This document shows positions 1 through 64,000 of a stretch of 64,000 nt of DNA, piece after piece. The first letter of the stretch is position 1. Each line of letters starts with the position of its first letter. Below the pieces are notes generated by a model. That model was given only the letters and a program-made list of their open reading frames with translations. It ran no database searches and was not told the DNA's origin. Origin of the DNA: Pseudomonadota bacterium (GTDB taxonomy: Bacteria > Pseudomonadota > Gammaproteobacteria > Burkholderiales > JAKAFK01); contig JAJYKK010000007.1 of NCBI GenBank assembly GCA_021788645.1, positions 1 through 64,000 of the forward strand. The letters run 5' to 3'. The translations under genes were made by a program, and so were the position numbers.

Positions 1-1
1 C

Positions 2-220
2 AACGGGGACGTTCTCCAAGCCGACCACAACGCTGCCCTGAACGTGTTGGCGCGACTAGACGACAGCGAGATTTCTCGCTTCACTCCCTACAAGGAAGTG
101 CGTCGAATCCTATTGGCGCGTTCTCCGGCGCAACTGAGCGTCAAGGGGCTTGAGTTGGGTGCGCAAGCGCGTCAACCAAGTGCGGATAAATCCTATGCGC
201 AGATATGCGTAAGTTTTTAG
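2..220 (+). CDS. tnpB: TnpB-family RNA-guided nuclease/transposon protein, 3' end only
   Basis: The 72 visible residues are the C-terminus of an IS200/IS605-type TnpB. The core ADHNAALNVLAR carries the third RuvC catalytic aspartate and its NAA-N-LAR context. It is followed by a tail of the type ARLDDSEISRFTPYKEVRR-ILLAR that I recall from one TnpB subfamily. TnpB proteins are RNA-guided DNA nucleases encoded by IS elements, and the guide RNA usually overlaps the 3' end of the gene. The rest of the gene, including the zinc ribbon and RuvC-I/II, lies left of the window, so I cannot tell whether it is intact. Its stop codon is 16 nt before the mreD start, so the element probably sits inside the mre operon. 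Confidence 0.8.
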   Translation, partial: NGDVLQADHNAALNVLARLDDSEISRFTPYKEVRRILLARSPAQLSVKGLELGAQARQPSADKSYAQICVSF

Positions 221-224
221 GAAC
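215..224 (+). repeat. 10-bp 3'-end repeat of TnpB element, copy 1 (TTTTAGGAAC)
   Basis: TTTTAGGAAC contains the tnpB stop codon. The same ten bases occur at 33902-33911, where the decayed second tnpB copy ends. This is likely the conserved right end of the element. That it is the exact element boundary is inference. AGG at 225-227, just beyond it, is the only Shine-Dalgarno-like run in front of mreD. Confidence 0.45.
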
Positions 225-236
225 AGGCCACCGCTA

Positions 237-755
237 GTGTCCGCGCATTCCTCCGCCGAACTCCTGAAGCCCGTCAGCGGCCGCTTCGTCGCCTTCACGC
301 TGATCGTGGCCGTCGTGCTCAATCTGCTGCCCTGGTTCGGCGCGGTCCGCCTGGCCCGGCCCGATTTCGTGGCGCTGTGCCTGCTTTATTGGTCGATCCA
401 CCAGCCGCGCAAGGTCGGCATCGGCATCGGCTGGCTGACCGGCCTCGTCCTGGACGCCGCGACGGGGAGCCTGTTCGGCGCACATGCGCTCGTCTACGCG
501 CTGGTCATCTTCGCCGCCATGTCCTGGCGCCGCCGCATTCTCAGGTTCTCGCTGCTCGGGCAGGCCGTGCACATCCTCGTGCTCATGGGCCTCCTCGACG
601 CGCTGCTGCTGGGCGTGCAGGCCACCGCCCGGCACGCCTTCTTCGCTGGCTGGGGCTATTTCGCGAGTGCGGCGACCAGCGCCCTGCTGTGGCCTGTCCT
701 GTCGGAAATCCTGCTGTCCGTTCAGCGTGCCCGATCGAATGCCGAAACCGCGTAA
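237..755 (+). CDS. mreD: Rod shape-determining protein MreD
   Basis: A 172-residue polytopic inner-membrane protein with about five hydrophobic segments, close to the usual MreD length. MreD works with MreB and MreC in the elongasome that places lateral-wall peptidoglycan. The identification rests on the short all-membrane sequence, the motif LDAATGSLFGAHAL and its place directly before mrdA and rodA. It starts at GTG 237; AGG at 225-227 is a weak Shine-Dalgarno. mreB and mreC would normally lie immediately upstream, but that position is taken by the end of a TnpB element. Transcription and translation of mreD may therefore depend on sequence brought in by the element. The first residues could differ from the ancestral start. 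Confidence 0.9.
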   Translation: MSAHSSAELLKPVSGRFVAFTLIVAVVLNLLPWFGAVRLARPDFVALCLLYWSIHQPRKVGIGIGWLTGLVLDAATGSLFGAHALVYALVIFAAMSWRRRILRFSLLGQAVHILVLMGLLDALLLGVQATARHAFFAGWGYFASAATSALLWPVLSEILLSVQRARSNAETA

Positions 756-763
756 CGCGTGCC

Positions 764-2659
764 ATGAGTCCACGCTCCGAACTTAAAGACCCGCAGCGCG
801 AGATCGCCCGATTCCGAGGAAGACTCGCCTTCGGCGCCGGCTTCATCCTGCTCCTGTCGCTCCTGCTGGCCGGGCGTTTCTTCTACGTCCAGATCACCGA
901 GCACGCGCATTACAGCACGATGGCCGAGAACAACCGCATCACCATCGTGCCCATCGTGCCGAACCGCGGCCTCATTCTCGACCGCAACGGCGTGGTGCTG
1001 GCCCGCAACTATTCGGCCTATACCCTGGAAATCACGCCCGCCAAGGTTCACAACCTGAGCGCCACGATCGCGGCCCTCGGGCGGATCGTCGAAATCTCGC
1101 CGCGCGATCGCGCCCTGTTCGACAAGCTGCGCGACGAGAGCCATGCCTTCCAAAGCATCCCGATCCGCACGCATTTGAACGAGGTCGAGGTCGCCCGCCT
1201 CGCCGTGAATCTCTACCGTTTCCCGGGTGTCCAGATCAAGGCGCGGATGTTCCGCGACTATCCGCTCGGCGACCTCGCCGTTCACGCGGTGGGCTACGTG
1301 GGGCGCATCAACGACAGCGACCTCAAGCGGATCGCCGCCCAAGGCGAGACGTCGAACTACCAAGGCACCCAGTACATCGGCAAGACGGGCATCGAGCAAA
1401 GCTACGAGACGCAACTCCACGGCCAGACCGGCTACGAGGAAGTCGAGACCAATGCCCTGGGGCGTCCGGTCAGGACGTTGAGCCGCACCCCGCCGGTTTC
1501 GGGCGACAATCTGTACCTCGGGCTGGACGCGCGCATGCAGGAGATCGCGGACCAGGCCTTCGGCAACAACCGCGGCGCCTTGGTGGCCATCGACCCGCAC
1601 ACCGGCGGGATCCTGGCCTTCGTCAGCCGCCCCGGCTACAACCCGAACCTGTTCGTCGACGGGATCGACACCGCAGACTGGAACGCGCTCAACGATTCGC
1701 CCGACCATCCGCTCGAGGATCGGGTCATCCAAGGTCTCTTTCCGCCGGGCTCCACGTTCAAGCCGTTCATGGCCATGGCGGGCTTGGAACTCCATGTGAT
1801 CACGCCCCAGTTCCAGATTCACGATCCCGGCTACTTTCAGCTGCCCGGCCAGTCCCACCGCTATCGCGACTGGAAGAAAGGGGGCCACGGGATCGTGGAC
1901 GTGCACAAGGCCATCATCGTCTCCTGCGACACCTTCTTCTACACCCTGGCCCACATGATGGGCATCCAAAACATCCACGACTTCGTCTCCAAGTTCGGCT
2001 TCGGCTCCCGCACCGGGATCGACATCGAAGGGGAACTGCCGGGGCTGCTGGCCTCGCCCGCATGGAAGTGGAAGCGCTTCCATCAGCCCTGGTATCCCGG
2101 AGAGACCGTCATCACCGGCATCGGGCAGGGCTATACGCTGGTGACGCCCATGCAGCTCGCCTATGCGGTGGCCATGCTGGCCGACAACGGCACCGCGTAC
2201 CGGCCCCATCTGGTGCAGGCCATCCAAAACGGCAAGACCGACCGGATAAGAGCCGTCGTCCCGATCGTCACGAGGGATGAGCACTTCGATCCGGCCTTCG
2301 AGGCCCTGATCCGCGACGCGATGATCCACGTCAATCTGCCCGGCGGCACCGCGCCGATCGCCTGGCACGGCTGCCCCTACCCGGTGGCCGGCAAGACCGG
2401 CACCGCGCAGCTCATCGACATCGGGCAGGGGCAGAACTACAACGCCGCCAAGCTCAACGCCCGGCTGCGCGACAACGGCGTCTACATCGCCTATGCGCCG
2501 GCCGACGATCCCAAGATCGCCGCCGCCGCGGTGGTACAAAATGCCGGCGAGGGCGGCGATGTGGCCGCCCCCATCGTACGGAAGATCTTCGATTACTACC
2601 TGCTCGGCAAAGTGCCGCCCCCACCGCCGGCAACCGTCAAGGAAAGCCCTCATGGTTAA
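764..2659 (+). CDS. mrdA: Penicillin-binding protein 2 (elongasome DD-transpeptidase)
   Basis: A 631-residue class B penicillin-binding protein that cross-links peptidoglycan during rod elongation. One N-terminal membrane anchor (residues about 18-38) is followed by the PBP dimerisation domain and the transpeptidase domain. The three active-site motifs are intact: STFK with nucleophile Ser330, SCD near residue 387 in place of SxN, and KTG at 544-546. These match the spacing known for E. coli PBP2. I chose ATG 764 because it gives the family length and follows mreD by 8 nt; the reading frame is open much further upstream. The stop overlaps the rodA start by 8 nt, which suggests translational coupling. 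Confidence 0.96.
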   Translation: MSPRSELKDPQREIARFRGRLAFGAGFILLLSLLLAGRFFYVQITEHAHYSTMAENNRITIVPIVPNRGLILDRNGVVLARNYSAYTLEITPAKVHNLSATIAALGRIVEISPRDRALFDKLRDESHAFQSIPIRTHLNEVEVARLAVNLYRFPGVQIKARMFRDYPLGDLAVHAVGYVGRINDSDLKRIAAQGETSNYQGTQYIGKTGIEQSYETQLHGQTGYEEVETNALGRPVRTLSRTPPVSGDNLYLGLDARMQEIADQAFGNNRGALVAIDPHTGGILAFVSRPGYNPNLFVDGIDTADWNALNDSPDHPLEDRVIQGLFPPGSTFKPFMAMAGLELHVITPQFQIHDPGYFQLPGQSHRYRDWKKGGHGIVDVHKAIIVSCDTFFYTLAHMMGIQNIHDFVSKFGFGSRTGIDIEGELPGLLASPAWKWKRFHQPWYPGETVITGIGQGYTLVTPMQLAYAVAMLADNGTAYRPHLVQAIQNGKTDRIRAVVPIVTRDEHFDPAFEALIRDAMIHVNLPGGTAPIAWHGCPYPVAGKTGTAQLIDIGQGQNYNAAKLNARLRDNGVYIAYAPADDPKIAAAAVVQNAGEGGDVAAPIVRKIFDYYLLGKVPPPPPATVKESPHG

Positions 2660-3746
2660 GCGCATGCTCCTGCGTCTCGCCCGCCCACTGGATGGCTTCC
2701 TGCTCACCTTGCTGGTGGCCGTCATGGTGATCGGCCTGTTCGTGCTGTATAGCGCCTCGGAGCAAGACCCCGCCAAGGTCCTGGCGCAGGCCGTCAACAT
2801 CGGCATCGCCCTGACGGCGATGTGGGCGGTCGCGAACGTTCGCCCGGAACATCTGCTGCGCATCGCCGTTCCCCTCTATATCCTCGGCGTCGTCCTGCTC
2901 ATCGCCGTCGCCGGCGTCGGCCAGGTCAGCCATGGCGCGCGCCGCTGGCTGCACTTCGGATTCGTGCGCCTGCAGCCCTCCGAACTGATGAAGATCGCGC
3001 TGCCGCTCGTCCTGGCGTGGTATTTCGAGCGCCACTCGGCCCGCCTGAAGCTGCGCCATTTCGTCCTGGCCCTGGTGCTTCTGCTGATCCCGGTCGGCCT
3101 GATCGCCAAGGAGCCGGACCTCGGCACGGCCCTGCTCATTTTCGCCTCGGGATTCTATGTGGTCTTCCTCGCCGGCATCAGCTCACGGATCCTGCTCGGC
3201 GCGCTCGCCGCGACGGTCGCCGCCATGCCCCTGCTCTGGTCGCACTTGCACACCTACCAGCGCCAACGCATCCTGACTCTCATCAACCCGTCCCTGGACC
3301 CCTTGGGCACCGGGTACCACACCATCCAGTCGACCATCGCGGTGGGCTCGGGCGGCATCTTCGGCAAGGGGTGGCTGCACGCCAGCCAGTCCCATCTCGG
3401 CTTCCTGCCGGAAAGCACCACCGACTTCATTTTTGCAGTGTTCGCGGAGGAATTCGGCCTGATCGGCAACATCGTACTGCTCGCGCTGTTTCTCCTGATC
3501 ACCGCGCGTGGACTGGTCATTGCAGCCGACGCGCGCAGCCTCGCCACGCGCCTGTTGGCAGGCGGGATCACCCTCACCTTCTTCACCTATGCCTTCGTCA
3601 ACATGGGGATGGTGAGCGGCATCCTGCCGGTGGTGGGGGTTCCCCTGCCGCTGGTGAGCTACGGCGGCACCGCGATGCTGACAATTCTGCTCGGATTTGG
3701 TATTTTGATGAGCATTGAGACCCACAAGAAGCTCGTCAAAGGATAA
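2652..3746 (+). CDS. rodA: Rod shape-determining peptidoglycan glycosyltransferase RodA
   Basis: A 364-residue SEDS-family polymerase that makes glycan strands from lipid II in complex with PBP2. About ten membrane segments are visible. Residues conserved in the family are present: Glu111 in LQPSELMK and the essential Asp258 in FLPESTTDFIF, within a few positions of E. coli Glu114 and Asp262. The start ATG overlaps the end of mrdA (ATGGTTAA). The C-terminal segment VSYGGTAMLT is typical of the family. Length and motif positions support a full, functional protein. Confidence 0.96.
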   Translation: MVKRMLLRLARPLDGFLLTLLVAVMVIGLFVLYSASEQDPAKVLAQAVNIGIALTAMWAVANVRPEHLLRIAVPLYILGVVLLIAVAGVGQVSHGARRWLHFGFVRLQPSELMKIALPLVLAWYFERHSARLKLRHFVLALVLLLIPVGLIAKEPDLGTALLIFASGFYVVFLAGISSRILLGALAATVAAMPLLWSHLHTYQRQRILTLINPSLDPLGTGYHTIQSTIAVGSGGIFGKGWLHASQSHLGFLPESTTDFIFAVFAEEFGLIGNIVLLALFLLITARGLVIAADARSLATRLLAGGITLTFFTYAFVNMGMVSGILPVVGVPLPLVSYGGTAMLTILLGFGILMSIETHKKLVKG

Positions 3747-3753
3747 AAGACCC

Positions 3754-4707
3754 GTGGGGATTCCCGCATTGCTCCCGTCATGGCCTGGCAGCCGGCACCG
3801 CCAGACCTGCGCGCGCGGGCTCGTGGCGCTCGCGGTCCTGGGCACCCTGGCGGGCTGCGCGAGCCCCCGTTTCGCCGCGCCTGTCGTCACGGGGTCCGCC
3901 TCGCTGCCTGCGGGCGGGGGCGGGTACTACGAGAACGACGGGCCGGGCGCCCACCCTCCGTCCGATCTCGCCGCGATTCCCAACCCCGTCCCGCGGCTGG
4001 AGCCGCTGGACGCGGCGGCCAACCGGCCCTATACCGTGTTCGGCCGGACGTACGTGCCGATGACCCATCTCGCGCCTTACGACGCCGTCGGCGTGGCCTC
4101 CTGGTATGGGCGAAAATTCCAGGGCGTGCGCATGTCGTGCGGCGAGCCCTACGACATGTATGCCATGACCGCAGCCCACCGTACGCTGCCCATACCCAGC
4201 TTTGCGCGCGTGACGAATCTCGCCAACCACCGCTCGGTCATCGTGCGCATCACCGACCGGGGCCCCTTCATGGACAACCGGCTCATCGACTTGTCCTATA
4301 CGGCGGCGTACAAGCTCGGACTCATCGGCCCCGGCAGCGGTCTGGTCGAAGTCCGGTCCATCCTGCCCGGCGAAGAGAGCGGCACGTGGCTTGCCGCCGC
4401 ACCCAAGGCCTTGCCGGGCGCCACGCCGGACCCCGGGCCGCCTGCCCTCCAGGGGGACATCGTGGCGGCCGCTGGGCGCGCCGTCTATCTTCAGCTCGGC
4501 GCGTTCAGCGCGCGCCAAGACGCGCGCAACTTCCGGGACAAGGCGAGTCTCGCCCTGGGTGAACTGCCCGGGCACTTGGCGATCGCGCCCGGCCGACGGT
4601 TCTTCCGGGTGAATCTCGGCCCGTTCAAGGACCGCCGCGAAGCCAGCCGCATCGCCGCCAAGGTGCAAAGCCTGCTGCAGGAAAGCCCTCTCGTCATCGC
4701 GCGCTAG
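3754..4707 (+). CDS. rlpA: RlpA-type septal-ring lytic transglycosylase lipoprotein with SPOR domain
   Basis: A 317-residue predicted outer-membrane lipoprotein. The N-terminal signal ends in the lipobox LAGC, with the lipidated cysteine at residue 35. A double-psi beta-barrel domain (about 110-200) includes VASWYG and the conserved RITDRGPF segment. A C-terminal SPOR domain (about 240-317) binds denuded glycan strands. RlpA cleaves naked glycan strands lacking stem peptides. I chose GTG 3754 because AAAGGA lies at 3738-3743 and the result is a normal signal peptide. An in-frame ATG at 3715 inside rodA would add 13 residues ahead of it. It lies in the rodA-dac operon. Confidence 0.9.
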   Translation: MGIPALLPSWPGSRHRQTCARGLVALAVLGTLAGCASPRFAAPVVTGSASLPAGGGGYYENDGPGAHPPSDLAAIPNPVPRLEPLDAAANRPYTVFGRTYVPMTHLAPYDAVGVASWYGRKFQGVRMSCGEPYDMYAMTAAHRTLPIPSFARVTNLANHRSVIVRITDRGPFMDNRLIDLSYTAAYKLGLIGPGSGLVEVRSILPGEESGTWLAAAPKALPGATPDPGPPALQGDIVAAAGRAVYLQLGAFSARQDARNFRDKASLALGELPGHLAIAPGRRFFRVNLGPFKDRREASRIAAKVQSLLQESPLVIAR

Positions 4708-4737
4708 CGCGCGCCGGCCGGTGCAACTTTATCACGC

Positions 4738-4743
4738 TATAAT
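4738..4743 (+). promoter_or_regulatory. Candidate -10 hexamer (TATAAT) upstream of the dac gene
   Basis: A perfect TATAAT lies 65 nt before the dac start codon, in the only sizeable gap of the mreD-lipA block. No convincing -35 hexamer sits 16-18 nt upstream, so this may be a chance match or an activator-dependent promoter. Confidence 0.3.
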
Positions 4744-4807
4744 GGTCTAGTTTTTGTTTCCCTAACCCGTGTGTTTCCTTAACCCCGTGCGTCGTTGATT
4801 TCCTCAC

Positions 4808-5983
4808 ATGAAGACACTGCCTGCCCTATTGTTCGTTTCCTTGTTCGCAACGGCCGACGCGATGGCCGCGCCGCCGCCGCTTCCCGTCGTCCCGCTGCCC
4901 GCGGTTCCGGTGATCCCGGCGCCGCAGCTCAATGCCACGGCGTACATCCTGGAGGACTACGACAGCGGCCAGATTCTCGCCCAATACAACCCCGACATGC
5001 ACGCCGCCCCGGCCTCGCTCACCAAGCTGATGACCGCCTTCATCACCCTGAGCGAGCTTTCGCAACACCGCTTGAGCCTCACGCAAATGATGCCGGTGTC
5101 CGTCACCGCCTGGAAGACCGGCGGCTCGCGGATGTTCCTGAGCCCCAACACGCAGGTGAGCGTGCACGACCTGCTTCTCGGCATGCTCGTGCCTTCCGGC
5201 AACGACGCCGCGACCACCCTCGCGCAAGACATCGGCGGCACGGAGGCGGCGTTCGTTCAAATGATGAACGAGGAAGCGGCGCAGTTGGGCATGAAGAATA
5301 CCCATTACGCGGACGCCACCGGCCTGCCGGAACCCGATCACTACACCACGGCGCGCGACCTCGCCACGCTCGCACGGGCCATCATCGGCGACTTCCCGCA
5401 GTACTACCATTTGTTCGGCCACAAGTGGTTCGAGTACGACAACATCCGCCAGCCGAACTTCAACCACTTGTTGTTCATGGATCCCACGGTCGATGGCCTC
5501 AAGACCGGCCACACCGCCGAGGCCGGCTACTGCCTGGTCGCCTCGGCCAAGCGAGGCGGCCGCCGACTCATCTCGGTGGTGCTCGGGGACCCCACCGACA
5601 TGGGGTCCATGATCGATAGCGAGAACCTTCTCAACTATGGATTCCGCGCCTTCGACAACGTCCTCGCCTACCGCAAGGGCCAAGCTGTGGCCCAGCTGTC
5701 CGTCTGGAAGGGGACCCAGAGTACGGTTCCCGCGGGACTTGCCGAAGACGTCGTTCTGTCCCTGCCCAAGGGCGAGGCGCACGACCTGAAGGCGTCCCTC
5801 ACCAGCCGCCAGCCGCTGGTCGCCCCGATCGCCCCAGGAACCCGCGTCGGCACGCTGACCTTGACGCTCAAGGGCAAGGCGCTGGGCAGCTACCCGGTGG
5901 TCGCGCTCAAGCCGGTCGGTCTTGCCAATTTCTTCGGGCGGACCTGGGATAGAATGAAGCTTTTCGTCAAGGCGCACGGATGA
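4808..5983 (+). CDS. dacC: D-alanyl-D-alanine carboxypeptidase (PBP5/6 family)
   Basis: A 391-residue periplasmic low-molecular-weight PBP that removes the terminal D-Ala from peptidoglycan stem peptides. The signal peptide ends near residue 20. The catalytic motifs are complete: SLTK at 70-73, SGN at 130-132 and KTG at 232-234. The C-terminus contains the PBP5-type beta domain and a final amphipathic segment ([18 protein letters not shown]) of the kind that tethers the protein to the inner membrane. A proline-rich stretch at residues 21-39 separates signal peptide and catalytic domain, which is unusual. The stop overlaps the dat start (ATGA). The choice between dacA and dacC as a symbol is not decidable from sequence. 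Confidence 0.93.
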   Translation: MKTLPALLFVSLFATADAMAAPPPLPVVPLPAVPVIPAPQLNATAYILEDYDSGQILAQYNPDMHAAPASLTKLMTAFITLSELSQHRLSLTQMMPVSVTAWKTGGSRMFLSPNTQVSVHDLLLGMLVPSGNDAATTLAQDIGGTEAAFVQMMNEEAAQLGMKNTHYADATGLPEPDHYTTARDLATLARAIIGDFPQYYHLFGHKWFEYDNIRQPNFNHLLFMDPTVDGLKTGHTAEAGYCLVASAKRGGRRLISVVLGDPTDMGSMIDSENLLNYGFRAFDNVLAYRKGQAVAQLSVWKGTQSTVPAGLAEDVVLSLPKGEAHDLKASLTSRQPLVAPIAPGTRVGTLTLTLKGKALGSYPVVALKPVGLANFFGRTWDRMKLFVKAHG

Positions 5984-6840
5984 CCTGCTACCTCAACGGC
6001 GAGTTCAAGCCGATCGAAGAGGCTTGCGTCAGCGTTCTGGATCGGGGGTTCATCTTCGGCGACGGCGTCTACGAGGTGATCCCCGTATACTCCCGTCATC
6101 CCTTCCGGCTCGACGAACACCTGAAGCGGCTGCAGCACAGCCTCGATGGCGCCCGTCTCGCCAATCCCTATGCGGCCGGGCAGTGGCACGATCTGATCCA
6201 TCGTCTCATCGACGCCAATCCGTGGTCGGACCAATCGGTGTATCTGCAGCTCACCCGGGGGGTCGCCAAGCGCGATCACGCCTTTCCTCCCGGAATCCCG
6301 CCCACCGTCTTCATGATGACGAACGAGCTCGTACCGCCGGGCGAGGCGCTCAAGCGCACCGGCGTCGCCGCCGTGACGGCGGTCGACAACCGCTGGGCGC
6401 GCTGCGACCTCAAGGCCACCTCCCTCCTGCCCAACGTGCTGCTGCGCCAGCTTGCGGTGGATGCGGGCGCCGTCGAGACCGTGCTGCTGCGCGAGGGCTT
6501 TCTCACCGAAGGCGCGGCCAGCAACATCTTCCTGGTGCGCGCGGGGGCCATCGTCGCCCCGCCCAAGGGCCACCTGATGTTGCCCGGCATCACCTACGAC
6601 GTCGTGCTGGAGCTCGCGCGGGAAAACGAGATCCCTTGCGAAATCCGGGAAATCTCGGAATTCGAAGTGCGCACCGCCGAGGAGTTGTGGCTCACCTCGT
6701 CGACGCGGGAAGTGCTGCCGATCACGCGGCTTGACGGGCAACCCGTGGGCGCGGGGCGGCCAGGGCCCATGTTCGCGCGCATGAACGCCCATTATCAGGC
6801 CTACAAGAACCTCGTCATGCGGGCCCCCAAGGCGAGCTAG
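5980..6840 (+). CDS. dat: D-amino acid aminotransferase (fold-type IV, PLP)
   Basis: A 286-residue class IV aminotransferase. The start motif MTCYLNGEF, the strand [15 protein letters not shown] and the PLP-binding Lys145 ([11 protein letters not shown]) match D-alanine transaminase, where the catalytic lysine has the same number. It interconverts D-Ala and D-Glu with their keto acids. It overlaps the preceding DD-carboxypeptidase by 4 nt. This suggests that D-Ala released from the wall is recycled to D-Glu or pyruvate, which is inference from context. Branched-chain aminotransferase or aminodeoxychorismate lyase are alternatives, but the N-terminal motif and gene order favour Dat. Confidence 0.88.
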
Positions 6841-6842
6841 CC

Positions 6843-7100
6843 ATGGCCGACCTGTTATCGTTTCCGACCTGGTTCCCCATCAAGATCATGGGAACCTGCA
6901 GCGAGGACTTCGCGCAGTCGGTTGCGCGCGTGGTGATCCGGCACGCCCCGGACTTCGATCCCGGCACGATGGAAATGCGCGCCTCGGCGCAGCGCCGTTA
7001 CCTGAGCCTCACCTGCACCATCCACGCGACCTCCCGCGACCAGCTCGACGGGCTATACCGCGAATTGACCGCCCACCCGGGCGTCAAGGTGGTTCTTTGA
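6843..7100 (+). CDS. ybeD: YbeD/DUF493 family protein
   Basis: An 85-residue small cytoplasmic protein of the YbeD (DUF493) family with an ACT-like alpha/beta fold. The family start ([11 protein letters not shown]) and end ([14 protein letters not shown]) are recognisable. It sits between the carboxypeptidase/dat genes and lipB, as ybeD does in E. coli. No biochemical function is established. It starts 2 nt after dat, and its stop overlaps the TTG start of lipB. Confidence 0.9.
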
Positions 7101-7786
7101 GCGCGCCCACCCGCAGCCTGCGGGTCAGGCGGCTGGGGATGGCCGAGTACGCGGCAACCTATGCGGCGATGCGGGCATTCACCGCCGCGCGCACGTCCAC
7201 GACGGAAGACGAACTGTGGCTGCTGGAGCATCCGCCGGTCTTTACGCTCGGCCTCAACGGCAAGCCCGAGCACCTGCTGAGCCCGGGCGCCATCCCCGTG
7301 ATCACCGTCGACCGCGGCGGACAGGTGACCTACCACGGCCCCGGCCAGGTCGTCGCATACAGCCTGCTTGACTTACGGCGCCTGAACCTAGGCGTGCGCG
7401 CCCTGGTGAGCGCGATGGAACGCGCGGTGCTGAGCCTCCTCGCGGCGCGCGGCGTGACCGGGCACCTGCGCGCGCACGCGCCGGGCGTGTATGTGGAAGG
7501 CGCCAAGATCGCCGCCCTGGGGCTTCGGGTGAAGCAGGGCGCCTGCTACCACGGCCTCGCGCTCAACGTCGACATGGATCTCGCGCCCTTCGCATCGATC
7601 AACCCCTGCGGCTATGCCGGCCTTCGCGTGACCCAGACGCGCGACCTGGGGATCCCGCAGGATACGCACACGCTCGCGGGCGAACTGGCGGGGGCCTTGG
7701 CCCGCGAGTTGGGCTATACTCTCAGACCTGCGCCGACTGCCCGCGAAGCACGATGCGGCGACTGCCCAACCGAGAGGGTACGATGA
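7097..7786 (+). CDS. lipB: Octanoyl-[acyl-carrier-protein]:protein N-octanoyltransferase LipB
   Basis: A 229-residue enzyme that moves octanoate from acyl-ACP to the lipoyl domains of 2-oxoacid dehydrogenases and GcvH. The family signature [15 protein letters not shown] is at residues 74-88. The acyl-cysteine is Cys171 (INPCGYAGL) and the catalytic Lys137 lies in GAKIAALG. It begins at TTG 7097, overlapping the ybeD stop, and ends overlapping the lipA ATG. The three genes are almost certainly co-translated. The roughly 20 residues after the last conserved strand are variable. Confidence 0.95.
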
Positions 7787-8739
7787 GCACCAACCCGAAC
7801 GCCGAGAAAGGCGAAGCGAAGACGGCCCGCATCCCGATCAAGGTGATGCCGCAGCCCCCCTTGAGAAAGCCCGCCTGGATCCGCGCGCAGTTTCCCGGCA
7901 GCCCGGAGGTGGCCCAGCTCAAGGCCATCCTGCGCGCCCATCGCCTTCACACCGTCTGCGAAGAGGCCTCCTGCCCCAATCTCGGCGAATGCTTCCGCCA
8001 CGGCACGGCCACCTTCATGATCCTGGGGGACCTTTGCACCCGCCGCTGTCCGTTTTGCGACGTGGGGCACGGGCGTCCGCAGCCGCCCGATCCGGACGAA
8101 CCGCTGAATCTGGCGAAGACGTTGCAGGCCATGCGGCTCCGCTACGTCGTCATCACGAGCGTCGACCGAGACGATCTGCGCGATGGCGGCGCAGGCCATT
8201 TCGCCGCCTGCGTGGCGGCCATACGCAGCCACTCGCCCGCCACGCGCATCGAGATCCTCACGCCGGATTTCCGCGGGCGCCTCGAAATCGCGCTCGACGC
8301 CCTGTCGACGGCGTTGCCCGACGTCATGAACCACAATCTGGAAACCGTGCCGCGGCTCTACAAGATGGCGCGCCCCGGGGCCGATTACGCGCATTCGCTG
8401 ACGCTGCTGCGGGAATTCAAGCACGCTCACCCCAATATCCCCACCAAGTCGGGGCTCATGGTGGGATTGGGCGAGGCCGACGAGGAAATCTATGGCGTCA
8501 TGCGCGACCTGCGCGCGCATGGCGTCGATCTCCTCACCGTCGGCCAGTACCTGCAGCCTTCCCGTCATCACCTGCCGGTCACCCGCTACGTGACGCCCGA
8601 GCAATTCGAACGCTTCCGGGTCAAGGCGATCGAAATGGGATTCAAGCACGCGGCATGCGCCCCGATGGTGCGATCAAGCTACCATGCCGAGCAACAGGCG
8701 CTTTCCGGGGACGCTGGCGCGCCGCCGACCTCCGCCTGA
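7783..8739 (+). CDS. lipA: Lipoyl synthase LipA (radical SAM)
   Basis: A 318-residue radical SAM enzyme that inserts two sulfurs into octanoyl-lysine. Both cluster motifs are complete: the auxiliary cluster cysteines 59, 64 and 70 ([12 protein letters not shown]) and the SAM-cluster cysteines 85, 89 and 92 (CTRRCPFC). The C-terminal RSSY, whose serine ligates the auxiliary cluster, is present. I chose ATG 7783 because GAGAGG lies 5 nt upstream and it overlaps the lipB stop. An upstream ATG at 7753 is possible but has poorer support. It is the last gene of the block; a hairpin follows at 8766-8785. Confidence 0.96.
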
Positions 8740-8980
8740 CGCGATTTCGCCCCCCATCCGGGGACCTGCGCGAAACGCCGCGCAGCTCGCCTCATTCAGA
8801 CGACAAGCCCGGCGACGCGAATCGGGCCTCGCATGCGCCCCGAAGGGCATGGGGCGGAAAGGTCACGATCAGTGAACCGCTGCCGCCGGTGCGTCCCATA
8901 ATACCCGAGTATTTCTGTATACTACTATCGAGCGGTCCGGCTCACAGGCGCCGACCGGGCAAGGACATCACGGACGACTC
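8740..8980. other. lipA-selO intergenic region
   Basis: This 241-nt gap contains no credible gene. It holds a GC-rich hairpin close to the lipA end (separate entry). A more AT-rich stretch at 8898-8926 includes TATACT (8918-8923), a possible -10 for selO, but no clear -35. Confidence 0.5.
8766..8785 (+). terminator. Hairpin after lipA
   Basis: A perfect 7-bp inverted repeat, CTGCGCG/CGCGCAG, with a 6-nt loop starts 27 nt after the lipA stop. No T-run follows, so it is terminator-like rather than a canonical intrinsic terminator. Confidence 0.4.
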
Positions 8981-10486
8981 ATGGACTGGAACTTCGACGA
9001 CAGCTATACACGCCTGCCCGAGCCGTTTTTCGCTCGGGTGCGCCCCACCCCGGTCAAGGCGCCGGTCATCGCAGTGCTCAACCGGCGCCTCGCTGAAGCG
9101 CTGGGACTCGATGCACAAGCCCTGATGCGGCCGGACGGCGCCGGCATGCTGGCGGGCAATCGTTGCCACCCCTCGAGCACGCCCATCGCCCAGGCCTACG
9201 CCGGGCATCAGTTTGGCCATTTTACCCTGCTCGGGGACGGGCGTGCCCATCTATTGGGCGAGCATCTGACCCCGGATGGGCGGCGCGTCGACATCCAGCT
9301 CAAGGGCTCCGGCGTGACGCCTTACTCGCGCCGCGGCGATGGACGTGCGGCGCTCGGGCCGATGCTCCGCGAATGCCTGGTCGCCGAGGCCATGCACGGA
9401 TTCGGGATACCCACCACCCGAGGACTCGCGGTGGTTGCGACCGGAGAAGCGGTGTTCCGGGAAACGCCGCTGCCCGGTGCGATATTGGCCCGGGTGGCGA
9501 GCAGCCATATCCGGGTGGGCACCTTCGAATTCGCCGCTGCGCTCGATGCCGGCCTCGACGTCCCGGGACATCCCGCGCCGCGGGCAGCCGATGGTACGCA
9601 TACCCGCGCGCTCGCCGACTACACCCTGCGGCGTCACTACCCGGCGCTGATCGGAGAACCGACCCGTTATGCCGATCTGCTGAGGGCGGTGATGGCGCGG
9701 CAGGCGGCGCTGGTGGCCGCCTGGATGCGAGTGGGCTTCGTGCACGGCGTCATGAATACGGACAACATGACGATTTCCGGCGAGACCATCGACTTCGGCC
9801 CGTGCGCCTTTGTCGAACAGTACGATCCCGCAACGGTGTTCAGCTCAATCGACGTTCAGGGTCGCTACGCGTTCGGCAATCAGGGTCGGATCGCCCAGTG
9901 GAACCTGGCGAGATTCGCGGAAACGCTGCTGCCGCTCCTGGACGCAGATCCCAAGGCCGCTCTGGACACGGCCGAGCACCTGATCGGCGAGTTCCCGGCA
10001 CTGTTTGAGCGCCACTTTCAGGCGGCGATGCGTTCGAAGCTGGGGCTCGGCAACGAGGAACCCGGCGATCCCGCGCTGATCGCGTCGTTGCTCGAGTGGA
10101 TGCACCGCGCCGGCGCCGACTACACCAATACCTTCCGGGATCTGTCAAGCCGCGTCGCGATGGACGATCCCGAGCGGGCGAATCCGCGCTTCAAGGACCC
10201 CGCCTTCACGGCTTGGCACGCACGCTGGACGGCGCGGTTGGCGCGGCAGCCCGGCCACTTCGAGGACGCGGCGATCCGGATGCGCACCGCCAACCCGGCC
10301 ATCATACCCCGCAACCATCGCGTCGAGGAGGCCATCGGCGCGGCAGTCGACGCTGGCGACCTGGGGCCGACACACCGCTTCCTGGACGTCCTGGCCGATC
10401 CCTGCAGCGCGGCGCTCGACGGTTCCGACTATCGTCAGCTGCCGACCCGGGATCAGCAGGTATTCCAGACATTCTGCGGAACCTGA
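8981..10486 (+). CDS. selO: SelO family protein adenylyltransferase (YdiU)
   Basis: A 501-residue pseudokinase-fold enzyme. The SelO family transfers AMP from ATP to Ser, Thr or Tyr side chains of other proteins. Family segments seen are YAGHQFGHFTLLGDGRAHLL, DIQLKGSGVTPYSRRGDGRA, VHGVMNTDNMTI with the metal-binding Asn, and DFGPCAF. The C-terminal end TFCGT has cysteine where eukaryotic SelO carries selenocysteine. The start ATG at 8981 has only a distant AAGGA (8961-8965). It stands alone between the lipoate block and a minus-strand ABC transporter, with a convergent hairpin after it. Confidence 0.93.
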   Translation: MDWNFDDSYTRLPEPFFARVRPTPVKAPVIAVLNRRLAEALGLDAQALMRPDGAGMLAGNRCHPSSTPIAQAYAGHQFGHFTLLGDGRAHLLGEHLTPDGRRVDIQLKGSGVTPYSRRGDGRAALGPMLRECLVAEAMHGFGIPTTRGLAVVATGEAVFRETPLPGAILARVASSHIRVGTFEFAAALDAGLDVPGHPAPRAADGTHTRALADYTLRRHYPALIGEPTRYADLLRAVMARQAALVAAWMRVGFVHGVMNTDNMTISGETIDFGPCAFVEQYDPATVFSSIDVQGRYAFGNQGRIAQWNLARFAETLLPLLDADPKAALDTAEHLIGEFPALFERHFQAAMRSKLGLGNEEPGDPALIASLLEWMHRAGADYTNTFRDLSSRVAMDDPERANPRFKDPAFTAWHARWTARLARQPGHFEDAAIRMRTANPAIIPRNHRVEEAIGAAVDAGDLGPTHRFLDVLADPCSAALDGSDYRQLPTRDQQVFQTFCGT

Positions 10487-10491
10487 CACGC

Positions 10492-10522
10492 ACGGCCGGG
10501 GCGCTCCGACGCGCCCGACCGT
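10492..10522. terminator. Convergent hairpin between selO and the ABC permease gene
   Basis: ACGG and GGGCGC pair with GCGCCC and CCGT around a 6-nt loop, with a small internal loop. It lies wholly within the 53-nt gap between two convergent genes and could stop transcription from both sides. There is no U-tract. Confidence 0.4.
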
Positions 10523-10539
10523 CTCCCAAGGCGTCGGGC

Positions 10540-11331
10540 TCACTGCAGCAGCCGCCGCCGGAAAAGCACCACCGCCACGTAATAGCTCACCACCGCATAG
10601 CTTGCCAGCACGCCGGCATGGAGGACCGCCTGCGCAGGCCATTGACCCATCAGCAGCGGGCGCACCAGGAATACGGCATGGGTCAAGGGCAAGAGGGCGG
10701 CCAGATGCTGAAAGAGGGGCGGCAACTGGGCGACCGGATAGAACACGCCGGAGAGCAGCACCATGGGCGTGACGGCCAAGGTGAAGTAGTACATGAAAAA
10801 ATCGTAGCTGGGCGAGAGCGCCGTCACGACCAGCCCCATCGCCGAGAAGCACAGCCCGATCAGCATCACGGCAGGAATCACGAGAACGCTCATCGGCCAC
10901 GAGCGGTCGAGGTGGAACACCCAGATCACGAGCAGGATGGCGAAACCGGAGAGCAGGCTCTTGGCCGCCGACCAGACGAGCTCCCCCAGGACGATGTCGT
11001 CGAGCGCCATCGGCGCATTGAGGATGGCGTCCCACGTTCTTTGCACATGCATCCGCGAGAAGCCCGAGTACAGCGTCTCGAAGGTGGCGCTGTTCAAGGT
11101 GCTGTAGCAGATCATGCCACCTGCCAGGAAGACGATGTAAGAGCCGCCGCCGACCTTGTGCAGCAGGCTTCCGAGCCCGTAGCCCAGGCCGAACAGATAG
11201 AGCATGGGATCGGCCAGATTGCCCAGCACGGAAGGGATCGCGAGTTTCTTCCAGACGAGGAAATTGCGCCGCCATACCGGCAGAAAGCGCAGAGTCACAA
11301 GCGGCAGGCGGAAATGGCCCCGGCGCATCAA
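10540..11331 (-). CDS. ABC-2 type transporter permease (NodJ-like)
   Basis: A 263-residue inner-membrane protein with about six hydrophobic segments of the ABC-2 exporter type. The central stretch [19 protein letters not shown] is typical of NodJ and polysaccharide-export permeases. It is encoded directly after its ATPase, with a 4-nt overlap, so the two form one exporter. The substrate is unknown. NodIJ-type exporters move lipo-oligosaccharides, while related pairs export drugs or other glycolipids. It is not part of the EPS transcript on the opposite strand. Confidence 0.85.
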
Positions 11332-12236
11332 TCCCGCAGCTCCCGCCCGGTCAGCCGCAGGAAGACATCCTCCAGGTTGGCGGGACGATTGAGGTAACGC
11401 ATCCCTTGCGCCCCGCGGAGCCGTTCGAGCACCGCTTCATCGCCGTGGGTATAGCAGAAGACCGTCTCGCCAGCCGTCTCCATGCGCTCGCACAAATGGC
11501 CGTTCGCCTCGCCCCAGGTCCGTGCCTGTTCGCCGTAGATCTCGACGACGAGAGGCTCGATGTGGCGCTCGATCAAGGCCGCCGGCGTCCCCGCCGCGAT
11601 GATGCGGCCCTGGTCAAGGATCGACAGGCGATCGCATAGCCGCTCCGCCTCGTCCATGAAATGGGTGGTCAGGAAAATGGTCTTGCCTTGATTGAGCAAA
11701 CGCCGCAAGCCCTCCCACATGACGTGGCGCGCCTGGGGATCGAGACCGGTGGTCGGCTCGTCGAGGAAGAGGAGGTCCGGATCGTTGACGAGCGCGCGCG
11801 CCAGCGTCAGCCGCCGCTTCATGCCCCCCGAGAGCGTCTGGATCTTCGCGTCCGCCCGATGGGCGAGCCCCGCAAACTCGAGCAGCCCGGGCAGGCGGGC
11901 GTCCACCGCCCCTTGATCGAGCCCGAAATAGCGCGCATAGACGACCAGGTTCTCGCGCACGGTGAAGTCGGGATCGAGGTTGTCCATCTGGGGTACGACG
12001 CCGATGCGCGCGCGCGCCCGTCGCGCGCTCCCGGGAATGGGAAACCCCAGGATCGAGACCTCGCCGCCGTCAGGCTCGGTCAATCCCAGGAGGCACCGCA
12101 ACGTGGTGGTCTTCCCGGCGCCATTCGGCCCCAGCAGACCGAAGCATTCGCCGGCTTCGATCTCCAGGTTGACGCCGCTCACCACCGGCGTACCCCCATA
12201 GGATTTGCGCAGGCCCTGCGCGCTCAGCACTCGCAT
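11328..12236 (-). CDS. ABC transporter ATP-binding protein (NodI-like)
   Basis: A 302-residue ATPase subunit. Walker A GPNGAGKT is at 36-43, the signature LSGGM at 135-139 and Walker B LLFLDE at 155-160, followed by the H-loop in [12 protein letters not shown]. The roughly 80-residue C-terminal extension ([12 protein letters not shown] onward, ending [15 protein letters not shown]) is typical of the NodI/DrrA exporter group. It powers the adjacent permease. Its start lies inside the end of the upstream hydrolase gene by 13 nt, so all three minus-strand genes are likely co-transcribed. Confidence 0.92.
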
Positions 12237-12826
12237 AGGTCGACAATCAGTCGCTTGAGCTCGGAGAGCTTGCCGTGAAAGAAATGATCGGCCCCCTCGA
12301 CGATGGCGAGCCTCAGGCCCTGCGGCTGCGCCCAGGCGCGCACGGCGCCCAGGGGAACCAGCGCGTCATGCGCGCCGTGAAGGACGAGACAGGGCCCCGG
12401 CACATCGCCGAAATCGAACATGTTGACGGCGGGCGCGATCAGGAGAAGGCCCTTGCACGCCAAGCGGCTACCCAGCTTCACCTGGACGTAGGCGCCGAAG
12501 GAGAACCCGATCAGCACCACCGGAAGGCCGGGATAGCGCGCGCACACGAACTCGGCGATCGCCGCCATGTCGTCGACTTCTCCTCGTCCGTGGTCGAAGT
12601 CGCCGTCGCTCTGGCCGACGCCGCGAAAGTTCGGTCGCACGGCGACATAGCCTAGCTCGCCCAGCGCACGGGCGGCCGTCTGCACCACCTTGTTCCTGAG
12701 GCTGCCGCCGTGCAGCGGATGCGGGTGGGCGATGAGCGCGACGCCGCGGCGTGCCAGCCCCGGATCCTCCACCACCGTCTCGATGCGCCCCAGCGGCCCG
12801 TCGATGCGCAGCTTATAGCGCGGCAC
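12224..12826 (-). CDS. Alpha/beta hydrolase, small COG2945-type
   Basis: A 200-residue serine hydrolase. The nucleophile elbow GFSFGAY contains Ser109. Asp154 (GAHDALVP) and His181 (GADHFFHG) complete a plausible triad. HPHPLHGG and [15 protein letters not shown] match the COG2945 family, described as alpha/beta superfamily hydrolases of unknown substrate. The protein is cytoplasmic, with no signal peptide. It ends 2 nt before the ferredoxin reading frame upstream and overlaps the ABC ATPase downstream. Confidence 0.85.
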
Positions 12827-12828
12827 GT

Positions 12829-13137
12829 CTAGATTTGAAGACGCTCGACGACACGGCCGTGCCGCAGATGCTCATCGATGATTTCGTCGACGTCCGCCTG
12901 ATCGACATAGGTGTACCAGACGCCCTCCGGGTAGACGACCAGCACCGGGCCGAGCTCGCAGCGATCCATGCAGCCCGCGCTGTTGACCCGGATCTTGCCT
13001 TTCCCGTCCAGGCGCAAAGCCTTGATCCGGTCCTTGGCATAGTCGCGCAGTTCGCGCGCCCCGCGGTCGGCGCAGCAGACGCCCCCGCCCTCGCGCTTGT
13101 TGGTGCAAAAGAAAACGTGCCTGTTGAAATAGCTCAT
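12829..13137 (-). CDS. Thioredoxin-fold [2Fe-2S] ferredoxin
   Basis: A 102-residue ferredoxin of the Shethna/Aquifex Fd4 type. Cysteines 11, 21 or 22, 56 and 60 match the ligand spacing known for that family (9, 22, 55, 59). The motif SAGCMDRCELGPVLVVYP is diagnostic. I place the start at the ATG at 13137 because the protein then begins with the family's MSYFNRHVFFC. The frame is open upstream to 13194, but those residues are not conserved. It is a soluble electron carrier of unknown partner and the first gene of the minus-strand group ending with the ABC permease. Confidence 0.9.
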   Translation of the reverse strand: MSYFNRHVFFCTNKREGGGVCCADRGARELRDYAKDRIKALRLDGKGKIRVNSAGCMDRCELGPVLVVYPEGVWYTYVDQADVDEIIDEHLRHGRVVERLQI

Positions 13138-13242
13138 GTCTGTGAAGCACCCCTCGCAACGGAAAGTGAGGCTGTCTCGGCCATTATACCTCATGGCCCC
13201 GGGACGCTGGGCCGCCCCGGCAAGGGACTGTCCTGGGGGGCC

Positions 13243-13280
13243 GGAGGCGAAGTTGCTTTCTTGAAAACACGAGATATAAA
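13243..13280 (+). promoter_or_regulatory. Candidate promoter of the EPS operon (sigma70-like, with overlapping sigma54-like site)
   Basis: TTGCTT (13253-13258) and TATAAA (13275-13280), separated by 16 nt, form a reasonable sigma70-type promoter 48 nt before the first EPS gene. The same stretch also has GG at 13243-13244 and GC at 13255-13256 with the 10-nt spacing and the TTGCT core of a sigma54 -24/-12 element. Only one of these, or neither, may be real. Confidence 0.4.
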
Positions 13281-13327
13281 GGAAGAGTACTCGCCCATGC
13301 CGTCACGCAACAGTTGGAGAAGAAACC

Positions 13328-13945
13328 GTGAGAAGGGTCCAGATAACAATCCGTGCGCTTGCCGTCGTCGTTTTGGCCATTGGCCTGTTCGGTTGCGGTT
13401 CCCCCTACCCACCCGCCCCCATCGGGACCGCGTCCGTCACCCACGAATACCTGATCGGACCGGGCGACACCTTGCGCATCGTCGTCTGGCACAACCCGCA
13501 GGTCTCCGCGACGATCCCCGTGCGGCCGGACGGCAAGATCTCGACGCCGCTCGTCCAGGACATGGTGGCGGCCGGCAAGACCCCGGTCGAGCTGGCCGGG
13601 GACATCAAGCAAGCCCTCGCCAAGTACATCAAGGATCCGATCGTCACCGTCATGGTGACGCAGTTCGCGGGGGCCTACAACCAGCAAATCCGCGTCATCG
13701 GGCAGGCCACCAAGCCGGAAGCGCTCCAGTACCGCAAGGGCATGACCCTGATGGACGTCATGATCGCCGTCGGCGGCATGACGCCGCTCGCGGCAGGCAA
13801 CGATGCGAGCATCTGGCGCCTGGTCGACGGGAAGCGCAAGCAATACAGCGTGCGGCTCGACGATCTCCTGAACAAAGGGGACATGTCGGCAAATGTCGCG
13901 ATGCGCCCAGGGGACGTGCTCGTCATTCCTGAAAGCACCTTCTAA
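13328..13945 (+). CDS. Polysaccharide export outer-membrane lipoprotein, XrtA-system type (Wza-like)
   Basis: A 205-residue lipoprotein with lipobox LFGC (Cys23). A poly_export domain (YLIGPGDTLRIVVWHNPQ) and a SLBB-like domain (IRVIGQATKPEALQYRKGMT) follow. It is expected to form the outer-membrane part of the EPS export channel. The short length fits the exosortase-associated exporter family (TIGR03027 from memory) rather than full-length Wza. It starts at GTG 13328, with GGAG about 10 nt upstream. It is the first gene of the plus-strand EPS run. Confidence 0.9.
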   Translation: MRRVQITIRALAVVVLAIGLFGCGSPYPPAPIGTASVTHEYLIGPGDTLRIVVWHNPQVSATIPVRPDGKISTPLVQDMVAAGKTPVELAGDIKQALAKYIKDPIVTVMVTQFAGAYNQQIRVIGQATKPEALQYRKGMTLMDVMIAVGGMTPLAAGNDASIWRLVDGKRKQYSVRLDDLLNKGDMSANVAMRPGDVLVIPESTF

Positions 13946-14042
13946 TCCCAAGGCGAGGCCGGCGCTGCAAGGCACCCCTTGAGGACCGCCCCCAGCATCG
14001 GTTCGGCGCAGCCGCGCCCGCGACGATGAGGAACTGAAAACC

Positions 14043-15590
14043 ATGCACGAGGCACTCGGACTACTCCTGCTGCATATCAAAGGGCTGTGGCGGCGACGCT
14101 GGACGATCCTGGTCACCGCATGGGTCATCTCCGTCGCCGGTTGGATCGGCATCCATTTCATCCCGGATCGCTTCGAGGCTTCCGCTCGCGTCTACGTCGA
14201 CACACAATCGCTGCTTGGTCCGCTGCTGCATGGCATGGCTTTTCAGCCGAACGCGGACCAAGAGACGCAGATGCTGACCAACACCCTCATCAGCCGACCT
14301 CACCTGAAGCGCGTCCTGGCCATGACCGATCTGCAGCTCGCCGCCACGACGCCTGCCCAGCGGGAGCGCATCCTCGACCAACTGCAGTCGGAGGTGAAGG
14401 TCACCGGTACCGGCCGGATGAATCTGTACACCATCTCGTACCAGAATCCCGACCCGCGCCTGGCCAAGGACGTGGTGCGCGCCCTTCTTCAGATCTTCCT
14501 GGAAAGCGGGGTCGGCAACGCGCGCAACAACGTCCACTCCGCACAGCGGTTCATCGACCAGCAATTGCGCGATGCCTCCGACAAACTCGATGGCGCCGAC
14601 GAGGCCATCAAGGCCTTCAAGCAGCAGCATCTCGGATTGATGCCCGGCAACAGCCTGGACTACTTCAGCACGCTGAGCGATCTGTCCCGCAAGCTCGACG
14701 CCGCAAAGCTTCAACTGCGGGAAGCCACCGCCCAGCGCGACGCCATCAAGGGGCAGCTGGAAGGCGATGCGCCGTCGCTGGTGGGCAGCGTCTCGACGAC
14801 CCCTGCAGCCACCTCGCCGCTCGAGGCCCGCATCGGCGCGCTGGAGTCAAGGCTCGACACCCTGAGGCTCACCTACACCAACGACTACCCCGACGTGGTC
14901 GCCCTGCGCCAGACCATCGCCCAGCTCAGGGCACGGGAAAGACGGGAGGCGAGCCGCGTGGGTCCGGCCACCGGCGCCGCGCCGAACGTCGCCCAGGACC
15001 CCTACTACCAGGAGTTGGGCACGCAACTCGCCGATGCCGAAGCGGCTGCGGCGTCGCTGCAGGCGAAGGTCCAGGGCTATCAGACGCGCTACGATCAGCT
15101 CAAGGCCGCAGCGGACAAGCTCCCCGGCATCGAGGAACACTATTCCGAGCTGACCCGAAACTATGACGTCTACAAGCGGAATTACGACCTGCTGCTCGCC
15201 AAACGGGAGGCCGCCGACATGTCGAGCAGGATGCAGGCCCAGACCGGGGTCGTGGACTTTCGCGTGATCGATCCGCCCCATGTGCCCCTGACGCCGGCCT
15301 GGCCCAACCGCCCCCTGTTCGTGTCGGGCGTCCTGCTCGCGGCCATCGCCGTCGGGATCGCCGTCGCCTTCTTGCTCAATCAGATCTTCAAGACGGTGGA
15401 CGACCCCTTCAGCCTGCGGGAATGCAGCGACCTTCCGCTCCTGGGTGCGGTGGCCCTGGTCCAGAACGCGGAGTTCCTGCAGCAGAAGAACAGCGGGCTG
15501 TTCAGATACGCCTTGGCCTGCCTCAGCCTGTTGGTCGTCTATAGCGCCGTTCTCGTCTTCCAGTCGGTCCCGGTGCCGGGCATCGGCTGA
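14043..15590 (+). CDS. XrtA-system chain-length determinant (Wzz-like) protein
   Basis: A 515-residue inner-membrane polysaccharide co-polymerase. One membrane segment (about 22-40) and a Wzz domain (FEASARVYVDTQSLLGPLLHG) are followed by a long coiled-coil region (about 175-385) rich in Ala, Gln and charged residues. The C-terminal segment PAWPNRPLFVSGVLLAAIAV contains the family's PxxP-type motif before the second membrane segment. The last hydrophobic stretch is near 480-505. The protein sets EPS chain length and bridges to the exporter. The family is TIGR03007 from memory. It lacks a fused kinase domain; the kinase is the next gene. Confidence 0.92.
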   Translation: MHEALGLLLLHIKGLWRRRWTILVTAWVISVAGWIGIHFIPDRFEASARVYVDTQSLLGPLLHGMAFQPNADQETQMLTNTLISRPHLKRVLAMTDLQLAATTPAQRERILDQLQSEVKVTGTGRMNLYTISYQNPDPRLAKDVVRALLQIFLESGVGNARNNVHSAQRFIDQQLRDASDKLDGADEAIKAFKQQHLGLMPGNSLDYFSTLSDLSRKLDAAKLQLREATAQRDAIKGQLEGDAPSLVGSVSTTPAATSPLEARIGALESRLDTLRLTYTNDYPDVVALRQTIAQLRARERREASRVGPATGAAPNVAQDPYYQELGTQLADAEAAAASLQAKVQGYQTRYDQLKAAADKLPGIEEHYSELTRNYDVYKRNYDLLLAKREAADMSSRMQAQTGVVDFRVIDPPHVPLTPAWPNRPLFVSGVLLAAIAVGIAVAFLLNQIFKTVDDPFSLRECSDLPLLGAVALVQNAEFLQQKNSGLFRYALACLSLLVVYSAVLVFQSVPVPGIG

Positions 15591-15613
15591 AGCACAGAGC
15601 AAAAGAGGATCCC

Positions 15614-16498
15614 ATGAGCAAGAACCTGATCGAGAAGGCCGCCAGCCGGCTGCGCGAGCCCCACGCGTCGAACGGCTTCCCCCCACCGGGCGCCGCACGC
15701 GTCCCGGACGCGCCTGGGCCGGACGCGCCCATCCCGCTTGCCGTCCCCGTGCACCGTCCACAGCCGGCCGCAGGCGACGACGCGCCGGGGCAATCGATCG
15801 ACCGCGCGCGGCTGCGCCGGCTGGGCGTGATGACCCCCGACGACGAGCGCACGCAAATCGGCGAACAGTTCCGTCTCCTCAAGCGCCCCATCCTGGACAA
15901 CGCCTTCGGGCCGCCGGCGTCGCGGCTGCCCAGAGGCAACCTGGTGATGGTCGCGAGTTCCCTGCCCGGGGAAGGCAAAAGCTTCTGCGCCGTCAACCTG
16001 GCCATCAGCATTGCCATGGAGATGGATCGCACCGTGCTCCTGGTCGACGCCGATGTCGAGCGCTCCAAGGTATTGCATTACCTCGGCCTGACGGCAAGGC
16101 ATGGGCTGCTCGACATCTTGCGCACGCCCGAGCTGACGGTCGGCGATGCGCTGGTCCGGACCGACATCGAGAGGCTCACCGTGCTGCCCGGCGGCACGCC
16201 CTACAAGCGCGCGACCGAACTCCTCGCGAGCGAAGCCATGCGCAAGCTCGTGCGCGAGCTCGCCAGCCGCTACCCGGATCGCCTGATCCTGTTCGACTCG
16301 CCGCCGCTGCTGATGACCACGGAGGCCACCGTGCTCGCCGCGCACATGGGACAGATCATCGTGGTGGTCGAGGAACGGCAAACGCCACAGGATGCACTCA
16401 AGAAGGCGCTGGCCATGATCGCCGGATTGCCGGTCAGCGGCCTCGTGCTCAACAAATCGACCGCGCGTCACCGGGATTACTACTATGACGCCGTCTAG
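15614..16498 (+). CDS. XrtA-associated tyrosine autokinase (BY-kinase)
   Basis: A 294-residue cytoplasmic kinase. Walker A SSLPGEGKS has Lys122, Walker A' is VLLVDAD at 141-147 and Walker B is LILFDSP with Asp228. The C-terminus ends in a short tyrosine cluster, DYYYDAV, the likely autophosphorylation site. It lies 23 nt after the chain-length gene, with which it should form a split Wzc-type pair controlling polymer length by phosphorylation. The Pro/Ala-rich N-terminal 60 residues look disordered. The family is TIGR03018 from memory. Confidence 0.92.
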   Translation: MSKNLIEKAASRLREPHASNGFPPPGAARVPDAPGPDAPIPLAVPVHRPQPAAGDDAPGQSIDRARLRRLGVMTPDDERTQIGEQFRLLKRPILDNAFGPPASRLPRGNLVMVASSLPGEGKSFCAVNLAISIAMEMDRTVLLVDADVERSKVLHYLGLTARHGLLDILRTPELTVGDALVRTDIERLTVLPGGTPYKRATELLASEAMRKLVRELASRYPDRLILFDSPPLLMTTEATVLAAHMGQIIVVVEERQTPQDALKKALAMIAGLPVSGLVLNKSTARHRDYYYDAV

Positions 16499-16531
16499 CG
16501 CCGCGAAGAGCCCCCCTCAGATGGGGCCGGC

Positions 16532-18061
16532 ATGGCAATGACGCACCGACCCCGCGCGCTGCTCCTCGCGATACTCGCCGTGCTCCCCGCGCCGGCGATT
16601 GCCGGCCAGTGGACGCTCACGCCCAACCTGATGCTCGCCGAGACCTATACCGACAACGTGACGCTTGCCCCCGCCGGGCATGCGCAGGGCGACTTCATCA
16701 CCCAGGTCGATCCCGGCGTGTTCCTCGTCGGCTCCGGACCCCGCTATCACGCCGATCTGAACTACGTGATGCAAAATCTCATGTATGCGCGCACGAGCGG
16801 CGAGAACCGGACCTACAACCTGCTGAACGCCCAAGGCAACGCGGAACTCATTCCCGAAACCTTCTTCGTGGACGCGAACGCCTCGGTGACGCAGCAGGCC
16901 ACCTCGCTGCTGAACAGCCTGAGCCTGAACAACTCCAACGCCACCGCGAATGTCACCAACACCCGCACCATCGGCGTCAGCCCCTACCTGGTCCACGACT
17001 TCGGTGGCGCCGCGACGGGGCGGCTGCGGCTGACCGAGGAGCGCTCGACCTATTCGGGCCTGGGCTCGCTCAACAGCACGAGCTCCGCGGGAGACGTCCT
17101 GGTCAATAGCGGAAGCGACTTCGTCACCACCTATTGGAGCGCCGACTACCACAAGGATCGCATCGACTACTCGGCCACTTCGCAAAACGTCACGTTCGAG
17201 CGCTATTCCGGCACGCTCGGCCACTGGCTGACCTCAACCTTCGCCCTGGAGGGCACGCTCGGCCACGAAAACAACAACTACGTGGTGAGCGGCCCTGCGC
17301 CCAAGGGCGGCTTCTGGCGCGTGGGCGCGCACTGGGTGCCCAGCCGCCGCACCGATCTGGCGGTGTCCTACGGGCGGCGCTTTTTCGGCAAGACCTACAG
17401 CCTCACCTTCACCCACCAAGGCCCGGTCGTCCTTTGGAACGTCAGCTACGGCCAGGACCTCGCCACCGCCCAGATGCAGCAGCGCTTCGCCTATGCCGAG
17501 AGCAGCGCCGCCTTTCTCGATGCGGCGCTGAAGACGCAGATCCCCAATGATGCCCAGCGCGCCCAGTATGTACAGAACTACATCGCGCAGAACGGGCTGC
17601 CCCTCGAGCTCTCCGGCGCCTTCCTGCTGCTCACCGACAACGTGTTCCTGGACAAGCACTTCCTCGCCTCGGCAGGGGTCACGACGGCCAAGACCACGGC
17701 GACCCTCTCCGTGTTCAGCCTCAAGCAGGAGTGCCAGGACTGCCTGGGCGGGGCGGGCGCCATCGCGAGCGGCGATTTTCTGACCAGCACCAACATCAAT
17801 CAGTACGGCACCTCGGGCACCTGGACCTGGCAGTTCCTCCCGCGCACGAGCCTGATCGGCAACCTCGAATTCGCCCGGCTCCAGTTTCCCGACCTGGGAC
17901 GCACCGACAACTTGAGCGTCCTGCGCATCGGCTTCTCCCACGTCATCAGCCCCTCGATGACCAGCGGACTCGATTTCCGGCACCAGCAGCGCAACTCGTC
18001 GACGGCCTCGGCTTCCTACCGGGAGAACGCCATCACGGCGCGGCTGTATATGACGTTCTAG
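16532..18061 (+). CDS. XrtA-system outer-membrane beta-barrel protein (TIGR03016-like)
   Basis: A 509-residue secreted protein with a cleavable signal (PAPAIAG, cut near residue 24). The rest shows alternating hydrophobic/polar beta strands and the end ARLYMTF, with a terminal aromatic residue typical of outer-membrane barrels. The motif LMLAETYTDNVTLAP near the mature start is seen in exosortase-A-linked barrel proteins and resembles capillus/BcsC-type barrels. It may be the outer-membrane exit for the polymer or a surface anchor. A unique insertion with two cysteines (CQDC) lies near residue 400. Confidence 0.85.
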   Translation: MAMTHRPRALLLAILAVLPAPAIAGQWTLTPNLMLAETYTDNVTLAPAGHAQGDFITQVDPGVFLVGSGPRYHADLNYVMQNLMYARTSGENRTYNLLNAQGNAELIPETFFVDANASVTQQATSLLNSLSLNNSNATANVTNTRTIGVSPYLVHDFGGAATGRLRLTEERSTYSGLGSLNSTSSAGDVLVNSGSDFVTTYWSADYHKDRIDYSATSQNVTFERYSGTLGHWLTSTFALEGTLGHENNNYVVSGPAPKGGFWRVGAHWVPSRRTDLAVSYGRRFFGKTYSLTFTHQGPVVLWNVSYGQDLATAQMQQRFAYAESSAAFLDAALKTQIPNDAQRAQYVQNYIAQNGLPLELSGAFLLLTDNVFLDKHFLASAGVTTAKTTATLSVFSLKQECQDCLGGAGAIASGDFLTSTNINQYGTSGTWTWQFLPRTSLIGNLEFARLQFPDLGRTDNLSVLRIGFSHVISPSMTSGLDFRHQQRNSSTASASYRENAITARLYMTF

Positions 18062-18072
18062 AGGACACGAAC

Positions 18073-19050
18073 ATGTACGAATCCTTCTATGGACTCACGG
18101 CAAGGCCCTTCCAGCTCAATCCGGATCCGCGCTTCTTCTTCGCCAGCCGGGGGCACCGCCGGGCAATGGCGTACCTGGAGTACGGCCTGTCCCAGGGCGA
18201 AGGGTTCATCGTCATCACCGGCGACGTGGGCGCCGGCAAGACCATGGTGATCCGCAATCTCTTCCAGACCCTGGCCGAAGAGAAAATCGTGGCGGCACAC
18301 CTCGTCAGCACGCAGCTCGACGCGGACGACATGCTGCGCGTCGTGGCGGCAGGCTTCGGGCTCGAGCACCAGGGCGCGACCAAGGCGGCATTGCTGCACG
18401 ACCTGGAATCCTTCCTGCTTGCGGTCTTGCGGCAGGGCCAACGCGCCTTGCTGGTGGTGGACGAGGCGCAGAACCTCACGCCCAAGGCGGTGGAAGAACT
18501 GCGCATGCTGTCGAACTTCCAGGCGGGAGACAGGCCGCTCCTGCAAAGCTTCCTGCTGGGGCAGCCCGAATTTCGCTATACGCTGCAAAGCGAGGCGCTG
18601 CTCCAGCTGCGCCAACGCGTGATCGCCTCGTACCACCTCGGCCCGATGGAGGCCGACGAGACGCGCGCCTACATCGAGCACCGGCTGCACACCGCCGGCT
18701 GGGACGCCGATCCCGCCTTCGCGGAAGAGTGTTTTGCGGTGATCCACCAACATACCGGGGGGGTGCCCCGCCGCATCAACACCCTGTGCGATCGGCTGCT
18801 GCTGTTCGCCTACCTCGAGTCGCTGCATCAGCTCGACGGTCCGGCCGTGGGGGAAATCATCGGCGAACTCACGGAGGAAACCAGCCTGCCCGCGGGGCCC
18901 GCGCCCGCCCCGCGCGTTGCGCCGGCGAGCCCGATCGGCGATCGCCTGGAGGGGCAGCTTCAGGACATCGACAGGACCCTTCGCCAGTTGGTGACCCTTG
19001 CCCGTCGGCTCCTGTTCCGCGCCTCCGGGAGCGCCACCGAAGGGGCTTGA
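18073..19050 (+). CDS. XrtA-system ATPase (GspA/ExeA-like AAA protein)
   Basis: A 325-residue AAA-type ATPase with Walker A GDVGAGKT at 50-57 and Walker B VVDEAQNL at 129-135. The start MYESFYGLTARPFQLNPDPRF is the conserved opening of the general-secretion/exosortase ATPases (TIGR03015 from memory). The C-terminal 40 residues include a coiled-coil-like stretch (LEGQLQDIDRTLRQLVTLAR). I chose ATG 18073, 11 nt after the barrel gene. Its role in EPS systems is unproven; related ExeA proteins help build secretins. Confidence 0.92.
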   Translation: MYESFYGLTARPFQLNPDPRFFFASRGHRRAMAYLEYGLSQGEGFIVITGDVGAGKTMVIRNLFQTLAEEKIVAAHLVSTQLDADDMLRVVAAGFGLEHQGATKAALLHDLESFLLAVLRQGQRALLVVDEAQNLTPKAVEELRMLSNFQAGDRPLLQSFLLGQPEFRYTLQSEALLQLRQRVIASYHLGPMEADETRAYIEHRLHTAGWDADPAFAEECFAVIHQHTGGVPRRINTLCDRLLLFAYLESLHQLDGPAVGEIIGELTEETSLPAGPAPAPRVAPASPIGDRLEGQLQDIDRTLRQLVTLARRLLFRASGSATEGA

Positions 19051-19111
19051 GCGTGATGCCGTGCCAGCAAAGCCGCGCCATTCCGGCATTGAAACCTCGG
19101 GATCGCTGACG

Positions 19112-19951
19112 ATGCTCCTCAATGCCCTGACGATCGATGTGGAGGACTATTTCCAGGTGTCCGCGTTCGCCCCCTATATCGCGCGCACCGCCTGGAATGA
19201 GGTGCCTCGCCGGATCGAAGCCAACATGGACCGGGTCCTCGCGCTTCTCGATGAGCACCGGACGCACGCGACGTTCTTCGCCTTGGGCTGGATCGCCCGA
19301 CGCCACCCCGGCCTCATCCGCGCCATCGTCGACGGCGGCCACGAGCTGGCGAGCCACGGCTATGCGCACCGGCGCGCCACCGAGCAGACCTGGGCGACGT
19401 TCCGGGAAGACGTCGGGCGGGCGAAAAAGCTGCTGGAGGATATCGGCGGGGTCCGGGTCCTGGGATACCGGGCGCCCAGTTTCTCGATCGGCGAGGGCAA
19501 CCGATGGGCCCACGATGCGCTGCATGAGGCGGGCTACCGCTACAGCTCGAGCGTCTATCCCATCCGCCATGACCACTACGGCTGGCCTGCCGCCCCGCGC
19601 TTCGCCTTCCGGCCGCACGGAGACCAGGGACTGCTCGAGTTGCCGGCGAGCACGGTGCCCCTGTTCGGCCGAAACCTGCCCGCCGCGGGCGGGGGCTATT
19701 TCCGCCTGTTGCCCTATGCCCTGTCGCGCTGGCTCGTCCGGCGCCTCAACACGCGCGAGCATGCCCCCTGCATCTTCTACTTTCATCCGTGGGAACTCGA
19801 CGCCGGGCAGCCGCGGCTGCCCCATCTCAGCGTCAAGACCCGTTTCCGGCACTATACCAATCTCGCCCGCATGCCCGCCAAGATCGGCGCCCTGCTGCGC
19901 GACTTTCGCTGGGACCGCATGGATCGCGTCTTCGCGGAGGTGACCGCATGA
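19112..19951 (+). CDS. XrtA-system polysaccharide deacetylase
   Basis: A 279-residue NodB-type deacetylase. The catalytic Asp is in LTIDVEDYF (residues 7-13), the metal ligands are His82 and His86 (SHGYAHRR), and RAPSF is the third family motif. It removes N-acetyl groups from sugars of the polymer. The start ATG 19112 gives the standard beginning MLLNALTIDVEDYF; the frame is open further upstream but without conservation. No signal peptide is visible, as usual for TIGR03006-type members. The stop overlaps the FemAB-like gene (ATGA). Confidence 0.93.
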   Translation: MLLNALTIDVEDYFQVSAFAPYIARTAWNEVPRRIEANMDRVLALLDEHRTHATFFALGWIARRHPGLIRAIVDGGHELASHGYAHRRATEQTWATFREDVGRAKKLLEDIGGVRVLGYRAPSFSIGEGNRWAHDALHEAGYRYSSSVYPIRHDHYGWPAAPRFAFRPHGDQGLLELPASTVPLFGRNLPAAGGGYFRLLPYALSRWLVRRLNTREHAPCIFYFHPWELDAGQPRLPHLSVKTRFRHYTNLARMPAKIGALLRDFRWDRMDRVFAEVTA

Positions 19952-21015
19952 ATCGCGCCCAGCCTCCCGGCGGCCCCTCGGCCGCAGGCGCGCTCGAGGT
20001 CCGCAGCCTCAGTCCTGACTGGGTGCCGCGCTGGGACGCGTTCGTCGCGCGCTGCCCCGAGGCCAGTTTCTTTCATCTCTCCGGCTGGCAGCAGGTGATC
20101 GAGCGCGCCTTCGGCCACCGCACCCATTTCCTGCTCGCCCACCGCGACGGCGAGGTGGAGGGGGTGCTGCCCTTGGCCGAGATCCGAAGCCTCCTGTTCG
20201 GCCACTCGCTCTCGTCATTGCCCTTCTGCGTCTATGGCGGGCCGGCTGCGGCATCGGACGCCGCCCGGGCGGCGCTCGACGAGGCGGCCCAGCAGCGCGC
20301 CTCGCGGCTTCGCGTCGGGGCCCTGGAATACCGCATGGCGAAGCCCCTGCATCCGGACTGGCCGATCAAGCGACTCTACTCGACGTTCCGCAAGCCGATC
20401 GAGCCGGACGTCGAGGCCAACCTCCTCGCCATCCCCCGCAAGCAGCGCGCCATGGTCCGCAAGGGCATCAAGGCCGGCCTCGCGGCGGAACTCGACGCGG
20501 AAACGGACCGGCTGTACTTCGCTTACGCCTCGAGCGTGCACCGGCTCGGCACTCCGGTCTTCGCACGGCACTACTTCCGCCTGCTGAAGGAGGTGTTCGG
20601 CAGCCGCTGCGAAGTCCTGACGATCCTGCGCGAGCGTCGGGTCATCGCCTCGGTGATGAGCTTCTACTTTCGCGACGAGGTCCTCCCCTACTATGGGGGC
20701 GGCACCGACGAAGCCCGGGAGGTCGCCGGAAACGACTTCATGTACTGGGAGCTCATGCGGCGCGCCTGCGAGAAGGGCGTGCGCCTCTTCGACTACGGGC
20801 GCTCGAAGGAGGGCACCGGCGCCTTCGAGTTCAAACGAAACTGGGGCTTCGAGCCGCAACCGCTCTATTACCAGTACCAGCTCCATCGTGCCAAGGCCGT
20901 GCCGGAGGTCAATCCCTTGAACCCCAAGTACCAACTGTTCATCAAGGCCTGGCAGAGGCTGCCGCTGTGGGCTGCAAACCTGATCGGTCCGCACATCGTC
21001 AGGCAACTGGGGTGA
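19948..21015 (+). CDS. XrtA-system FemAB-like acyltransferase
   Basis: A 355-residue protein with two GNAT-like halves as in FemA/FemB. Recognisable blocks are FFHLSGWQQVIERAFGH near residue 40, LPFCVYGGP, and the C-terminal FDYGRSKEGTGAFEFKRNWGFEP. FemAB proteins transfer amino acids from aminoacyl-tRNA to amino groups; the exosortase-associated members (TIGR03019 from memory) are thought to modify EPS sugars. It follows the deacetylase, which would expose the free amine needed as acceptor. That functional pairing is inference. Confidence 0.9.
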   Translation: MNRAQPPGGPSAAGALEVRSLSPDWVPRWDAFVARCPEASFFHLSGWQQVIERAFGHRTHFLLAHRDGEVEGVLPLAEIRSLLFGHSLSSLPFCVYGGPAAASDAARAALDEAAQQRASRLRVGALEYRMAKPLHPDWPIKRLYSTFRKPIEPDVEANLLAIPRKQRAMVRKGIKAGLAAELDAETDRLYFAYASSVHRLGTPVFARHYFRLLKEVFGSRCEVLTILRERRVIASVMSFYFRDEVLPYYGGGTDEAREVAGNDFMYWELMRRACEKGVRLFDYGRSKEGTGAFEFKRNWGFEPQPLYYQYQLHRAKAVPEVNPLNPKYQLFIKAWQRLPLWAANLIGPHIVRQLG

Positions 21016-21022
21016 ACACGCG

Positions 21023-22288
21023 ATGCAAAACCTGCTCTACCTGACCCACCGGATCCCTTATCCCCCCACCAAGGGAGACAAGATCCGCTCCTATCACGTA
21101 CTCAAACATCTGAGCACGCGCTATCGCGTCTATCTCGGCACCTTCGTCGACACGCCCGCGGACTGGGCACATGCCGATGCGGTGCGGGCCCTGTGCGCGG
21201 ACAGCTGCATCGTCAGGCTGCGCCCCTCGTGGGCCCGGATGAAAAGCCTGTTCGCCCTCGGCAGCGAACAGGCCCTGACCGTCCTCTACTACCGCAGCCA
21301 GCGACTCAAGCGCTGGGTCGACGACACGCTGCGCACCCAGGCGATCGAACGCATCCTCGTGTTCTCCTCGGCGATGGCCCAGTATGCGCTGGCGGCCGGG
21401 GACGCGCGGCGCATCATCGATTTCGTCGACATCGACTCCGACAAGTGGCGCCAATACGTGAGCCGCTCGCGCTGGCCGCAGCGCGCCCTCTACGAACGCG
21501 AACACCGCCTGCTCGCGCGCTACGAAAGGCGGATCAGCCGGCTATTCGAAGGCTCGCTCTTCGTATCGCGGGAAGAAGCCCAGCTCTTCAGCCGATTCGC
21601 CCCGGAAACGGCCGGGAAGACGGCCTACTTCGCCAATGGGGTCGATGCGGACTATTTCTCCCCCGCGCGCGAGTATGCCAATCCCTATCCCGATGCGGCT
21701 CAGGTGCTGGCGTTCACCGGGGCAATGGACTACTGGCCGAACGTCGATGCGGTCGAATGGTTCGCGCACGACGTCTTCCCCCTGATCCAGGCGCGCCACC
21801 CCGATGCGATCTTCTATATCGTCGGCGTTCGCCCCGCGCGCGCCGTGCGTGAGCTCTCCCGCCGCCGCGGCATCGTCGTCACCGGCGCGGTGCCCGACAT
21901 CAGGCCCTATCTCGCGCATGCACGGCTCGCCGTAGCGCCTCTGCGACTGGCCCGCGGCGTCCAGAACAAGGTCCTCGAAGCCATGGCCATGGGCAAGCCC
22001 GTGGTGGCCTCGCCCCAGGCCGCGGAAGGCATCGAAGCCGCGGCGGCAGGCTCCCTCCTGATCGCGCGACACGCCGACGACTACGTGACCCATGCGAGTC
22101 GCGTCCTGAGCGGCGCGGAGGCAAGTGCAGGCCGCCTGGCCCGCGACCACATCGTGCGCGCCTATGACTGGACCCGCAACCTGGCCACGCTGGAGGCCTG
22201 GCTCGAAGGCGCGAGTGACCGCAGCGCCTTGGGCCGAGCCTTCGGGGCGGCTCCCGGAACACTCGCGAGCGAAAGGAGCGCGCGATGA
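21023..22288 (+). CDS. Glycosyltransferase, XrtA-system type 1 (GT4)
   Basis: A 421-residue GT-B fold glycosyltransferase. The start NLLYLTHRIPYPPTKGDKIR is the hallmark of the exosortase-linked sugar transferase family TIGR03087 (from memory). The C-terminal nucleotide-sugar domain has the segment GVQNKVLEAMAMGKPVVASP with the conserved Glu of GT4 enzymes. It should add one sugar of the EPS repeat unit at the cytoplasmic face. The stop overlaps the exosortase start by 4 nt. Confidence 0.92.
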   Translation: MQNLLYLTHRIPYPPTKGDKIRSYHVLKHLSTRYRVYLGTFVDTPADWAHADAVRALCADSCIVRLRPSWARMKSLFALGSEQALTVLYYRSQRLKRWVDDTLRTQAIERILVFSSAMAQYALAAGDARRIIDFVDIDSDKWRQYVSRSRWPQRALYEREHRLLARYERRISRLFEGSLFVSREEAQLFSRFAPETAGKTAYFANGVDADYFSPAREYANPYPDAAQVLAFTGAMDYWPNVDAVEWFAHDVFPLIQARHPDAIFYIVGVRPARAVRELSRRRGIVVTGAVPDIRPYLAHARLAVAPLRLARGVQNKVLEAMAMGKPVVASPQAAEGIEAAAAGSLLIARHADDYVTHASRVLSGAEASAGRLARDHIVRAYDWTRNLATLEAWLEGASDRSALGRAFGAAPGTLASERSAR

Positions 22289-23889
22289 ACAATGCGCTAG
22301 GCGCCTTGGCCGAGCCCGCCGCCGGGACGCGCCCACAAGACAGCGCCCGCGCCTGGCGGCGCGTCGCGCTCATCGCGGGGATCACCCTCGCCGGGCTGCT
22401 GCTGCTCCATTGGCCGGTCGTGAGATTCACCTGGGACACCTGGGCCGACAACCAGACGTTCGCCCATGGCTTTGTCATCTTCCCCCTGAGCGGCTGGCTC
22501 GTCTGGCGGCGACGGCGCGAGATCATGGCGCTATCGCCCACGCCTCAATATTGGGCCCTGGCCCTCCTGGCGCTGGGCGGCTTCGCCTGGGAGCTCGGAT
22601 TTCTCGGCAAGGCCATCGTCGTCCAGCAGTATGCGCTGGTCGCCCTCATCCCGGCCGCCGCGCTCGCGCTCTTCGGCTACCGGGTGGTGCGCGCCATCGC
22701 CTTTCCGCTGTTCTACCTGTTCCTGGCGGTGCCCTTCGGGGAAATGCTGATTCCCCACATGATGGCCTGGACCGCGAACTTCACCGTCCTCGCGGTGCAG
22801 CACAGCGGCGTGCCGGTCTTCCAGCAAGGGCCGTTCTTCGAGCTGCCCAACGGCGACTGGTCGGTCGTCGAGGCCTGCAGCGGACTGCGCTACCTGATCG
22901 CCTCCTATACCCTGGGGCTGCTGTATGCCTACCTGACCTATCGCACGTTGTGGCGCCGCGTGCTGTTCGTGGGCGCCTCCGTCGCCGTGCCCGTGGTGGC
23001 GAACTGGCTTCGGGCCTACATGATCGTCATGATCGGCTATCTGAGCAACATGCGTCTTGCGGTGGGGATCGACCACATCATCTACGGCTGGATCCTGTTC
23101 GGCATCGTCATGGCCTTGCTTTTCTGGCTCGGTTCCTTGTGGCGAGAAGATCTCACGCCGGGGCAGGACGCCCCAGCGGCCGCCTCACCCGCAACCTGCC
23201 CCCGGCTGGTCCCTATCGGGCTCGCGGCAGCGGCCGTCCTCGCGGTGTCGGCCCTCTTTCCCGCCGACGCGCAGTTCCTCGCCAGGCGCCAGTCCGGGCC
23301 GGTCAACGTCACGCTCGCCGCCCCCCGCCCGGCGCCGGGGTGGGCGCCCTGGCTCGGCCCGGTCACGCCGTGGGTGCCCCATTTCAAGTACCCCCGCGCG
23401 ACGCTTGAGCGCACGTATGTCGCACACGGCGCCCTGGTCACGCTCTTCGTCTACTACTACCGCGACCAGACCCAGCGTTCCAAGCTGATCCGCTCGCAAA
23501 ACGTGATTCTTTCCACCAATCCTCAATACCGCAAACACTGGCAGAACATCGGACAGGCGATGCGGCGGCTGCCCCTGGACGCGGGCCGGCTGGGCATCGC
23601 CGAAAACCGCCTGCGCGGACGCCCGCCGCTCCATCTCCTGGTCTGGCACTGGTTCTGGATCGATCACCGCTTCACGACCAACCCGTATCTCGTGAAGTTT
23701 CTCGAAGCCAAGTCCATGCTGCTGGGGAAAGGGGACGACGCGGCGCTGGTCGTCATGGCCACCCCTTATGCCGGCAAGGGCGATGCGCGCGCGGAAAGGA
23801 CCCTGCGCGCCTTCGCCGCCGCCTGGGCATCGCCAATCCGCGCCGCGCTCCAGCGCACGGCGGCACAAGCCGACGGAGGCCGCGGGTGA
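22285..23889 (+). CDS. xrtA: Exosortase A fused to an EpsI domain
   Basis: A 534-residue inner-membrane protein. The N-terminal 300 residues have about eight membrane segments with the exosortase catalytic triad: Cys198 in VEACSGLRYL, Arg243 in NWLRAYMIV and His264 in GIDHIIYGW. The C-terminal region (about 315-534), starting with one further hydrophobic segment, is an EpsI/DUF3485 domain. Exosortases cleave PEP-CTERM sorting signals and transfer proteins to a surface anchor. The fusion fits the XrtA subgroup. The gene overlaps both neighbours by 4 nt. No PEP-CTERM protein is visible in the window. Confidence 0.95.
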   Translation: MNNALGALAEPAAGTRPQDSARAWRRVALIAGITLAGLLLLHWPVVRFTWDTWADNQTFAHGFVIFPLSGWLVWRRRREIMALSPTPQYWALALLALGGFAWELGFLGKAIVVQQYALVALIPAAALALFGYRVVRAIAFPLFYLFLAVPFGEMLIPHMMAWTANFTVLAVQHSGVPVFQQGPFFELPNGDWSVVEACSGLRYLIASYTLGLLYAYLTYRTLWRRVLFVGASVAVPVVANWLRAYMIVMIGYLSNMRLAVGIDHIIYGWILFGIVMALLFWLGSLWREDLTPGQDAPAAASPATCPRLVPIGLAAAAVLAVSALFPADAQFLARRQSGPVNVTLAAPRPAPGWAPWLGPVTPWVPHFKYPRATLERTYVAHGALVTLFVYYYRDQTQRSKLIRSQNVILSTNPQYRKHWQNIGQAMRRLPLDAGRLGIAENRLRGRPPLHLLVWHWFWIDHRFTTNPYLVKFLEAKSMLLGKGDDAALVVMATPYAGKGDARAERTLRAFAAAWASPIRAALQRTAAQADGGRG

Positions 23890-25073
23890 GCGCCCGGCCT
23901 CTCATCGCCCACGTCGTGCACCGCTTCGCCCTCGGCGGAATGGAGAACGGCATGGTCAACCTGCTCAACCACCTCCCGGAAGGCCATTCCAGGCATGTCA
24001 TCGTCTGCCTCGAGGGCTACACGGACTACCGCGAGCGCATCCGCCGCCCGGACCTCGAGATCCATGCCCTCCATCGGCGACCGGGCCTCGATCCGTCCGT
24101 CTACCAGAAGGCCTGGCGGCTCCTGCGCAGGCTGCGCCCGCAAGTCGTGCATACCCGCAACCTCTCGGCCCTCGAGATCCAGGCCGTTGCCGCCGCCGCG
24201 GGGGTGCGTGGGCGCATCCACGGCGAACACGGGCGGGACATCTTCGACCTCGCGGGCACAAACCGGCGTTACAACTGGCTCAGGCGCGCAATGGCGCCCC
24301 TCGTTGGCCACTACATCGCCGTCAGCCAGGATCTCAAGGCGTGGCTGACGGCGAGCGTGGGCGTGCCAGAAGACAAGGTCACGCAGATCTACAACGGTGT
24401 CGACATCGAACGCTTCGCGCCGCGCGGACAGACGAGGCATCGACTTGGGCCGCCGGGTTTCGCCACGCCGGGCAGTTTCATCATCGGGGCCATCGGCCGC
24501 ATGGCCGCCGTCAAGGACCACCGGATGCTGGTGCGGGCCTTCATCCGCCTTGCGCAGGCCCTGCCCCAGGAGCGCAACCGCCTACGCCTCATGATCGTTG
24601 GGGACGGCCTCGCCCGCCAGGACTGCATCGACCTTCTCGCCGCGGCCGGCCTTGCGCACCTTGCCTGGCTGCCCGGAGAACGCGCGGACATCCCGGAGCT
24701 CCTCGGCGCCATGGACGTCTTCGTCCTGCCCTCCCTGGGTGAAGGCATCTCGAACACGCTCCTCGAGGCCATGGCCTGCGGCCTCCCCGTCGCCGCGACC
24801 AATGTCGGCGGCAATCCGGAGCTCGTCACCGCCGGGGAAACCGGCACCCTGGTGCCGGCCGGGGACGACCTCGCCCTTGCCCGGGCGCTGGCGGACTATC
24901 TCGCGCACCCCGAGCGGGCCAGGCGTGAAGGGCAGCGCGGCCGCGCGCGGGTCGAAGCCCGCTTCAGCTTGCAGGCCATGGTCGCAAGCTATCTTGCGGT
25001 GTATGACGAGGCGCTCGCCTCAGGCGCCCGCGCCCGGCCCGCCGCCGTGCGGGCGCGAAGTTTCAGGCTCTAG
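23886..25073 (+). CDS. Glycosyltransferase, XrtA-system type 2 (GT4)
   Basis: A 395-residue GT4-type glycosyltransferase. The opening LIAHVVHRFALGGMENGMVNL is characteristic of the TIGR03088 family (from memory). The donor-binding region contains PSLGEGISNTLLEAMACGLPVAA with the E-x7-E pattern. The GTG start overlaps the exosortase stop. It should act on undecaprenyl-linked EPS intermediates in the cytoplasm. Sugar specificity cannot be read from sequence. Confidence 0.92.
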   Translation: MSARPLIAHVVHRFALGGMENGMVNLLNHLPEGHSRHVIVCLEGYTDYRERIRRPDLEIHALHRRPGLDPSVYQKAWRLLRRLRPQVVHTRNLSALEIQAVAAAAGVRGRIHGEHGRDIFDLAGTNRRYNWLRRAMAPLVGHYIAVSQDLKAWLTASVGVPEDKVTQIYNGVDIERFAPRGQTRHRLGPPGFATPGSFIIGAIGRMAAVKDHRMLVRAFIRLAQALPQERNRLRLMIVGDGLARQDCIDLLAAAGLAHLAWLPGERADIPELLGAMDVFVLPSLGEGISNTLLEAMACGLPVAATNVGGNPELVTAGETGTLVPAGDDLALARALADYLAHPERARREGQRGRARVEARFSLQAMVASYLAVYDEALASGARARPAAVRARSFRL

Positions 25074-25091
25074 GACAGGGGACTCACGCTC

Positions 25092-27032
25092 ATGTGCGGA
25101 ATCGCCGGCATTCTCCACCCAGACGCGCGCAAGCCATTGGATTCTGAGCTTCTGCGCCGCATGAACGAGACGCTCCATCACCGCGGGCCGGACGAGACGG
25201 GCCTTTACGTGGCGGAGGGCGTGGGGCTCGCCCACAAGCGGCTGTCCATCATTGATCTGTCGAGCGGCCAGCAGCCGCTTTTCAATGAAACCGGGCAAGT
25301 CGCGGTGGTGTTCAACGGCGAGATATACAACTTCGCCGAGCTGACGGCCGAGCTCCAGGCCCGAGGCCATCGCTTCCGCACGCGCAGCGACACCGAGGTC
25401 ATCGTGCACGCCTGGGAGGAGTGGGGCGAACGCTGCGTGGACCGCTTCCGCGGCATGTTCGCCTTCGCGGCATGGGATGCCGCTGCGCAGACCCTCTTCC
25501 TCGCCCGCGACCGGCTCGGCATCAAGCCGCTCTACTATGCCGACCTTCCCGACGGCACCTTCCTCTTCGGCTCGGAGCTCAAGGCCCTGTGCGTCCATCC
25601 GGCCTTTTCCCGGACGCTGGACCCGCGCGCCGTGGAAGACTACTTCGCCTATGGCTATGTGCCGGAGCCGCGCACCATTTTCGATCAGGCGCGAAAGCTC
25701 TCCCCGGGCCATACGCTCACGGTCAGGAGAGGGATGCGCAGGCGCGCGCCCGTGCGGTATTGGGACATCCCTTTTTCGCCCATCAGCCACGCCTCCGAGG
25801 ACGACCTCAAGGCCGAACTCATCGCGCGACTGCGTGAAGCGGTCGAGATCCGGATGGTCGCCGAGGTCCCTTTGGGGGCCTTCCTCTCCGGAGGAGTCGA
25901 TTCCAGCGCCGTGGTCGCCATGATGGCCGGTTCGAGCGAGACGCCGGTCGAGACCTGCTCGATCGCGTTCAACGATCCGGCCTTCGACGAGTCGGGGTAT
26001 GCGCGCGACGTCGCCCGCCGGCTGGGCACCCGCCATCACGTCGAGGCGGTCGACAATGACGATTACGGCCTCATCGACGAACTCGGGCGGCTGTATGACG
26101 AGCCCTTCGCCGACAGCTCCGCGATTCCCACGTACCGCGTGTGCGAGCTCGCCCGCCGCAACGTCACCGTGGCCCTTTCCGGCGACGGCGGCGACGAGAA
26201 CTTCGCCGGCTACCGGCGCTACCGCTGGCATCTCTACGAAGAGCGCCTGCGCGCCTTTGTCCCGTCCAGCCTGCGCCGTCCGCTCTTCGGCCTGCTCGGG
26301 GCGGTCTATCCCAAGGCCGACTGGGCTCCCAAGTATCTGCGCGCCAAGGCGACGTTCCAAGGTCTCGCGCGCGACCCGGTCGACGCCTACTTCCATTCCG
26401 TCGCGACCCTCCACGACGGCCTGCGCGCCCGCCTGTTCAACGAGGCCTTCCGGCGAGAACGGCAAGGATACTCCGCCGTCGAGGTCCTGCGCGCGCATGC
26501 GCGGGGCGCGCCGACCGATGAGGCGCTTTCCCTGGTTCAGTACCTGGATTTCAAGACCTACCTGCCCGGGGACATCCTGACCAAGGTGGACCGGGCCAGC
26601 ATGGCGCACGCGCTTGAGGTGCGCGTGCCGCTCCTCGACCACCGCTTCGTGGAATGGGTCTCGGGCATAAATCCCGGTCTCAAGCTCGAGGGCGGCGAGG
26701 GCAAGGCGATCTTCAAGAAGGCCTTGGCGCCGCACCTGCCGCGGGAGATCCTGTACCGGCCGAAGAAGGGCTTCGCGGTGCCGCTGGCGAGCTGGTTCCG
26801 CGGCCCCCTCAAGCACACGGTCGAACAAGCGGTGCTCGGGAGCGTGCTGGCCGAGGCGGGATGGTTCAACCGCACGTTCCTGCGCAGCCTCGTCGATCAA
26901 CACAACGCGGGGCTGCGGGACTGGAGCACCGCCTTGTGGCAGCTGCTGGTCTTCGAATCGTTTCTGCGGCGAAACGGCGCGGACACGCTCGGGCGCGAAC
27001 ACGGGCCTGCCGCAAGGGCATCGGTGGGGTGA
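25092..27032 (+). CDS. XrtA-system amidotransferase (asparagine synthase family), copy 1
   Basis: A 646-residue protein with an N-terminal class II glutaminase domain whose nucleophile is Cys2 (MCGIAGILHP). The synthetase domain has the ATP pyrophosphatase loop SGGVDSS near residue 268 and SGDGGDENFAGY near 363. In EPS loci this family (TIGR03108 from memory) is thought to amidate carboxyl groups such as uronic acids with glutamine as nitrogen donor, rather than make asparagine. Both catalytic sites look intact. A paralogue with an altered N-terminus lies at 48812-50689. Confidence 0.92.
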   Translation: MCGIAGILHPDARKPLDSELLRRMNETLHHRGPDETGLYVAEGVGLAHKRLSIIDLSSGQQPLFNETGQVAVVFNGEIYNFAELTAELQARGHRFRTRSDTEVIVHAWEEWGERCVDRFRGMFAFAAWDAAAQTLFLARDRLGIKPLYYADLPDGTFLFGSELKALCVHPAFSRTLDPRAVEDYFAYGYVPEPRTIFDQARKLSPGHTLTVRRGMRRRAPVRYWDIPFSPISHASEDDLKAELIARLREAVEIRMVAEVPLGAFLSGGVDSSAVVAMMAGSSETPVETCSIAFNDPAFDESGYARDVARRLGTRHHVEAVDNDDYGLIDELGRLYDEPFADSSAIPTYRVCELARRNVTVALSGDGGDENFAGYRRYRWHLYEERLRAFVPSSLRRPLFGLLGAVYPKADWAPKYLRAKATFQGLARDPVDAYFHSVATLHDGLRARLFNEAFRRERQGYSAVEVLRAHARGAPTDEALSLVQYLDFKTYLPGDILTKVDRASMAHALEVRVPLLDHRFVEWVSGINPGLKLEGGEGKAIFKKALAPHLPREILYRPKKGFAVPLASWFRGPLKHTVEQAVLGSVLAEAGWFNRTFLRSLVDQHNAGLRDWSTALWQLLVFESFLRRNGADTLGREHGPAARASVG

Positions 27033-27038
27033 GACGCC

Positions 27039-28250
27039 ATGCGCATCCTGCATATTCTCGATCACTCGATCCCCACCCATAGCGGCTATGCGTTCCGCAC
27101 CCTGTCAATCCTGCGCGAGCAAAAGGCACTGGGCTGGCAGACCTACCACCTGACCAGCCCCAAGCAGCCGGCGTGCCGCGCCGCCGAGGAAGTGGTGGAC
27201 GGCGTCCACTTCTATCGCACCCCGCAGGCAGCCTGGATTTCCAGGGACCTGCCCGGTCTGGGCGAACTCGGGCTCATGGGCACGCTCACGCGGCGCATCG
27301 GCGCCGTGGCGGAACGGGTGAGGCCCGACGTCCTGCACGCCCACTCGCCGGCGCTCAACGGCCTTCCGGCGCTGCGTGTGGGACAGCGTCTCGGCGTGCC
27401 GGTGGTCTACGAGGTCAGGGCCTTCTGGGAGGACGCGGCCGTCGACCACGGGACCAGCCGCGCCTGGGGCCTGCGCTACCGGCTGACGCGCCAACTCGAG
27501 ACGTTCGTGCTTCGGCAGGCGGACGCCGTCACCACGATCTGCGAAGGGCTCAAGCACGACATCGTCGCACGCGGCGTGCCCGAGGCGAAGGTGACGATCA
27601 TTCCGAATGCGGTAGACGTTGACGCGTTCGCGCCGGGGGCCCGCCCCGACGAGGCCTTGAGAGCGGAACTCGGGCTCGAGGACGCCACGGTGATCGGCTT
27701 CATCGGCTCCTTCTATGCCTACGAAGGCCTCGACGTCCTGCTGCGGGCGCTCCCCAAGGTGCTTGCCCGCCAGCCCGACGTCCAGGTGCTCCTGGTCGGG
27801 GGCGGCCCGCAAGAAGCGCGCCTCAAGGCGCTCGCCCGGGAACTGGGCATGGCGCCCAGGGTGCGCTTTTGCGGGCGCGTCCCCCATGGCGACATCGGCC
27901 GCTACTACAGTCTCGTCGACATCCTCGCCTATCCTCGCGTACCTTTGCGCCTCACCGAGCTCGTCACGCCCTTGAAGCCCCTCGAGGCCATGGCCCAGGG
28001 AAAACTTCTCCTGGCGTCAAGCGTCGGTGGGCATCGCGAACTGATCCGCGACGGCGAGACGGGCCTGTTGTTCGAGGCCGGCGACCCCGACGCGCTCGCC
28101 CGCGCGCTTCTCGCCGCCCTCGACCGACGGGGCGAGTGGCCGAGGATACAGCGCGCCGCCCGACGTTTTGTCGAAACCGAACGCAGCTGGCCCGAAAGCA
28201 TCCGTCGCTACCGGGCGGTGTATGCGGCGGCCCTGGGGAGCCGTGCATGA
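27039..28250 (+). CDS. Glycosyltransferase, XrtA-system type 3 (GT4)
   Basis: A 403-residue GT4 enzyme. It begins MRILHILDHSIPTHSGYAFR, the opening of the TIGR04063 exosortase-linked family (from memory). The donor site includes LVTPLKPLEAMAQGKLLLAS with the conserved glutamate. It starts 6 nt after the amidotransferase gene and overlaps the next glycosyltransferase by 4 nt. Cytoplasmic assembly of the EPS repeat is the expected role. Confidence 0.92.
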   Translation: MRILHILDHSIPTHSGYAFRTLSILREQKALGWQTYHLTSPKQPACRAAEEVVDGVHFYRTPQAAWISRDLPGLGELGLMGTLTRRIGAVAERVRPDVLHAHSPALNGLPALRVGQRLGVPVVYEVRAFWEDAAVDHGTSRAWGLRYRLTRQLETFVLRQADAVTTICEGLKHDIVARGVPEAKVTIIPNAVDVDAFAPGARPDEALRAELGLEDATVIGFIGSFYAYEGLDVLLRALPKVLARQPDVQVLLVGGGPQEARLKALARELGMAPRVRFCGRVPHGDIGRYYSLVDILAYPRVPLRLTELVTPLKPLEAMAQGKLLLASSVGGHRELIRDGETGLLFEAGDPDALARALLAALDRRGEWPRIQRAARRFVETERSWPESIRRYRAVYAAALGSRA

Positions 28251-29365
28251 CGACCGGGCGCTTTTCCGTCGGCCTCGTGGGCCCGCTCCCTCCGCCGCAC
28301 GGGGGCATGGCGAATCAGACCCGCCAGCTCGCGGGCCTGCTCAAAAAGGACGGCGTCCGGGTGGAACTCATTCAGGTCAACGCGCCCTATCGGCCCGGTT
28401 TCGTGGCCCATTTCCGCGGGGTGCGGGCGCTGGCCCGCCTCCTGCCCTATCTGGGCCGATTGTGGCGGATGGCAGGCCGTGTCGATCTGATCCACGTGAT
28501 GGCCAATTCCGGCTGGTCCTGGCACCTCTTCGCCGCACCCGCCGTGTGGATCGCCAAGCTGCGCGGCAGGCCCGTGGTGGTGAATTACCGGGGCGGGGAG
28601 GCTGGCACCTTCTTGCGCCGCTCCCTGCGCTGGGTCGCCCCCACGCTCAAGCGCGCCGACGCGATCGTGGTCCCGTCAGGATTCCTTGAGGGCGTCTTCC
28701 GGGATCATGGCTTCGCACCCAAGGTCGTGCCCAACGTCGTCGACCTCGCCCGCTTCACGAAGCGCCCGGGAAGCCCCGGGGAGGCCACCCGGCAACGCCG
28801 CTGCCACTTGCTCGTCACCCGCAATCTCGAGCCCCTGTATGACAACGCCACTGCGATTCGCGCCTTGGACCTCATCCGCGCGCGCCTCCCCGAGGCGCGC
28901 CTGACGCTGGCGGGCACAGGCCCCGAGGAAGGCCCGCTCCGGGCGCTTGCCGCCGAGCTGGGCCTGTCCGACGCGGTCACGTTCGCGGGCGCCGTCGACA
29001 ACGAAGGCATGCCGGCCCTCTATCAGTCTGCCGACGTGGCATTGAACCCAAGCCTCGTCGACAACACCCCGATCTCGGTCCTAGAAGCGCTGGCAAGCGG
29101 CGTTCCGGTCGTCTCGACCAACGTCGGCGGCATTCCCTATCTCGTGACCCAGGACGAAAGCGCGCTCCTCGTGCCGCCCAACTCACCGCGCGCCATGGCC
29201 GAGGCCACGCTGAAGATCCTCGAGGACGGCCGGCTTGCCGGCAGGCTCGTCTCGGCTGGCCAGCTTATCGTGCGGCGGCACGGGTGGTCCGCCGTGCGCA
29301 GCGCACTCCTTGCCACCTATGAGGGCGCCCTGGGGCAGCCGTTGCGGGGGGGCCATGGGACCTGA
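28247..29365 (+). CDS. Glycosyltransferase (GT4)
   Basis: A 372-residue GT-B glycosyltransferase. The glycine-rich start VGLVGPLPPPHGGMANQTRQL is the acceptor-side loop. NPSLVDNTPISVLEALASG is the donor-side motif with its conserved Glu. I chose ATG 28247, which overlaps the previous stop by 4 nt; the frame is open further upstream inside the previous gene. It is the fourth glycosyltransferase in the run. Confidence 0.9.
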   Translation: MTTGRFSVGLVGPLPPPHGGMANQTRQLAGLLKKDGVRVELIQVNAPYRPGFVAHFRGVRALARLLPYLGRLWRMAGRVDLIHVMANSGWSWHLFAAPAVWIAKLRGRPVVVNYRGGEAGTFLRRSLRWVAPTLKRADAIVVPSGFLEGVFRDHGFAPKVVPNVVDLARFTKRPGSPGEATRQRRCHLLVTRNLEPLYDNATAIRALDLIRARLPEARLTLAGTGPEEGPLRALAAELGLSDAVTFAGAVDNEGMPALYQSADVALNPSLVDNTPISVLEALASGVPVVSTNVGGIPYLVTQDESALLVPPNSPRAMAEATLKILEDGRLAGRLVSAGQLIVRRHGWSAVRSALLATYEGALGQPLRGGHGT

Positions 29366-30728
29366 GCGCGGTCGTTACACGCGATTCGTCTCCGGCGTGC
29401 TCTTTCCGGCGCACGAGCGCCTGAAGGGCCACGCCACGGCGACGCTGCGTCAGGCGCTCGAGGCGAGCCAATGGTGGACGCGCAGCCAAATCGAGGCGCT
29501 CCAGCTCGAACGCCTCAAGGCCTTCCTGTGCGCCGCGCAGACGGATGTGCCTTACTATGCCGAGCTGTTCGCCGGCCTGGGTTTTCAGCCCGGGAGAATG
29601 CACTCGATCACCGAGCTGGGGCAGCTGCCCACGCTCACGAAAGCGACGGTCCGCGCCAATTTCTCGCGCCTGGCAAGCCGCCGTGCCAAGGGGCTCAAGG
29701 CCTTCAACACCGGCGGGTCAAGCGGCGAGCCGCTCATCTTCGGCCTCGGACGGGATCGGGTGGCTCATGACGTGGCGGCCAAGTGGCGGGCCACCCGCTG
29801 GTGGGGCGTCGATGTCGGCGATCCGGAAATCGTGCTCTGGGGCTCCCCCATCGAGCTCAACGCCCAGGACCGGCTGCGCGGCCTTCGGGACCGGCTCTTC
29901 CGCACCCGCCTTCTGCCCGCCTTCGAGATGTCGGAGCCCCGGCTCGATGAATTCCTGCACGCGATCCGAGGCCGTCGCCCGCGGATGCTCTTCGGCTACC
30001 CGTCTGCGCTGGCCCTGGTGGCGCGCCATGCGCGCTCCCGCGGCGAGCCGATGGACGATCTGGGCATCACGGTCGCTTTCGCGACTGCGGAGCGCCTGTA
30101 CGACGAGCAGCGCAACGGAATCGAAGAGGTCTTCGGGTGCCGCGTCGCCAACGGCTACGGGGGGCGCGATGCGGGTTTCGTCGCGCATGAGTGCCCCAAG
30201 GGAGGAATGCACATCACGGCGGAGGACATCGTGGTGGAAATCGTCGATGCGCAGGGGCACCCCGTGCCTGCGGGCCAGTCCGGAGAGATCGTCGTGACCC
30301 ACATGGGCAGCGGCGATTTCCCGTTCATCCGCTACCGCACGGGCGATGTCGGCGCGCTCGCACACCAAGGGTGCGCATGCGGAAGGGGGCTTCCCCTGCT
30401 GGAAAAAATCGAAGGGCGCACGACCGACTTCATCGTCGCCGCCGACGGCACGGTCATGCACGGGCTCGCGCTCATCTACACCGTGCGCGCGCTACCCGGG
30501 GTGAAGGCCTTCAAGATCGTCCAGGAAAATGTCGAGCACGTGCGCGTCTTGCTGGTGGCCGAGCGCGATTTTGCCTGGGGCCCGGGGCGCGAGGCGATCG
30601 TGCGCGACTTCCGGCGGCGGCTCGGCCCGGCCACCCGGGTCGAGGTGGAACCGGTCGACGCCCTCCCGGCAGAGCGCTCCGGAAAACATCGCTACGTCGT
30701 CAGCCACGTGGCCGCCCGCAAATGGTAG
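29355..30728 (+). CDS. CapK/PaaK-like adenylate-forming enzyme
   Basis: A 457-residue protein related to phenylacetate-CoA ligase and CapK. The nucleotide-binding loop FNTGGSSGEPLIF is near residue 117, and FIRYRTGDVGALAHQGCACG near residue 325 contains the family's C-terminal hinge. Such enzymes activate carboxylic acids as adenylates. CapK-type members are common in capsule loci, but the acid they activate is mostly unknown. The start ATG 29355 overlaps the upstream glycosyltransferase by 11 nt, and its own stop overlaps the flippase start. Confidence 0.85.
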   Translation: MGPERGRYTRFVSGVLFPAHERLKGHATATLRQALEASQWWTRSQIEALQLERLKAFLCAAQTDVPYYAELFAGLGFQPGRMHSITELGQLPTLTKATVRANFSRLASRRAKGLKAFNTGGSSGEPLIFGLGRDRVAHDVAAKWRATRWWGVDVGDPEIVLWGSPIELNAQDRLRGLRDRLFRTRLLPAFEMSEPRLDEFLHAIRGRRPRMLFGYPSALALVARHARSRGEPMDDLGITVAFATAERLYDEQRNGIEEVFGCRVANGYGGRDAGFVAHECPKGGMHITAEDIVVEIVDAQGHPVPAGQSGEIVVTHMGSGDFPFIRYRTGDVGALAHQGCACGRGLPLLEKIEGRTTDFIVAADGTVMHGLALIYTVRALPGVKAFKIVQENVEHVRVLLVAERDFAWGPGREAIVRDFRRRLGPATRVEVEPVDALPAERSGKHRYVVSHVAARKW

Positions 30729-32215
30729 ACGCCCCCGCCCCGGCCGCGCCCCGTGCGGCCCACACGGTCCGCAAGTCGCTCGCGATCTCGTTCGCCGAAC
30801 GCTACTCCGCGCTCGTCCTGCAATTCGTCTCGACGCTGGTCATCGCGCGGCTGCTGACACCGGCGGAAATCGGCGTCTTTTCGGTGGCAGCAGTGCTCAC
30901 CACCTTGGCGCACACCCTGCGCGACTTCGGCGTAGGGCAGTATGTCATCCAGGAGAAGGCGCTCACGACCGAGCGCCTGCGCGCCGCCTACGGCGTGGCG
31001 ATCGCGAGCGCCTGGCTGGTGGCCGCAGCCCTGGCCGCCCTGAGCACCCCGGCCGCCTGGTTTTATCATGCGCCCGGCGTGGGGCGGGTGATGCGGGTGT
31101 TTGCACTCAACTTCATGCTGCTGCCTTTCGGCAGCGTCTCGCTCGCCCTGTGGCGCCGGGAGATGAACTTCGCCGCACCGTACTATATCAAGATCTCCGG
31201 CGGGCTCGTGCAGGCGGCGACTTCCATCGCCCTGGCCTTCGCCGGCTTCAGCTACATGAGTCTCGCCTGGGGTGCGGCGGCGGGAATCGCGGTGACGGTC
31301 ATCGCGGCGCACCTCCTGCGTCCGCCCAACATGCCGTGGCTGCCCGCCGTGCGCGGACTTCGGCACGTGCTCTCGTTCGGCAGCATGACCTCCAGCGCCG
31401 TGCTGGTCAAGGATCTCGGCGCCGGGGCGCCGGACCTGATCCTCGGGCGGGTGCTCGGGATGGGACCGGTCGGCATCTATGCCCGGGCCGTCGGACTCGT
31501 CCAGCTCTTCGACCGCTACGTGAGCTCCGCGGTGCTCGGGGTCATGCTGCCCCACCTGTCCGCCAAGCAACGGGGCGGCGAAGCGCTCAAGGGACCGTAC
31601 CTGCGCGCGCTCACGCTGGTGACGGGCATCGCGTGGCCTTTTCTGGGCGTCCTCGCGGTCCAGGGCGGGGGCGCGGTGCGCCTGTTGTACGGGCCGCAAT
31701 GGGGTGCGTCCGTCCCGGTGGTCAAGGTGCTGTGCGCGGGCGCAGCGCTCAATGTCCTGTCGTATTTTGCCGGGCAGGCGCTGCTCGCGGCCGGGGCGCC
31801 GCGCACCAACATGGCGCTCCAGTTCGTCGTTCAGCCGGCGACGGTCGCCTTCGAACTGGTCGCAGCCCGATTCGGGCTCGTGCCGCTGGCGATTGCGGCC
31901 TCATTGGGGGCCCTCACCGGGTTCCTGGTGTCGACCCTCTTCCTGCATCGGCATATCGGACTCACGGTCGGGGACGTGGTGCGCGCCACCGGGCGAAGCG
32001 CGGCGCTGGCACTGTTCGCGGTGGCCGGCCCCCTCGCGTTCTCGCTGCTGCGGGAGGGCACCGGCGCAAGCGTGGCGGGGCCTTTCGCGCTGGGCGTCCT
32101 AGGGGCCGCCATGGGTTGGGGGGCCGGGCTTGTCGCTTTGTCCCACCCGCTCAAGAGCGAAGTGCTTCCGGTCGTGACACGGCTGCGCAAACTGGCGCGG
32201 CTCTCCGGTACTTGA
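30722..32215 (+). CDS. Oligosaccharide flippase (Wzx-like, MOP superfamily)
   Basis: A 497-residue polytopic membrane protein with 12-14 hydrophobic segments. RKSLAISFAERYSALVLQF and IARLLTPAEIGVFSVAAVL are the typical first two helices of Wzx-type lipopolysaccharide flippases. It should turn lipid-linked repeat units across the inner membrane. The start ATGGTAGAC overlaps the previous stop by 7 nt. The matching polymerase candidate is at 53091-54431. Confidence 0.92.
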   Translation: MVDAPAPAAPRAAHTVRKSLAISFAERYSALVLQFVSTLVIARLLTPAEIGVFSVAAVLTTLAHTLRDFGVGQYVIQEKALTTERLRAAYGVAIASAWLVAAALAALSTPAAWFYHAPGVGRVMRVFALNFMLLPFGSVSLALWRREMNFAAPYYIKISGGLVQAATSIALAFAGFSYMSLAWGAAAGIAVTVIAAHLLRPPNMPWLPAVRGLRHVLSFGSMTSSAVLVKDLGAGAPDLILGRVLGMGPVGIYARAVGLVQLFDRYVSSAVLGVMLPHLSAKQRGGEALKGPYLRALTLVTGIAWPFLGVLAVQGGGAVRLLYGPQWGASVPVVKVLCAGAALNVLSYFAGQALLAAGAPRTNMALQFVVQPATVAFELVAARFGLVPLAIAASLGALTGFLVSTLFLHRHIGLTVGDVVRATGRSAALALFAVAGPLAFSLLREGTGASVAGPFALGVLGAAMGWGAGLVALSHPLKSEVLPVVTRLRKLARLSGT

Positions 32216-32246
32216 GCCCCGGGCTCGGCGGATGAAGGAGGAACCC

Positions 32247-33245
32247 ATGATCTTGGAGACACCGCGCGGCGCGGCGAACCCGGCGGATTCGCAGCCGCAG
32301 GCATCGCCCCCGTTTTCCGACCTCGCCTGCGAGCCCTTCTTCATCGTCGGCTTCCAGCGAAGCGGAACCACGCTCCTTCGGATGATGCTGAACGCGCATC
32401 CGGCGCTCGCCATTCCCCACGATTCGGGGGAGCTGTGGGCCTCGTACTGGGAAGCGGCCCATAACGCGCTCGGCAGCGAGCAGGCGGTGCGCGGCTTCAT
32501 GGAACGTCTGGCCCGCGATGCGCGCATCCGCGCCTGGAAGACGGACTTGCCCGGCGCGATGCTTTTTGCGCCGCCGCTGCCCACCGACTTCGCCGGGGTC
32601 ATGAGGCGTTTTCACGGCGTCTATGCCCACCTGCAGGGCAAACCGCGCTGGGGTGACAAGAACACCGGCAGCCTCGTCGAACTCGATCGCCTGAACGCCC
32701 TCTTCCCTTCGTCCAGGTTCATTCATCTGGTGCGGGACGGACGCGATTGCGCCTTGTCGCACTTGAGCAAGGAATACGTCTATGGCTACCCCAACGTGCT
32801 CCGGGTCGCCCACGAATGGCGCGAGCAGGTGGGCTTGTGCCGAAAAATGGGCGCCATGCTGCCGGCCACGCGGTACATGGAAGTGCGTTACGAGGACCTC
32901 GTCCAGGCCCCTCCGGCGTGCCTCGCCCAGGTGTGCGCGTTCCTGGGCATCGCCTATGCGCCCGAGATGCTGGACTACACGGGCCAGGTCAAGCGGTTCG
33001 TTCCCGAGGAAAAGCGGGGGCTTTGGCCCCTCCTCGACAAACCGCCGATGGCGTCCAACGTGGCGAAGTGGAGGCGTCATATGCGGGCGGCTGACCGGGC
33101 CGTCTTCGAGCGGCACGCCGGGTCGCTGTTGCACGAACTCGGCTACGAAACTCTCGTGCCGCCGGTGAACGAAGGACGCTGGCTGGAACTGTGGTACGAG
33201 CTTCACAGCCGACTCGCCTGGCGGCTGCGGGCGAGCCGGCAGTGA
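32247..33245 (+). CDS. Sulfotransferase, copy 1
   Basis: A 332-residue PAPS-dependent sulfotransferase. The 5'-phosphosulfate loop is in VGFQRSGTTLLRMML (residues 34-48), and the 3'-phosphate-binding segment RFIHLVRDGRDCALSHL starts near residue 157. It should transfer sulfate to a hydroxyl or amine of the EPS or a lipid intermediate. ATG 32247 has a strong AAGGAGG 5 nt upstream, which decides the start over the ATG at 32232. It ends the first packed run of EPS genes, just before a decayed TnpB copy. Confidence 0.9.
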   Translation: MILETPRGAANPADSQPQASPPFSDLACEPFFIVGFQRSGTTLLRMMLNAHPALAIPHDSGELWASYWEAAHNALGSEQAVRGFMERLARDARIRAWKTDLPGAMLFAPPLPTDFAGVMRRFHGVYAHLQGKPRWGDKNTGSLVELDRLNALFPSSRFIHLVRDGRDCALSHLSKEYVYGYPNVLRVAHEWREQVGLCRKMGAMLPATRYMEVRYEDLVQAPPACLAQVCAFLGIAYAPEMLDYTGQVKRFVPEEKRGLWPLLDKPPMASNVAKWRRHMRAADRAVFERHAGSLLHELGYETLVPPVNEGRWLELWYELHSRLAWRLRASRQ

Positions 33246-33303
33246 GCCCCCAAGACAAGGCGAGCGCCGGAATGAATGATCGCGTGTCGGCGCCAGGGCG
33301 GAG

Positions 33304-33911
33304 ATGAGGACCGCTCGCCGTGTGGGGGAAGACGCCAATGCCGGAGACCGGATCGAGGTTGTGGATGTCGGCACCCGAGGTCCTGACCGACACCGACGGT
33401 TGCCGCCATGGCACGGAATTGGGCCAGCGGGTCACGCGGGCCTGCGAGGCCCGGCACGAGCAAGGCAAGACGCGCCACACGCTGGCGCGCCATCGCCGCC
33501 AGATGCGCCCAGCGCGCGGATCCCCAAGCCACGGATCAAGGCGTGCCGCATCCCCCCATCTGGGCGATGCGAAGTGGAACCGGCGGGAAGCCAAGGCTCG
33601 CGCGACGATGGCGCGCGGGATCCACACGGCGTTGAACGGCCGGGTCAAGGCGAAGAAGCCCGCCGTTGTCGTGGTGGCGGCGCTCGCGTTGGGCTTCGAG
33701 AAGCCGAAGGCATGGCCATCGAACCTTCGCCAGAGGATGGGGGATTCCGAGATCATGCGGTATATCTCTTGGCGCACCGTCAAGGCCCTCCTCGGCGGAG
33801 GATTCGACGCCCGCGGGGAAGGTGCCCCAGGGGCACGCCGATTGGCATCGGAACGAGATCAAAATGGGGTCGCCACCAACGGCGACCATGTTCGATGACA
33901 CTTTTAGGAAC
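33304..33911 (+). pseudogene. Decayed TnpB-family gene
   Basis: Segments in all three plus frames line up with the same TnpB subfamily as the gene at the left edge. IEVVDVGT (frame 1, near 33352) resembles the RuvC-I strand. LTDTDGCRHGTELGQ and KWNRREAKARATMARGIH are in frame 2. RAIAARCAQRADP is in frame 3. The RuvC-II region reads KKPAVVVVAALALGFEKPKAW, with Ala-Ala where the catalytic glutamate is expected. The zinc ribbon and the RuvC-III NAA motif are missing. It ends in TTTTAGGAAC, as the left-edge copy does. The gene has several frameshifts, a 3' deletion and lost catalytic residues, so it is dead. The match is from memory of family members. Confidence 0.7.
33902..33911 (+). repeat. 10-bp 3'-end repeat of TnpB element, copy 2
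   Basis: TTTTAGGAAC is identical to 215-224. Here it lies 9 nt before the start codon of the next gene, and its AGGAAC probably serves as that gene's ribosome-binding site. At the left edge the 10-mer also sits just before a gene start (mreD). Confidence 0.45.
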
Positions 33912-33920
33912 GGTCGTGAC

Positions 33921-35126
33921 ATGTCTGTTGAACGCTGGAAGGAAATCGCGCGCGACGCGCTTGGCCGACGCCATCCGGTGACGGCACGGCAGGTCCATCT
34001 GCAAGAGGCGATGGCCTGGCTTTGCCGGGCGCAGGACGCCACCGGCACGGGCGGGGTCTCCCGCTCCTATGCGCTGCGCTGGATGCCCTCGCACCGCCGG
34101 CGCGGGTGGCTTGCCGCCTACCCGGAGACGACGGGCTACATCATCCCGACCTTCATCGCCTACGCGCGCCTGACCGGCGACGACGGCTATCGCGAGCGGG
34201 CGCTCAGGATGGCATCCTGGGAAGCGGACGTGCAAATGGACAGCGGCGCGGTCCAAGGGGGGGTCATCGATTTCCCTGCGAGCCCCGCCATCTTCAACAC
34301 CGGCCAAGTGCTCTTCGGCTGGGTCGCCGCCTATCGAGAAACGGGCAACGAGCGCTTCCGCCAGGCGGCCATCCGCGCGGCCGACTTCCTGGCCTTTGCG
34401 CAGGACGCCGACGGCGCGTGGCGCCGGCACGGATCGCGCTATTCCCGCCCCGGCGTCAACGTCTACGATGCGCGGACCGCCTGGGGGCTGCTGGAGGCCC
34501 ATCGCATCACGAACGAGCGGCGCCACCGGGATGCCGCGGTGCGCAATCTCGAGTTCGCGCTCGCACAACAGGCGCGAAGCGGCTGGTTCGCCCAGTGCTG
34601 CCTCGACGACGACGCGCGTCCGTTGCTGCATACGCTCGCCTACACCATGGAAGGGCTGCTCGAATCGGGCGTCATGTTGGAGGAATCGCGCTATGTGGAC
34701 GCCGCGGCGCGCGCCGCCGAGGCCCTCATGGGGCGCCAGCGCAGCGACGGGGGCTTGCCGGGACGCTTCGATGCCGGTTGGCGTCCGCGCGCCCGGTTCA
34801 GTTGCCTCACAGGTGATGCGCAGACGGCCATCGTCTGGCTTCGCCTGCACGCGCTCACGCAAGAAGCACGCTACTTGGAGGCGGCCCGGCGCCTGAACGA
34901 CTACGTCGCAAGCACGCAGGATCTCGCCGCGGAGGATCCCGGCATCCGGGGGGGCATCAAGGGATCCTTTCCCATCTGGGCCGAGTACGGGCGCTACGAG
35001 TACTTGAACTGGGCGGCGAAATTCTTTGCCGACGCCGCCATGCTGGAATTGGCGGCGGGCGCCGGGCGAGCCGGCCCGCGCGTCGCCGACGAAACAACAA
35101 TCCCCGGAAGCCGATGCCATGCATGA
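33921..35126 (+). CDS. (Alpha/alpha) toroid protein, glycosidase/epimerase-like, function unknown
   Basis: A 401-residue soluble protein made of repeated helical hairpins, each with an aromatic/Gly-rich turn (such as ETTGYIIPTFIAYARLTGDDGYRERA and NTGQVLFGWVAAYRETG). This is the pattern of (alpha/alpha)6-7 barrels found in GH88, GH105, AGE epimerases and some prenyl cyclases. No signal peptide is visible. Specific catalytic residues cannot be assigned. It is the first gene after the TnpB relic, whose 3' end supplies the likely ribosome-binding site. The stop overlaps the next gene by 8 nt. A role in processing EPS sugars is a guess from context. Confidence 0.75.
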   Translation: MSVERWKEIARDALGRRHPVTARQVHLQEAMAWLCRAQDATGTGGVSRSYALRWMPSHRRRGWLAAYPETTGYIIPTFIAYARLTGDDGYRERALRMASWEADVQMDSGAVQGGVIDFPASPAIFNTGQVLFGWVAAYRETGNERFRQAAIRAADFLAFAQDADGAWRRHGSRYSRPGVNVYDARTAWGLLEAHRITNERRHRDAAVRNLEFALAQQARSGWFAQCCLDDDARPLLHTLAYTMEGLLESGVMLEESRYVDAAARAAEALMGRQRSDGGLPGRFDAGWRPRARFSCLTGDAQTAIVWLRLHALTQEARYLEAARRLNDYVASTQDLAAEDPGIRGGIKGSFPIWAEYGRYEYLNWAAKFFADAAMLELAAGAGRAGPRVADETTIPGSRCHA

Positions 35127-36150
35127 CCTGCCGCCGGCCGACGAGCCCCGCCTCACGGTCTGCTCGGTGTCTTTCCACAACGCACGCCACCTGGCGCTCA
35201 ACCGCAGGCTCGCCGCCACGCTCGCCGGCACCGGCGTGCTGCCCTGGGTGGTCGCCGAAAATACCCCTCCCGGGGGCGTTGATCGGCTGCCTGAGGACAC
35301 CCAGGGCTTCAAGGTGATTCCCGGGGTGGACGCCGCCGGCCACCGCCCCAACTATCAGCATACCGAAGCCTTGCAGCGGTGCCTCGAGCACGTCAAGACC
35401 CGCTTTCTGCTCGTGCTCGACCCCGACTTCTATCTCCTGCGGCCCGAGTGGGCCAAGACCGTGCCGGCCCATATGCTGGCGCACCGCCTGGCGTTCTTCG
35501 GCGTCCCCTGGCACCCGAAGCATTTGGAGAAGTACCGCTACTTCCCATGCGTGCATTGCATGTTCATCGATCTGGCCCAGGTCCCGGTCGAGCGCCTCGA
35601 CTTCAGGCCGGCCTGCGCCGACCGGAGCGAAGGCGGCGCGGCGCGGCGGAACGGATGGCTGGCCGGCATCGGGCGCGCGCTGACGCTGTCGGGCCGGCGC
35701 AAGGACTACCGCGATACGGGCACCCGGGTCTATCGCGCGTTCGCCCGCCATCCGACGCTCCAGCACGAATGCGCGACGCCGGTCTATCGGCTGCCCGAGG
35801 AGTTCCCCGGGACCGCCAACCCGCTTTCGCCTCGGGCACGCTTGTTCGAGTCGCTCCTGCCAGACAGCCTGTGCTATCTCCCGAAACGGAAGGATTCGTA
35901 TACCCGGACGGGCTTTCGCGAGGCCACCGGCGTCAGGTTGCCCGCGCACTGGGAGGAGTTCATGTGGGGTGCGGCGCCATTCGGGTTTCACGTGCGCCGC
36001 AACGCCGCCAAGGACGGGCGAGACGAGAATGCCGAGCTCGCCCTTTTGGAGCAAGCGCTGGAGGCGCTGGCCTTCGCGCGCGGCAGGAACCCGGACCCAC
36101 GGCAGGCAAGCAGTATGCGAGGCCCTGCGGCACCGGTCCCGGGCGCCTAG
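35119..36150 (+). CDS. Glycosyltransferase family 2-like protein (GT-A)
   Basis: A 343-residue protein with the opening LTVCSVSFHNARHLALNRRL and a DxD-type motif at 101-103 (LLVLDPDFYLL), as in GT-A fold glycosyltransferases. FGVPWHPKHLEKYRYFPCVHCMFID follows. The C-terminal half is less typical and contains a conserved-looking block, ECATPVYRLPEEFPG. It overlaps the toroid gene by 8 nt. The assignment is moderate; it could be a remote GT family with an unusual C-terminus. Confidence 0.7.
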   Translation: MHDLPPADEPRLTVCSVSFHNARHLALNRRLAATLAGTGVLPWVVAENTPPGGVDRLPEDTQGFKVIPGVDAAGHRPNYQHTEALQRCLEHVKTRFLLVLDPDFYLLRPEWAKTVPAHMLAHRLAFFGVPWHPKHLEKYRYFPCVHCMFIDLAQVPVERLDFRPACADRSEGGAARRNGWLAGIGRALTLSGRRKDYRDTGTRVYRAFARHPTLQHECATPVYRLPEEFPGTANPLSPRARLFESLLPDSLCYLPKRKDSYTRTGFREATGVRLPAHWEEFMWGAAPFGFHVRRNAAKDGRDENAELALLEQALEALAFARGRNPDPRQASSMRGPAAPVPGA

Positions 36151-36244
36151 GCCACCCCCCGGCAACAGAACGCAGGAGAAGACGTTTCGCCGGTGCGGGA
36201 GCGCTTGAGCGCCGCCGCAGGTTTATATCCAACAAGGAGCTTCC

Positions 36245-37093
36245 GTGAGCACGAACCCCCTCCTCCATGCCCTCAAGGCGCGCCTGGGCGCGCGGCGCCT
36301 CGCGCGGCTGCGCACCGCCAAGCGCCGCGCGCTGGGCCTGCTGCTTGGCAACGATCTCATTGCGCTCGCCAAGCTGCATGGCACCGACAAATGGAGCACG
36401 CACTGGTACGCCCAGCACTACGCCCGCCACTTCCTCCCCCTGCGGCGGCAGCGCGTCAATCTCCTGGAGATCGGGGTGGGGGGCTACAACGACCCGCACG
36501 CGGGCGGCATGTCCCTTCGCATGTGGAAGGACTATTTCAGGAGAGGGCGCATTCATGGGCTCGACGTCTATGACAAGTCGCCGCTCGAGGAAGCGCGCAT
36601 CCGCATCTTCCGGGGCAGCCAGAACGACCCCGACTGCCTGCGGCGCGTCGCTCGGGAAATCGGCCGACTGGACATCGTCATCGACGACGGCAGCCATATC
36701 AACGCGCACGTGATCACCAGCTTCGATACCCTGTTTCCGCTGCTTGCCGAGGGCGGCATCTATGTGATCGAGGACACCCAGACCTCCTACTGGCCCGAGT
36801 ACGGCGGCTCCAGCACCCGCTTCGATGGCCCCCACACCCTGCTCGGGCGCATCAAGAGCCTCGTCGAGAGCGTCAATTACGAGGAGATCATCCGCCCCGG
36901 CGTGGCCCCCTCGCACTTCGACCAGCATGTGGTGCGGCTCGAGTTTTGCCACAACATGGCCTTCGTCTACAAAGGGCGCAACGGCGAAGGCAGCACGGTC
37001 CTCGAAGGAAACGCATGGCCCGCCGACCGGGCCACCCGCCGCTATGACGATGTCGCAACGCCGAAGGACGCCGCCTGCACCGCCGCGCGCTGA
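36245..37093 (+). CDS. Class I SAM-dependent methyltransferase (macrocin O-methyltransferase-like)
   Basis: A 282-residue methyltransferase. HGTDKWSTHWYAQHY (about 45-59) and VNLLEIGVGGYNDPHAGG (71-88) match a group that includes sugar O-methyltransferases of macrolide pathways (TylE/MycE-like). DIVIDDGSHINAHVI near 145 is the second SAM/metal segment. The likely role is O-methylation of an EPS sugar. It starts at GTG 36245, with AAGGAG about 7 nt upstream. Confidence 0.82.
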   Translation: MSTNPLLHALKARLGARRLARLRTAKRRALGLLLGNDLIALAKLHGTDKWSTHWYAQHYARHFLPLRRQRVNLLEIGVGGYNDPHAGGMSLRMWKDYFRRGRIHGLDVYDKSPLEEARIRIFRGSQNDPDCLRRVAREIGRLDIVIDDGSHINAHVITSFDTLFPLLAEGGIYVIEDTQTSYWPEYGGSSTRFDGPHTLLGRIKSLVESVNYEEIIRPGVAPSHFDQHVVRLEFCHNMAFVYKGRNGEGSTVLEGNAWPADRATRRYDDVATPKDAACTAAR

Positions 37094-37153
37094 CAATGTC
37101 CCCGCCCGCCGGGATGCGCGTGCCGGCGTTCCGGCCACTCATGGAAGAGCCGC

Positions 37154-38734
37154 ATGCTGTTTAACTCGTATGGATTCATCTTTCTCTTTCTGCCCGTCGC
37201 GCTGGGGCTCTTTTTCGGCATCGCGCGAGGCCGGCCCCGTATCGCCGCAGGGCTTCTCGTGGGCGCTTCCCTGTTTTTTTACGGCTGGTGGAATCCCGTC
37301 TACCTGGTCCTGCTGGCGGGATCGATCCTGTTCAACTATGCCGTCGGCGCGGGCCTCGCGCAGGCGCGCCTGCGCGGCCGGGACGTGCGCGCGAGGTGGC
37401 TCCTGCGCTTAGGGGTGGGCGGCGATCTGGCCCTGCTGGGTTACTTCAAGTACGCGCACTTCTTTCTCGACAGCCTCCGCCCCTTGTTCCCCGCGCTCGC
37501 CCATGCGGGCATGATCGTGCTGCCGCTGGGGATTTCCTTCTTCACCTTCACCCAGATCGCCTTCCTGGTCGACGTCTCCCAGGGCAAGGCCAAGGAATAC
37601 GACTTCCTGCACTACGCGCTGTTCGTCACCTATTTTCCCCATCTCATCGCAGGCCCCATTCTGCACCACAGCGAAATGATGCCCCAGTTCGGCGATGCGA
37701 AGACCTACCGGGTCGATCATGAAAACCTCGCGGTCGGCCTGACCATGTTCGCCATCGGCCTGTTCAAGAAGGCGGTGCTTGCCGACGGCATCGGCGCCCA
37801 TGCGATCCCGATCTTCCGGGCCGGCGCCGAGGGCCATCCCTTGACCTTCTTCGGCGCGTGGGCGGGCGCGCTGAGTTATACGTTTCAGCTTTACTTCGAC
37901 TTCTCGGGCTATTCCGACATGGCCATCGGCCTGTCCAGGCTCTTCAACATCCGCCTGCCGCTCAACTTCAATTCTCCCTACAAGGCGGCCAACATCATCG
38001 ATTTCTGGCGACGCTGGCACATGACCCTCTCGCGCTTCCTGCGCGATTACCTGTATATCCCGCTGGGCGGCAACCGCCGCGGCAAAGTCCGCCGCTATGT
38101 CAATCTCATGGTGACGATGCTCCTCGGAGGGCTGTGGCATGGGGCAGGCTGGACCTTCGTCGTTTGGGGCGGGCTGCATGGCGTCTATCTTGCCGCCAAC
38201 CATGCCTGGCGCGCAGGGCGGCAAGCGCTGGGGAAAGAGCCGTCCGGAACGACGCCCCTGGGGCGGGGCCTTGCCTGGGCGCTGACGTTCCTGGCCGTCG
38301 TGGTGGCCTGGGTGTTTTTTCGGATGCCGACTTTCCCGGGGGCGCTCGACATGCTCTCGGGCATGGCGGGACTCAACGGCATCTCGATACCGGAGGCGCT
38401 GGCGACCCACCTCGGCGCGCTCGCACCCGTGGCGCGGCACATGGGCCTCAAGGTCGATCTCGGCGGCGGGGCGGACTTTCTCGCCACCTATGCGTGGATC
38501 GCGGCGCTCTTTGCGATCGCCGTATGGGCGCCCAATTCACAGGAGCTGGTCGCCGCCTACGCCCCGGCACTCGGCTTCGCGCGAGAGGCTTCGCGCGAGG
38601 CCGCGACGCGCGGCGGCACCAGGGGGCTGCGCTTCCAGCTCTCGCGGCGCTGGGCGTTTGCCACGGCGCTGTGCACCGCCTGCGGCATCCTGTCTCTCAA
38701 TCATGTCACCCAATTCCTCTACTTCCAATTCTGA
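37154..38734 (+). CDS. MBOAT family O-acyltransferase (AlgI-like)
   Basis: A 526-residue membrane protein with about 12 hydrophobic segments. The opening MLFNSYGFIFLFLPV and the catalytic region LLGGLWHGAGWTFVVWGGLHG, with His329 and His342, are diagnostic of the AlgI/DltB group. It passes acetyl groups across the membrane for polysaccharide O-acetylation. The following SGNH-like gene, 4 nt downstream, is the expected periplasmic partner that puts the acetyl on sugar. Confidence 0.93.
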   Translation: MLFNSYGFIFLFLPVALGLFFGIARGRPRIAAGLLVGASLFFYGWWNPVYLVLLAGSILFNYAVGAGLAQARLRGRDVRARWLLRLGVGGDLALLGYFKYAHFFLDSLRPLFPALAHAGMIVLPLGISFFTFTQIAFLVDVSQGKAKEYDFLHYALFVTYFPHLIAGPILHHSEMMPQFGDAKTYRVDHENLAVGLTMFAIGLFKKAVLADGIGAHAIPIFRAGAEGHPLTFFGAWAGALSYTFQLYFDFSGYSDMAIGLSRLFNIRLPLNFNSPYKAANIIDFWRRWHMTLSRFLRDYLYIPLGGNRRGKVRRYVNLMVTMLLGGLWHGAGWTFVVWGGLHGVYLAANHAWRAGRQALGKEPSGTTPLGRGLAWALTFLAVVVAWVFFRMPTFPGALDMLSGMAGLNGISIPEALATHLGALAPVARHMGLKVDLGGGADFLATYAWIAALFAIAVWAPNSQELVAAYAPALGFAREASREAATRGGTRGLRFQLSRRWAFATALCTACGILSLNHVTQFLYFQF

Positions 38735-38738
38735 ACCC

Positions 38739-40079
38739 ATGCGCCCCGCCTGCCCCCTTTGCTCCGCCCGAGCCTTCCTGGGACACTGGCTGCGCTTCGT
38801 CGCAGCCATCGTGGGCGCCGTGGCGCTCATCAACGCGACCGTCGACCCATACGGCCTTTATCGCTTCGTCACCCTGACCGGGTTCAACCGCATCAAGCCC
38901 GAGGCGGAAAACAGCGCCCGGCTCGTCAAAGCCTATGCCCTGGAGCACATGCGTCCGCGGGCCCTCATCGTAGGGAATTCGCGGGTTGAAGTGGGCCTCG
39001 ACCCCCGCGCCCCCGCATGGCCGACGCAGGACCGTCCGGTCTACAACCTCGGGTTGCCCGGCACCGGGCCGTACATCGAGCTGCGCTACCTGCAGGACGC
39101 GCTTGCCGTGCATCGGCCGAAGCTGGTCGTCCTCGGCGTCGATTTCATGGACTTCCTCGTCAACCCCGATGCGAAGGCCAGTTTCCCACCGCCGCGAGGG
39201 CACTACGAACGACGGCTCCTGGTCAACTACAACGGGACACCGAACAGGGCGCGCTATCTGCAACAGGCGCAGGATACGGCCGCCACCTTGTTTTCCCTCA
39301 ATGCGTTGACCGCTTCCGCAAAGACGCTCGTCGCCCAGTGGCAGGCCTATCCCGCGAACATGACCCGCAGGGGCTTCAACCCCATGGCCGACTATGCGGG
39401 GTTCGTCCACGCGAGCGGGCACTACCCTCTTTTCCTGCAGCGCGACACCGAGAACATGAAAGACTATGTGAACGGCCCCAAAGGGCTCACGCTCGGCCGG
39501 ACGGGGACTTCGCCCGCCTTTGAGGCGCTGTGGCAAATGATCGAGCTGTGCCGCGTTCACCACATCAAGCTGGTGCTCATCATCTACCCGTATCACGCGC
39601 ACCTGCTCGAGACCTTCAAGGCCACGGGCCTTTGGCCGCAATTCGAGGCCTGGAAAAAGCGCGTCGTCGACATGGTGGCCCTGGACGCGCGCATGCACCC
39701 CTCCCAGCAGGCGTTTGCGCTCTGGGACTTCAGCGGATACAACCGGCTGACCGACGAAGCGATACCGCCGGAGGGCAGTACGCGGCCGATGCGCTGGTAT
39801 TGGGAGTCCGGACATTTCAAGAAGGCGCTGGGAAACCTGATGCTGGACAGAATATTCGGACGACGCCCGCCATTTCCGTTGCCGAACGGCTTCGGGGTGA
39901 GGCTCGGCCCCCGCAACATCGATAGCCGGCTGGCCGCGATCCGCCTCTCGCAACGCCGCTACGAGGCAACACATGCCCAGGACGTCGCCGAAATCGCACG
40001 GCTCGCCCGGGCGGCCTCGTCCGGCACGCGCCCTGGCGCGACCATGACGGCCGGGCACTTCACGCCTTTCATCTTTTGA
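38739..40079 (+). CDS. SGNH/AlgX-like periplasmic O-acetylation partner
   Basis: A 446-residue protein with one N-terminal membrane segment (about 17-34) and a large extracytoplasmic part. ALIVGNSRVEVGLDP contains a GNS-type block I with Ser81 as candidate nucleophile. LVVLGVDFMDFLVNP and the late segment WYWESGHFKKALGNLMLD, with a histidine, fit an SGNH hydrolase-like fold. It follows the MBOAT gene directly, as AlgJ/AlgX-type proteins do. The exact family is uncertain, but the pairing is strong. Confidence 0.78.
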   Translation: MRPACPLCSARAFLGHWLRFVAAIVGAVALINATVDPYGLYRFVTLTGFNRIKPEAENSARLVKAYALEHMRPRALIVGNSRVEVGLDPRAPAWPTQDRPVYNLGLPGTGPYIELRYLQDALAVHRPKLVVLGVDFMDFLVNPDAKASFPPPRGHYERRLLVNYNGTPNRARYLQQAQDTAATLFSLNALTASAKTLVAQWQAYPANMTRRGFNPMADYAGFVHASGHYPLFLQRDTENMKDYVNGPKGLTLGRTGTSPAFEALWQMIELCRVHHIKLVLIIYPYHAHLLETFKATGLWPQFEAWKKRVVDMVALDARMHPSQQAFALWDFSGYNRLTDEAIPPEGSTRPMRWYWESGHFKKALGNLMLDRIFGRRPPFPLPNGFGVRLGPRNIDSRLAAIRLSQRRYEATHAQDVAEIARLARAASSGTRPGATMTAGHFTPFIF

Positions 40080-40094
40080 GGCAACCACGCACCC

Positions 40095-40121
40095 GTCGGC
40101 CGGGCCATGATCACGGCCGAC
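40095..40121. terminator. Convergent hairpin between the SGNH and heparinase genes
   Basis: A perfect 8-bp inverted repeat, GTCGGCCG/CGGCCGAC, with an 11-nt loop lies in the 53-nt gap between two convergent stop codons. It could act in both directions. No T-run is present. Confidence 0.5.
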
Positions 40122-40132
40122 CAGGGGCCGCG

Positions 40133-42385
40133 TCACCCCGCCTGGACCCGTTCGCCGCCGGGCCCTTGTTCGGTGAGGAAGACCCTTCGTTCGGGCCAAG
40201 CGACGCTTCGCCCCTCGAGCCAGCGCAACTCGCCCGCCGTGCCTTCCGCCGTTCGCGCCCAGAGCAGTGTCCCTTCGAATCGAATGCCGAAGGCTTCGAC
40301 CGTCCCTTGCGCCGGCGCATCGTTCAGCAAGAGACAGTCCACCCAGTGCGGCGTGCTCACCCTGAAGGCCAGCCTGGCCCCATCGATGCGCAGGACTTCG
40401 ATCCGCGCATCCTCCAGGCCCGAACATCCGATCAGGGTGGCGACAAGGGTCGCGCCCGCCTCGACGCGGACCCTGATCGCGGATGCCGGGACGCGCACGC
40501 CATAGGTCGGGGACACCCATCCCGCGACCGGGTCGAGGCTCCCGCGCAGCGTCGCCGCATCCGACAGGCCATCGCTCAGCACCACGGTCAACCGCGATTT
40601 CCCTGCGCTGGCGGCCACATGATGCGGGCTTGTCTCCTCGACGTGCACCCGTGCCCCGAACTGGAAGGAAAGGTGGGCCGCGGCCTGCCCCAGGCCGTCG
40701 GGCACCACGTCGTAGATCAGCCAGTAGCGCTCCCGCACATGGACGATGCCGCGCCGATGCCCAAAATAGGGCGTGCGGCCCCGATTCACGGCCTCCACCC
40801 AGGCCAGTCCCGGTCCTTCCCGGTGCACGGAAGTATGCAGGCGCGTGGGCACATCGCGCGGCCGGAAGTCTCCCGCCACCGATCCCAACGGGTCGGAGCC
40901 CTCGATCGACAAGCCGCTATGGGCTGACGGACCGAGGAAGTGGCGGCGCCAGTCAACCGCCGCCGACGGCGTGCGCCGATAGGTGTAGGTTCCCGGCTCG
41001 ACAATGAACGGCACGCTATCGAGGGTCAGATAGACCGTGAGCAGGTCCGCGTGCATGTGGCCCCCGCTCGCCTCGACGCCGGGCGCGGGACCGGTGCGAA
41101 AGACGAGCGTGGCCTTCGAAGCGGGCTCGGGGAAGCCGTAGTATCCGCCGATGGGGTAGGCGCGCAGGGCGGGCGGGCGCACCGTCGTCCCCTCGGGCAT
41201 CGTCCCCCCCAGCAGCCAGAACGCGGTTTCGGCATCCCCCCCCTCCCCGTCGGCCGCCTCGGCACACCGGCCGAAAAGCGCCCCGGCAAGGCGGGCGAAG
41301 TCGCCCTGCCCCGCGCAGGCGCCCAACGGGAACAAGCCATCACCCGTCCCATCCCCCAGGTGAAGCCCATCGCCTTGCGTCCCGTTGATCTCGCATTGGA
41401 AAGCCAGCATGCGCTCGAGGCGCTCCGGCAGCCATTCGGGTGGCGCCGATCCGTTCGCGCGGGTGAGCAGGAGATATGCGGCCGCACTCTCGCACGCCAT
41501 GCGATGGTAATGCATGGAGAATTCAAAGCCTGAGCCGTCATCGAACACCTGTCGCCGAAGCTCCCGCAACCAGATCTCCTCGCCGCGCGCGCGCCAGCCA
41601 GGCGCCTCGGCAAACTCCGGAAACAAGAAGCCCACGTACCACAGAAAGAAGGCGCTCAGGAGCAGATGGTTGTTCGGACACGACCGCGCCAGTTCCTTGG
41701 AAACGTAGCGGGCATCGACTAGTATTACTTTGAGTATCGACACAATGAGGTCGTGTGCCTCTGTCGGCCAAGCCGCGAGGAAAGCCAAGGCCCAGGTGAG
41801 CGCAATGGCGCGCTGGACGGCGACAAGATCGCTCGCGTAGCCCGGCGGATCGGCCCTCGCTTCGGTCGCCGCCATCCAGGATGACACCATGCGGGAGAGC
41901 GCCGGGCCATGGTCCGCGCCATAGAGGACCGCGAGCGCGAGCCGGGGCGCAAAGAAAAACCGATGGGGCTTCAAGAGGTAGAGGGGATCCTCCCCGGGGC
42001 CCGGCTTCAAGCGATCCCAGGTCAGGTCCGCGCCGAGGTCGGCGTGCGTGCCGTAGACGGTGAAGATATGCCTTGCTTCTTGGGCCGCCAGCGCCATGGC
42101 CGTCTCCCGCCAGGCGGGAAAGCGCGCCTCGATCGTGGCAAGGGCCCGGCCTATGCCCGGGGAATCGATGAAGAAGCGCGGGGCCGTCCGTCCGCGCCAA
42201 TAGGCCGCAAGCGCGCACCTTGCGGAGTGCGCCCCCCGGTCCCTTGCGGGGCGTGCCGCGCCCCGCAAGGAGGCGTAGAACGCCGCGTCCGACGGGAAAC
42301 GGCGGCGAAGCGGGCGGCGGGTGAATGGCCATCGCCGAAGCCAGGCTTCACTTGATTTTCGGAAGAGACTCAAAACATTCGACAT
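40133..42385 (-). CDS. Heparinase II/III-like polysaccharide lyase
   Basis: A 750-residue protein. An N-terminal (alpha/alpha) toroid region (about 100-400) includes SCPNNHLLLSAFFLWYVG and FEFSMHYHRMACESA. A beta-sandwich half opens with the family motif GGHMHADLLTVYL near residue 443. This is the heparinase II/III and alginate lyase architecture found in many exosortase EPS loci. It would cut acidic polymer chains, perhaps as an editing or release enzyme. No clear signal peptide is visible at the chosen ATG 42385. The frame is open upstream into the next gene without conservation. It is the only minus-strand gene between 13 and 47 kb. Confidence 0.85.
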   Translation of the reverse strand: MSNVLSLFRKSSEAWLRRWPFTRRPLRRRFPSDAAFYASLRGAARPARDRGAHSARCALAAYWRGRTAPRFFIDSPGIGRALATIEARFPAWRETAMALAAQEARHIFTVYGTHADLGADLTWDRLKPGPGEDPLYLLKPHRFFFAPRLALAVLYGADHGPALSRMVSSWMAATEARADPPGYASDLVAVQRAIALTWALAFLAAWPTEAHDLIVSILKVILVDARYVSKELARSCPNNHLLLSAFFLWYVGFLFPEFAEAPGWRARGEEIWLRELRRQVFDDGSGFEFSMHYHRMACESAAAYLLLTRANGSAPPEWLPERLERMLAFQCEINGTQGDGLHLGDGTGDGLFPLGACAGQGDFARLAGALFGRCAEAADGEGGDAETAFWLLGGTMPEGTTVRPPALRAYPIGGYYGFPEPASKATLVFRTGPAPGVEASGGHMHADLLTVYLTLDSVPFIVEPGTYTYRRTPSAAVDWRRHFLGPSAHSGLSIEGSDPLGSVAGDFRPRDVPTRLHTSVHREGPGLAWVEAVNRGRTPYFGHRRGIVHVRERYWLIYDVVPDGLGQAAAHLSFQFGARVHVEETSPHHVAASAGKSRLTVVLSDGLSDAATLRGSLDPVAGWVSPTYGVRVPASAIRVRVEAGATLVATLIGCSGLEDARIEVLRIDGARLAFRVSTPHWVDCLLLNDAPAQGTVEAFGIRFEGTLLWARTAEGTAGELRWLEGRSVAWPERRVFLTEQGPGGERVQAG

Positions 42386-42440
42386 GGGCGTGCAGGCTGT
42401 CCTAACAATCAGGCTGGATCCGGAAAAACGATAACGCGAC

Positions 42441-43346
42441 ATGACATCCGCACGCGAGCAGGGATCGGCGCCGTTCTTCGTGGTGGGGGCGCAGCGATCG
42501 GGCACCACGATGCTTCGGCTCATGCTCAATGCGCACCCGAGGCTGTGCGTACCGTTCGAGTCCGGCTTCATTATAGACTTCCATGACCGCCGCGATGGCT
42601 ACGGGGCGCTTTCCGTCAAAGATAACGCCGCCCGTCTCCTGGACGACATCGCGGCGCACCCGAAGGTCAGGAAGGGCGGCCTTATCACCGACCGCGACGC
42701 CATCCTGGCCCGCCCGATCGAAGACTACGCCGATCTCGTCGACGCCATCTTCTCCGCCTACGCCGAGGACAAGGGAAAGCCGCGCTGGGCGGACAAGACG
42801 CCCTGGTACGTGACCGAGATCGACAAGCTGTGGGGGCTTTTCCCTTCGGCACGCATCATCCATCTCGTGCGCGACGGACGCGATGTCGCCTTGTCGCTGC
42901 GCAACCTGGACTGGGGCTCACGCCACCTGCCGCGGGTTGCCGCCGATTGGCGCTGGAAGACCACCCTCGCGCACAAGGTGGGTTCGGTGGTGCCGACGCG
43001 TTTTCTTGAGGTGCGCTACGAGGATTTGGTGCTGCAAACGCAACCCACGTTGGAACGGATCTGCGCGTTCGTCGGAGAGGCGTTTGATCCGGGGATGCTC
43101 GCGTTCCATCGCAACGCCGAGCAGGAGATGCCCCAGGACAGCGTGAAATACCACCGGAACTCGGTGCGTTCGCCGAACAAGGAAAAGGTCTACGCCTGGA
43201 AGGAACGCATGTCGTCCGCCGACCGGATCATTTTTGAGCAGATCGCCGGCGCCGAGCTCTCGCTGTTCGGCTATGAACGCGAAGACCGGCCGAGCACCTG
43301 GATGAGTCGGCTCAAGAACTTCTATTATTGCGCCAAGCGCTGGTGA
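42441..43346 (+). CDS. Sulfotransferase, copy 2
   Basis: A 301-residue PAPS-dependent sulfotransferase with VGAQRSGTTMLRLMLN at 15-30 and ARIIHLVRDGRDVALSLRNL starting near 137. It resembles copy 1 at both PAPS-binding motifs but differs elsewhere, so it probably has a different acceptor. It is divergent from the heparinase-like gene, with 55 nt between the starts, and leads a second plus-strand run. Confidence 0.9.
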   Translation: MTSAREQGSAPFFVVGAQRSGTTMLRLMLNAHPRLCVPFESGFIIDFHDRRDGYGALSVKDNAARLLDDIAAHPKVRKGGLITDRDAILARPIEDYADLVDAIFSAYAEDKGKPRWADKTPWYVTEIDKLWGLFPSARIIHLVRDGRDVALSLRNLDWGSRHLPRVAADWRWKTTLAHKVGSVVPTRFLEVRYEDLVLQTQPTLERICAFVGEAFDPGMLAFHRNAEQEMPQDSVKYHRNSVRSPNKEKVYAWKERMSSADRIIFEQIAGAELSLFGYEREDRPSTWMSRLKNFYYCAKRW

Positions 43347-43361
43347 GCCGCGAGCCCGTCT

Positions 43362-44615
43362 ATGCGCCACGTCTTGGTCATCGCCTTCCACTACCCGCCC
43401 GAAGCGAGCAGCAGCGGCGTCCTGCGGACCCTCAAGTTCACGCGTTATCTGCCCGAGTATGGGTGGCGGGCCACGGTGGTGACCCTGCGCCGCGATGCAT
43501 ATGAAACGACCGATCCCGGGCTGGAAGCCCAGATTCCGGAACCGGTGCGCGTGGTGCGCACGGGTTACCTCAACACCAAGCGCCATCTGGCCATCAAGGG
43601 TCGCTATCCCGCCCTGCTCGCGGTCCCCGATTCCTGGATCGGATGGCTCCCCTGGGCGGTCGCCGCCGGACGGCGCGTGCTGCGCGAGGATCCTGCGCAG
43701 ATGATCTATTCGACCAGCCCCCATGCCACCGCGCACCTGATCGGGGGCCGCCTTTCCCAGGCGGCGGCACTCCCGTGGGTGACGGACTTCCGTGATCCAT
43801 GGTACGAGGAGCCGCCCGAACCCGGCACGCCGGCGCTCGTCCATTGGTCCGCGCGCCACCTGGAGAGGAACAGCATCGCGCGGGCAGGCCATGTCGTCAC
43901 CAGCACGGCGCACCTCGGGGCCATGCTGCGAGGCCGCTATCCCGGCCAGCCCGCGGGGAAATTCACGACCATCGCCAACGGCTTCGACGAGGCTGACTTC
44001 GGCGGACCGAGGGAACGCCGCCGGCGCGGCGACGGCAAGCTCCTCTTTGTGCACACGGGCGCCATCCATCCCGGGTTTCGTGACCCACGCCCCTTGTTTC
44101 GCGCGATCCGCGCCCTGGACGGCCTCATCGACACGTCGGTGCTTGCTTTTCGCTTCATCGGCGCGGGCGAGTTCGGCGAATCCGGCGCCATGGCGCAATG
44201 CCTCGCCGAGACGGGGCTCACCCGCCAAGTCGCCTTCCTGCCGCGGATCGCCTATGCCGCAGCCCTTGACGAGCTCGCCCAAGCGGACGTGGGCTTGCTG
44301 CTGCAAGCCTCCGAAGACACCACCGGCCTTGTTCCGGCAAAACTCTACGAGTACCTGCGAAGCGGCAAGCCGGTGCTCGCCCTGACCCTGCCCGGCGCCA
44401 GCGCCGAGGTGCTCGCGGAAACGTCGGGCGGTTGGGCGATCAACCCGCTCGATGGGCCCGCCCTGAGCGCAGCGCTGCTTGAGATTCACCGTTTCTGGTC
44501 CGCCGAGGCGCTCGAGCGCTGCTGCGCGCAGCCCGGTTCGCTTGCCCCCTTCGAACGTCGACGGCTGACCGGCAAGCTCGCCGACGTCTTCCAGTCGCTT
44601 GCGGCAAAGGACTGA
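43362..44615 (+). CDS. Glycosyltransferase (GT4-like)
   Basis: A 417-residue GT-B enzyme. The start HVLVIAFHYPPEASSSGVLRT is the acceptor loop of a common GT4 group. TTGLVPAKLYEYLRSGKPVLAL is the donor-side motif with its conserved Glu. It follows the sulfotransferase by 15 nt. The specific sugar is unknown. Confidence 0.88.
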   Translation: MRHVLVIAFHYPPEASSSGVLRTLKFTRYLPEYGWRATVVTLRRDAYETTDPGLEAQIPEPVRVVRTGYLNTKRHLAIKGRYPALLAVPDSWIGWLPWAVAAGRRVLREDPAQMIYSTSPHATAHLIGGRLSQAAALPWVTDFRDPWYEEPPEPGTPALVHWSARHLERNSIARAGHVVTSTAHLGAMLRGRYPGQPAGKFTTIANGFDEADFGGPRERRRRGDGKLLFVHTGAIHPGFRDPRPLFRAIRALDGLIDTSVLAFRFIGAGEFGESGAMAQCLAETGLTRQVAFLPRIAYAAALDELAQADVGLLLQASEDTTGLVPAKLYEYLRSGKPVLALTLPGASAEVLAETSGGWAINPLDGPALSAALLEIHRFWSAEALERCCAQPGSLAPFERRRLTGKLADVFQSLAAKD

Positions 44616-44617
44616 GC

Positions 44618-45412
44618 ATGGCCGGGAGCCCGAAGCGGGAAGCAAGCGGCCGGGATACCGTTCCGACGACGACGATGCCCGCCGCCGAAGCACGCTGGCG
44701 CACCCTGTTCGAGGGTTTTGCGCGCGCGGGCGAAGACGATGCGGCCATCGCCGGCTGGTCGCCCACCGGGCTTGCGGCGCGCTTCCGGAACTTCACGCGG
44801 CTATGGCCGGGCGATGCCGCCGGCAGCCGATGGCTGGATGCCGGCTGCGGCGCGGGCACCTACGCCCGGTTCCTCGCAAGCCGCGGCGTCCAAGTCGTGG
44901 GCGTGGATTACTCCCTGCCGACCCTCGCCAAGGCGAAAGCAAGAGCGCCGGCGGGACTGGTGTTCGCCGCGGCGGACGTCACCCGGCTTCCCTTTCGGCC
45001 CGAGAGTTTCCGGGGCGCCCTGTGCTTCGGCGTCACGCAGGCCCTCGCCGATTCGAATCGCGCCGTGCGGGCGCTTTGCGACGTGGTGGAACCGGGCGGC
45101 GAGATTTGGATGGATGCCCTGAACGGCTCGTGCCTGCCGAATCTGGCCGACCGGCTGGCCAGATGGTGGAAGGGCAAGCCGCCGCACGTCCGCTACGAAT
45201 CGCCCGGCAACCTGCGGCGCATCATGAAACAGTGCCGGATGCACCATGTGCGGCTTTACTGGGTGCCGATCCTGCCCGAACGCTGGGCGCGCTGGCAGCC
45301 TTTGGTGGAAGCGCCGGCCGTCCGCGGGGTGTTGCGGCTCCTGCCGGGGTTCGCCGCGCTTTTCAGCCACGCGTTCGTGCTCTCGGGCCGGGTGGGAGAG
45401 GCCCGCAGATGA
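44618..45412 (+). CDS. Class I SAM-dependent methyltransferase (type 11)
   Basis: A 264-residue methyltransferase. Motif I is RWLDAGCGAGTYARFL (71-86), with VVGVDYS as the acidic strand and VVEPGGEIWMDALNG as the post-core strand. It probably methylates an EPS sugar or lipid-linked intermediate. It starts 2 nt after the glycosyltransferase and overlaps the next deacetylase (ATGA). Confidence 0.85.
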   Translation: MAGSPKREASGRDTVPTTTMPAAEARWRTLFEGFARAGEDDAAIAGWSPTGLAARFRNFTRLWPGDAAGSRWLDAGCGAGTYARFLASRGVQVVGVDYSLPTLAKAKARAPAGLVFAAADVTRLPFRPESFRGALCFGVTQALADSNRAVRALCDVVEPGGEIWMDALNGSCLPNLADRLARWWKGKPPHVRYESPGNLRRIMKQCRMHHVRLYWVPILPERWARWQPLVEAPAVRGVLRLLPGFAALFSHAFVLSGRVGEARR

Positions 45413-46416
45413 GGATGGCGCGCCCCCTCAAGGATGCCCTGCTGGCGGTGGCAAGCCATACCCTGCTGCCCCGCGGCACGCGCGGCCGGGCCTCCATCCT
45501 CATCTATCATCGGGTCCTGCCGCGGCCGGACCCGATTCGCGACTGGGAGATCGACGCCGCCACCTTCGACGCCCAGATGGCGATGCTCGCGCAGCGTTTT
45601 GCACCGCTGCCGCTCGCGGAGGCGGTCGCCCGCCTGCGCGCGGGCGTGCGCTTGCCCGAGCGTGCGGTGTGCGTGACCTTCGACGACGGCTATGCGGACA
45701 ACGTCTCGGTCGCGCTGCCGCTCTTGCAGCGCCATGGCATTCCGGCGACGTTTTTTGTCGCGAGCGGCTACCTCGATGGAGGACGCATGTGGAACGACAC
45801 GGTGATCGAAGCCATCGCCCGGAGCCCCCGGACAAGCCTGGACCTTGCCGATATCGGCTTGGGGGTACTGCCCCTGGCGAGCGCGCAGGAGCGCAAGGCC
45901 GCCATCGGCGCGCTGCTCCCCGCGCTCAAGCATTTGCCCTGGGAGCAGCGCGAGTCGCACGCCAGCGCCATCGCCCAGGCGGGGGGGGCGCGGCTCCCGG
46001 ATGACCTCATGCTGCGCTCCGAGGACCTGCTCGCGCTCGCGGCCGCCGGCATGGACATCGGCGGCCATACCTGCGGCCACCCCATCTTGCGCAACCTCTC
46101 GCCCGACCGCGCGGAACGCGAGATGGCCCGGGACCGCGATCGCCTGGCACACATCGTCGGCCGCCCGATCAAGCTTTTCGCGTATCCGAACGGCAAGCCG
46201 GGCAACGACTATCTTCCGGAACATGTCGCGATGGCGAAGGCCCTCGGCTTCGCGGCGGCGGTATCGACGGTGCGCGGTGCCGTCGATCGGACGAGCGACC
46301 CCTATCAGCTGCCGCGCTTCACCCCCTGGGACAGATCTCCCCGTCGCTTTGCACTGCGCCTGTTGGACAACTTCAGGCGAACGCCGGGCGGCCGACACCA
46401 CCCGCAACATTCCTAA
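45409..46416 (+). CDS. Polysaccharide deacetylase, copy 2 (NodB domain)
   Basis: A 335-residue protein with a NodB-type domain. VTFDDGYADN contains Asp92 and Asp93, and GGHTCGH supplies His220 and His224 for the metal. The start LIYHRVLPRPDPIRDWEI resembles the PgaB/IcaB class, but no signal peptide is visible. A 70-residue insertion (about 125-200) splits the usual spacing between the Asp and His motifs. It differs clearly from the XrtA-type deacetylase at 19112 and may be specific for another sugar. Confidence 0.87.
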   Translation: MRMARPLKDALLAVASHTLLPRGTRGRASILIYHRVLPRPDPIRDWEIDAATFDAQMAMLAQRFAPLPLAEAVARLRAGVRLPERAVCVTFDDGYADNVSVALPLLQRHGIPATFFVASGYLDGGRMWNDTVIEAIARSPRTSLDLADIGLGVLPLASAQERKAAIGALLPALKHLPWEQRESHASAIAQAGGARLPDDLMLRSEDLLALAAAGMDIGGHTCGHPILRNLSPDRAEREMARDRDRLAHIVGRPIKLFAYPNGKPGNDYLPEHVAMAKALGFAAAVSTVRGAVDRTSDPYQLPRFTPWDRSPRRFALRLLDNFRRTPGGRHHPQHS

Positions 46417-46433
46417 CCCGGAGCCATTCCCTC

Positions 46434-47543
46434 ATGGACCGCTGGATCTTGTTGGCCACCCTCGTCCTGGGCGCCCTCGGGGGCATCCCCCGCGCCGCAC
46501 ACGCAGCGCTTCCCTTTCCGGATCTGCCGACCAACCGATGGGTTCCCGTCCGTGTGGTCTGCCGAGGAGGGCTCGCGTCCTACTTCAACGGCTGTCCCGC
46601 CCCACGGGGCTGGCTCCAGCTGGCATACGATACGCGGCGGCACCGGGTGGTCATGTTCGGCGGCAGCGGGGGGTGGTATTACAATGATCTGTGGCAATTC
46701 AACCCGCTCACCCGGGTCTGGCGCCTCAAGATCCAGGACACGCGGCTTGCCGGGGAGAAAAAGGACTGGGCGGTCTATCCCAAGGGCCGCGACAACCACG
46801 AATTCGTCTATGACCCCGTCCATGACGTGTTCTGGATGTATGGGGGAACCGGCGGTGGCGGCTTCTGGAAATTGACCGCCTCGAACGATGCCTGGACGCG
46901 GATGCCGGGACGCCATGACGGGAAATCCCTGCCCAACGCCGCGCTCGATCCGGGCTTCGCACTCGATGCCGCCGACAACGAAATCCTGCTCTTCGGCGGC
47001 GAGCGGGCGAGCTATTATGACGGAACCTGGCTGTTCAACACCCAACAGCAGAAGTGGGAGCACCTCCATCCCAAGATCTCGCCGCCCGCCCGGGCGCAAA
47101 CCGAAAATGCCATGGTCTACGACCCCGACGACAAGGAGTTCATCCTTTTCGGGGGCCTGACCACCAGGAGAGTGCTCCTTAACGACACCTGGGTCTTCAA
47201 GATGGGTTCACGCACCTGGGTCAGGATGCATCCTAGCGTCTCCCCGCCGCCACGGGACCGCCACATGATGGTGTACGACGAGACCGACCGGCGCGTCATC
47301 CTGTGGGGCGGGGCTCCGACGGCCGATACCTGGGTGTACGATCCCCGCCGGGACACCTGGCAGGAGGTCCGCGCGGCCCGGGGAAGTTACCACGCCGCCC
47401 TGTCCCCGAAGGCCGCGGGGGTCTATTGTCCGGACCTGGACCTCACCGTCTACCGCGATCTTTCAGGGCAGGTCTATTTCTTCCGTCTCGACCTGGCGAC
47501 GCTGGACCGCAAGGCGGCCGGCAGCCCCCGCTGGCGACCGTGA
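46434..47543 (+). CDS. Secreted six-bladed kelch propeller protein (Sec signal)
   Basis: A 369-residue protein. The signal peptide ends AAHA around residue 24. Six kelch-like repeats follow, each with a pattern such as YDTRRHRVVMFGG ... DLWQFNPLTRVW; further blades read YDPVHDVFWMYGG, DAADNEILLFGG, YDPDDKEFILFGG and YDETDRRVILWGG. No catalytic domain is attached, so this looks like a binding or scaffold propeller in the periplasm or outside. Four cysteines, two near the mature N-terminus, could form disulfides. It lies 17 nt after the deacetylase and faces another kelch gene tail-to-tail. Function is unknown. Confidence 0.82.
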   Translation: MDRWILLATLVLGALGGIPRAAHAALPFPDLPTNRWVPVRVVCRGGLASYFNGCPAPRGWLQLAYDTRRHRVVMFGGSGGWYYNDLWQFNPLTRVWRLKIQDTRLAGEKKDWAVYPKGRDNHEFVYDPVHDVFWMYGGTGGGGFWKLTASNDAWTRMPGRHDGKSLPNAALDPGFALDAADNEILLFGGERASYYDGTWLFNTQQQKWEHLHPKISPPARAQTENAMVYDPDDKEFILFGGLTTRRVLLNDTWVFKMGSRTWVRMHPSVSPPPRDRHMMVYDETDRRVILWGGAPTADTWVYDPRRDTWQEVRAARGSYHAALSPKAAGVYCPDLDLTVYRDLSGQVYFFRLDLATLDRKAAGSPRWRP

Positions 47544-47552
47544 ATGCGCGCT

Positions 47553-47570
47553 CGGAGCGTTCTGGCTCCG
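47553..47570. terminator. Convergent hairpin between the two kelch genes
   Basis: A perfect 6-bp repeat, CGGAGC/GCTCCG, with a 6-nt loop, flanked by outer GCGCGC arms that can also pair. It lies inside the 56-nt gap between the two stop codons. No T-run is present. Confidence 0.4.
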
Positions 47571-47599
47571 GGTGGCGCGCCCGCGGAATGTCGCGTTTG

Positions 47600-48667
47600 C
47601 TAGCTCAAGCGCAACAGAAACATGTAGGGGTTGGCCGGGACCACCCCCCCCAGGAGCACGGTCTGGCGCGTACCCGGGTGGTAAACCATGCAGTTGGCCA
47701 TGGGTTTGGCGACGCCGGGGATGTCGACCGGCAATTGCGCCCACCGGCCCGAGCCGATGTTGTAGAGCCAGACTTCGGGCGGGAAATAGGCCCAGGAACC
47801 GAATTTGGCGAAGACCAGGCTATTGTGCGAGGCGTCGAAGACAAAGTTCGTCTCTTCCATCCGGCCCGGGTCGAAGCCCATGGGACACACGTCGGTCATG
47901 CTGCGCTCATCGATATCGTAGCGGCTCAACTTCTTGTAGCGGTTATCGATGCAATAGATGTGGCGGTCGACCTTCGCCGTGTAGTTTCCCGACATGTAGC
48001 GATTGCCGCCAAATGGGTACAGTTTCCATTTTCCGGTCGCCGGATAGAAAACACAGGCGCTGTCGTTGTTGAACATGACAATGGAATCGGTTGCGTCGTC
48101 ATATTGGGCGAATTTCCGCAAGCCCCCCATCGGGGGCAAGGGATCTTGAGGTGCCACTGACCAGACTCTCGCCGTCGGGTCGAAAGACATGACCTTGTTG
48201 TGGACGGTATCGCCGCAGTTCCTGGCGGGCTCGACGGTGGCGAACTCAAACCCTGGCAACATCCAGAACACCTTTCGCTTGGTGTCGAACGTCCAGCCGA
48301 CTTGAACAGGATGCAGGGGTTGAATTTCGCCGTGCGGCGCACAATAAGGGAATTCCGAACGCCACTGGTTCGTGTTGACCTCGTAGGAATAGAGCGCCTG
48401 TTGCCCCGACTCATAGAACTGCGGAGGACCCACATAGTCCCCTCCGCAAAAGTAGATGCGTTGGTTGACCGGGTCCACGGCAAGCCGGGTGTGCTTCATT
48501 GCGCCGGTGGGTCCCGTACCGACAACCGTGGGCATTCTTCTGGCTGCCCAGATCCCGGCGCTGCTCGGGAGCAGCGGGGACTGGGCCGCATGCACCAAGG
48601 CCTCGGGCAGCAACGAGGCGGCAATTCCGGACACCAATGCGGCATTGAAGCGTCTTCTGCTGGTCAT
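47600..48667 (-). CDS. Kelch-like propeller protein with Tat-type signal
   Basis: A 355-residue protein. The N-terminus TSRRRFNAALVSGIAAS fits the twin-arginine consensus, with a cut near VHA-AQ around residue 28. About six blades follow, with kelch-like strand patterns (DPVNQRIYFCGGDY, DTKRKVFWMLPG, DDATDSIVMFNN, DASHNSLVFAKFG, GTRQTVLLGG). AGGAGAG lies 7 nt before ATG 48667, which decides this start over an upstream TTG at 48673. Tat export implies folding in the cytoplasm. By eye the gene is less GC-rich than its neighbours. No catalytic domain is seen and the function is unknown. Confidence 0.78.
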   Translation of the reverse strand: MTSRRRFNAALVSGIAASLLPEALVHAAQSPLLPSSAGIWAARRMPTVVGTGPTGAMKHTRLAVDPVNQRIYFCGGDYVGPPQFYESGQQALYSYEVNTNQWRSEFPYCAPHGEIQPLHPVQVGWTFDTKRKVFWMLPGFEFATVEPARNCGDTVHNKVMSFDPTARVWSVAPQDPLPPMGGLRKFAQYDDATDSIVMFNNDSACVFYPATGKWKLYPFGGNRYMSGNYTAKVDRHIYCIDNRYKKLSRYDIDERSMTDVCPMGFDPGRMEETNFVFDASHNSLVFAKFGSWAYFPPEVWLYNIGSGRWAQLPVDIPGVAKPMANCMVYHPGTRQTVLLGGVVPANPYMFLLRLS

Positions 48668-48811
48668 CGACAATCTCTCCTCAAGTCAGGAAGGGCGGCG
48701 CGACGGGACACCGCCAGCACAAAGGACGCCTTGTGCGCCGGCGTGCCGCGCACGCAGGCACCCCCGAGCGGCCCCATGGGCCGACGGCGGCGTCAAATCC
48801 GGAAGGAGCGG

Positions 48812-50689
48812 CTATCCGCCGACGCCGCGATGCGGCTCACGCAGGGAGACCACGGCCTGCTCGTGGGCACGCGCCCACTGCTCCAGCATCATGAGCACCC
48901 ACACCATCGTGCCGTAGTAGCCCGCATGCGCTCCAAGATGGGTGGCGGTCAACTCGTCGATGAAGGCGGGTCGGACGATTCCGCGGCCCTTGAGGGCGCT
49001 CAGGCTGTCGAAGGCAAGCTCCCGCAGGGGCTGGTGGGTGCGCAGCCACAACCCGAAGGGGAGCCCGAAGCCGTGCTTTTGCTTCTGGATGATTTCCCGG
49101 GGCAGGAAGTCGCGCAATGCCGCCTTGAAAAAGAAGCGCAGCCGGGTGCCCTTGAGCTTGAGGCGCGGCGGCAGGGCCAAGGCGAAATCCAGCACGGCCG
49201 GCTCGAGCAGCGGGAAAGCGACGTCGATGCCCGCAAGCTCGCACATGCGGGTCACCTTGGGCAAGTCGTTGTCGGCCAGGGTGAATTTGAAGTCCAGGGC
49301 AAGCATGCGGTTGATCAGGCTGTTCGCGCCGGGCGCACCGTACGACGCGCCCATGAGCTTCAGCGGGCGGGCGGTGTCCACCGTCGCCAGGAACTCTCGC
49401 GTGAAGACGTTTTCCGGCCCGAAACGCTGGAGAAGATTGTAGGTCTCATAGCGCTCCGGCATTGGCACCGAGGCCTGCTCGATGTAGCGGCGCAGCTTGC
49501 GCAGCAAGGGAAGACGACCGCCGTAGGGGAACGCCTGGACCACCGGCTCGATCAACCGTCGGCGCAGGGGTTCGGGCAGGAGGCCATAGAGGGAAAAAAC
49601 GTATTGCGTCGCATAGCGTGCATTGCCGCCGAAGAGCTCATCGCCGCCGTCGCCGCCCAATAGCCGCGTCGCGCCGTCCTCTTTGGCGAACTTGGCGCAA
49701 AGATAGGTCGGCACCGCCGAAGCGTTGCCGAAGGGTTGGTCGTAGATCTGGGCGATCCGGGGAATGGCGGCGACCACGTCCGAGGGCGTGACATAGTATT
49801 CCCGGTGCCGCGTGCCGAAGTGTGACGCGGCGATCCGCGCATAACCCGTCTCGTCGTATCCGGGGGCGTCGAAGCCGATGGAATAGGTGCGGGCCGGGCG
49901 CCCCGCCGCCTCCCCTAACAGGCCGCTGACGGTCGAGCTATCGGTGCCGCCGCTCAAAAAAGCGCCCGTGGTCGCCCCCCCGGCCAGCGCCTCGACGCTC
50001 TCCCGCAAGGCCGCCCGGAATGGCGGCTTGAACTGGCGCACGCCCCCGGCGGCCTGTTCGGCAAACCGCAGCTGCCAGTACTGTTGCACGTGCAGGTGCC
50101 CGCGCCGAAAGAGAACGAATTGGCCCGGCAAGAGCCGCACCTGACCGCGGAAGGCCGTCTGCGGGCCCGGCACCATGTGGAAATAGACGTAGTCATAGAG
50201 GCTTTGCGCCTCCATTTCCGCCTGCGTTGCGGGGTGCGCGGCAATGGCCTGCGCCGTCGACCCGAAGACGAGCGTGCCGCCCGCGCTTTGATAGAGCAAA
50301 GGGCGAACGCCCGACCGGTCCACGGCGAGCAGCAGCTCGTGCCGGTCTTCGCGCAGCAGGGCCAGGGCAAAATCCCCGTGAATCAACCCTAGTGCCTGCG
50401 GGCCGCGCCATTCGTAGGCCTGCGCCAGCTGGCCGGCCTCCACCGCCCCCTCGAACGGCGCCCCCGCCGCCCACCGGGGATGTCCCACGAGGGCAGCCAC
50501 GACGTGCGCGCCGCGGTATGCCGAAGCGGTATCGCCCAGTCCCGCAGCGCCGATCGCCCCTTCGGCGCAGGCGAGCGTCTGGGCGCGAGCATGATCGAAC
50601 GCGGTCAGCGTGCGGCTCATCCCCTCCAGGAGCCGGCGATTGCCGGCTTCGCCGGCGCCGAAGCCGCACCACCCGCACAAGCCGCTCAT
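48812..50689 (-). CDS. Amidotransferase (asparagine synthase family), copy 2
   Basis: A 625-residue protein with the glutaminase-like N-terminal half and the synthetase half (FLSGGTDSSTVSG near 245, LLGGDGGDELFGGN near 345). The predicted N-terminus is MSGLCGWCGFG, so the cysteine that should be residue 2 is at position 5. A TTG codon at 50678-50680 would give MCGWCGFG, but GAGGTG is better spaced for the ATG at 50689. Glutaminase activity is therefore uncertain. The start overlaps the acyltransferase gene by 4 nt. It may amidate or otherwise ligate EPS components. Confidence 0.87.
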   Translation of the reverse strand: MSGLCGWCGFGAGEAGNRRLLEGMSRTLTAFDHARAQTLACAEGAIGAAGLGDTASAYRGAHVVAALVGHPRWAAGAPFEGAVEAGQLAQAYEWRGPQALGLIHGDFALALLREDRHELLLAVDRSGVRPLLYQSAGGTLVFGSTAQAIAAHPATQAEMEAQSLYDYVYFHMVPGPQTAFRGQVRLLPGQFVLFRRGHLHVQQYWQLRFAEQAAGGVRQFKPPFRAALRESVEALAGGATTGAFLSGGTDSSTVSGLLGEAAGRPARTYSIGFDAPGYDETGYARIAASHFGTRHREYYVTPSDVVAAIPRIAQIYDQPFGNASAVPTYLCAKFAKEDGATRLLGGDGGDELFGGNARYATQYVFSLYGLLPEPLRRRLIEPVVQAFPYGGRLPLLRKLRRYIEQASVPMPERYETYNLLQRFGPENVFTREFLATVDTARPLKLMGASYGAPGANSLINRMLALDFKFTLADNDLPKVTRMCELAGIDVAFPLLEPAVLDFALALPPRLKLKGTRLRFFFKAALRDFLPREIIQKQKHGFGLPFGLWLRTHQPLRELAFDSLSALKGRGIVRPAFIDELTATHLGAHAGYYGTMVWVLMMLEQWARAHEQAVVSLREPHRGVGG

Positions 50690-51957
50690 GCAGACACCTC
50701 GCCCGAGGATGGGGAGAACGCGCGCATCCGCGCGCGCAGGTGCCGCGCCGCGGGGCGCAGGACAAAGTCGACGAGGGCGAGGAGCGTGCCGGCAACCGTG
50801 GCCCCATAGGCCGTCATGCCGTAGACAGGCTCAGCGCTCTCGGTCCAGCGGCGCTTATAGGCATTTCTTCCGGGGCCCATGGCGTAGCGCGCGAGGGACT
50901 GGCCGAACAACCCCTCGAGGAGCTTCCAGTTGAGATAGGATCCGACGGAAAGCTCGGGCACGGAGTCGTCGAAATCCGCGCGCAAGGCGTGCACCTGACC
51001 GTCGAACATCAGCTGATATTCGCCCGCCAAGGGCTTGCCATCCACGTGGCACAGCCAGATCGACAGCCAGCCGCGCGCCCGCGCCAGCTGCGTGAGCCGG
51101 CGGATGAAGGCCCCTGGCCCGAGTCTATCCAGGGTCGTGCCGGTCGCGTGCTTCCAGCTGCGCGACGAAATGTCGATCAAGCTCGCCAAGGCCTCCTCGA
51201 CGCTCGCCTGCGGGGCATCCGCCCGTATCTGCGCGACCTGGGCGATACCGTGCGCCTTGAGGCGATTGGCGACAAGGTTGTTGCTTTTCTTGAGCCGGCG
51301 GCTGCGTCCCGCGTAAAACTCCCGCCAGCCCGTGGTGAGCGCGATGAAGGGATTTTCGCCCTGGCGCCGCACGCTCGCGCGCACGCCCCGCGAGGCCAAG
51401 GCCTGGGCCAACGCGCTCTTGGCTGCCGAATCTTCGTGCAGATAGCCCAGCACGACCAGGTCCCATTGCCTGCGCGTGGCGTGAAGGGCTTCGGCCACCG
51501 CCCTGGCGACGACGACGCGGTCCTCGGGTGCGGCCAGGAGATCGCACCATTGGGTGTCCGGCACGGTCAGGAACTCCAGGGTCCGGAGGCGCAGCCCGGC
51601 GCGCCTTCGCCGGTAGCGCACCATGGGACACAGGCCGATGAGCGCCGCGCCGCGATAGACGCACAGCACCCTCAGGCGCCCATGCGCCTTCTGCCATTCC
51701 CAGGCCGCATCGAACCACTCGTGCATCAAGAAGACGAAGGTGGGAAGGGTCTGCGTGGCCAATCGGTTCCATTCCTCGCGCAGGGCATGAAAACCCGCCG
51801 CGTGCCTCACCCAGGTGACTTGCACAGGCGCCGAGTCCGCGTCCCCGATCGGCCGGGATCGCCCCAGCGCCAACAGGCGACTCGCCACCCCGCGCGCCTT
51901 GCCCGCCGGTCTTGGAAGCACCCCGGCCGGCCCGTCCTCCACCCGGACATCACCCAT
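50686..51957 (-). CDS. GNAT-fold acyltransferase, CelD/BcsL type
   Basis: A 423-residue protein with the CelD/BcsL-type acetyltransferase domain. TFVFLMHEWFDAAWEWQ, LRVLCVYRGAALIGLCPM, and the C-terminal GEYQLMFDGQVHALRADFDD and RYAMGPGRNAYKRRW are the family landmarks. It is related in fold to FemAB proteins. Such proteins accompany cellulose and other EPS operons and probably N- or O-acylate sugars. It lies between the TPR and amidotransferase genes in one minus-strand operon. A C-terminal hydrophobic stretch (about 380-400) could bind membrane. Confidence 0.82.
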   Translation of the reverse strand: MGDVRVEDGPAGVLPRPAGKARGVASRLLALGRSRPIGDADSAPVQVTWVRHAAGFHALREEWNRLATQTLPTFVFLMHEWFDAAWEWQKAHGRLRVLCVYRGAALIGLCPMVRYRRRRAGLRLRTLEFLTVPDTQWCDLLAAPEDRVVVARAVAEALHATRRQWDLVVLGYLHEDSAAKSALAQALASRGVRASVRRQGENPFIALTTGWREFYAGRSRRLKKSNNLVANRLKAHGIAQVAQIRADAPQASVEEALASLIDISSRSWKHATGTTLDRLGPGAFIRRLTQLARARGWLSIWLCHVDGKPLAGEYQLMFDGQVHALRADFDDSVPELSVGSYLNWKLLEGLFGQSLARYAMGPGRNAYKRRWTESAEPVYGMTAYGATVAGTLLALVDFVLRPAARHLRARMRAFSPSSGEVSA

Positions 51958-51963
51958 GGCCCG

Positions 51964-52725
51964 TCAGCCCTGGCCTTGCGCGACCGGGGCAGCGGATGCT
52001 GGCCGCGCCGCCACGGGCTTCCATGCGCCGACCTTCTCCAGCTTGAGCCGGAGCCCCGCCAATGTGGAACCGAGCGCGTAGGCGCGGTGGGCCTCTTCGT
52101 TCGCCGACCGGTAGCGCTTCTCGGAGAATAAGGCCAAGCCCAGGTCGTAGTGGACGTCGGCGGCATCGGGGTTCAAGGCGAGGCTCTTCTGGTACTGGCG
52201 GACGGCTCGCACCGTCTGCCCGGTGTCGGCGAGAAAGATGGCATCGACCGCGTGCACTGCGGCGCAACGGGGGCAGAAGCGAAGCGCGGCCTGCAAATAG
52301 GGCATCGCGTCCTGCGGCCTGTGGGCGCGCAGGGCGAGACCCAACATCAGCATGAGGGCCTGGGGGTCATCGGGCACCCAGCGAAGGATGAAGTCCAGTT
52401 GATTGTGCGCGCACACGTAGCGGTTCTGCGCCATGCATCTGAGCGCCGGGTTCCAGTGGTATTGCATGACCACCGCGATCCGGTGCACGGAGTGCGGATC
52501 GGTGGCGTAATAATCGAACTGGCGGTCGGTCGCGTTCTGGCTGAAGCCGCGCAGGGACTCGGCATGCGCCGGGGCCGCCGCGCCCAACGCGGCCGCGAGG
52601 CCCAGCCCCGCAAGGATGCCCGCCGCTCGCCGCAGGCGCTTGACGCGCCCCATCCACGGCGCAGGTTTCAGGCGCGACATCCCGGCATGCACCCCCGGGT
52701 GCGCCAATGCTATCTTGCTGATCAT
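51964..52725 (-). CDS. Exported TPR-repeat protein
   Basis: A 253-residue protein. A hydrophobic segment ending APAHAES (residues about 33-56) looks like a signal peptide or anchor. TPR-like helices follow, such as QALMLMLGLALRAHRPQDAM, AVRQYQKSLALNPDAADVHY and DLGLALFSEKRYRSANEEA. AAGGAG lies 10 nt before ATG 52725; the internal starts at 52680 and 52653 would give a shorter, more classical signal peptide. It starts the operon TPR, acyltransferase, amidotransferase. It may be a periplasmic scaffold for EPS modification or export. Confidence 0.78.
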   Translation of the reverse strand: MISKIALAHPGVHAGMSRLKPAPWMGRVKRLRRAAGILAGLGLAAALGAAAPAHAESLRGFSQNATDRQFDYYATDPHSVHRIAVVMQYHWNPALRCMAQNRYVCAHNQLDFILRWVPDDPQALMLMLGLALRAHRPQDAMPYLQAALRFCPRCAAVHAVDAIFLADTGQTVRAVRQYQKSLALNPDAADVHYDLGLALFSEKRYRSANEEAHRAYALGSTLAGLRLKLEKVGAWKPVAARPASAAPVAQGQG

Positions 52726-53090
52726 TCGCGCGGTTCTCCTTGTACGGGAAGAGGTGGTGCGGCGATGTGTCGAAATCGCTTTCCTAGCATAGCACCGATT
52801 ATTCAGCGCGCACGCCGGCGCCCCGGGCCGGCGAATCGCGCCCGGAGGCGGGCCCCGACCTGTCGCTGTCGCCCAACGGGGAGTCAGCCCGGGGATGGCC
52901 TTTGGCGATTGCGGCAAGGCACCCCATGGCGCGCACCTCGCCGGGGGGCCTTCGAATTGCATTCCCGGCGCAGCATCCTATGATGGATAGTGCATGCGGC
53001 TGGCCAAGACAAGCACGGACGGGGGGTAGCCGCAAGGCCGCCGCTTTGGCGCCGTGCCGTGCCTCGAGAAACCGACTATCGATCACCACC
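52726..53090. other. Divergent intergenic region between the TPR and O-antigen-ligase genes
   Basis: These 365 nt separate two divergent genes and should hold promoters for both. AGCATA at 52786-52791 reads TATGCT on the minus strand and is a possible -10 for the TPR operon. No convincing -35 is seen. I see no reliable plus-strand promoter and no credible gene. Confidence 0.5.
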
Positions 53091-54431
53091 ATGCGTGACA
53101 TCGTCCTGACAATCGTCATCTTCTCCCTTCTTCCGAGCTGCTTCGTGCGGCCCTGGTTCGGCGTCCTGGTGTGGTCCTGGATCGGCTTCATGAATCCGCA
53201 CAAGCTGTGCTGGGGCTTCGCGCAAAACATGCCGTTCGCCATGATGGTCGGGATTGCCACCCTCGCGGGGCTCATGGTGTCGCGCGACAAGAAACCCATC
53301 CCCTGGAGCCGCGAGCTCGTGCTCATGCTCGTGCTGCTCGCCTATTTCACGGTCACGAGCTGTTTTGCGTGGGCACCGCTGCACGCTTGGCCCGAGTGGG
53401 AAAAGGTCGTCAAGGTGTTCCTGATGATCTTCGTCACCACGATGCTGATCTTCGGCAAGAAGCGCATCCGTGCGCTCCTGCTCGTCATCGCGTTCAGCAT
53501 CGGCTTCTATGGCGTCAAAGGGGCCATCTTCACGCTGCGGACCGGGGGGCACGACGAGGTCTGGGGGCCGATCGGAACCTTCATCGGCAGCAATACCTTC
53601 CTTGGGCTCGCCATGATCATGGTTCTGCCGCTCCTGATCTTCCTGGCGCGCGAGGAAAAAACGGTGTGGATGCGCCGGCTCCTTTATGCCACCGCCACCT
53701 GCACCTTCGTCTCCATCATCTTTACATACTCGCGCGGCGCATTCCTCGGCTTGGCCGCGATCTCTCCCCTCCTCTTCCTGCGTACCAAACACAAGGTGTT
53801 GGTGAGCCTCCTCCTGGTGCCGATGCTCTATGTCGGCGCCCAGTGGGCCCCCAAGGCGATTTTCCACCGCGCCGACACCATAGAGCATTACCATCAGGAC
53901 TACTCCGCGATGCAAAGGCTGCAGGCCTGGAGCGTGGCCTGGAATATCGCCAGGACGCACCCTCTCACCGGCGGTGGGTTCGAATACGAGTGGGTACCCA
54001 ACCGGCGGTGGCTGTCCTATGCCAACCCGATCTACAACAAATTCGGGCACACGGCGCGCGCCGCCCACAGCATCTACTTCCAGGTCATGGGCCAGCATGG
54101 CTTGGTGGCTTTCGGGCTATTTGTCTTGCTGCTGGCCTGGACGCTTTTCGGCCTGAACCGCCTGCAGCGCCTCGCCAGTTCCATCCCGGAGGCCGAGTGG
54201 ATCGGCAACTATGCCATTGCCATACAGACCGGCCTGTTGGGCTACGTGGTGGCCGGCGCTTTCCTGAGCTCGGCGTATTTCGACCTGATGTGGGCATATG
54301 TCGGCCTCACGGCGATCCTTCGCCGCGAGCTCGCCACCGTCGCGGCGCCGGCAAAGGCCACCGCCACCAGAGCGCTGGCGAGCCGCGGCAGGCGCGTGTC
54401 GCTCGCGTTGGGGTACAAGAGCATGCGGTAG
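53091..54431 (+). CDS. O-antigen ligase/polymerase-like protein, XrtA-system type
   Basis: A 446-residue membrane protein with 10-12 hydrophobic segments and a large periplasmic loop (about 255-330) containing GGGFEYEWVPNRRW and HSIYFQVMGQHG. These are the features of Wzy/WaaL O-antigen ligase-like enzymes. The opening MRDIVLTIVIFSLLPSCFVRPWFGVLVW is typical of the exosortase-A-associated family (TIGR03097 from memory). It is the best candidate for EPS polymerase, or for a ligase joining glycan to protein. I chose ATG 53091; the frame is open upstream but unlikely coding. Confidence 0.9.
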   Translation: MRDIVLTIVIFSLLPSCFVRPWFGVLVWSWIGFMNPHKLCWGFAQNMPFAMMVGIATLAGLMVSRDKKPIPWSRELVLMLVLLAYFTVTSCFAWAPLHAWPEWEKVVKVFLMIFVTTMLIFGKKRIRALLLVIAFSIGFYGVKGAIFTLRTGGHDEVWGPIGTFIGSNTFLGLAMIMVLPLLIFLAREEKTVWMRRLLYATATCTFVSIIFTYSRGAFLGLAAISPLLFLRTKHKVLVSLLLVPMLYVGAQWAPKAIFHRADTIEHYHQDYSAMQRLQAWSVAWNIARTHPLTGGGFEYEWVPNRRWLSYANPIYNKFGHTARAAHSIYFQVMGQHGLVAFGLFVLLLAWTLFGLNRLQRLASSIPEAEWIGNYAIAIQTGLLGYVVAGAFLSSAYFDLMWAYVGLTAILRRELATVAAPAKATATRALASRGRRVSLALGYKSMR

Positions 54432-54446
54432 CGGGATGTCGCGGGC

Positions 54447-54491
54447 GGCCGGCGGGGCGGACCGGCCACCTCATGGCGCCCGACGGGGCGC
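54447..54491. terminator. Two hairpins between the convergent ligase and VanZ genes
   Basis: GGCCGG/CCGGCC with a 9-nt loop (54447-54467) and GCGCCC/GGGCGC with a 4-nt loop (54476-54491) fill the 66-nt gap between the two stop codons. One could serve each direction. No T-runs are present. Confidence 0.45.
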
Positions 54492-54497
54492 GCCGAA

Positions 54498-55562
54498 TCA
54501 GCCCTCCCGGAACAACCGTCCCGTGCCGAGATAGACGAGGGCAAGCAGGGGCCAGACCTCGGAGAGGACATAGGCCAAGCCGGCGATGTTGAAAAGCCTC
54601 TCGGGAACCGGCGCGAGGAAGGGCAGGATGTTGGGCGCCTGGGGATCGCCCAGCCGGTAGGCGGCCTCGGCGAACACGAAGGTCGCCAGCATCACCATCG
54701 CCCAACCCGGGCGGGCACGCTCGCCCCGGCGGAAAAGCACGGCGAGGAGCAGGATACCCCCGCTCAGGCCCGAGACGGCCTCAAGGGAGATCAACCGGCC
54801 GAGCATGGCCAGCTTGAGGAACGCCGCCGCCGCCAGGAACTTGAGGACGACCATCGCCAGCAGCAAGACCACGAGCACCGGCACGGCCTGCCGCCCAGGC
54901 TTGAGCAATGTCGCGGTGAAAAGCCCGAGGCTCGCGATCTCGAGCATGAAAATCAGTGCCTGCTCCGGCTGGAAGAGGGCGGGATTCCTCAGGGTCTCCC
55001 ACATCGGCGTCAGATGAATGGGAATGCTGCAGGTGATCAAGGCCGGCGCCTGCAGGCCGAGCTGCGAGAGGGCCCACAAGCCCAGCAGGGACAATCCGAG
55101 ATTGGCGCGCCGGCCGGGCAGGAACCAGCGCGCGCGCCCCTGCGCGATGAGGCGCCCGGGGAACCGGTCGGGCGCGCTCCCCACCTGGCAAAGGGCGCCC
55201 AGCACGGCCCCGCAGGCGTTGGTGGCGATGTCGAGGGTCGAGGCGTCGCGCGCGGGAATGAACGCTTGCGCCGTTTCCATCATGAGGCTCAGGATCGCTC
55301 CGCCTTCGGTCGCGAGGAGCACCGCGCCCAGCGCGCTGTGCTTGGGGCGCAGCGTGCGGGCGAGCAGGAATCCCAACGGCAGGTATGCGAGCACGTTGGT
55401 GATCGTATCCGTATGGGTGATGAAGCGCGGCCAGGGCGTGATCAGAAACGCCATGGCATTGTCGGGCGGCAAGCGCCAGCCGGTATACGGATAAAGGCTC
55501 CCCGCGATTATCAACATCACGTACACTAGCAGGCTCACATGGGTGAGCAGCCGGGAGCGCAT
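54498..55562 (-). CDS. VanZ-family membrane protein
   Basis: A 354-residue polytopic protein. The first 130 residues form a VanZ domain (SLYPYTGWRLPPDNAMAF, TDTITNVLAYLPLGFLLA, LSLMMETAQAFIPARDAST). About 200 further residues form six or more membrane segments with no family I recognise. VanZ proteins are linked to glycopeptide resistance in Gram-positives but are common in EPS loci with unknown function. The start is uncertain: ATGs at 55562, 55601 and 55643 are in frame, and none has a strong ribosome-binding site. It is transcribed toward the ligase gene. Confidence 0.8.
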   Translation of the reverse strand: MRSRLLTHVSLLVYVMLIIAGSLYPYTGWRLPPDNAMAFLITPWPRFITHTDTITNVLAYLPLGFLLARTLRPKHSALGAVLLATEGGAILSLMMETAQAFIPARDASTLDIATNACGAVLGALCQVGSAPDRFPGRLIAQGRARWFLPGRRANLGLSLLGLWALSQLGLQAPALITCSIPIHLTPMWETLRNPALFQPEQALIFMLEIASLGLFTATLLKPGRQAVPVLVVLLLAMVVLKFLAAAAFLKLAMLGRLISLEAVSGLSGGILLLAVLFRRGERARPGWAMVMLATFVFAEAAYRLGDPQAPNILPFLAPVPERLFNIAGLAYVLSEVWPLLALVYLGTGRLFREG

Positions 55563-55734
55563 TGCATAGCCCCGTACAGCGCGGACGGGCGGCAAGGTCA
55601 TGGGTGTCGGGCGGAACGATTCTGCAATGCTCAAACTTAGCATAGCGGTGCCCCCGAGCACAATGGCCGTGGGCACGCGCGCGTGATGAGGCGCCAGGGG
55701 CGTCGGCGCGACGCTGTCCGACGAGGGAGATGAG

Positions 55735-56700
55735 ATGCACTTCGATGTGTTCAATGGCGATGCCGACGGCCTTTGCGCGCTCAACCAGCTGCGCCTGGCG
55801 CAGCCTGCCGCGTCGCGGCTCGTGACCGGCGTCAAGCGCGATATCACGCTGCTGGAACGGGTGCGCGCGGAAGCCGGGGACGAGGTGCTGGTGCTCGACA
55901 TCGCCCTCAAGCAAAACCGCAAGGCGCTGGACGCCGTGCTCCAGGCCGGCGCGCGGGTGCGCTACTTCGACCATCATGTGCCCGGCGACATTCCGGACCA
56001 TCCCCATCTCGAGGCGCATATCGACATCCGCCCGGACGTGTGCACCAGCCTCCTCGTCAATGCGTCCCTGGGCGGCCGCTATCTGGCCTGGGCGGTGGTG
56101 GCGGCCTTCGGGGACAATCTGCGCGAGGCGGCCTTGCAGGCGGCGCAACCCCTGCATCTCCCGTCGGACGCACTCGCGAAACTCGAACGGCTGGGCGAGT
56201 ACATCAACTACAATGCCTATGGCGAGTCGGTGGAGGACTTGCTCTATCCGCCCGAGGCGCTCTATCGCCTGATCAACCGCTATCCAGACCCGCTCGAGTT
56301 CGTCGCGTCGGAGACGGCCTTCGTCCGCCTCGCGCAAGGCATGGCGGGCGACTTGGCGGCCGCCCGTGCGCTGCCGCCGGAAGAGGCGAGAGAGGGCGGT
56401 GCGGTCTACGTGTTGCCGAACGCCGACTGGAGCCGGCGCGTGGTCGGCACCTTCGCCAACGAGCTCGCGCGCGCGGCACCCTATCGCGCCCATGCGATCC
56501 TCACGCGGCACGCCGCCGGCGGGTTCGTGGTGAGTGTGCGCGCCCCTTGGGCCACGAAGCTCGGCGCCGAAGAGGTCTGCCGGCAATTCGCCGGCGGGGG
56601 CGGACGGGCCGCCGCGGCGGGCATCAACGACCTGCCGGAGGCCGAGGTGGCGCGCTTCATGGCGGCGTTTCATCAGCGCTTCCCGCGCGCTGCGGGGTGA
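55735..56700 (+). CDS. DHH-family phosphoesterase
   Basis: A 321-residue protein. The metal-binding motifs are FNGDADGLCAL (Asp9, Asp11), VLVLDIALKQN (Asp55) and YFDHHVPGD (Asp79-His80-His81). A C-terminal DHHA1-like region has FAGGGGRAAAAGIND. Members cleave phosphodiesters in nanoRNA, pAp or cyclic dinucleotides; the substrate cannot be decided here. A link to the neighbouring cyclic-di-GMP-type genes, or to recycling of pAp released by sulfotransferases, is possible but is inference. It is divergent from the VanZ gene. Confidence 0.87.
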   Translation: MHFDVFNGDADGLCALNQLRLAQPAASRLVTGVKRDITLLERVRAEAGDEVLVLDIALKQNRKALDAVLQAGARVRYFDHHVPGDIPDHPHLEAHIDIRPDVCTSLLVNASLGGRYLAWAVVAAFGDNLREAALQAAQPLHLPSDALAKLERLGEYINYNAYGESVEDLLYPPEALYRLINRYPDPLEFVASETAFVRLAQGMAGDLAAARALPPEEAREGGAVYVLPNADWSRRVVGTFANELARAAPYRAHAILTRHAAGGFVVSVRAPWATKLGAEEVCRQFAGGGGRAAAAGINDLPEAEVARFMAAFHQRFPRAAG

Positions 56701-56843
56701 CCGGCAGCCTCTCCGGACGCCGTTCGCCGGTCGGCTAACCGCCGCCCCGAACGCAACCGATCGCGCCCCAGGGAATACAGGAGCCCAGACGACGACTGTA
56801 CCTCCCAGGGGTCGCGGGGCATGCCGTTCGCGCCCCGTCCGGG

Positions 56844-56872
56844 TTGACCGCTTCTCATTTCCCGCGCATACT
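56844..56872 (+). promoter_or_regulatory. Candidate sigma70 promoter for the HDOD gene
   Basis: TTGACC (56844-56849) and CATACT (56867-56872) are separated by exactly 17 nt and followed by an AT-rich stretch. This is the best sigma70 match I noticed in the window. Confidence 0.5.
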
Positions 56873-56997
56873 TCAAAAAAATTTATGGTATGCATAATAA
56901 GATAGATCGTGCATGGTGCGGCTCGCGGCCCATCGAGCGGGACGCGTTGTAATGCGCAAGTCATAACAAAAGGGAATAATCTTAAGGACGAGAACCG

Positions 56998-57042
56998 ATG
57001 GAAACCGGCGCGCGACGCGGCGGACAATCCCGGCCATCCTGA
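56998..57042 (+). CDS. Possible 14-residue leader peptide
   Basis: ATG 56998 is preceded by AAGGA (56984-56988) and encodes METGARRGGQSRPS. Its TGA is immediately followed by the ATG of the HDOD frame (TGAATG). The arrangement would couple translation of the HDOD gene to the peptide. It could equally be a chance frame in front of a gene that starts further on. Confidence 0.35.
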   Translation: METGARRGGQSRPS

Positions 57043-57996
57043 ATGATCGTCCGGTCTGTCCGCCGCGTGCGGTGCGGCTTGGTGTCGTACCCCGGTCTCC
57101 ACGCGCTGTGCGCCCTCATTGACTCACGGCTACCCATGCTCCCTGCCATAGACGAACAAGCCGCAAACACCCTGCTCAAGGGATTCAGCATCCCCGCCAA
57201 GCCCTCCACCTTGGTCGCGGTGCAGCGGGAACAAGCCAAGGCAGACCCGGACCTCAAGCGGATCGCCCACGTGATCAGCGGCGATCCGGGGCTTGCCGCG
57301 GCGGTCATCAAGACCATCAATTCACCCTTTTTTGGCCTGGGGGCGAAGGTGACATCCATCCCGCAGGCCGTCGTGCTGCTCGGCCTGAAGAACGTGTCCG
57401 CCCTGGTGACCTCCTTTTCGCTGCGCAACGCGCTCGCGGGCAAGCAGGTCAGCATGGAGCGCTTTTGGGACAGCGCCCTCCATATTGCCGCGATTTCCAC
57501 CGATCTCGCCAGAAAGCTTCCCGGCATCGCCACCGAGGACGCGTATGCTTTGGGCATGTTCCACGATTGCGGGATCGCAATCATGATGCAGAAGTTCGGC
57601 GACTACAAGGCGTTTCTCAGGGACGCCAACCAGGCCAAGCAATCCATCGTGGCGCTCGAGGAAGGGCGCTACGACACGAATCACGCCTCGTTGGGCTATC
57701 TGGTGGCCCGATCCTGGAATCTCCCCGAACACCTGTGCCTGTCGATCTTGCATCATCATGAGCGTACGTTGTTTTCCGATTCTGCGCGCGCCCTCTCCGA
57801 CACGGTCTTGTCCCTGGTCGCCGTCCTCAAGATCGCGACGCACTTCAGCCATCGCAACCGGGGACTGGAGGACGCCGATGATTGGCCGGTCCTCAAGGAA
57901 CATACGCTTCGCCATCTCGGCATCACGGAAGAAGAATTGTCAGAAATGGAGGCCGACGCGGGCGAGAAACATGCGCTGGCGATAAGTCTCGCCTAA
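57043..57996 (+). CDS. HDOD-domain signalling protein
   Basis: A 317-residue protein with an HDOD domain (about 35-240). Landmarks are LKRIAHVISGDPGLAAAVIKTINSPFF, SIPQAVVLLGLKNVSALV, MFHDCGIAIM and NHASLGYLVARSWNLPEHL. HDOD proteins lack HD phosphodiesterase residues and act as regulators in signalling. Here HD is kept in FHDCG, but the second HD-family metal site is not evident. ATG 57043 directly follows the leader-frame stop; ATG 57136 would remove 31 poorly conserved residues and may be the real start. Confidence 0.85.
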   Translation: MIVRSVRRVRCGLVSYPGLHALCALIDSRLPMLPAIDEQAANTLLKGFSIPAKPSTLVAVQREQAKADPDLKRIAHVISGDPGLAAAVIKTINSPFFGLGAKVTSIPQAVVLLGLKNVSALVTSFSLRNALAGKQVSMERFWDSALHIAAISTDLARKLPGIATEDAYALGMFHDCGIAIMMQKFGDYKAFLRDANQAKQSIVALEEGRYDTNHASLGYLVARSWNLPEHLCLSILHHHERTLFSDSARALSDTVLSLVAVLKIATHFSHRNRGLEDADDWPVLKEHTLRHLGITEEELSEMEADAGEKHALAISLA

Positions 57997-58129
57997 AGAC
58001 GCCTTCGCCCTCAGGGGCAAGGTGACGTGGCCTTGAAGGGCTCGCGGGACTGCAAGGCCTGCCGACGCACCCGGTCGCCGGACCGAATATGACGGGATTT
58101 GCTCCCGAGATCTTCGCGCCGCAAACGCC

Positions 58130-59569
58130 GTGAAACCACGTGCATCGCTTCTTGCCAATCTCTGGCGCCGCCTCACGGGGCGCTCCAGCCGCGTCCGCTC
58201 GCGCGCCGGCGCGGGCGGCGGCCCCGCGCCGCAGCGCGATCCCGCCTTCCTGCTGCTGAACGAAAGAGCGCCCATCAAGCAGGCGGCGTCCCCGGAAACG
58301 AGCGGGGTGCGCCGCCCCCCGGAGCGTGCAACCGCCGAAGCCGGGGAGGACAGGCGCCCGGCCCTCATCTGTCGCGAAGCCATCCTTGATCGGACCCAAC
58401 GCGTCGCGGCCTACGAATTCATGCTGAATCCGAGCGCGCGAAGCCGGATCCGCGCGAGCAGCGAGCGCGTGCTGCGGCTGTATGACGAGCTCCTCGTGCA
58501 GCATATTCTCGACCTGCAGCCCGAACGGCTCCTGGGCCACCGACTGGCCTTCATCACACTGCGCGCGCCATCGCTCGATCTCGCGCTGGTGCGCGACCTG
58601 CCGAGATCCAACACCGTGCTTTCGCTGCGTTTCTCCGGCCCTGCGCCTGACCTGCCGCGTCAAATGGGCGAGCTCAAGGCCGACGGATTTCGCCTCGCGC
58701 TGGACGAAGCAGACGGCATCGCGCAGATCCAGCCCTTTCTCGAGCTTGCCGACTTCGTCGCACTGGACGCCTCGGCTTACGCGCCCGCAGCACTCGCCCA
58801 AATGGCCTCGGCGCTGGCCGCCCGCTCGATAAAGCTTCGCTTGATCGCCAAGCACCTCCAGTCCCTTGAGGACTTCCAGATGTGCGATCGATTGCCCTTC
58901 CATTACTTTCAGGGCACCTTTGTCACCAGCCGCGAAAGCTGGGATCAGCCCCGGGCCGACGGAAGCCGGGCGAAGCTTTGCGAACTCCTCAATCGCGTAC
59001 GCGCCAATGCCGCGCCGGCCGAATTGAGCACGCTCCTGATGCGCGACCCCGTGCTCGCCTATCGGTTCCTGCGGCACGTCAACTCGGCCGCCTACGGCTA
59101 CTCGAAGGTGGGCACCGTGGATCAGGGACTCCTGCTCCTCGGACGAGACAAGCTCTACCGCTGGCTGAGCATGCTGCTGTTCGCGGTGGGGGATCGGGGA
59201 GCGCTGGATTTTGCCCTGATGGAGAATGCGGTGATCCGGGCACGGCTGATGGAGACCGTCGGCGAGGGCCAGATCCCGGCCCCCGAGCAGAGCGACCTCT
59301 TCGTGACCGGCATGTTCTCCCTGCTGGACGTGCTGTTCAAAACCCCCATGCGCGAGGTGATCAAGCACCTCACCCTTCCCGCGTCCATCGAGGAGGCCCT
59401 GCTGTTCCAGCGCGGCAAGTACGCGCCCTATCTCAAGCTCGCCATTGCGGCGGAGGGCTTCGAGGAGCACGAGCTGACCACGCTGGCCGCCCAGTGCGGC
59501 GTGGCGGAGAAGACCGTGAACATGCTGCACCTCGACGCCCTGGTCTGGGCGCAGGAGCTGGCCTTCTAG
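58130..59569 (+). CDS. EAL-like/HDOD signalling protein (YuxH type)
   Basis: A 479-residue protein. After about 75 low-complexity Pro/Arg/Ala residues, a YuxH-like degenerate EAL domain (about 78-280) reads AYEFMLN in place of the EAL triad and lacks obvious metal ligands. An HDOD domain (about 285-479) follows, with LSTLLMRDPVLAYRFLRHVNSA. This EAL-like/HDOD fusion is common in proteobacteria, and some members bind cyclic-di-GMP without cutting it. It starts at GTG 58130 with no strong ribosome-binding site. It lies between the HDOD and HD-GYP genes. Confidence 0.85.
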   Translation: MKPRASLLANLWRRLTGRSSRVRSRAGAGGGPAPQRDPAFLLLNERAPIKQAASPETSGVRRPPERATAEAGEDRRPALICREAILDRTQRVAAYEFMLNPSARSRIRASSERVLRLYDELLVQHILDLQPERLLGHRLAFITLRAPSLDLALVRDLPRSNTVLSLRFSGPAPDLPRQMGELKADGFRLALDEADGIAQIQPFLELADFVALDASAYAPAALAQMASALAARSIKLRLIAKHLQSLEDFQMCDRLPFHYFQGTFVTSRESWDQPRADGSRAKLCELLNRVRANAAPAELSTLLMRDPVLAYRFLRHVNSAAYGYSKVGTVDQGLLLLGRDKLYRWLSMLLFAVGDRGALDFALMENAVIRARLMETVGEGQIPAPEQSDLFVTGMFSLLDVLFKTPMREVIKHLTLPASIEEALLFQRGKYAPYLKLAIAAEGFEEHELTTLAAQCGVAEKTVNMLHLDALVWAQELAF

Positions 59570-59584
59570 CCGAGAGGACGGCGC

Positions 59585-60874
59585 ATGCAGGCGAGCCCCC
59601 GGGACCAGGCAGTGGGTGCATCTGCGGAGACGACAATGGCCAACGGCCCCCAAACGCTGAAGAAGATCAAGGTTCGCGACGTCCGCCTCGGGATGTTCGT
59701 TCATGAGCTGTGCGGCAGCTGGATGGACCACCCCTTCTGGAAGACGCGCTTTCGGCTCGCCGATCCGGACGACTTGAAGAGCCTCAAGTCCTGCGGCATC
59801 GCCGAGATCTGGATCGACACAGCCAAGGGGCTCGACGTCGAAACATCTACGCCCTCGGTGAGCCATGAGGCCGGGGACCGGGGCGTGGACGCGGCGCTTC
59901 GGCAAGTGGCCAAGGAAGGCCGCGCGCACGCCCCGATGCGGTGCACCCTGACCGAGGAGCTCGATCGGGCGCGCGTCATCCACGCGCAGGCCAAGCAAGC
60001 GGTCGTCTCCATGTTTCAGGAGGTGCGCATGGGGCAGGCGCTGCACATCGACGGGGTCGTCGACGTCGTGGACGACATCGCGCAGTCCGTGTCGCGCAAC
60101 CCCTCCGCGTTCCTGAGCCTCGCCAAGCTCAAGAACAAGGATGACTACACCTACCTGCACTCCGTCGCCGTATGCGCCTTCATGATGGCCTTGGGAAAGC
60201 AGCTCGGGTTGGAAGGCGAGACGCTGCGGAGCGCGGGACTGGCCGGGTTGCTGCACGACGTCGGCAAGATGGCGATTCCCGACGAGGTGCTCAACAAGCC
60301 CGGGAGGCTCACCGACGCGGAGTTCGACCTCATGAAGACGCACCCGAGACGGGGATGGGAGATCCTGGGCGAGGCGGCCCAGGCCAACGACGTGGCCCTC
60401 GACGTGTGCCTGCACCACCATGAGCGGGTCGACGGGACCGGCTATCCGGACCGGCAATCCGGCGACGCCTTGTCGCTCTTCGCCCGGATGGGCGCGGTAT
60501 GCGACGTCTACGACGCCCTCACCTCCGACCGCTGCTACAAAAAGGGTTGGACGCCGGTGGAAACGATCCGCAAGATGACGGAATGGAGGAACGGCCATTT
60601 CGACCAACGGGTGTTCCACGCGTTCGTCAAGGTCGTGGGCATCTTTCCGGCAGGCACGCTGGTGAGGCTGAAATCCGGACGTCTGGGCATCGTCACCGAT
60701 CAGAGCGAGGACAACCTGCTCGCCCCGGTCGTCAAGGTCTTTTTCTCCGCCAACGCCAATGCGCACATCATGCCGGAGTTCGTCGATCTGTCGAAATCCC
60801 GCGATGCGATCGCGAGTTGCGAAGACGCGGCGAACTGGGGGTTTGATACGAAGGTCATCGGCGCGATCGCCTGA
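59585..60874 (+). CDS. HD-GYP domain cyclic-di-GMP phosphodiesterase
   Basis: A 429-residue protein with an N-terminal DUF3391 domain (KKIKVRDVRLGMFVHEL onward) and an HD-GYP domain (about 170-340). The catalytic signatures are complete: YLHSVAVCAFMM, LLHDVGKMAIP with His224-Asp225, and HHHERVDGTGYP near 277-288. It should hydrolyse cyclic-di-GMP. It starts 15 nt after the EAL-like/HDOD gene; an ATG at 59637 with GGAG upstream is an alternative start closer to the usual DUF3391 beginning. Its place beside the EPS locus suggests control of EPS output. Confidence 0.92.
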   Translation: MQASPRDQAVGASAETTMANGPQTLKKIKVRDVRLGMFVHELCGSWMDHPFWKTRFRLADPDDLKSLKSCGIAEIWIDTAKGLDVETSTPSVSHEAGDRGVDAALRQVAKEGRAHAPMRCTLTEELDRARVIHAQAKQAVVSMFQEVRMGQALHIDGVVDVVDDIAQSVSRNPSAFLSLAKLKNKDDYTYLHSVAVCAFMMALGKQLGLEGETLRSAGLAGLLHDVGKMAIPDEVLNKPGRLTDAEFDLMKTHPRRGWEILGEAAQANDVALDVCLHHHERVDGTGYPDRQSGDALSLFARMGAVCDVYDALTSDRCYKKGWTPVETIRKMTEWRNGHFDQRVFHAFVKVVGIFPAGTLVRLKSGRLGIVTDQSEDNLLAPVVKVFFSANANAHIMPEFVDLSKSRDAIASCEDAANWGFDTKVIGAIA

Positions 60875-60881
60875 GGCGCCG
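60859..60881. terminator. Hairpin at the HD-GYP/ubiB convergent junction
   Basis: CGGCGC/GCGCCG, 6 bp with an 11-nt loop, spans the HD-GYP stop codon and reaches into the 26-nt gap before the ubiB stop. Confidence 0.35.
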
Positions 60882-60900
60882 CGCCCGGAAGGCCACCGAC

Positions 60901-62421
60901 TCAGCCGAGGCGCAAGCGCACCTGCATGACCACGATCACGAGCAGAAGAACGACCACCCCGGCCAGCAGCCGATACGTCCAGCGCAGCGACGTCTCCAGA
61001 CGCTCAATGGCAAGGTCCGCCTGCGCCACCTCCGCCTGCAGGCGCCGGTGGACAAGCCGCGGCAGTTCGGGCAGGAGCGTGCCCCATTGCGGGGCCTCCT
61101 TCCTTAAAGCCGCCAGCAGCCCGCGCCAGCCCACCTGTTCGCTCATCCAGCGCTCCAGGAACGGCTTTGCCGTGCGCCACAGGTCCAGATCCGGATCAAG
61201 CTGGCGTCCGAGGCCTTCGATGTTGAGCAGGGTTTTCTGGAGCAACACGAGCTGCGGCTGGATCTCGACGTTGAAGCGGCGCGAGGCCTGGAACAGACGC
61301 AGCAGGACCTTGCCGAAGGAAATCTCCTTCAGCGGACGGTCGAAAACCGGTTCGCACACCGCGCGGATGGCGGCCTCGAACTCGTCCAGACGCGTATCGG
61401 GCGGCGCCCAGCCCGCCTCGATGTGCGCCGCGGCCACCCGACGGTAGTCGCGCCGGAAGAAGGCCAGGAAATTCTGCGCGAGGTAGTTCTTGTCGACATC
61501 GGTGAGCGTGCCCATGATGCCGAAGTCGAGCGCGATGTATTGACCGCCCGCGCCCACAAAGATGTTGCCCGGGTGCATGTCGGCGTGGAAGAAGCCGTCG
61601 CGGAACACCTGCGTGAAGAAGATCTCGACCCCCGCCGAGGCGAGCCGGGGAATGTCCACGCCCTGCGCGCGCAAGGCCTCCACCTGGGAGATCGGCGTGC
61701 CGTACATGCGCTCCATCACCATCACCTCGGTGCGGCAATGGTCCCAGTAGACCTCGGGCACCTTGAGCAGCGCGGAGCCTTCAAAGTTGCGGCGCAGCTG
61801 GCTCGCATTGGCGGCCTCGATCATGAGATCGAGCTCATCGTCGAGATGCTTGGCGAACTCCGCGACAACCTCGCGCGGACGCAGGCGCTTGCCGTCGGCC
61901 CACAAGGTTTCGACCAGACCGGCCCCGATCTCGAGCAAGGAGAGGTCCTTGGCGATGACGCGCCCGATCCCCGGGCGCAGGATCTTGACGGCCACCTCGC
62001 GCCCATCGGGCAGCCGCGCGAAATGCACTTGCGCGACCGAGGCGCTGGCCACCGGCTTGAGCGCGAATTCCGGGAAGACGTCGGACAGGGGGCGTCCATA
62101 GGCGCGCGCGAGGGTGTCGAGCACCGACGCCGCATCGAAGGGCGGCACCCGATCCTGCAGCTTGGCGAGCTCGTCGGCCAGGTCTGCGGGCAGAAGGTCG
62201 CGGCGGGTGGACAGCGCTTGCCCGAACTTGACGAAAATCGGGCCCAAGGCCTCCAGCGCGCGGCGCAGGCGCACCGCGCGCGGCTCCTCGAGGCGCCGCC
62301 AGAACAGCAGGGCACGGAAGAGAACCTGCAGCCAGCGAAAGCGCGCATGGCCCAGGAAAAATTCCTCCAGCCCGAAGCGCACGGAGACGGTCAGGATGCG
62401 GAAAAGGCGCAGGAAACGCAT
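60901..62421 (-). CDS. ubiB: Ubiquinone biosynthesis kinase-like protein UbiB
   Basis: A 506-residue atypical kinase of the ABC1/ADCK/UbiB family. The diagnostic KxGQ motif is at 65-68 ([16 protein letters not shown]). The Ala-rich nucleotide loop is [13 protein letters not shown]. The catalytic segment [11 protein letters not shown] and the metal site [10 protein letters not shown] follow. A C-terminal hydrophobic segment (about 480-500) anchors it to the membrane. It supports ubiquinone synthesis, probably by extracting lipid intermediates. I chose ATG 62421; a long upstream extension in frame overlaps ubiJ and is not conserved. Confidence 0.95.
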
Positions 62422-62432
62422 GCGCGGCGTCT

Positions 62433-63068
62433 TCAGGGCCGGACCGGTGCCGGGCCGGGGGAAAGGCGCCCGGCCGCGAGCGCGAACCGCTGTTCCAGGC
62501 GCGAACAATCGTCGCGCAGGCCATCGACGTCGCACAGGAAGGCGTCGACGGCATTCCGGGAGGCCAGAACCGGGCGTTCCTCGGTGAGGTACTCGATCGC
62601 CGTGCCCACCGCATCGCGCAGCCGCGCCTTTTGCCAGGCCAGGAGGCGCCTCGCCGCGCCCACCATCCGATGGGCGGCGATGTCGCCGAAGAACCGGCTC
62701 AAGTCTTCTTCCGGATCCCACCACAGCCGGGTGGCCACGGCGAAGAGATCGCGGGCGAACTCCGGATCGCCGGAGGCCTCCGCCCGAGCCAGGGCGGCAC
62801 GGCCGGTGCCTGCGACGGCCGCCCAGAGCGACGCCGGGATACGCACGACGAGTTCGGCGTCAGCCTCCGGGGCCAGCGCCGCGAGGCTGCCCGCCGCACT
62901 CACCGCGAAGCCCAGGCGCAGAACCCCGAGATCGAGGCGCACGGCTTTGCCGCCGTGCGCAGCCAGCTTCTCGCGCGCCCAGGCGTCCTGGCGCAGGAGA
63001 TGGTTCAGCAAGGGGAAAACCGCCGCCGACACCGCGGCGGCGCCATGATCGCTCGGGGTCGAGGTCAA
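62433..63068 (-). CDS. ubiJ: Ubiquinone biosynthesis accessory factor UbiJ (SCP2 domain)
   Basis: A 211-residue lipid-binding protein. The N-terminal [22 protein letters not shown] and the strand-rich [14 protein letters not shown] form an SCP2-like domain. The C-terminal helical part is [12 protein letters not shown]. UbiJ binds ubiquinone intermediates and organises the Ubi complex. Its place between ubiE and ubiB is typical. No ATG is available at the conserved start, so TTG 63068 is the likely initiator. It ends 11 nt before the ubiB start. Confidence 0.9.
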
Positions 63069-63086
63069 CGCGGCACTTTCATCACG

Positions 63087-63821
63087 CTAAAATTTGAAGC
63101 CCTTGTGCAGGGCGACGACGCCGAGCGCCAGATTGAAGTATTCGACCCGCTCGAAGCCCGCCCCTTCCATCAGATGTTTCAATTCTTCCTGGGAAGGATG
63201 CATGCGGATCGATTCGGCGAGGTAGCGGTAGCTTTCCTCGTCGTGCACCACCAGACGCCCGAGGCGAGGCAGGACCTGGAACGAATAGGCGTCATAGAGA
63301 GGCGCAAGAGGCTTCCAGACCTTGGAGAATTCCAGCACCAGCACCCGCCCCCCGGGTCGCAAGACGCGATACATCTCGGCCAGCGCGCGGTCCTTGTGGG
63401 TCATGTTGCGCAATCCGAAGGCGACGGTTACGCAGTCGAACGTATCGTCGGCAAAGGGAATGCGCTCGGCATCGAACTGGACCGCCGGCACGGCGGCGCC
63501 AAGGTCCAGGAGCCGGTCCCGCCCGACGGAAAGCATGGAACTGTTGATGTCGGAGAGCACGACCAGGCCTTCGCGCCCGACCCGCTTCACGAAGTGAGAC
63601 GAAAGGTCGCCCGTGCCCCCCGCCACATCCAGCACGCGCGAGCCTCGCCGCACACCGCTTTGCTCGATGGCGAACGCCTTCCACAGACGGTGCAGCCCGC
63701 CGGACATGAGGTCGTTCATCAAGTCGTAACGGCGGGCCACCGAATGAAAGACATCGGCGACCTTCCTGGCCTTGTCCGCCTCGGGGACCGTCTCGTAGCC
63801 GAAATGGGTCGTCTTCTCCAT
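63087..63821 (-). CDS. ubiE: Ubiquinone/menaquinone C-methyltransferase UbiE
   Basis: A 244-residue SAM-dependent methyltransferase. The N-terminal [20 protein letters not shown], motif [13 protein letters not shown] (63-74) and [16 protein letters not shown] are family signatures. The end [16 protein letters not shown] is also typical. It C-methylates the demethoxy-quinol ring in ubiquinone synthesis. ATG 63821 has AAGGAA a few bases upstream, which decides it over an upstream TTG. It is followed by ubiJ after 18 nt. Confidence 0.96.
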
Positions 63822-63863
63822 GGTTTCCTTCAATCGCGTGCCGAACTCGCCGCCCTCACGCCG

Positions 63864-64000
63864 TCACTTCGACAGGGGGCGCGCCTGGAAGGGATTGGGG
63901 CCGGGCTCGCGGCTCGCGCCGGCCGCCTTGAGCCTGTCGAGGTAGCGCGCCCACAAGGCCTCCTGGTTCGCGCCCAGCTCGTAAAGGTAATCCCAGGAAT
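63864..64000 (-). CDS. DUF971-family protein, C-terminal end (partial)
   Basis: The last 45 codons of a minus-strand gene cut by the window edge. SWDYLYELGANQEALWARYL and a tail ending PFQARPLSK match the end of DUF971 proteins, which lie next to ubiE in many betaproteobacteria. DUF971 resembles the N-terminal domain of gamma-butyrobetaine hydroxylase; its role is unknown. Confidence 0.75.
   Translation of the reverse strand, partial: SWDYLYELGANQEALWARYLDRLKAAGASREPGPNPFQARPLSK

Follow-up and report, generated by a model that had tools for sequence, protein, structure and literature searches.

Two genes encoding exported six-bladed kelch proteins face each other in the window (the whole stretch of 64,000 nucleotides that was analysed). 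KelA (369 aa, with a Sec-like signal peptide) is encoded at 46434..47543 on the plus strand and KelB (355 aa, with the twin-arginine motif SRRRF) at 47600..48667 on the minus strand, with 56 bp between their tails. This tail-to-tail pair had been reported in a first-pass annotation of the DNA, and the coordinates given there proved exact. The same annotation had described the two sequences as strongly different and free of enzyme domains, which was borne out: KelA and KelB share about 25% identity over 233 aa, and Pfam and NCBIfam scans detected no enzyme domain in either chain. No NCBIfam family accounts for KelA or KelB, except for a sub-threshold mutarotase match of KelA. The protein ends (...KAAGSPRWRP in KelA and ...NPYMFLLRLS in KelB) contain no PEP motif, and a C-terminal membrane helix with a basic tail was seen in neither protein. 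With no PEP-CTERM sequence at the end of either chain, the pair is not expected to be an exosortase substrate. The intergenic hairpin of the first-pass annotation is real but modest (z -2.4). It is GC-rich and lies in the 56-bp stretch at 47544..47599, and a stem re-forms with different bases in G001, the one further genome found for the genus (the congener). The hairpin lacks a T-tract and was not called as an intrinsic terminator.

The pair is located towards one end of an XrtA exopolysaccharide and protein-sorting locus. The XrtA gene set spans 13.3 to 27 kb of the window and was matched by TIGR03027, 3007, 3018, 3016, 3019, 3087, 3109, 3088 and 3108, plus TIGR03097, the ligase model, at 52.9 kb. 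The locus is anchored by the exosortase XrtA with an EpsI domain (22285..23889, plus strand; TIGR03109 4.6e-96, TIGR02914 2.1e-33). KelA closes a plus-strand run made up of a sulfotransferase gene (42441..43346; PF13469), a glycosyltransferase-like gene (43362..44615, inferred from its start and from its counterparts in other XrtA genomes), a SAM-dependent methyltransferase gene (44618..45412) and a polysaccharide deacetylase gene (45412..46416, with its match within the frame 44599-46413). The deacetylase gene is directly upstream of KelA, which starts 17 bp past it, and in G114, a genome from elsewhere in the class, the counterparts of the deacetylase and methyltransferase genes adjoin each other. 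KelB is the last gene of a minus-strand run that consists of a TPR gene (51964-52833), a gene for a GNAT/FemAB-like acyltransferase (50686..51957; PF13480), AsnB2, an asparagine-synthase-type amidotransferase (48812..50689; PF00733 1.9e-76), and then KelB itself. The acyltransferase gene overlaps AsnB2 by 4 bp, and AsnB2 orthologues are present in most of the XrtA-positive genomes tested. Genes close by include one with a heparinase-type match (40133-42505), one of the MBOAT type and one for a second sulfotransferase. Judged from these neighbours, the polymer of the locus would be amidated, partly deacetylated and sulfated. The occurrence of two sulfotransferase genes (32232-33245 and 42441-43346) and the heparinase-type gene within one XrtA locus suggests a sulfated polymer with its own degrading or trimming enzyme. 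Elsewhere in the genome from which the window comes, a second exosortase-like gene (G000:C82:22206-22991) scored 163 bits against an XrtA cut-off of 208 and is also found in the congener.

Both proteins are kelch proteins by Pfam, as the first-pass annotation had proposed, and the six blades were read from the sequence in KelA and from a structural model in KelB. KelA is strongly supported: it matched PF24681 at 4.6e-30 and Kelch_4 at 1.7e-25 in four stretches, and it passed the curated cut-offs of PF24681, Kelch_4, Kelch_3, Kelch_6 and others. Its N-terminus, MDRWILLATLVLGALGGIPRAAHA, reads as a Sec signal. For KelB the Pfam support is moderate, with Kelch_6 above its cut-off (1.4e-7; 31.7 bits versus 25.3). 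An AlphaFold2 model of KelB, built from a 5-sequence alignment, reached a pTM of 0.70 and a mean pLDDT of only 63, and its predicted strands fall in six blades. Foldseek matched this model mainly to the kelch domains of MKLN1, KLHL17, KLHL20, Keap1 and KLHDC2 (best E 5e-12), with about 11-19% identity to the best solved kelch domains, and a propeller fold, on which the first-pass annotation depended, is therefore predicted for KelB.

The first-pass annotation had assigned different export routes to the two proteins. The N-terminus of KelB, MTSRRRFNAALVSGIAASLLPEALVHA, fits S-R-R-x-F, and the SRRRF motif is followed by a hydrophobic stretch and then by an Ala-rich cleavage region. Similar motifs are rare in the background: among the ORFs of the collected loci that reach 200 aa or more, 2 of 435 have one. 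None of the Tat-signal models of NCBIfam or Pfam calls KelB, and the motif is what points to a putative Tat route. The difference between a Sec-like KelA and a twin-arginine KelB thus stands in the window at the level of the motif, but it is not constant across lineages, as described below. KelB was also correctly noted as less GC-rich than its surroundings: its GC content is 0.595 compared to 0.62-0.71 in the other genes of the locus, its GC3 is 0.775, and both values are the lowest among the tabulated genes.

The congener (contig JAKAFK010000015.1, isolate WY1.bin91) carries a collinear XrtA locus whose DNA is 87-90% identical to that of the window, and KelA and KelB are 93-94% conserved in it. 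Relative to the congener, KelA has a dN/dS of 0.117 and KelB one of 0.093, which is the lowest among 22 locus genes; both genes are under purifying selection. The low GC content of KelB is common to the congener (0.598; dS about 0.39). The KelA gene of the congener is intact, and an apparent break was rejected since the TGA in question sits only two residues ahead of the normal end.

The wider distribution of KelB was investigated with its own sequence in 60 relatives and 369 genomes of the class, and with a family profile in 399 genomes of the order, 398 of the phylum and 149 relatives of the genome G504, in samples that overlap. Members were found in five genomes, two of them in one genus and most of them draft or binned assemblies. 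Beyond the window's genus, these are G114 and two genomes of the same order, G504 and G533. No Kel hit outside the genus was obtained among the 60 relatives. Profiles built with one lineage left out recovered the KelB of every lineage (E 2e-22, 1.5e-21, 9e-15 and 3e-9), which shows that KelB represents a real, if divergent, family, and a rare one. In the family alignment, 12 of the 19 invariant columns fall in blades 1-2 (p 6e-4), a count biased by an alignment that is reliable mainly in its N-terminal half. Searches by tblastn with KelB, the KelB of G504 and the G504 partner protein returned nothing from plasmids, and neither tblastn of KelB against phages nor a viral contig scan gave a match. 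With KelA as the query, 384 genomes of the order gave hits in the genus only, plus two weak matches that were general or spurious. Several candidates were rejected as members. L002 has 49% identity over 35 residues and sits in a multihaem cytochrome-like gene, the weak match in G676 runs through a stop within housekeeping genes, and the G078 protein is secreted and of the general kelch type. The protein of G561 is also of the general kelch type but has additional domains, and none of the window's locus genes are near it; at the start of its contig (L067/L069) lies a frame of 798 aa with a kelch-like start followed by apparent Ig-like and beta-helix parts, in an unrelated context.

In G001, G504 and G114, the KelB gene shares its contig with a full-score XrtA and is surrounded by other genes of the XrtA locus. 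The order on G504:C86 is export, PCP, kinase, OMP, FemAB, XrtA, glycosyltransferase and AsnB1, while G114:C41 carries stp1, XrtA, stp2 and AsnB1 together with counterparts of the deacetylase, the methyltransferase, AsnB2, the acyltransferase and the TIGR03097 ligase. XrtA is absent from the G533 genome. With XrtA at full score in 18 of the 60 relatives and a 60-kb locus assumed in a 4-Mb genome, an XrtA-locus position of KelB in two out of three independent lineages would arise by chance with a probability of about 6e-5, a rough estimate in which the locus size was set post hoc. The first-pass annotation had also placed the pair outside the known core set, and this held: in 12 other XrtA-positive genomes with AsnB2 orthologues, no KelA or KelB profile match was found in the 20 kb around AsnB2. 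Some of these AsnB2 genes are distant from XrtA, and Kel genes elsewhere in the 12 genomes are excluded by the whole-genome searches only. The Kel pair is not in the core XrtA set. Conservation beside XrtA in relatives was thus confirmed for KelB (G001, G504 and G114) but not for an orthologous KelA-KelB pair.

Every gene found for the KelB family adjoins, or is fused with, a gene for a second exported protein. In G114 a single protein of 852 aa begins with a kelch domain (Kelch_6 6.5e-14) and continues with the KelB-family domain; an alignment-free model of this fused protein had a pLDDT of 34. In G504 and G533 KelB is immediately preceded, on its own strand, by the gene for the other exported protein. 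The G533 partner is weakly kelch (Kelch_4 0.0018, below cut-off; blade profile 8e-6), and the G504 partner is marginal, with a blade-profile value of 0.0065 that is above all background ORFs and no match in Pfam or the PDB. A clear kelch assignment of the partner was obtained only for the window's genus and G114. No single sequence family unites the partners: none was recovered by a profile from which it had been left out, and hhalign gave probabilities of 12% and 5%. The leave-one-out test ruled out one conserved orthologous KelA-KelB pair; the conserved feature is a KelB that adjoins, or is continuous with, another exported, propeller-like protein.

The export signals of these proteins vary. 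The window has a Sec-like signal and a Tat motif, the fused G114 protein is Sec-like, and both G533 proteins have Tat-type starts; in this set the G533 partner was the only protein to pass the TIGR01409 cut-off. In G504 the partner has a Tat-type start, and no signal peptide can be seen on KelB. From PaoABC it is known that a protein lacking a signal can be carried through the Tat route by its partner (PMC4273604). Just before the signal-less KelB-family gene of G504 (L023, 9572-9619), a short signal-like peptide, MGFANRRVALCLGLV, is encoded out of frame, which may reflect an assembly error, a frameshift or decay. The adjacent KelB-family and weakly kelch genes of G533 (L022, 2907-5461), in the genome that has no XrtA, are flanked by transporter-type and dehydrogenase genes, which places such a pair in another setting.

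We propose, with about even confidence, that KelA and KelB are an accessory exported propeller pair that serves as a polysaccharide-binding or assembly factor of the XrtA locus; the pairing is supported, and the function is the probable one suggested by context. The two proteins would act jointly outside the cytoplasmic membrane, in a periplasmic or surface complex, either by forming a heterodimer or by contacting one ligand as two domains. Through their loop faces they may retain or display the exported polysaccharide or its carrier protein. Several observations count against this proposal: the G533 pair without XrtA, the lack of a partner sequence family, the small number of genomes (five, two of them of one genus), the missing signal peptide of the G504 KelB and, for the window's species, the difference in export routes, which makes assembly ahead of export less likely. 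A further reading, which we put forward tentatively as a possibility, is a hitherto undescribed two-propeller XrtA module in which KelB, with its blades 1-2 patch, would always work with a second exported propeller that is split, tandem or fused, the pair would bind or modify the exopolysaccharide of its own locus, and at least one partner would be exported pre-folded by Tat.

The main rival explanation, which we regard as somewhat unlikely, is that KelB is itself a polysaccharide-modifying enzyme, such as an oxidase, an epimerase or a lyase, with a metal or cofactor that would account for the Tat-type motif, and that KelA is its binding or specificity partner. Enzymes occur among kelch propellers. 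GlxA is reported to work with CslA in Streptomyces, an example of a propeller that serves polysaccharide deposition as an enzyme (PMC3543389, PMC4736821). The invariant columns concentrated in blades 1-2 also fit an enzyme; they include K58, H59, D77, Y108 and W135, and most of them lie at strand ends or beyond the strands predicted by the model. However, the KH and GGD-type residues are in part common to kelch proteins in general, the N-terminal bias of the alignment affects this count, and KelB matched no enzyme family in Pfam or NCBIfam.

KelA and KelB could instead be two unrelated accessory kelch proteins that are neighbours by chance and have separate jobs, for example as adhesins or as surface scaffolds for protein-protein contacts. 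The two genes lie on opposite strands in runs of their own and differ in export signal and GC content, and their low identity would likewise agree with this, as would partners that are not homologous by sequence across genomes. Yet a propeller or propeller-like gene is beside KelB in every lineage found and is fused to it in G114, and both window genes show collinear conservation and purifying selection, which makes chance proximity unlikely. A recent foreign insertion of KelB without a settled function would be consistent with the lowest GC and GC3 among the tabulated genes and with the great rarity of the family, but it is already disfavoured and very improbable: with the same low GC in both species, a foreign origin, if any, predates their split, and the dS and dN/dS of KelB indicate that the gene was present before the split and has been selected since.

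XrtA loci occur in many environmental bacteria and are tied to floc formation. The window resembles the XrtA/PEP-CTERM (EpsH) loci (Haft et al. 2006, PMC1569441) in its XrtA gene set, and KelB members of three lineages are in such loci, but the Kel genes are lacking around AsnB2 in the 12 other XrtA-positive genomes; the founding paper makes no mention of kelch or propellers. KelA and KelB share the fold and blade motif of the six-bladed kelch propellers, among them Keap1, KLHL17, KLHDC2 and MKLN1, but they are bacterial, exported and built of a single domain, with no BTB, BACK or F-box part. The Streptomyces protein GlxA, a galactose-oxidase-like propeller that acts with the glycan synthase CslA, is likewise an exported propeller genetically tied to polysaccharide deposition (PMC3543389, PMC4736821); it is a copper radical oxidase, whereas KelA and KelB share only kelch repeats with that family in Pfam. 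The cyclically permuted mutarotases of TIGR03548 and the NanM-type sialic acid mutarotases are bacterial kelch proteins that act on sugars, but KelA reaches only 20.5 bits against the TIGR03548 family cut-off of 243.2 in NCBIfam, and KelB has no match. In the literature covered, which left most subscription journals outside its scope, no text joined kelch with exosortase and exopolysaccharide, or with PEP-CTERM. The fold is known, while the KelB family and its place in XrtA loci appear to be undescribed. Being under strong selection and present as a fusion in a distant lineage, the Kel pair offers a concrete candidate, open to testing, for a factor that binds or modifies polysaccharide in these loci. 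It bears on how sorted proteins and polysaccharide come together outside the cell, and the fused G114 form could serve directly as a construct for structural studies.

The comparison with the congener also revealed local differences in rate among the genes of the locus. The stp2 glycosyltransferase gene (23886-25073) is 81% identical to its congener counterpart, with a dS of 0.43, compared to about 92% for its neighbours, which suggests local recombination or allele replacement. Beside KelB, the slowest gene, two genes rank among the fastest of the locus: the GNAT/FemAB-like gene (50686-51957) has a dN/dS of 0.35 and the TPR gene one of 0.27, with 76% identity for the latter.
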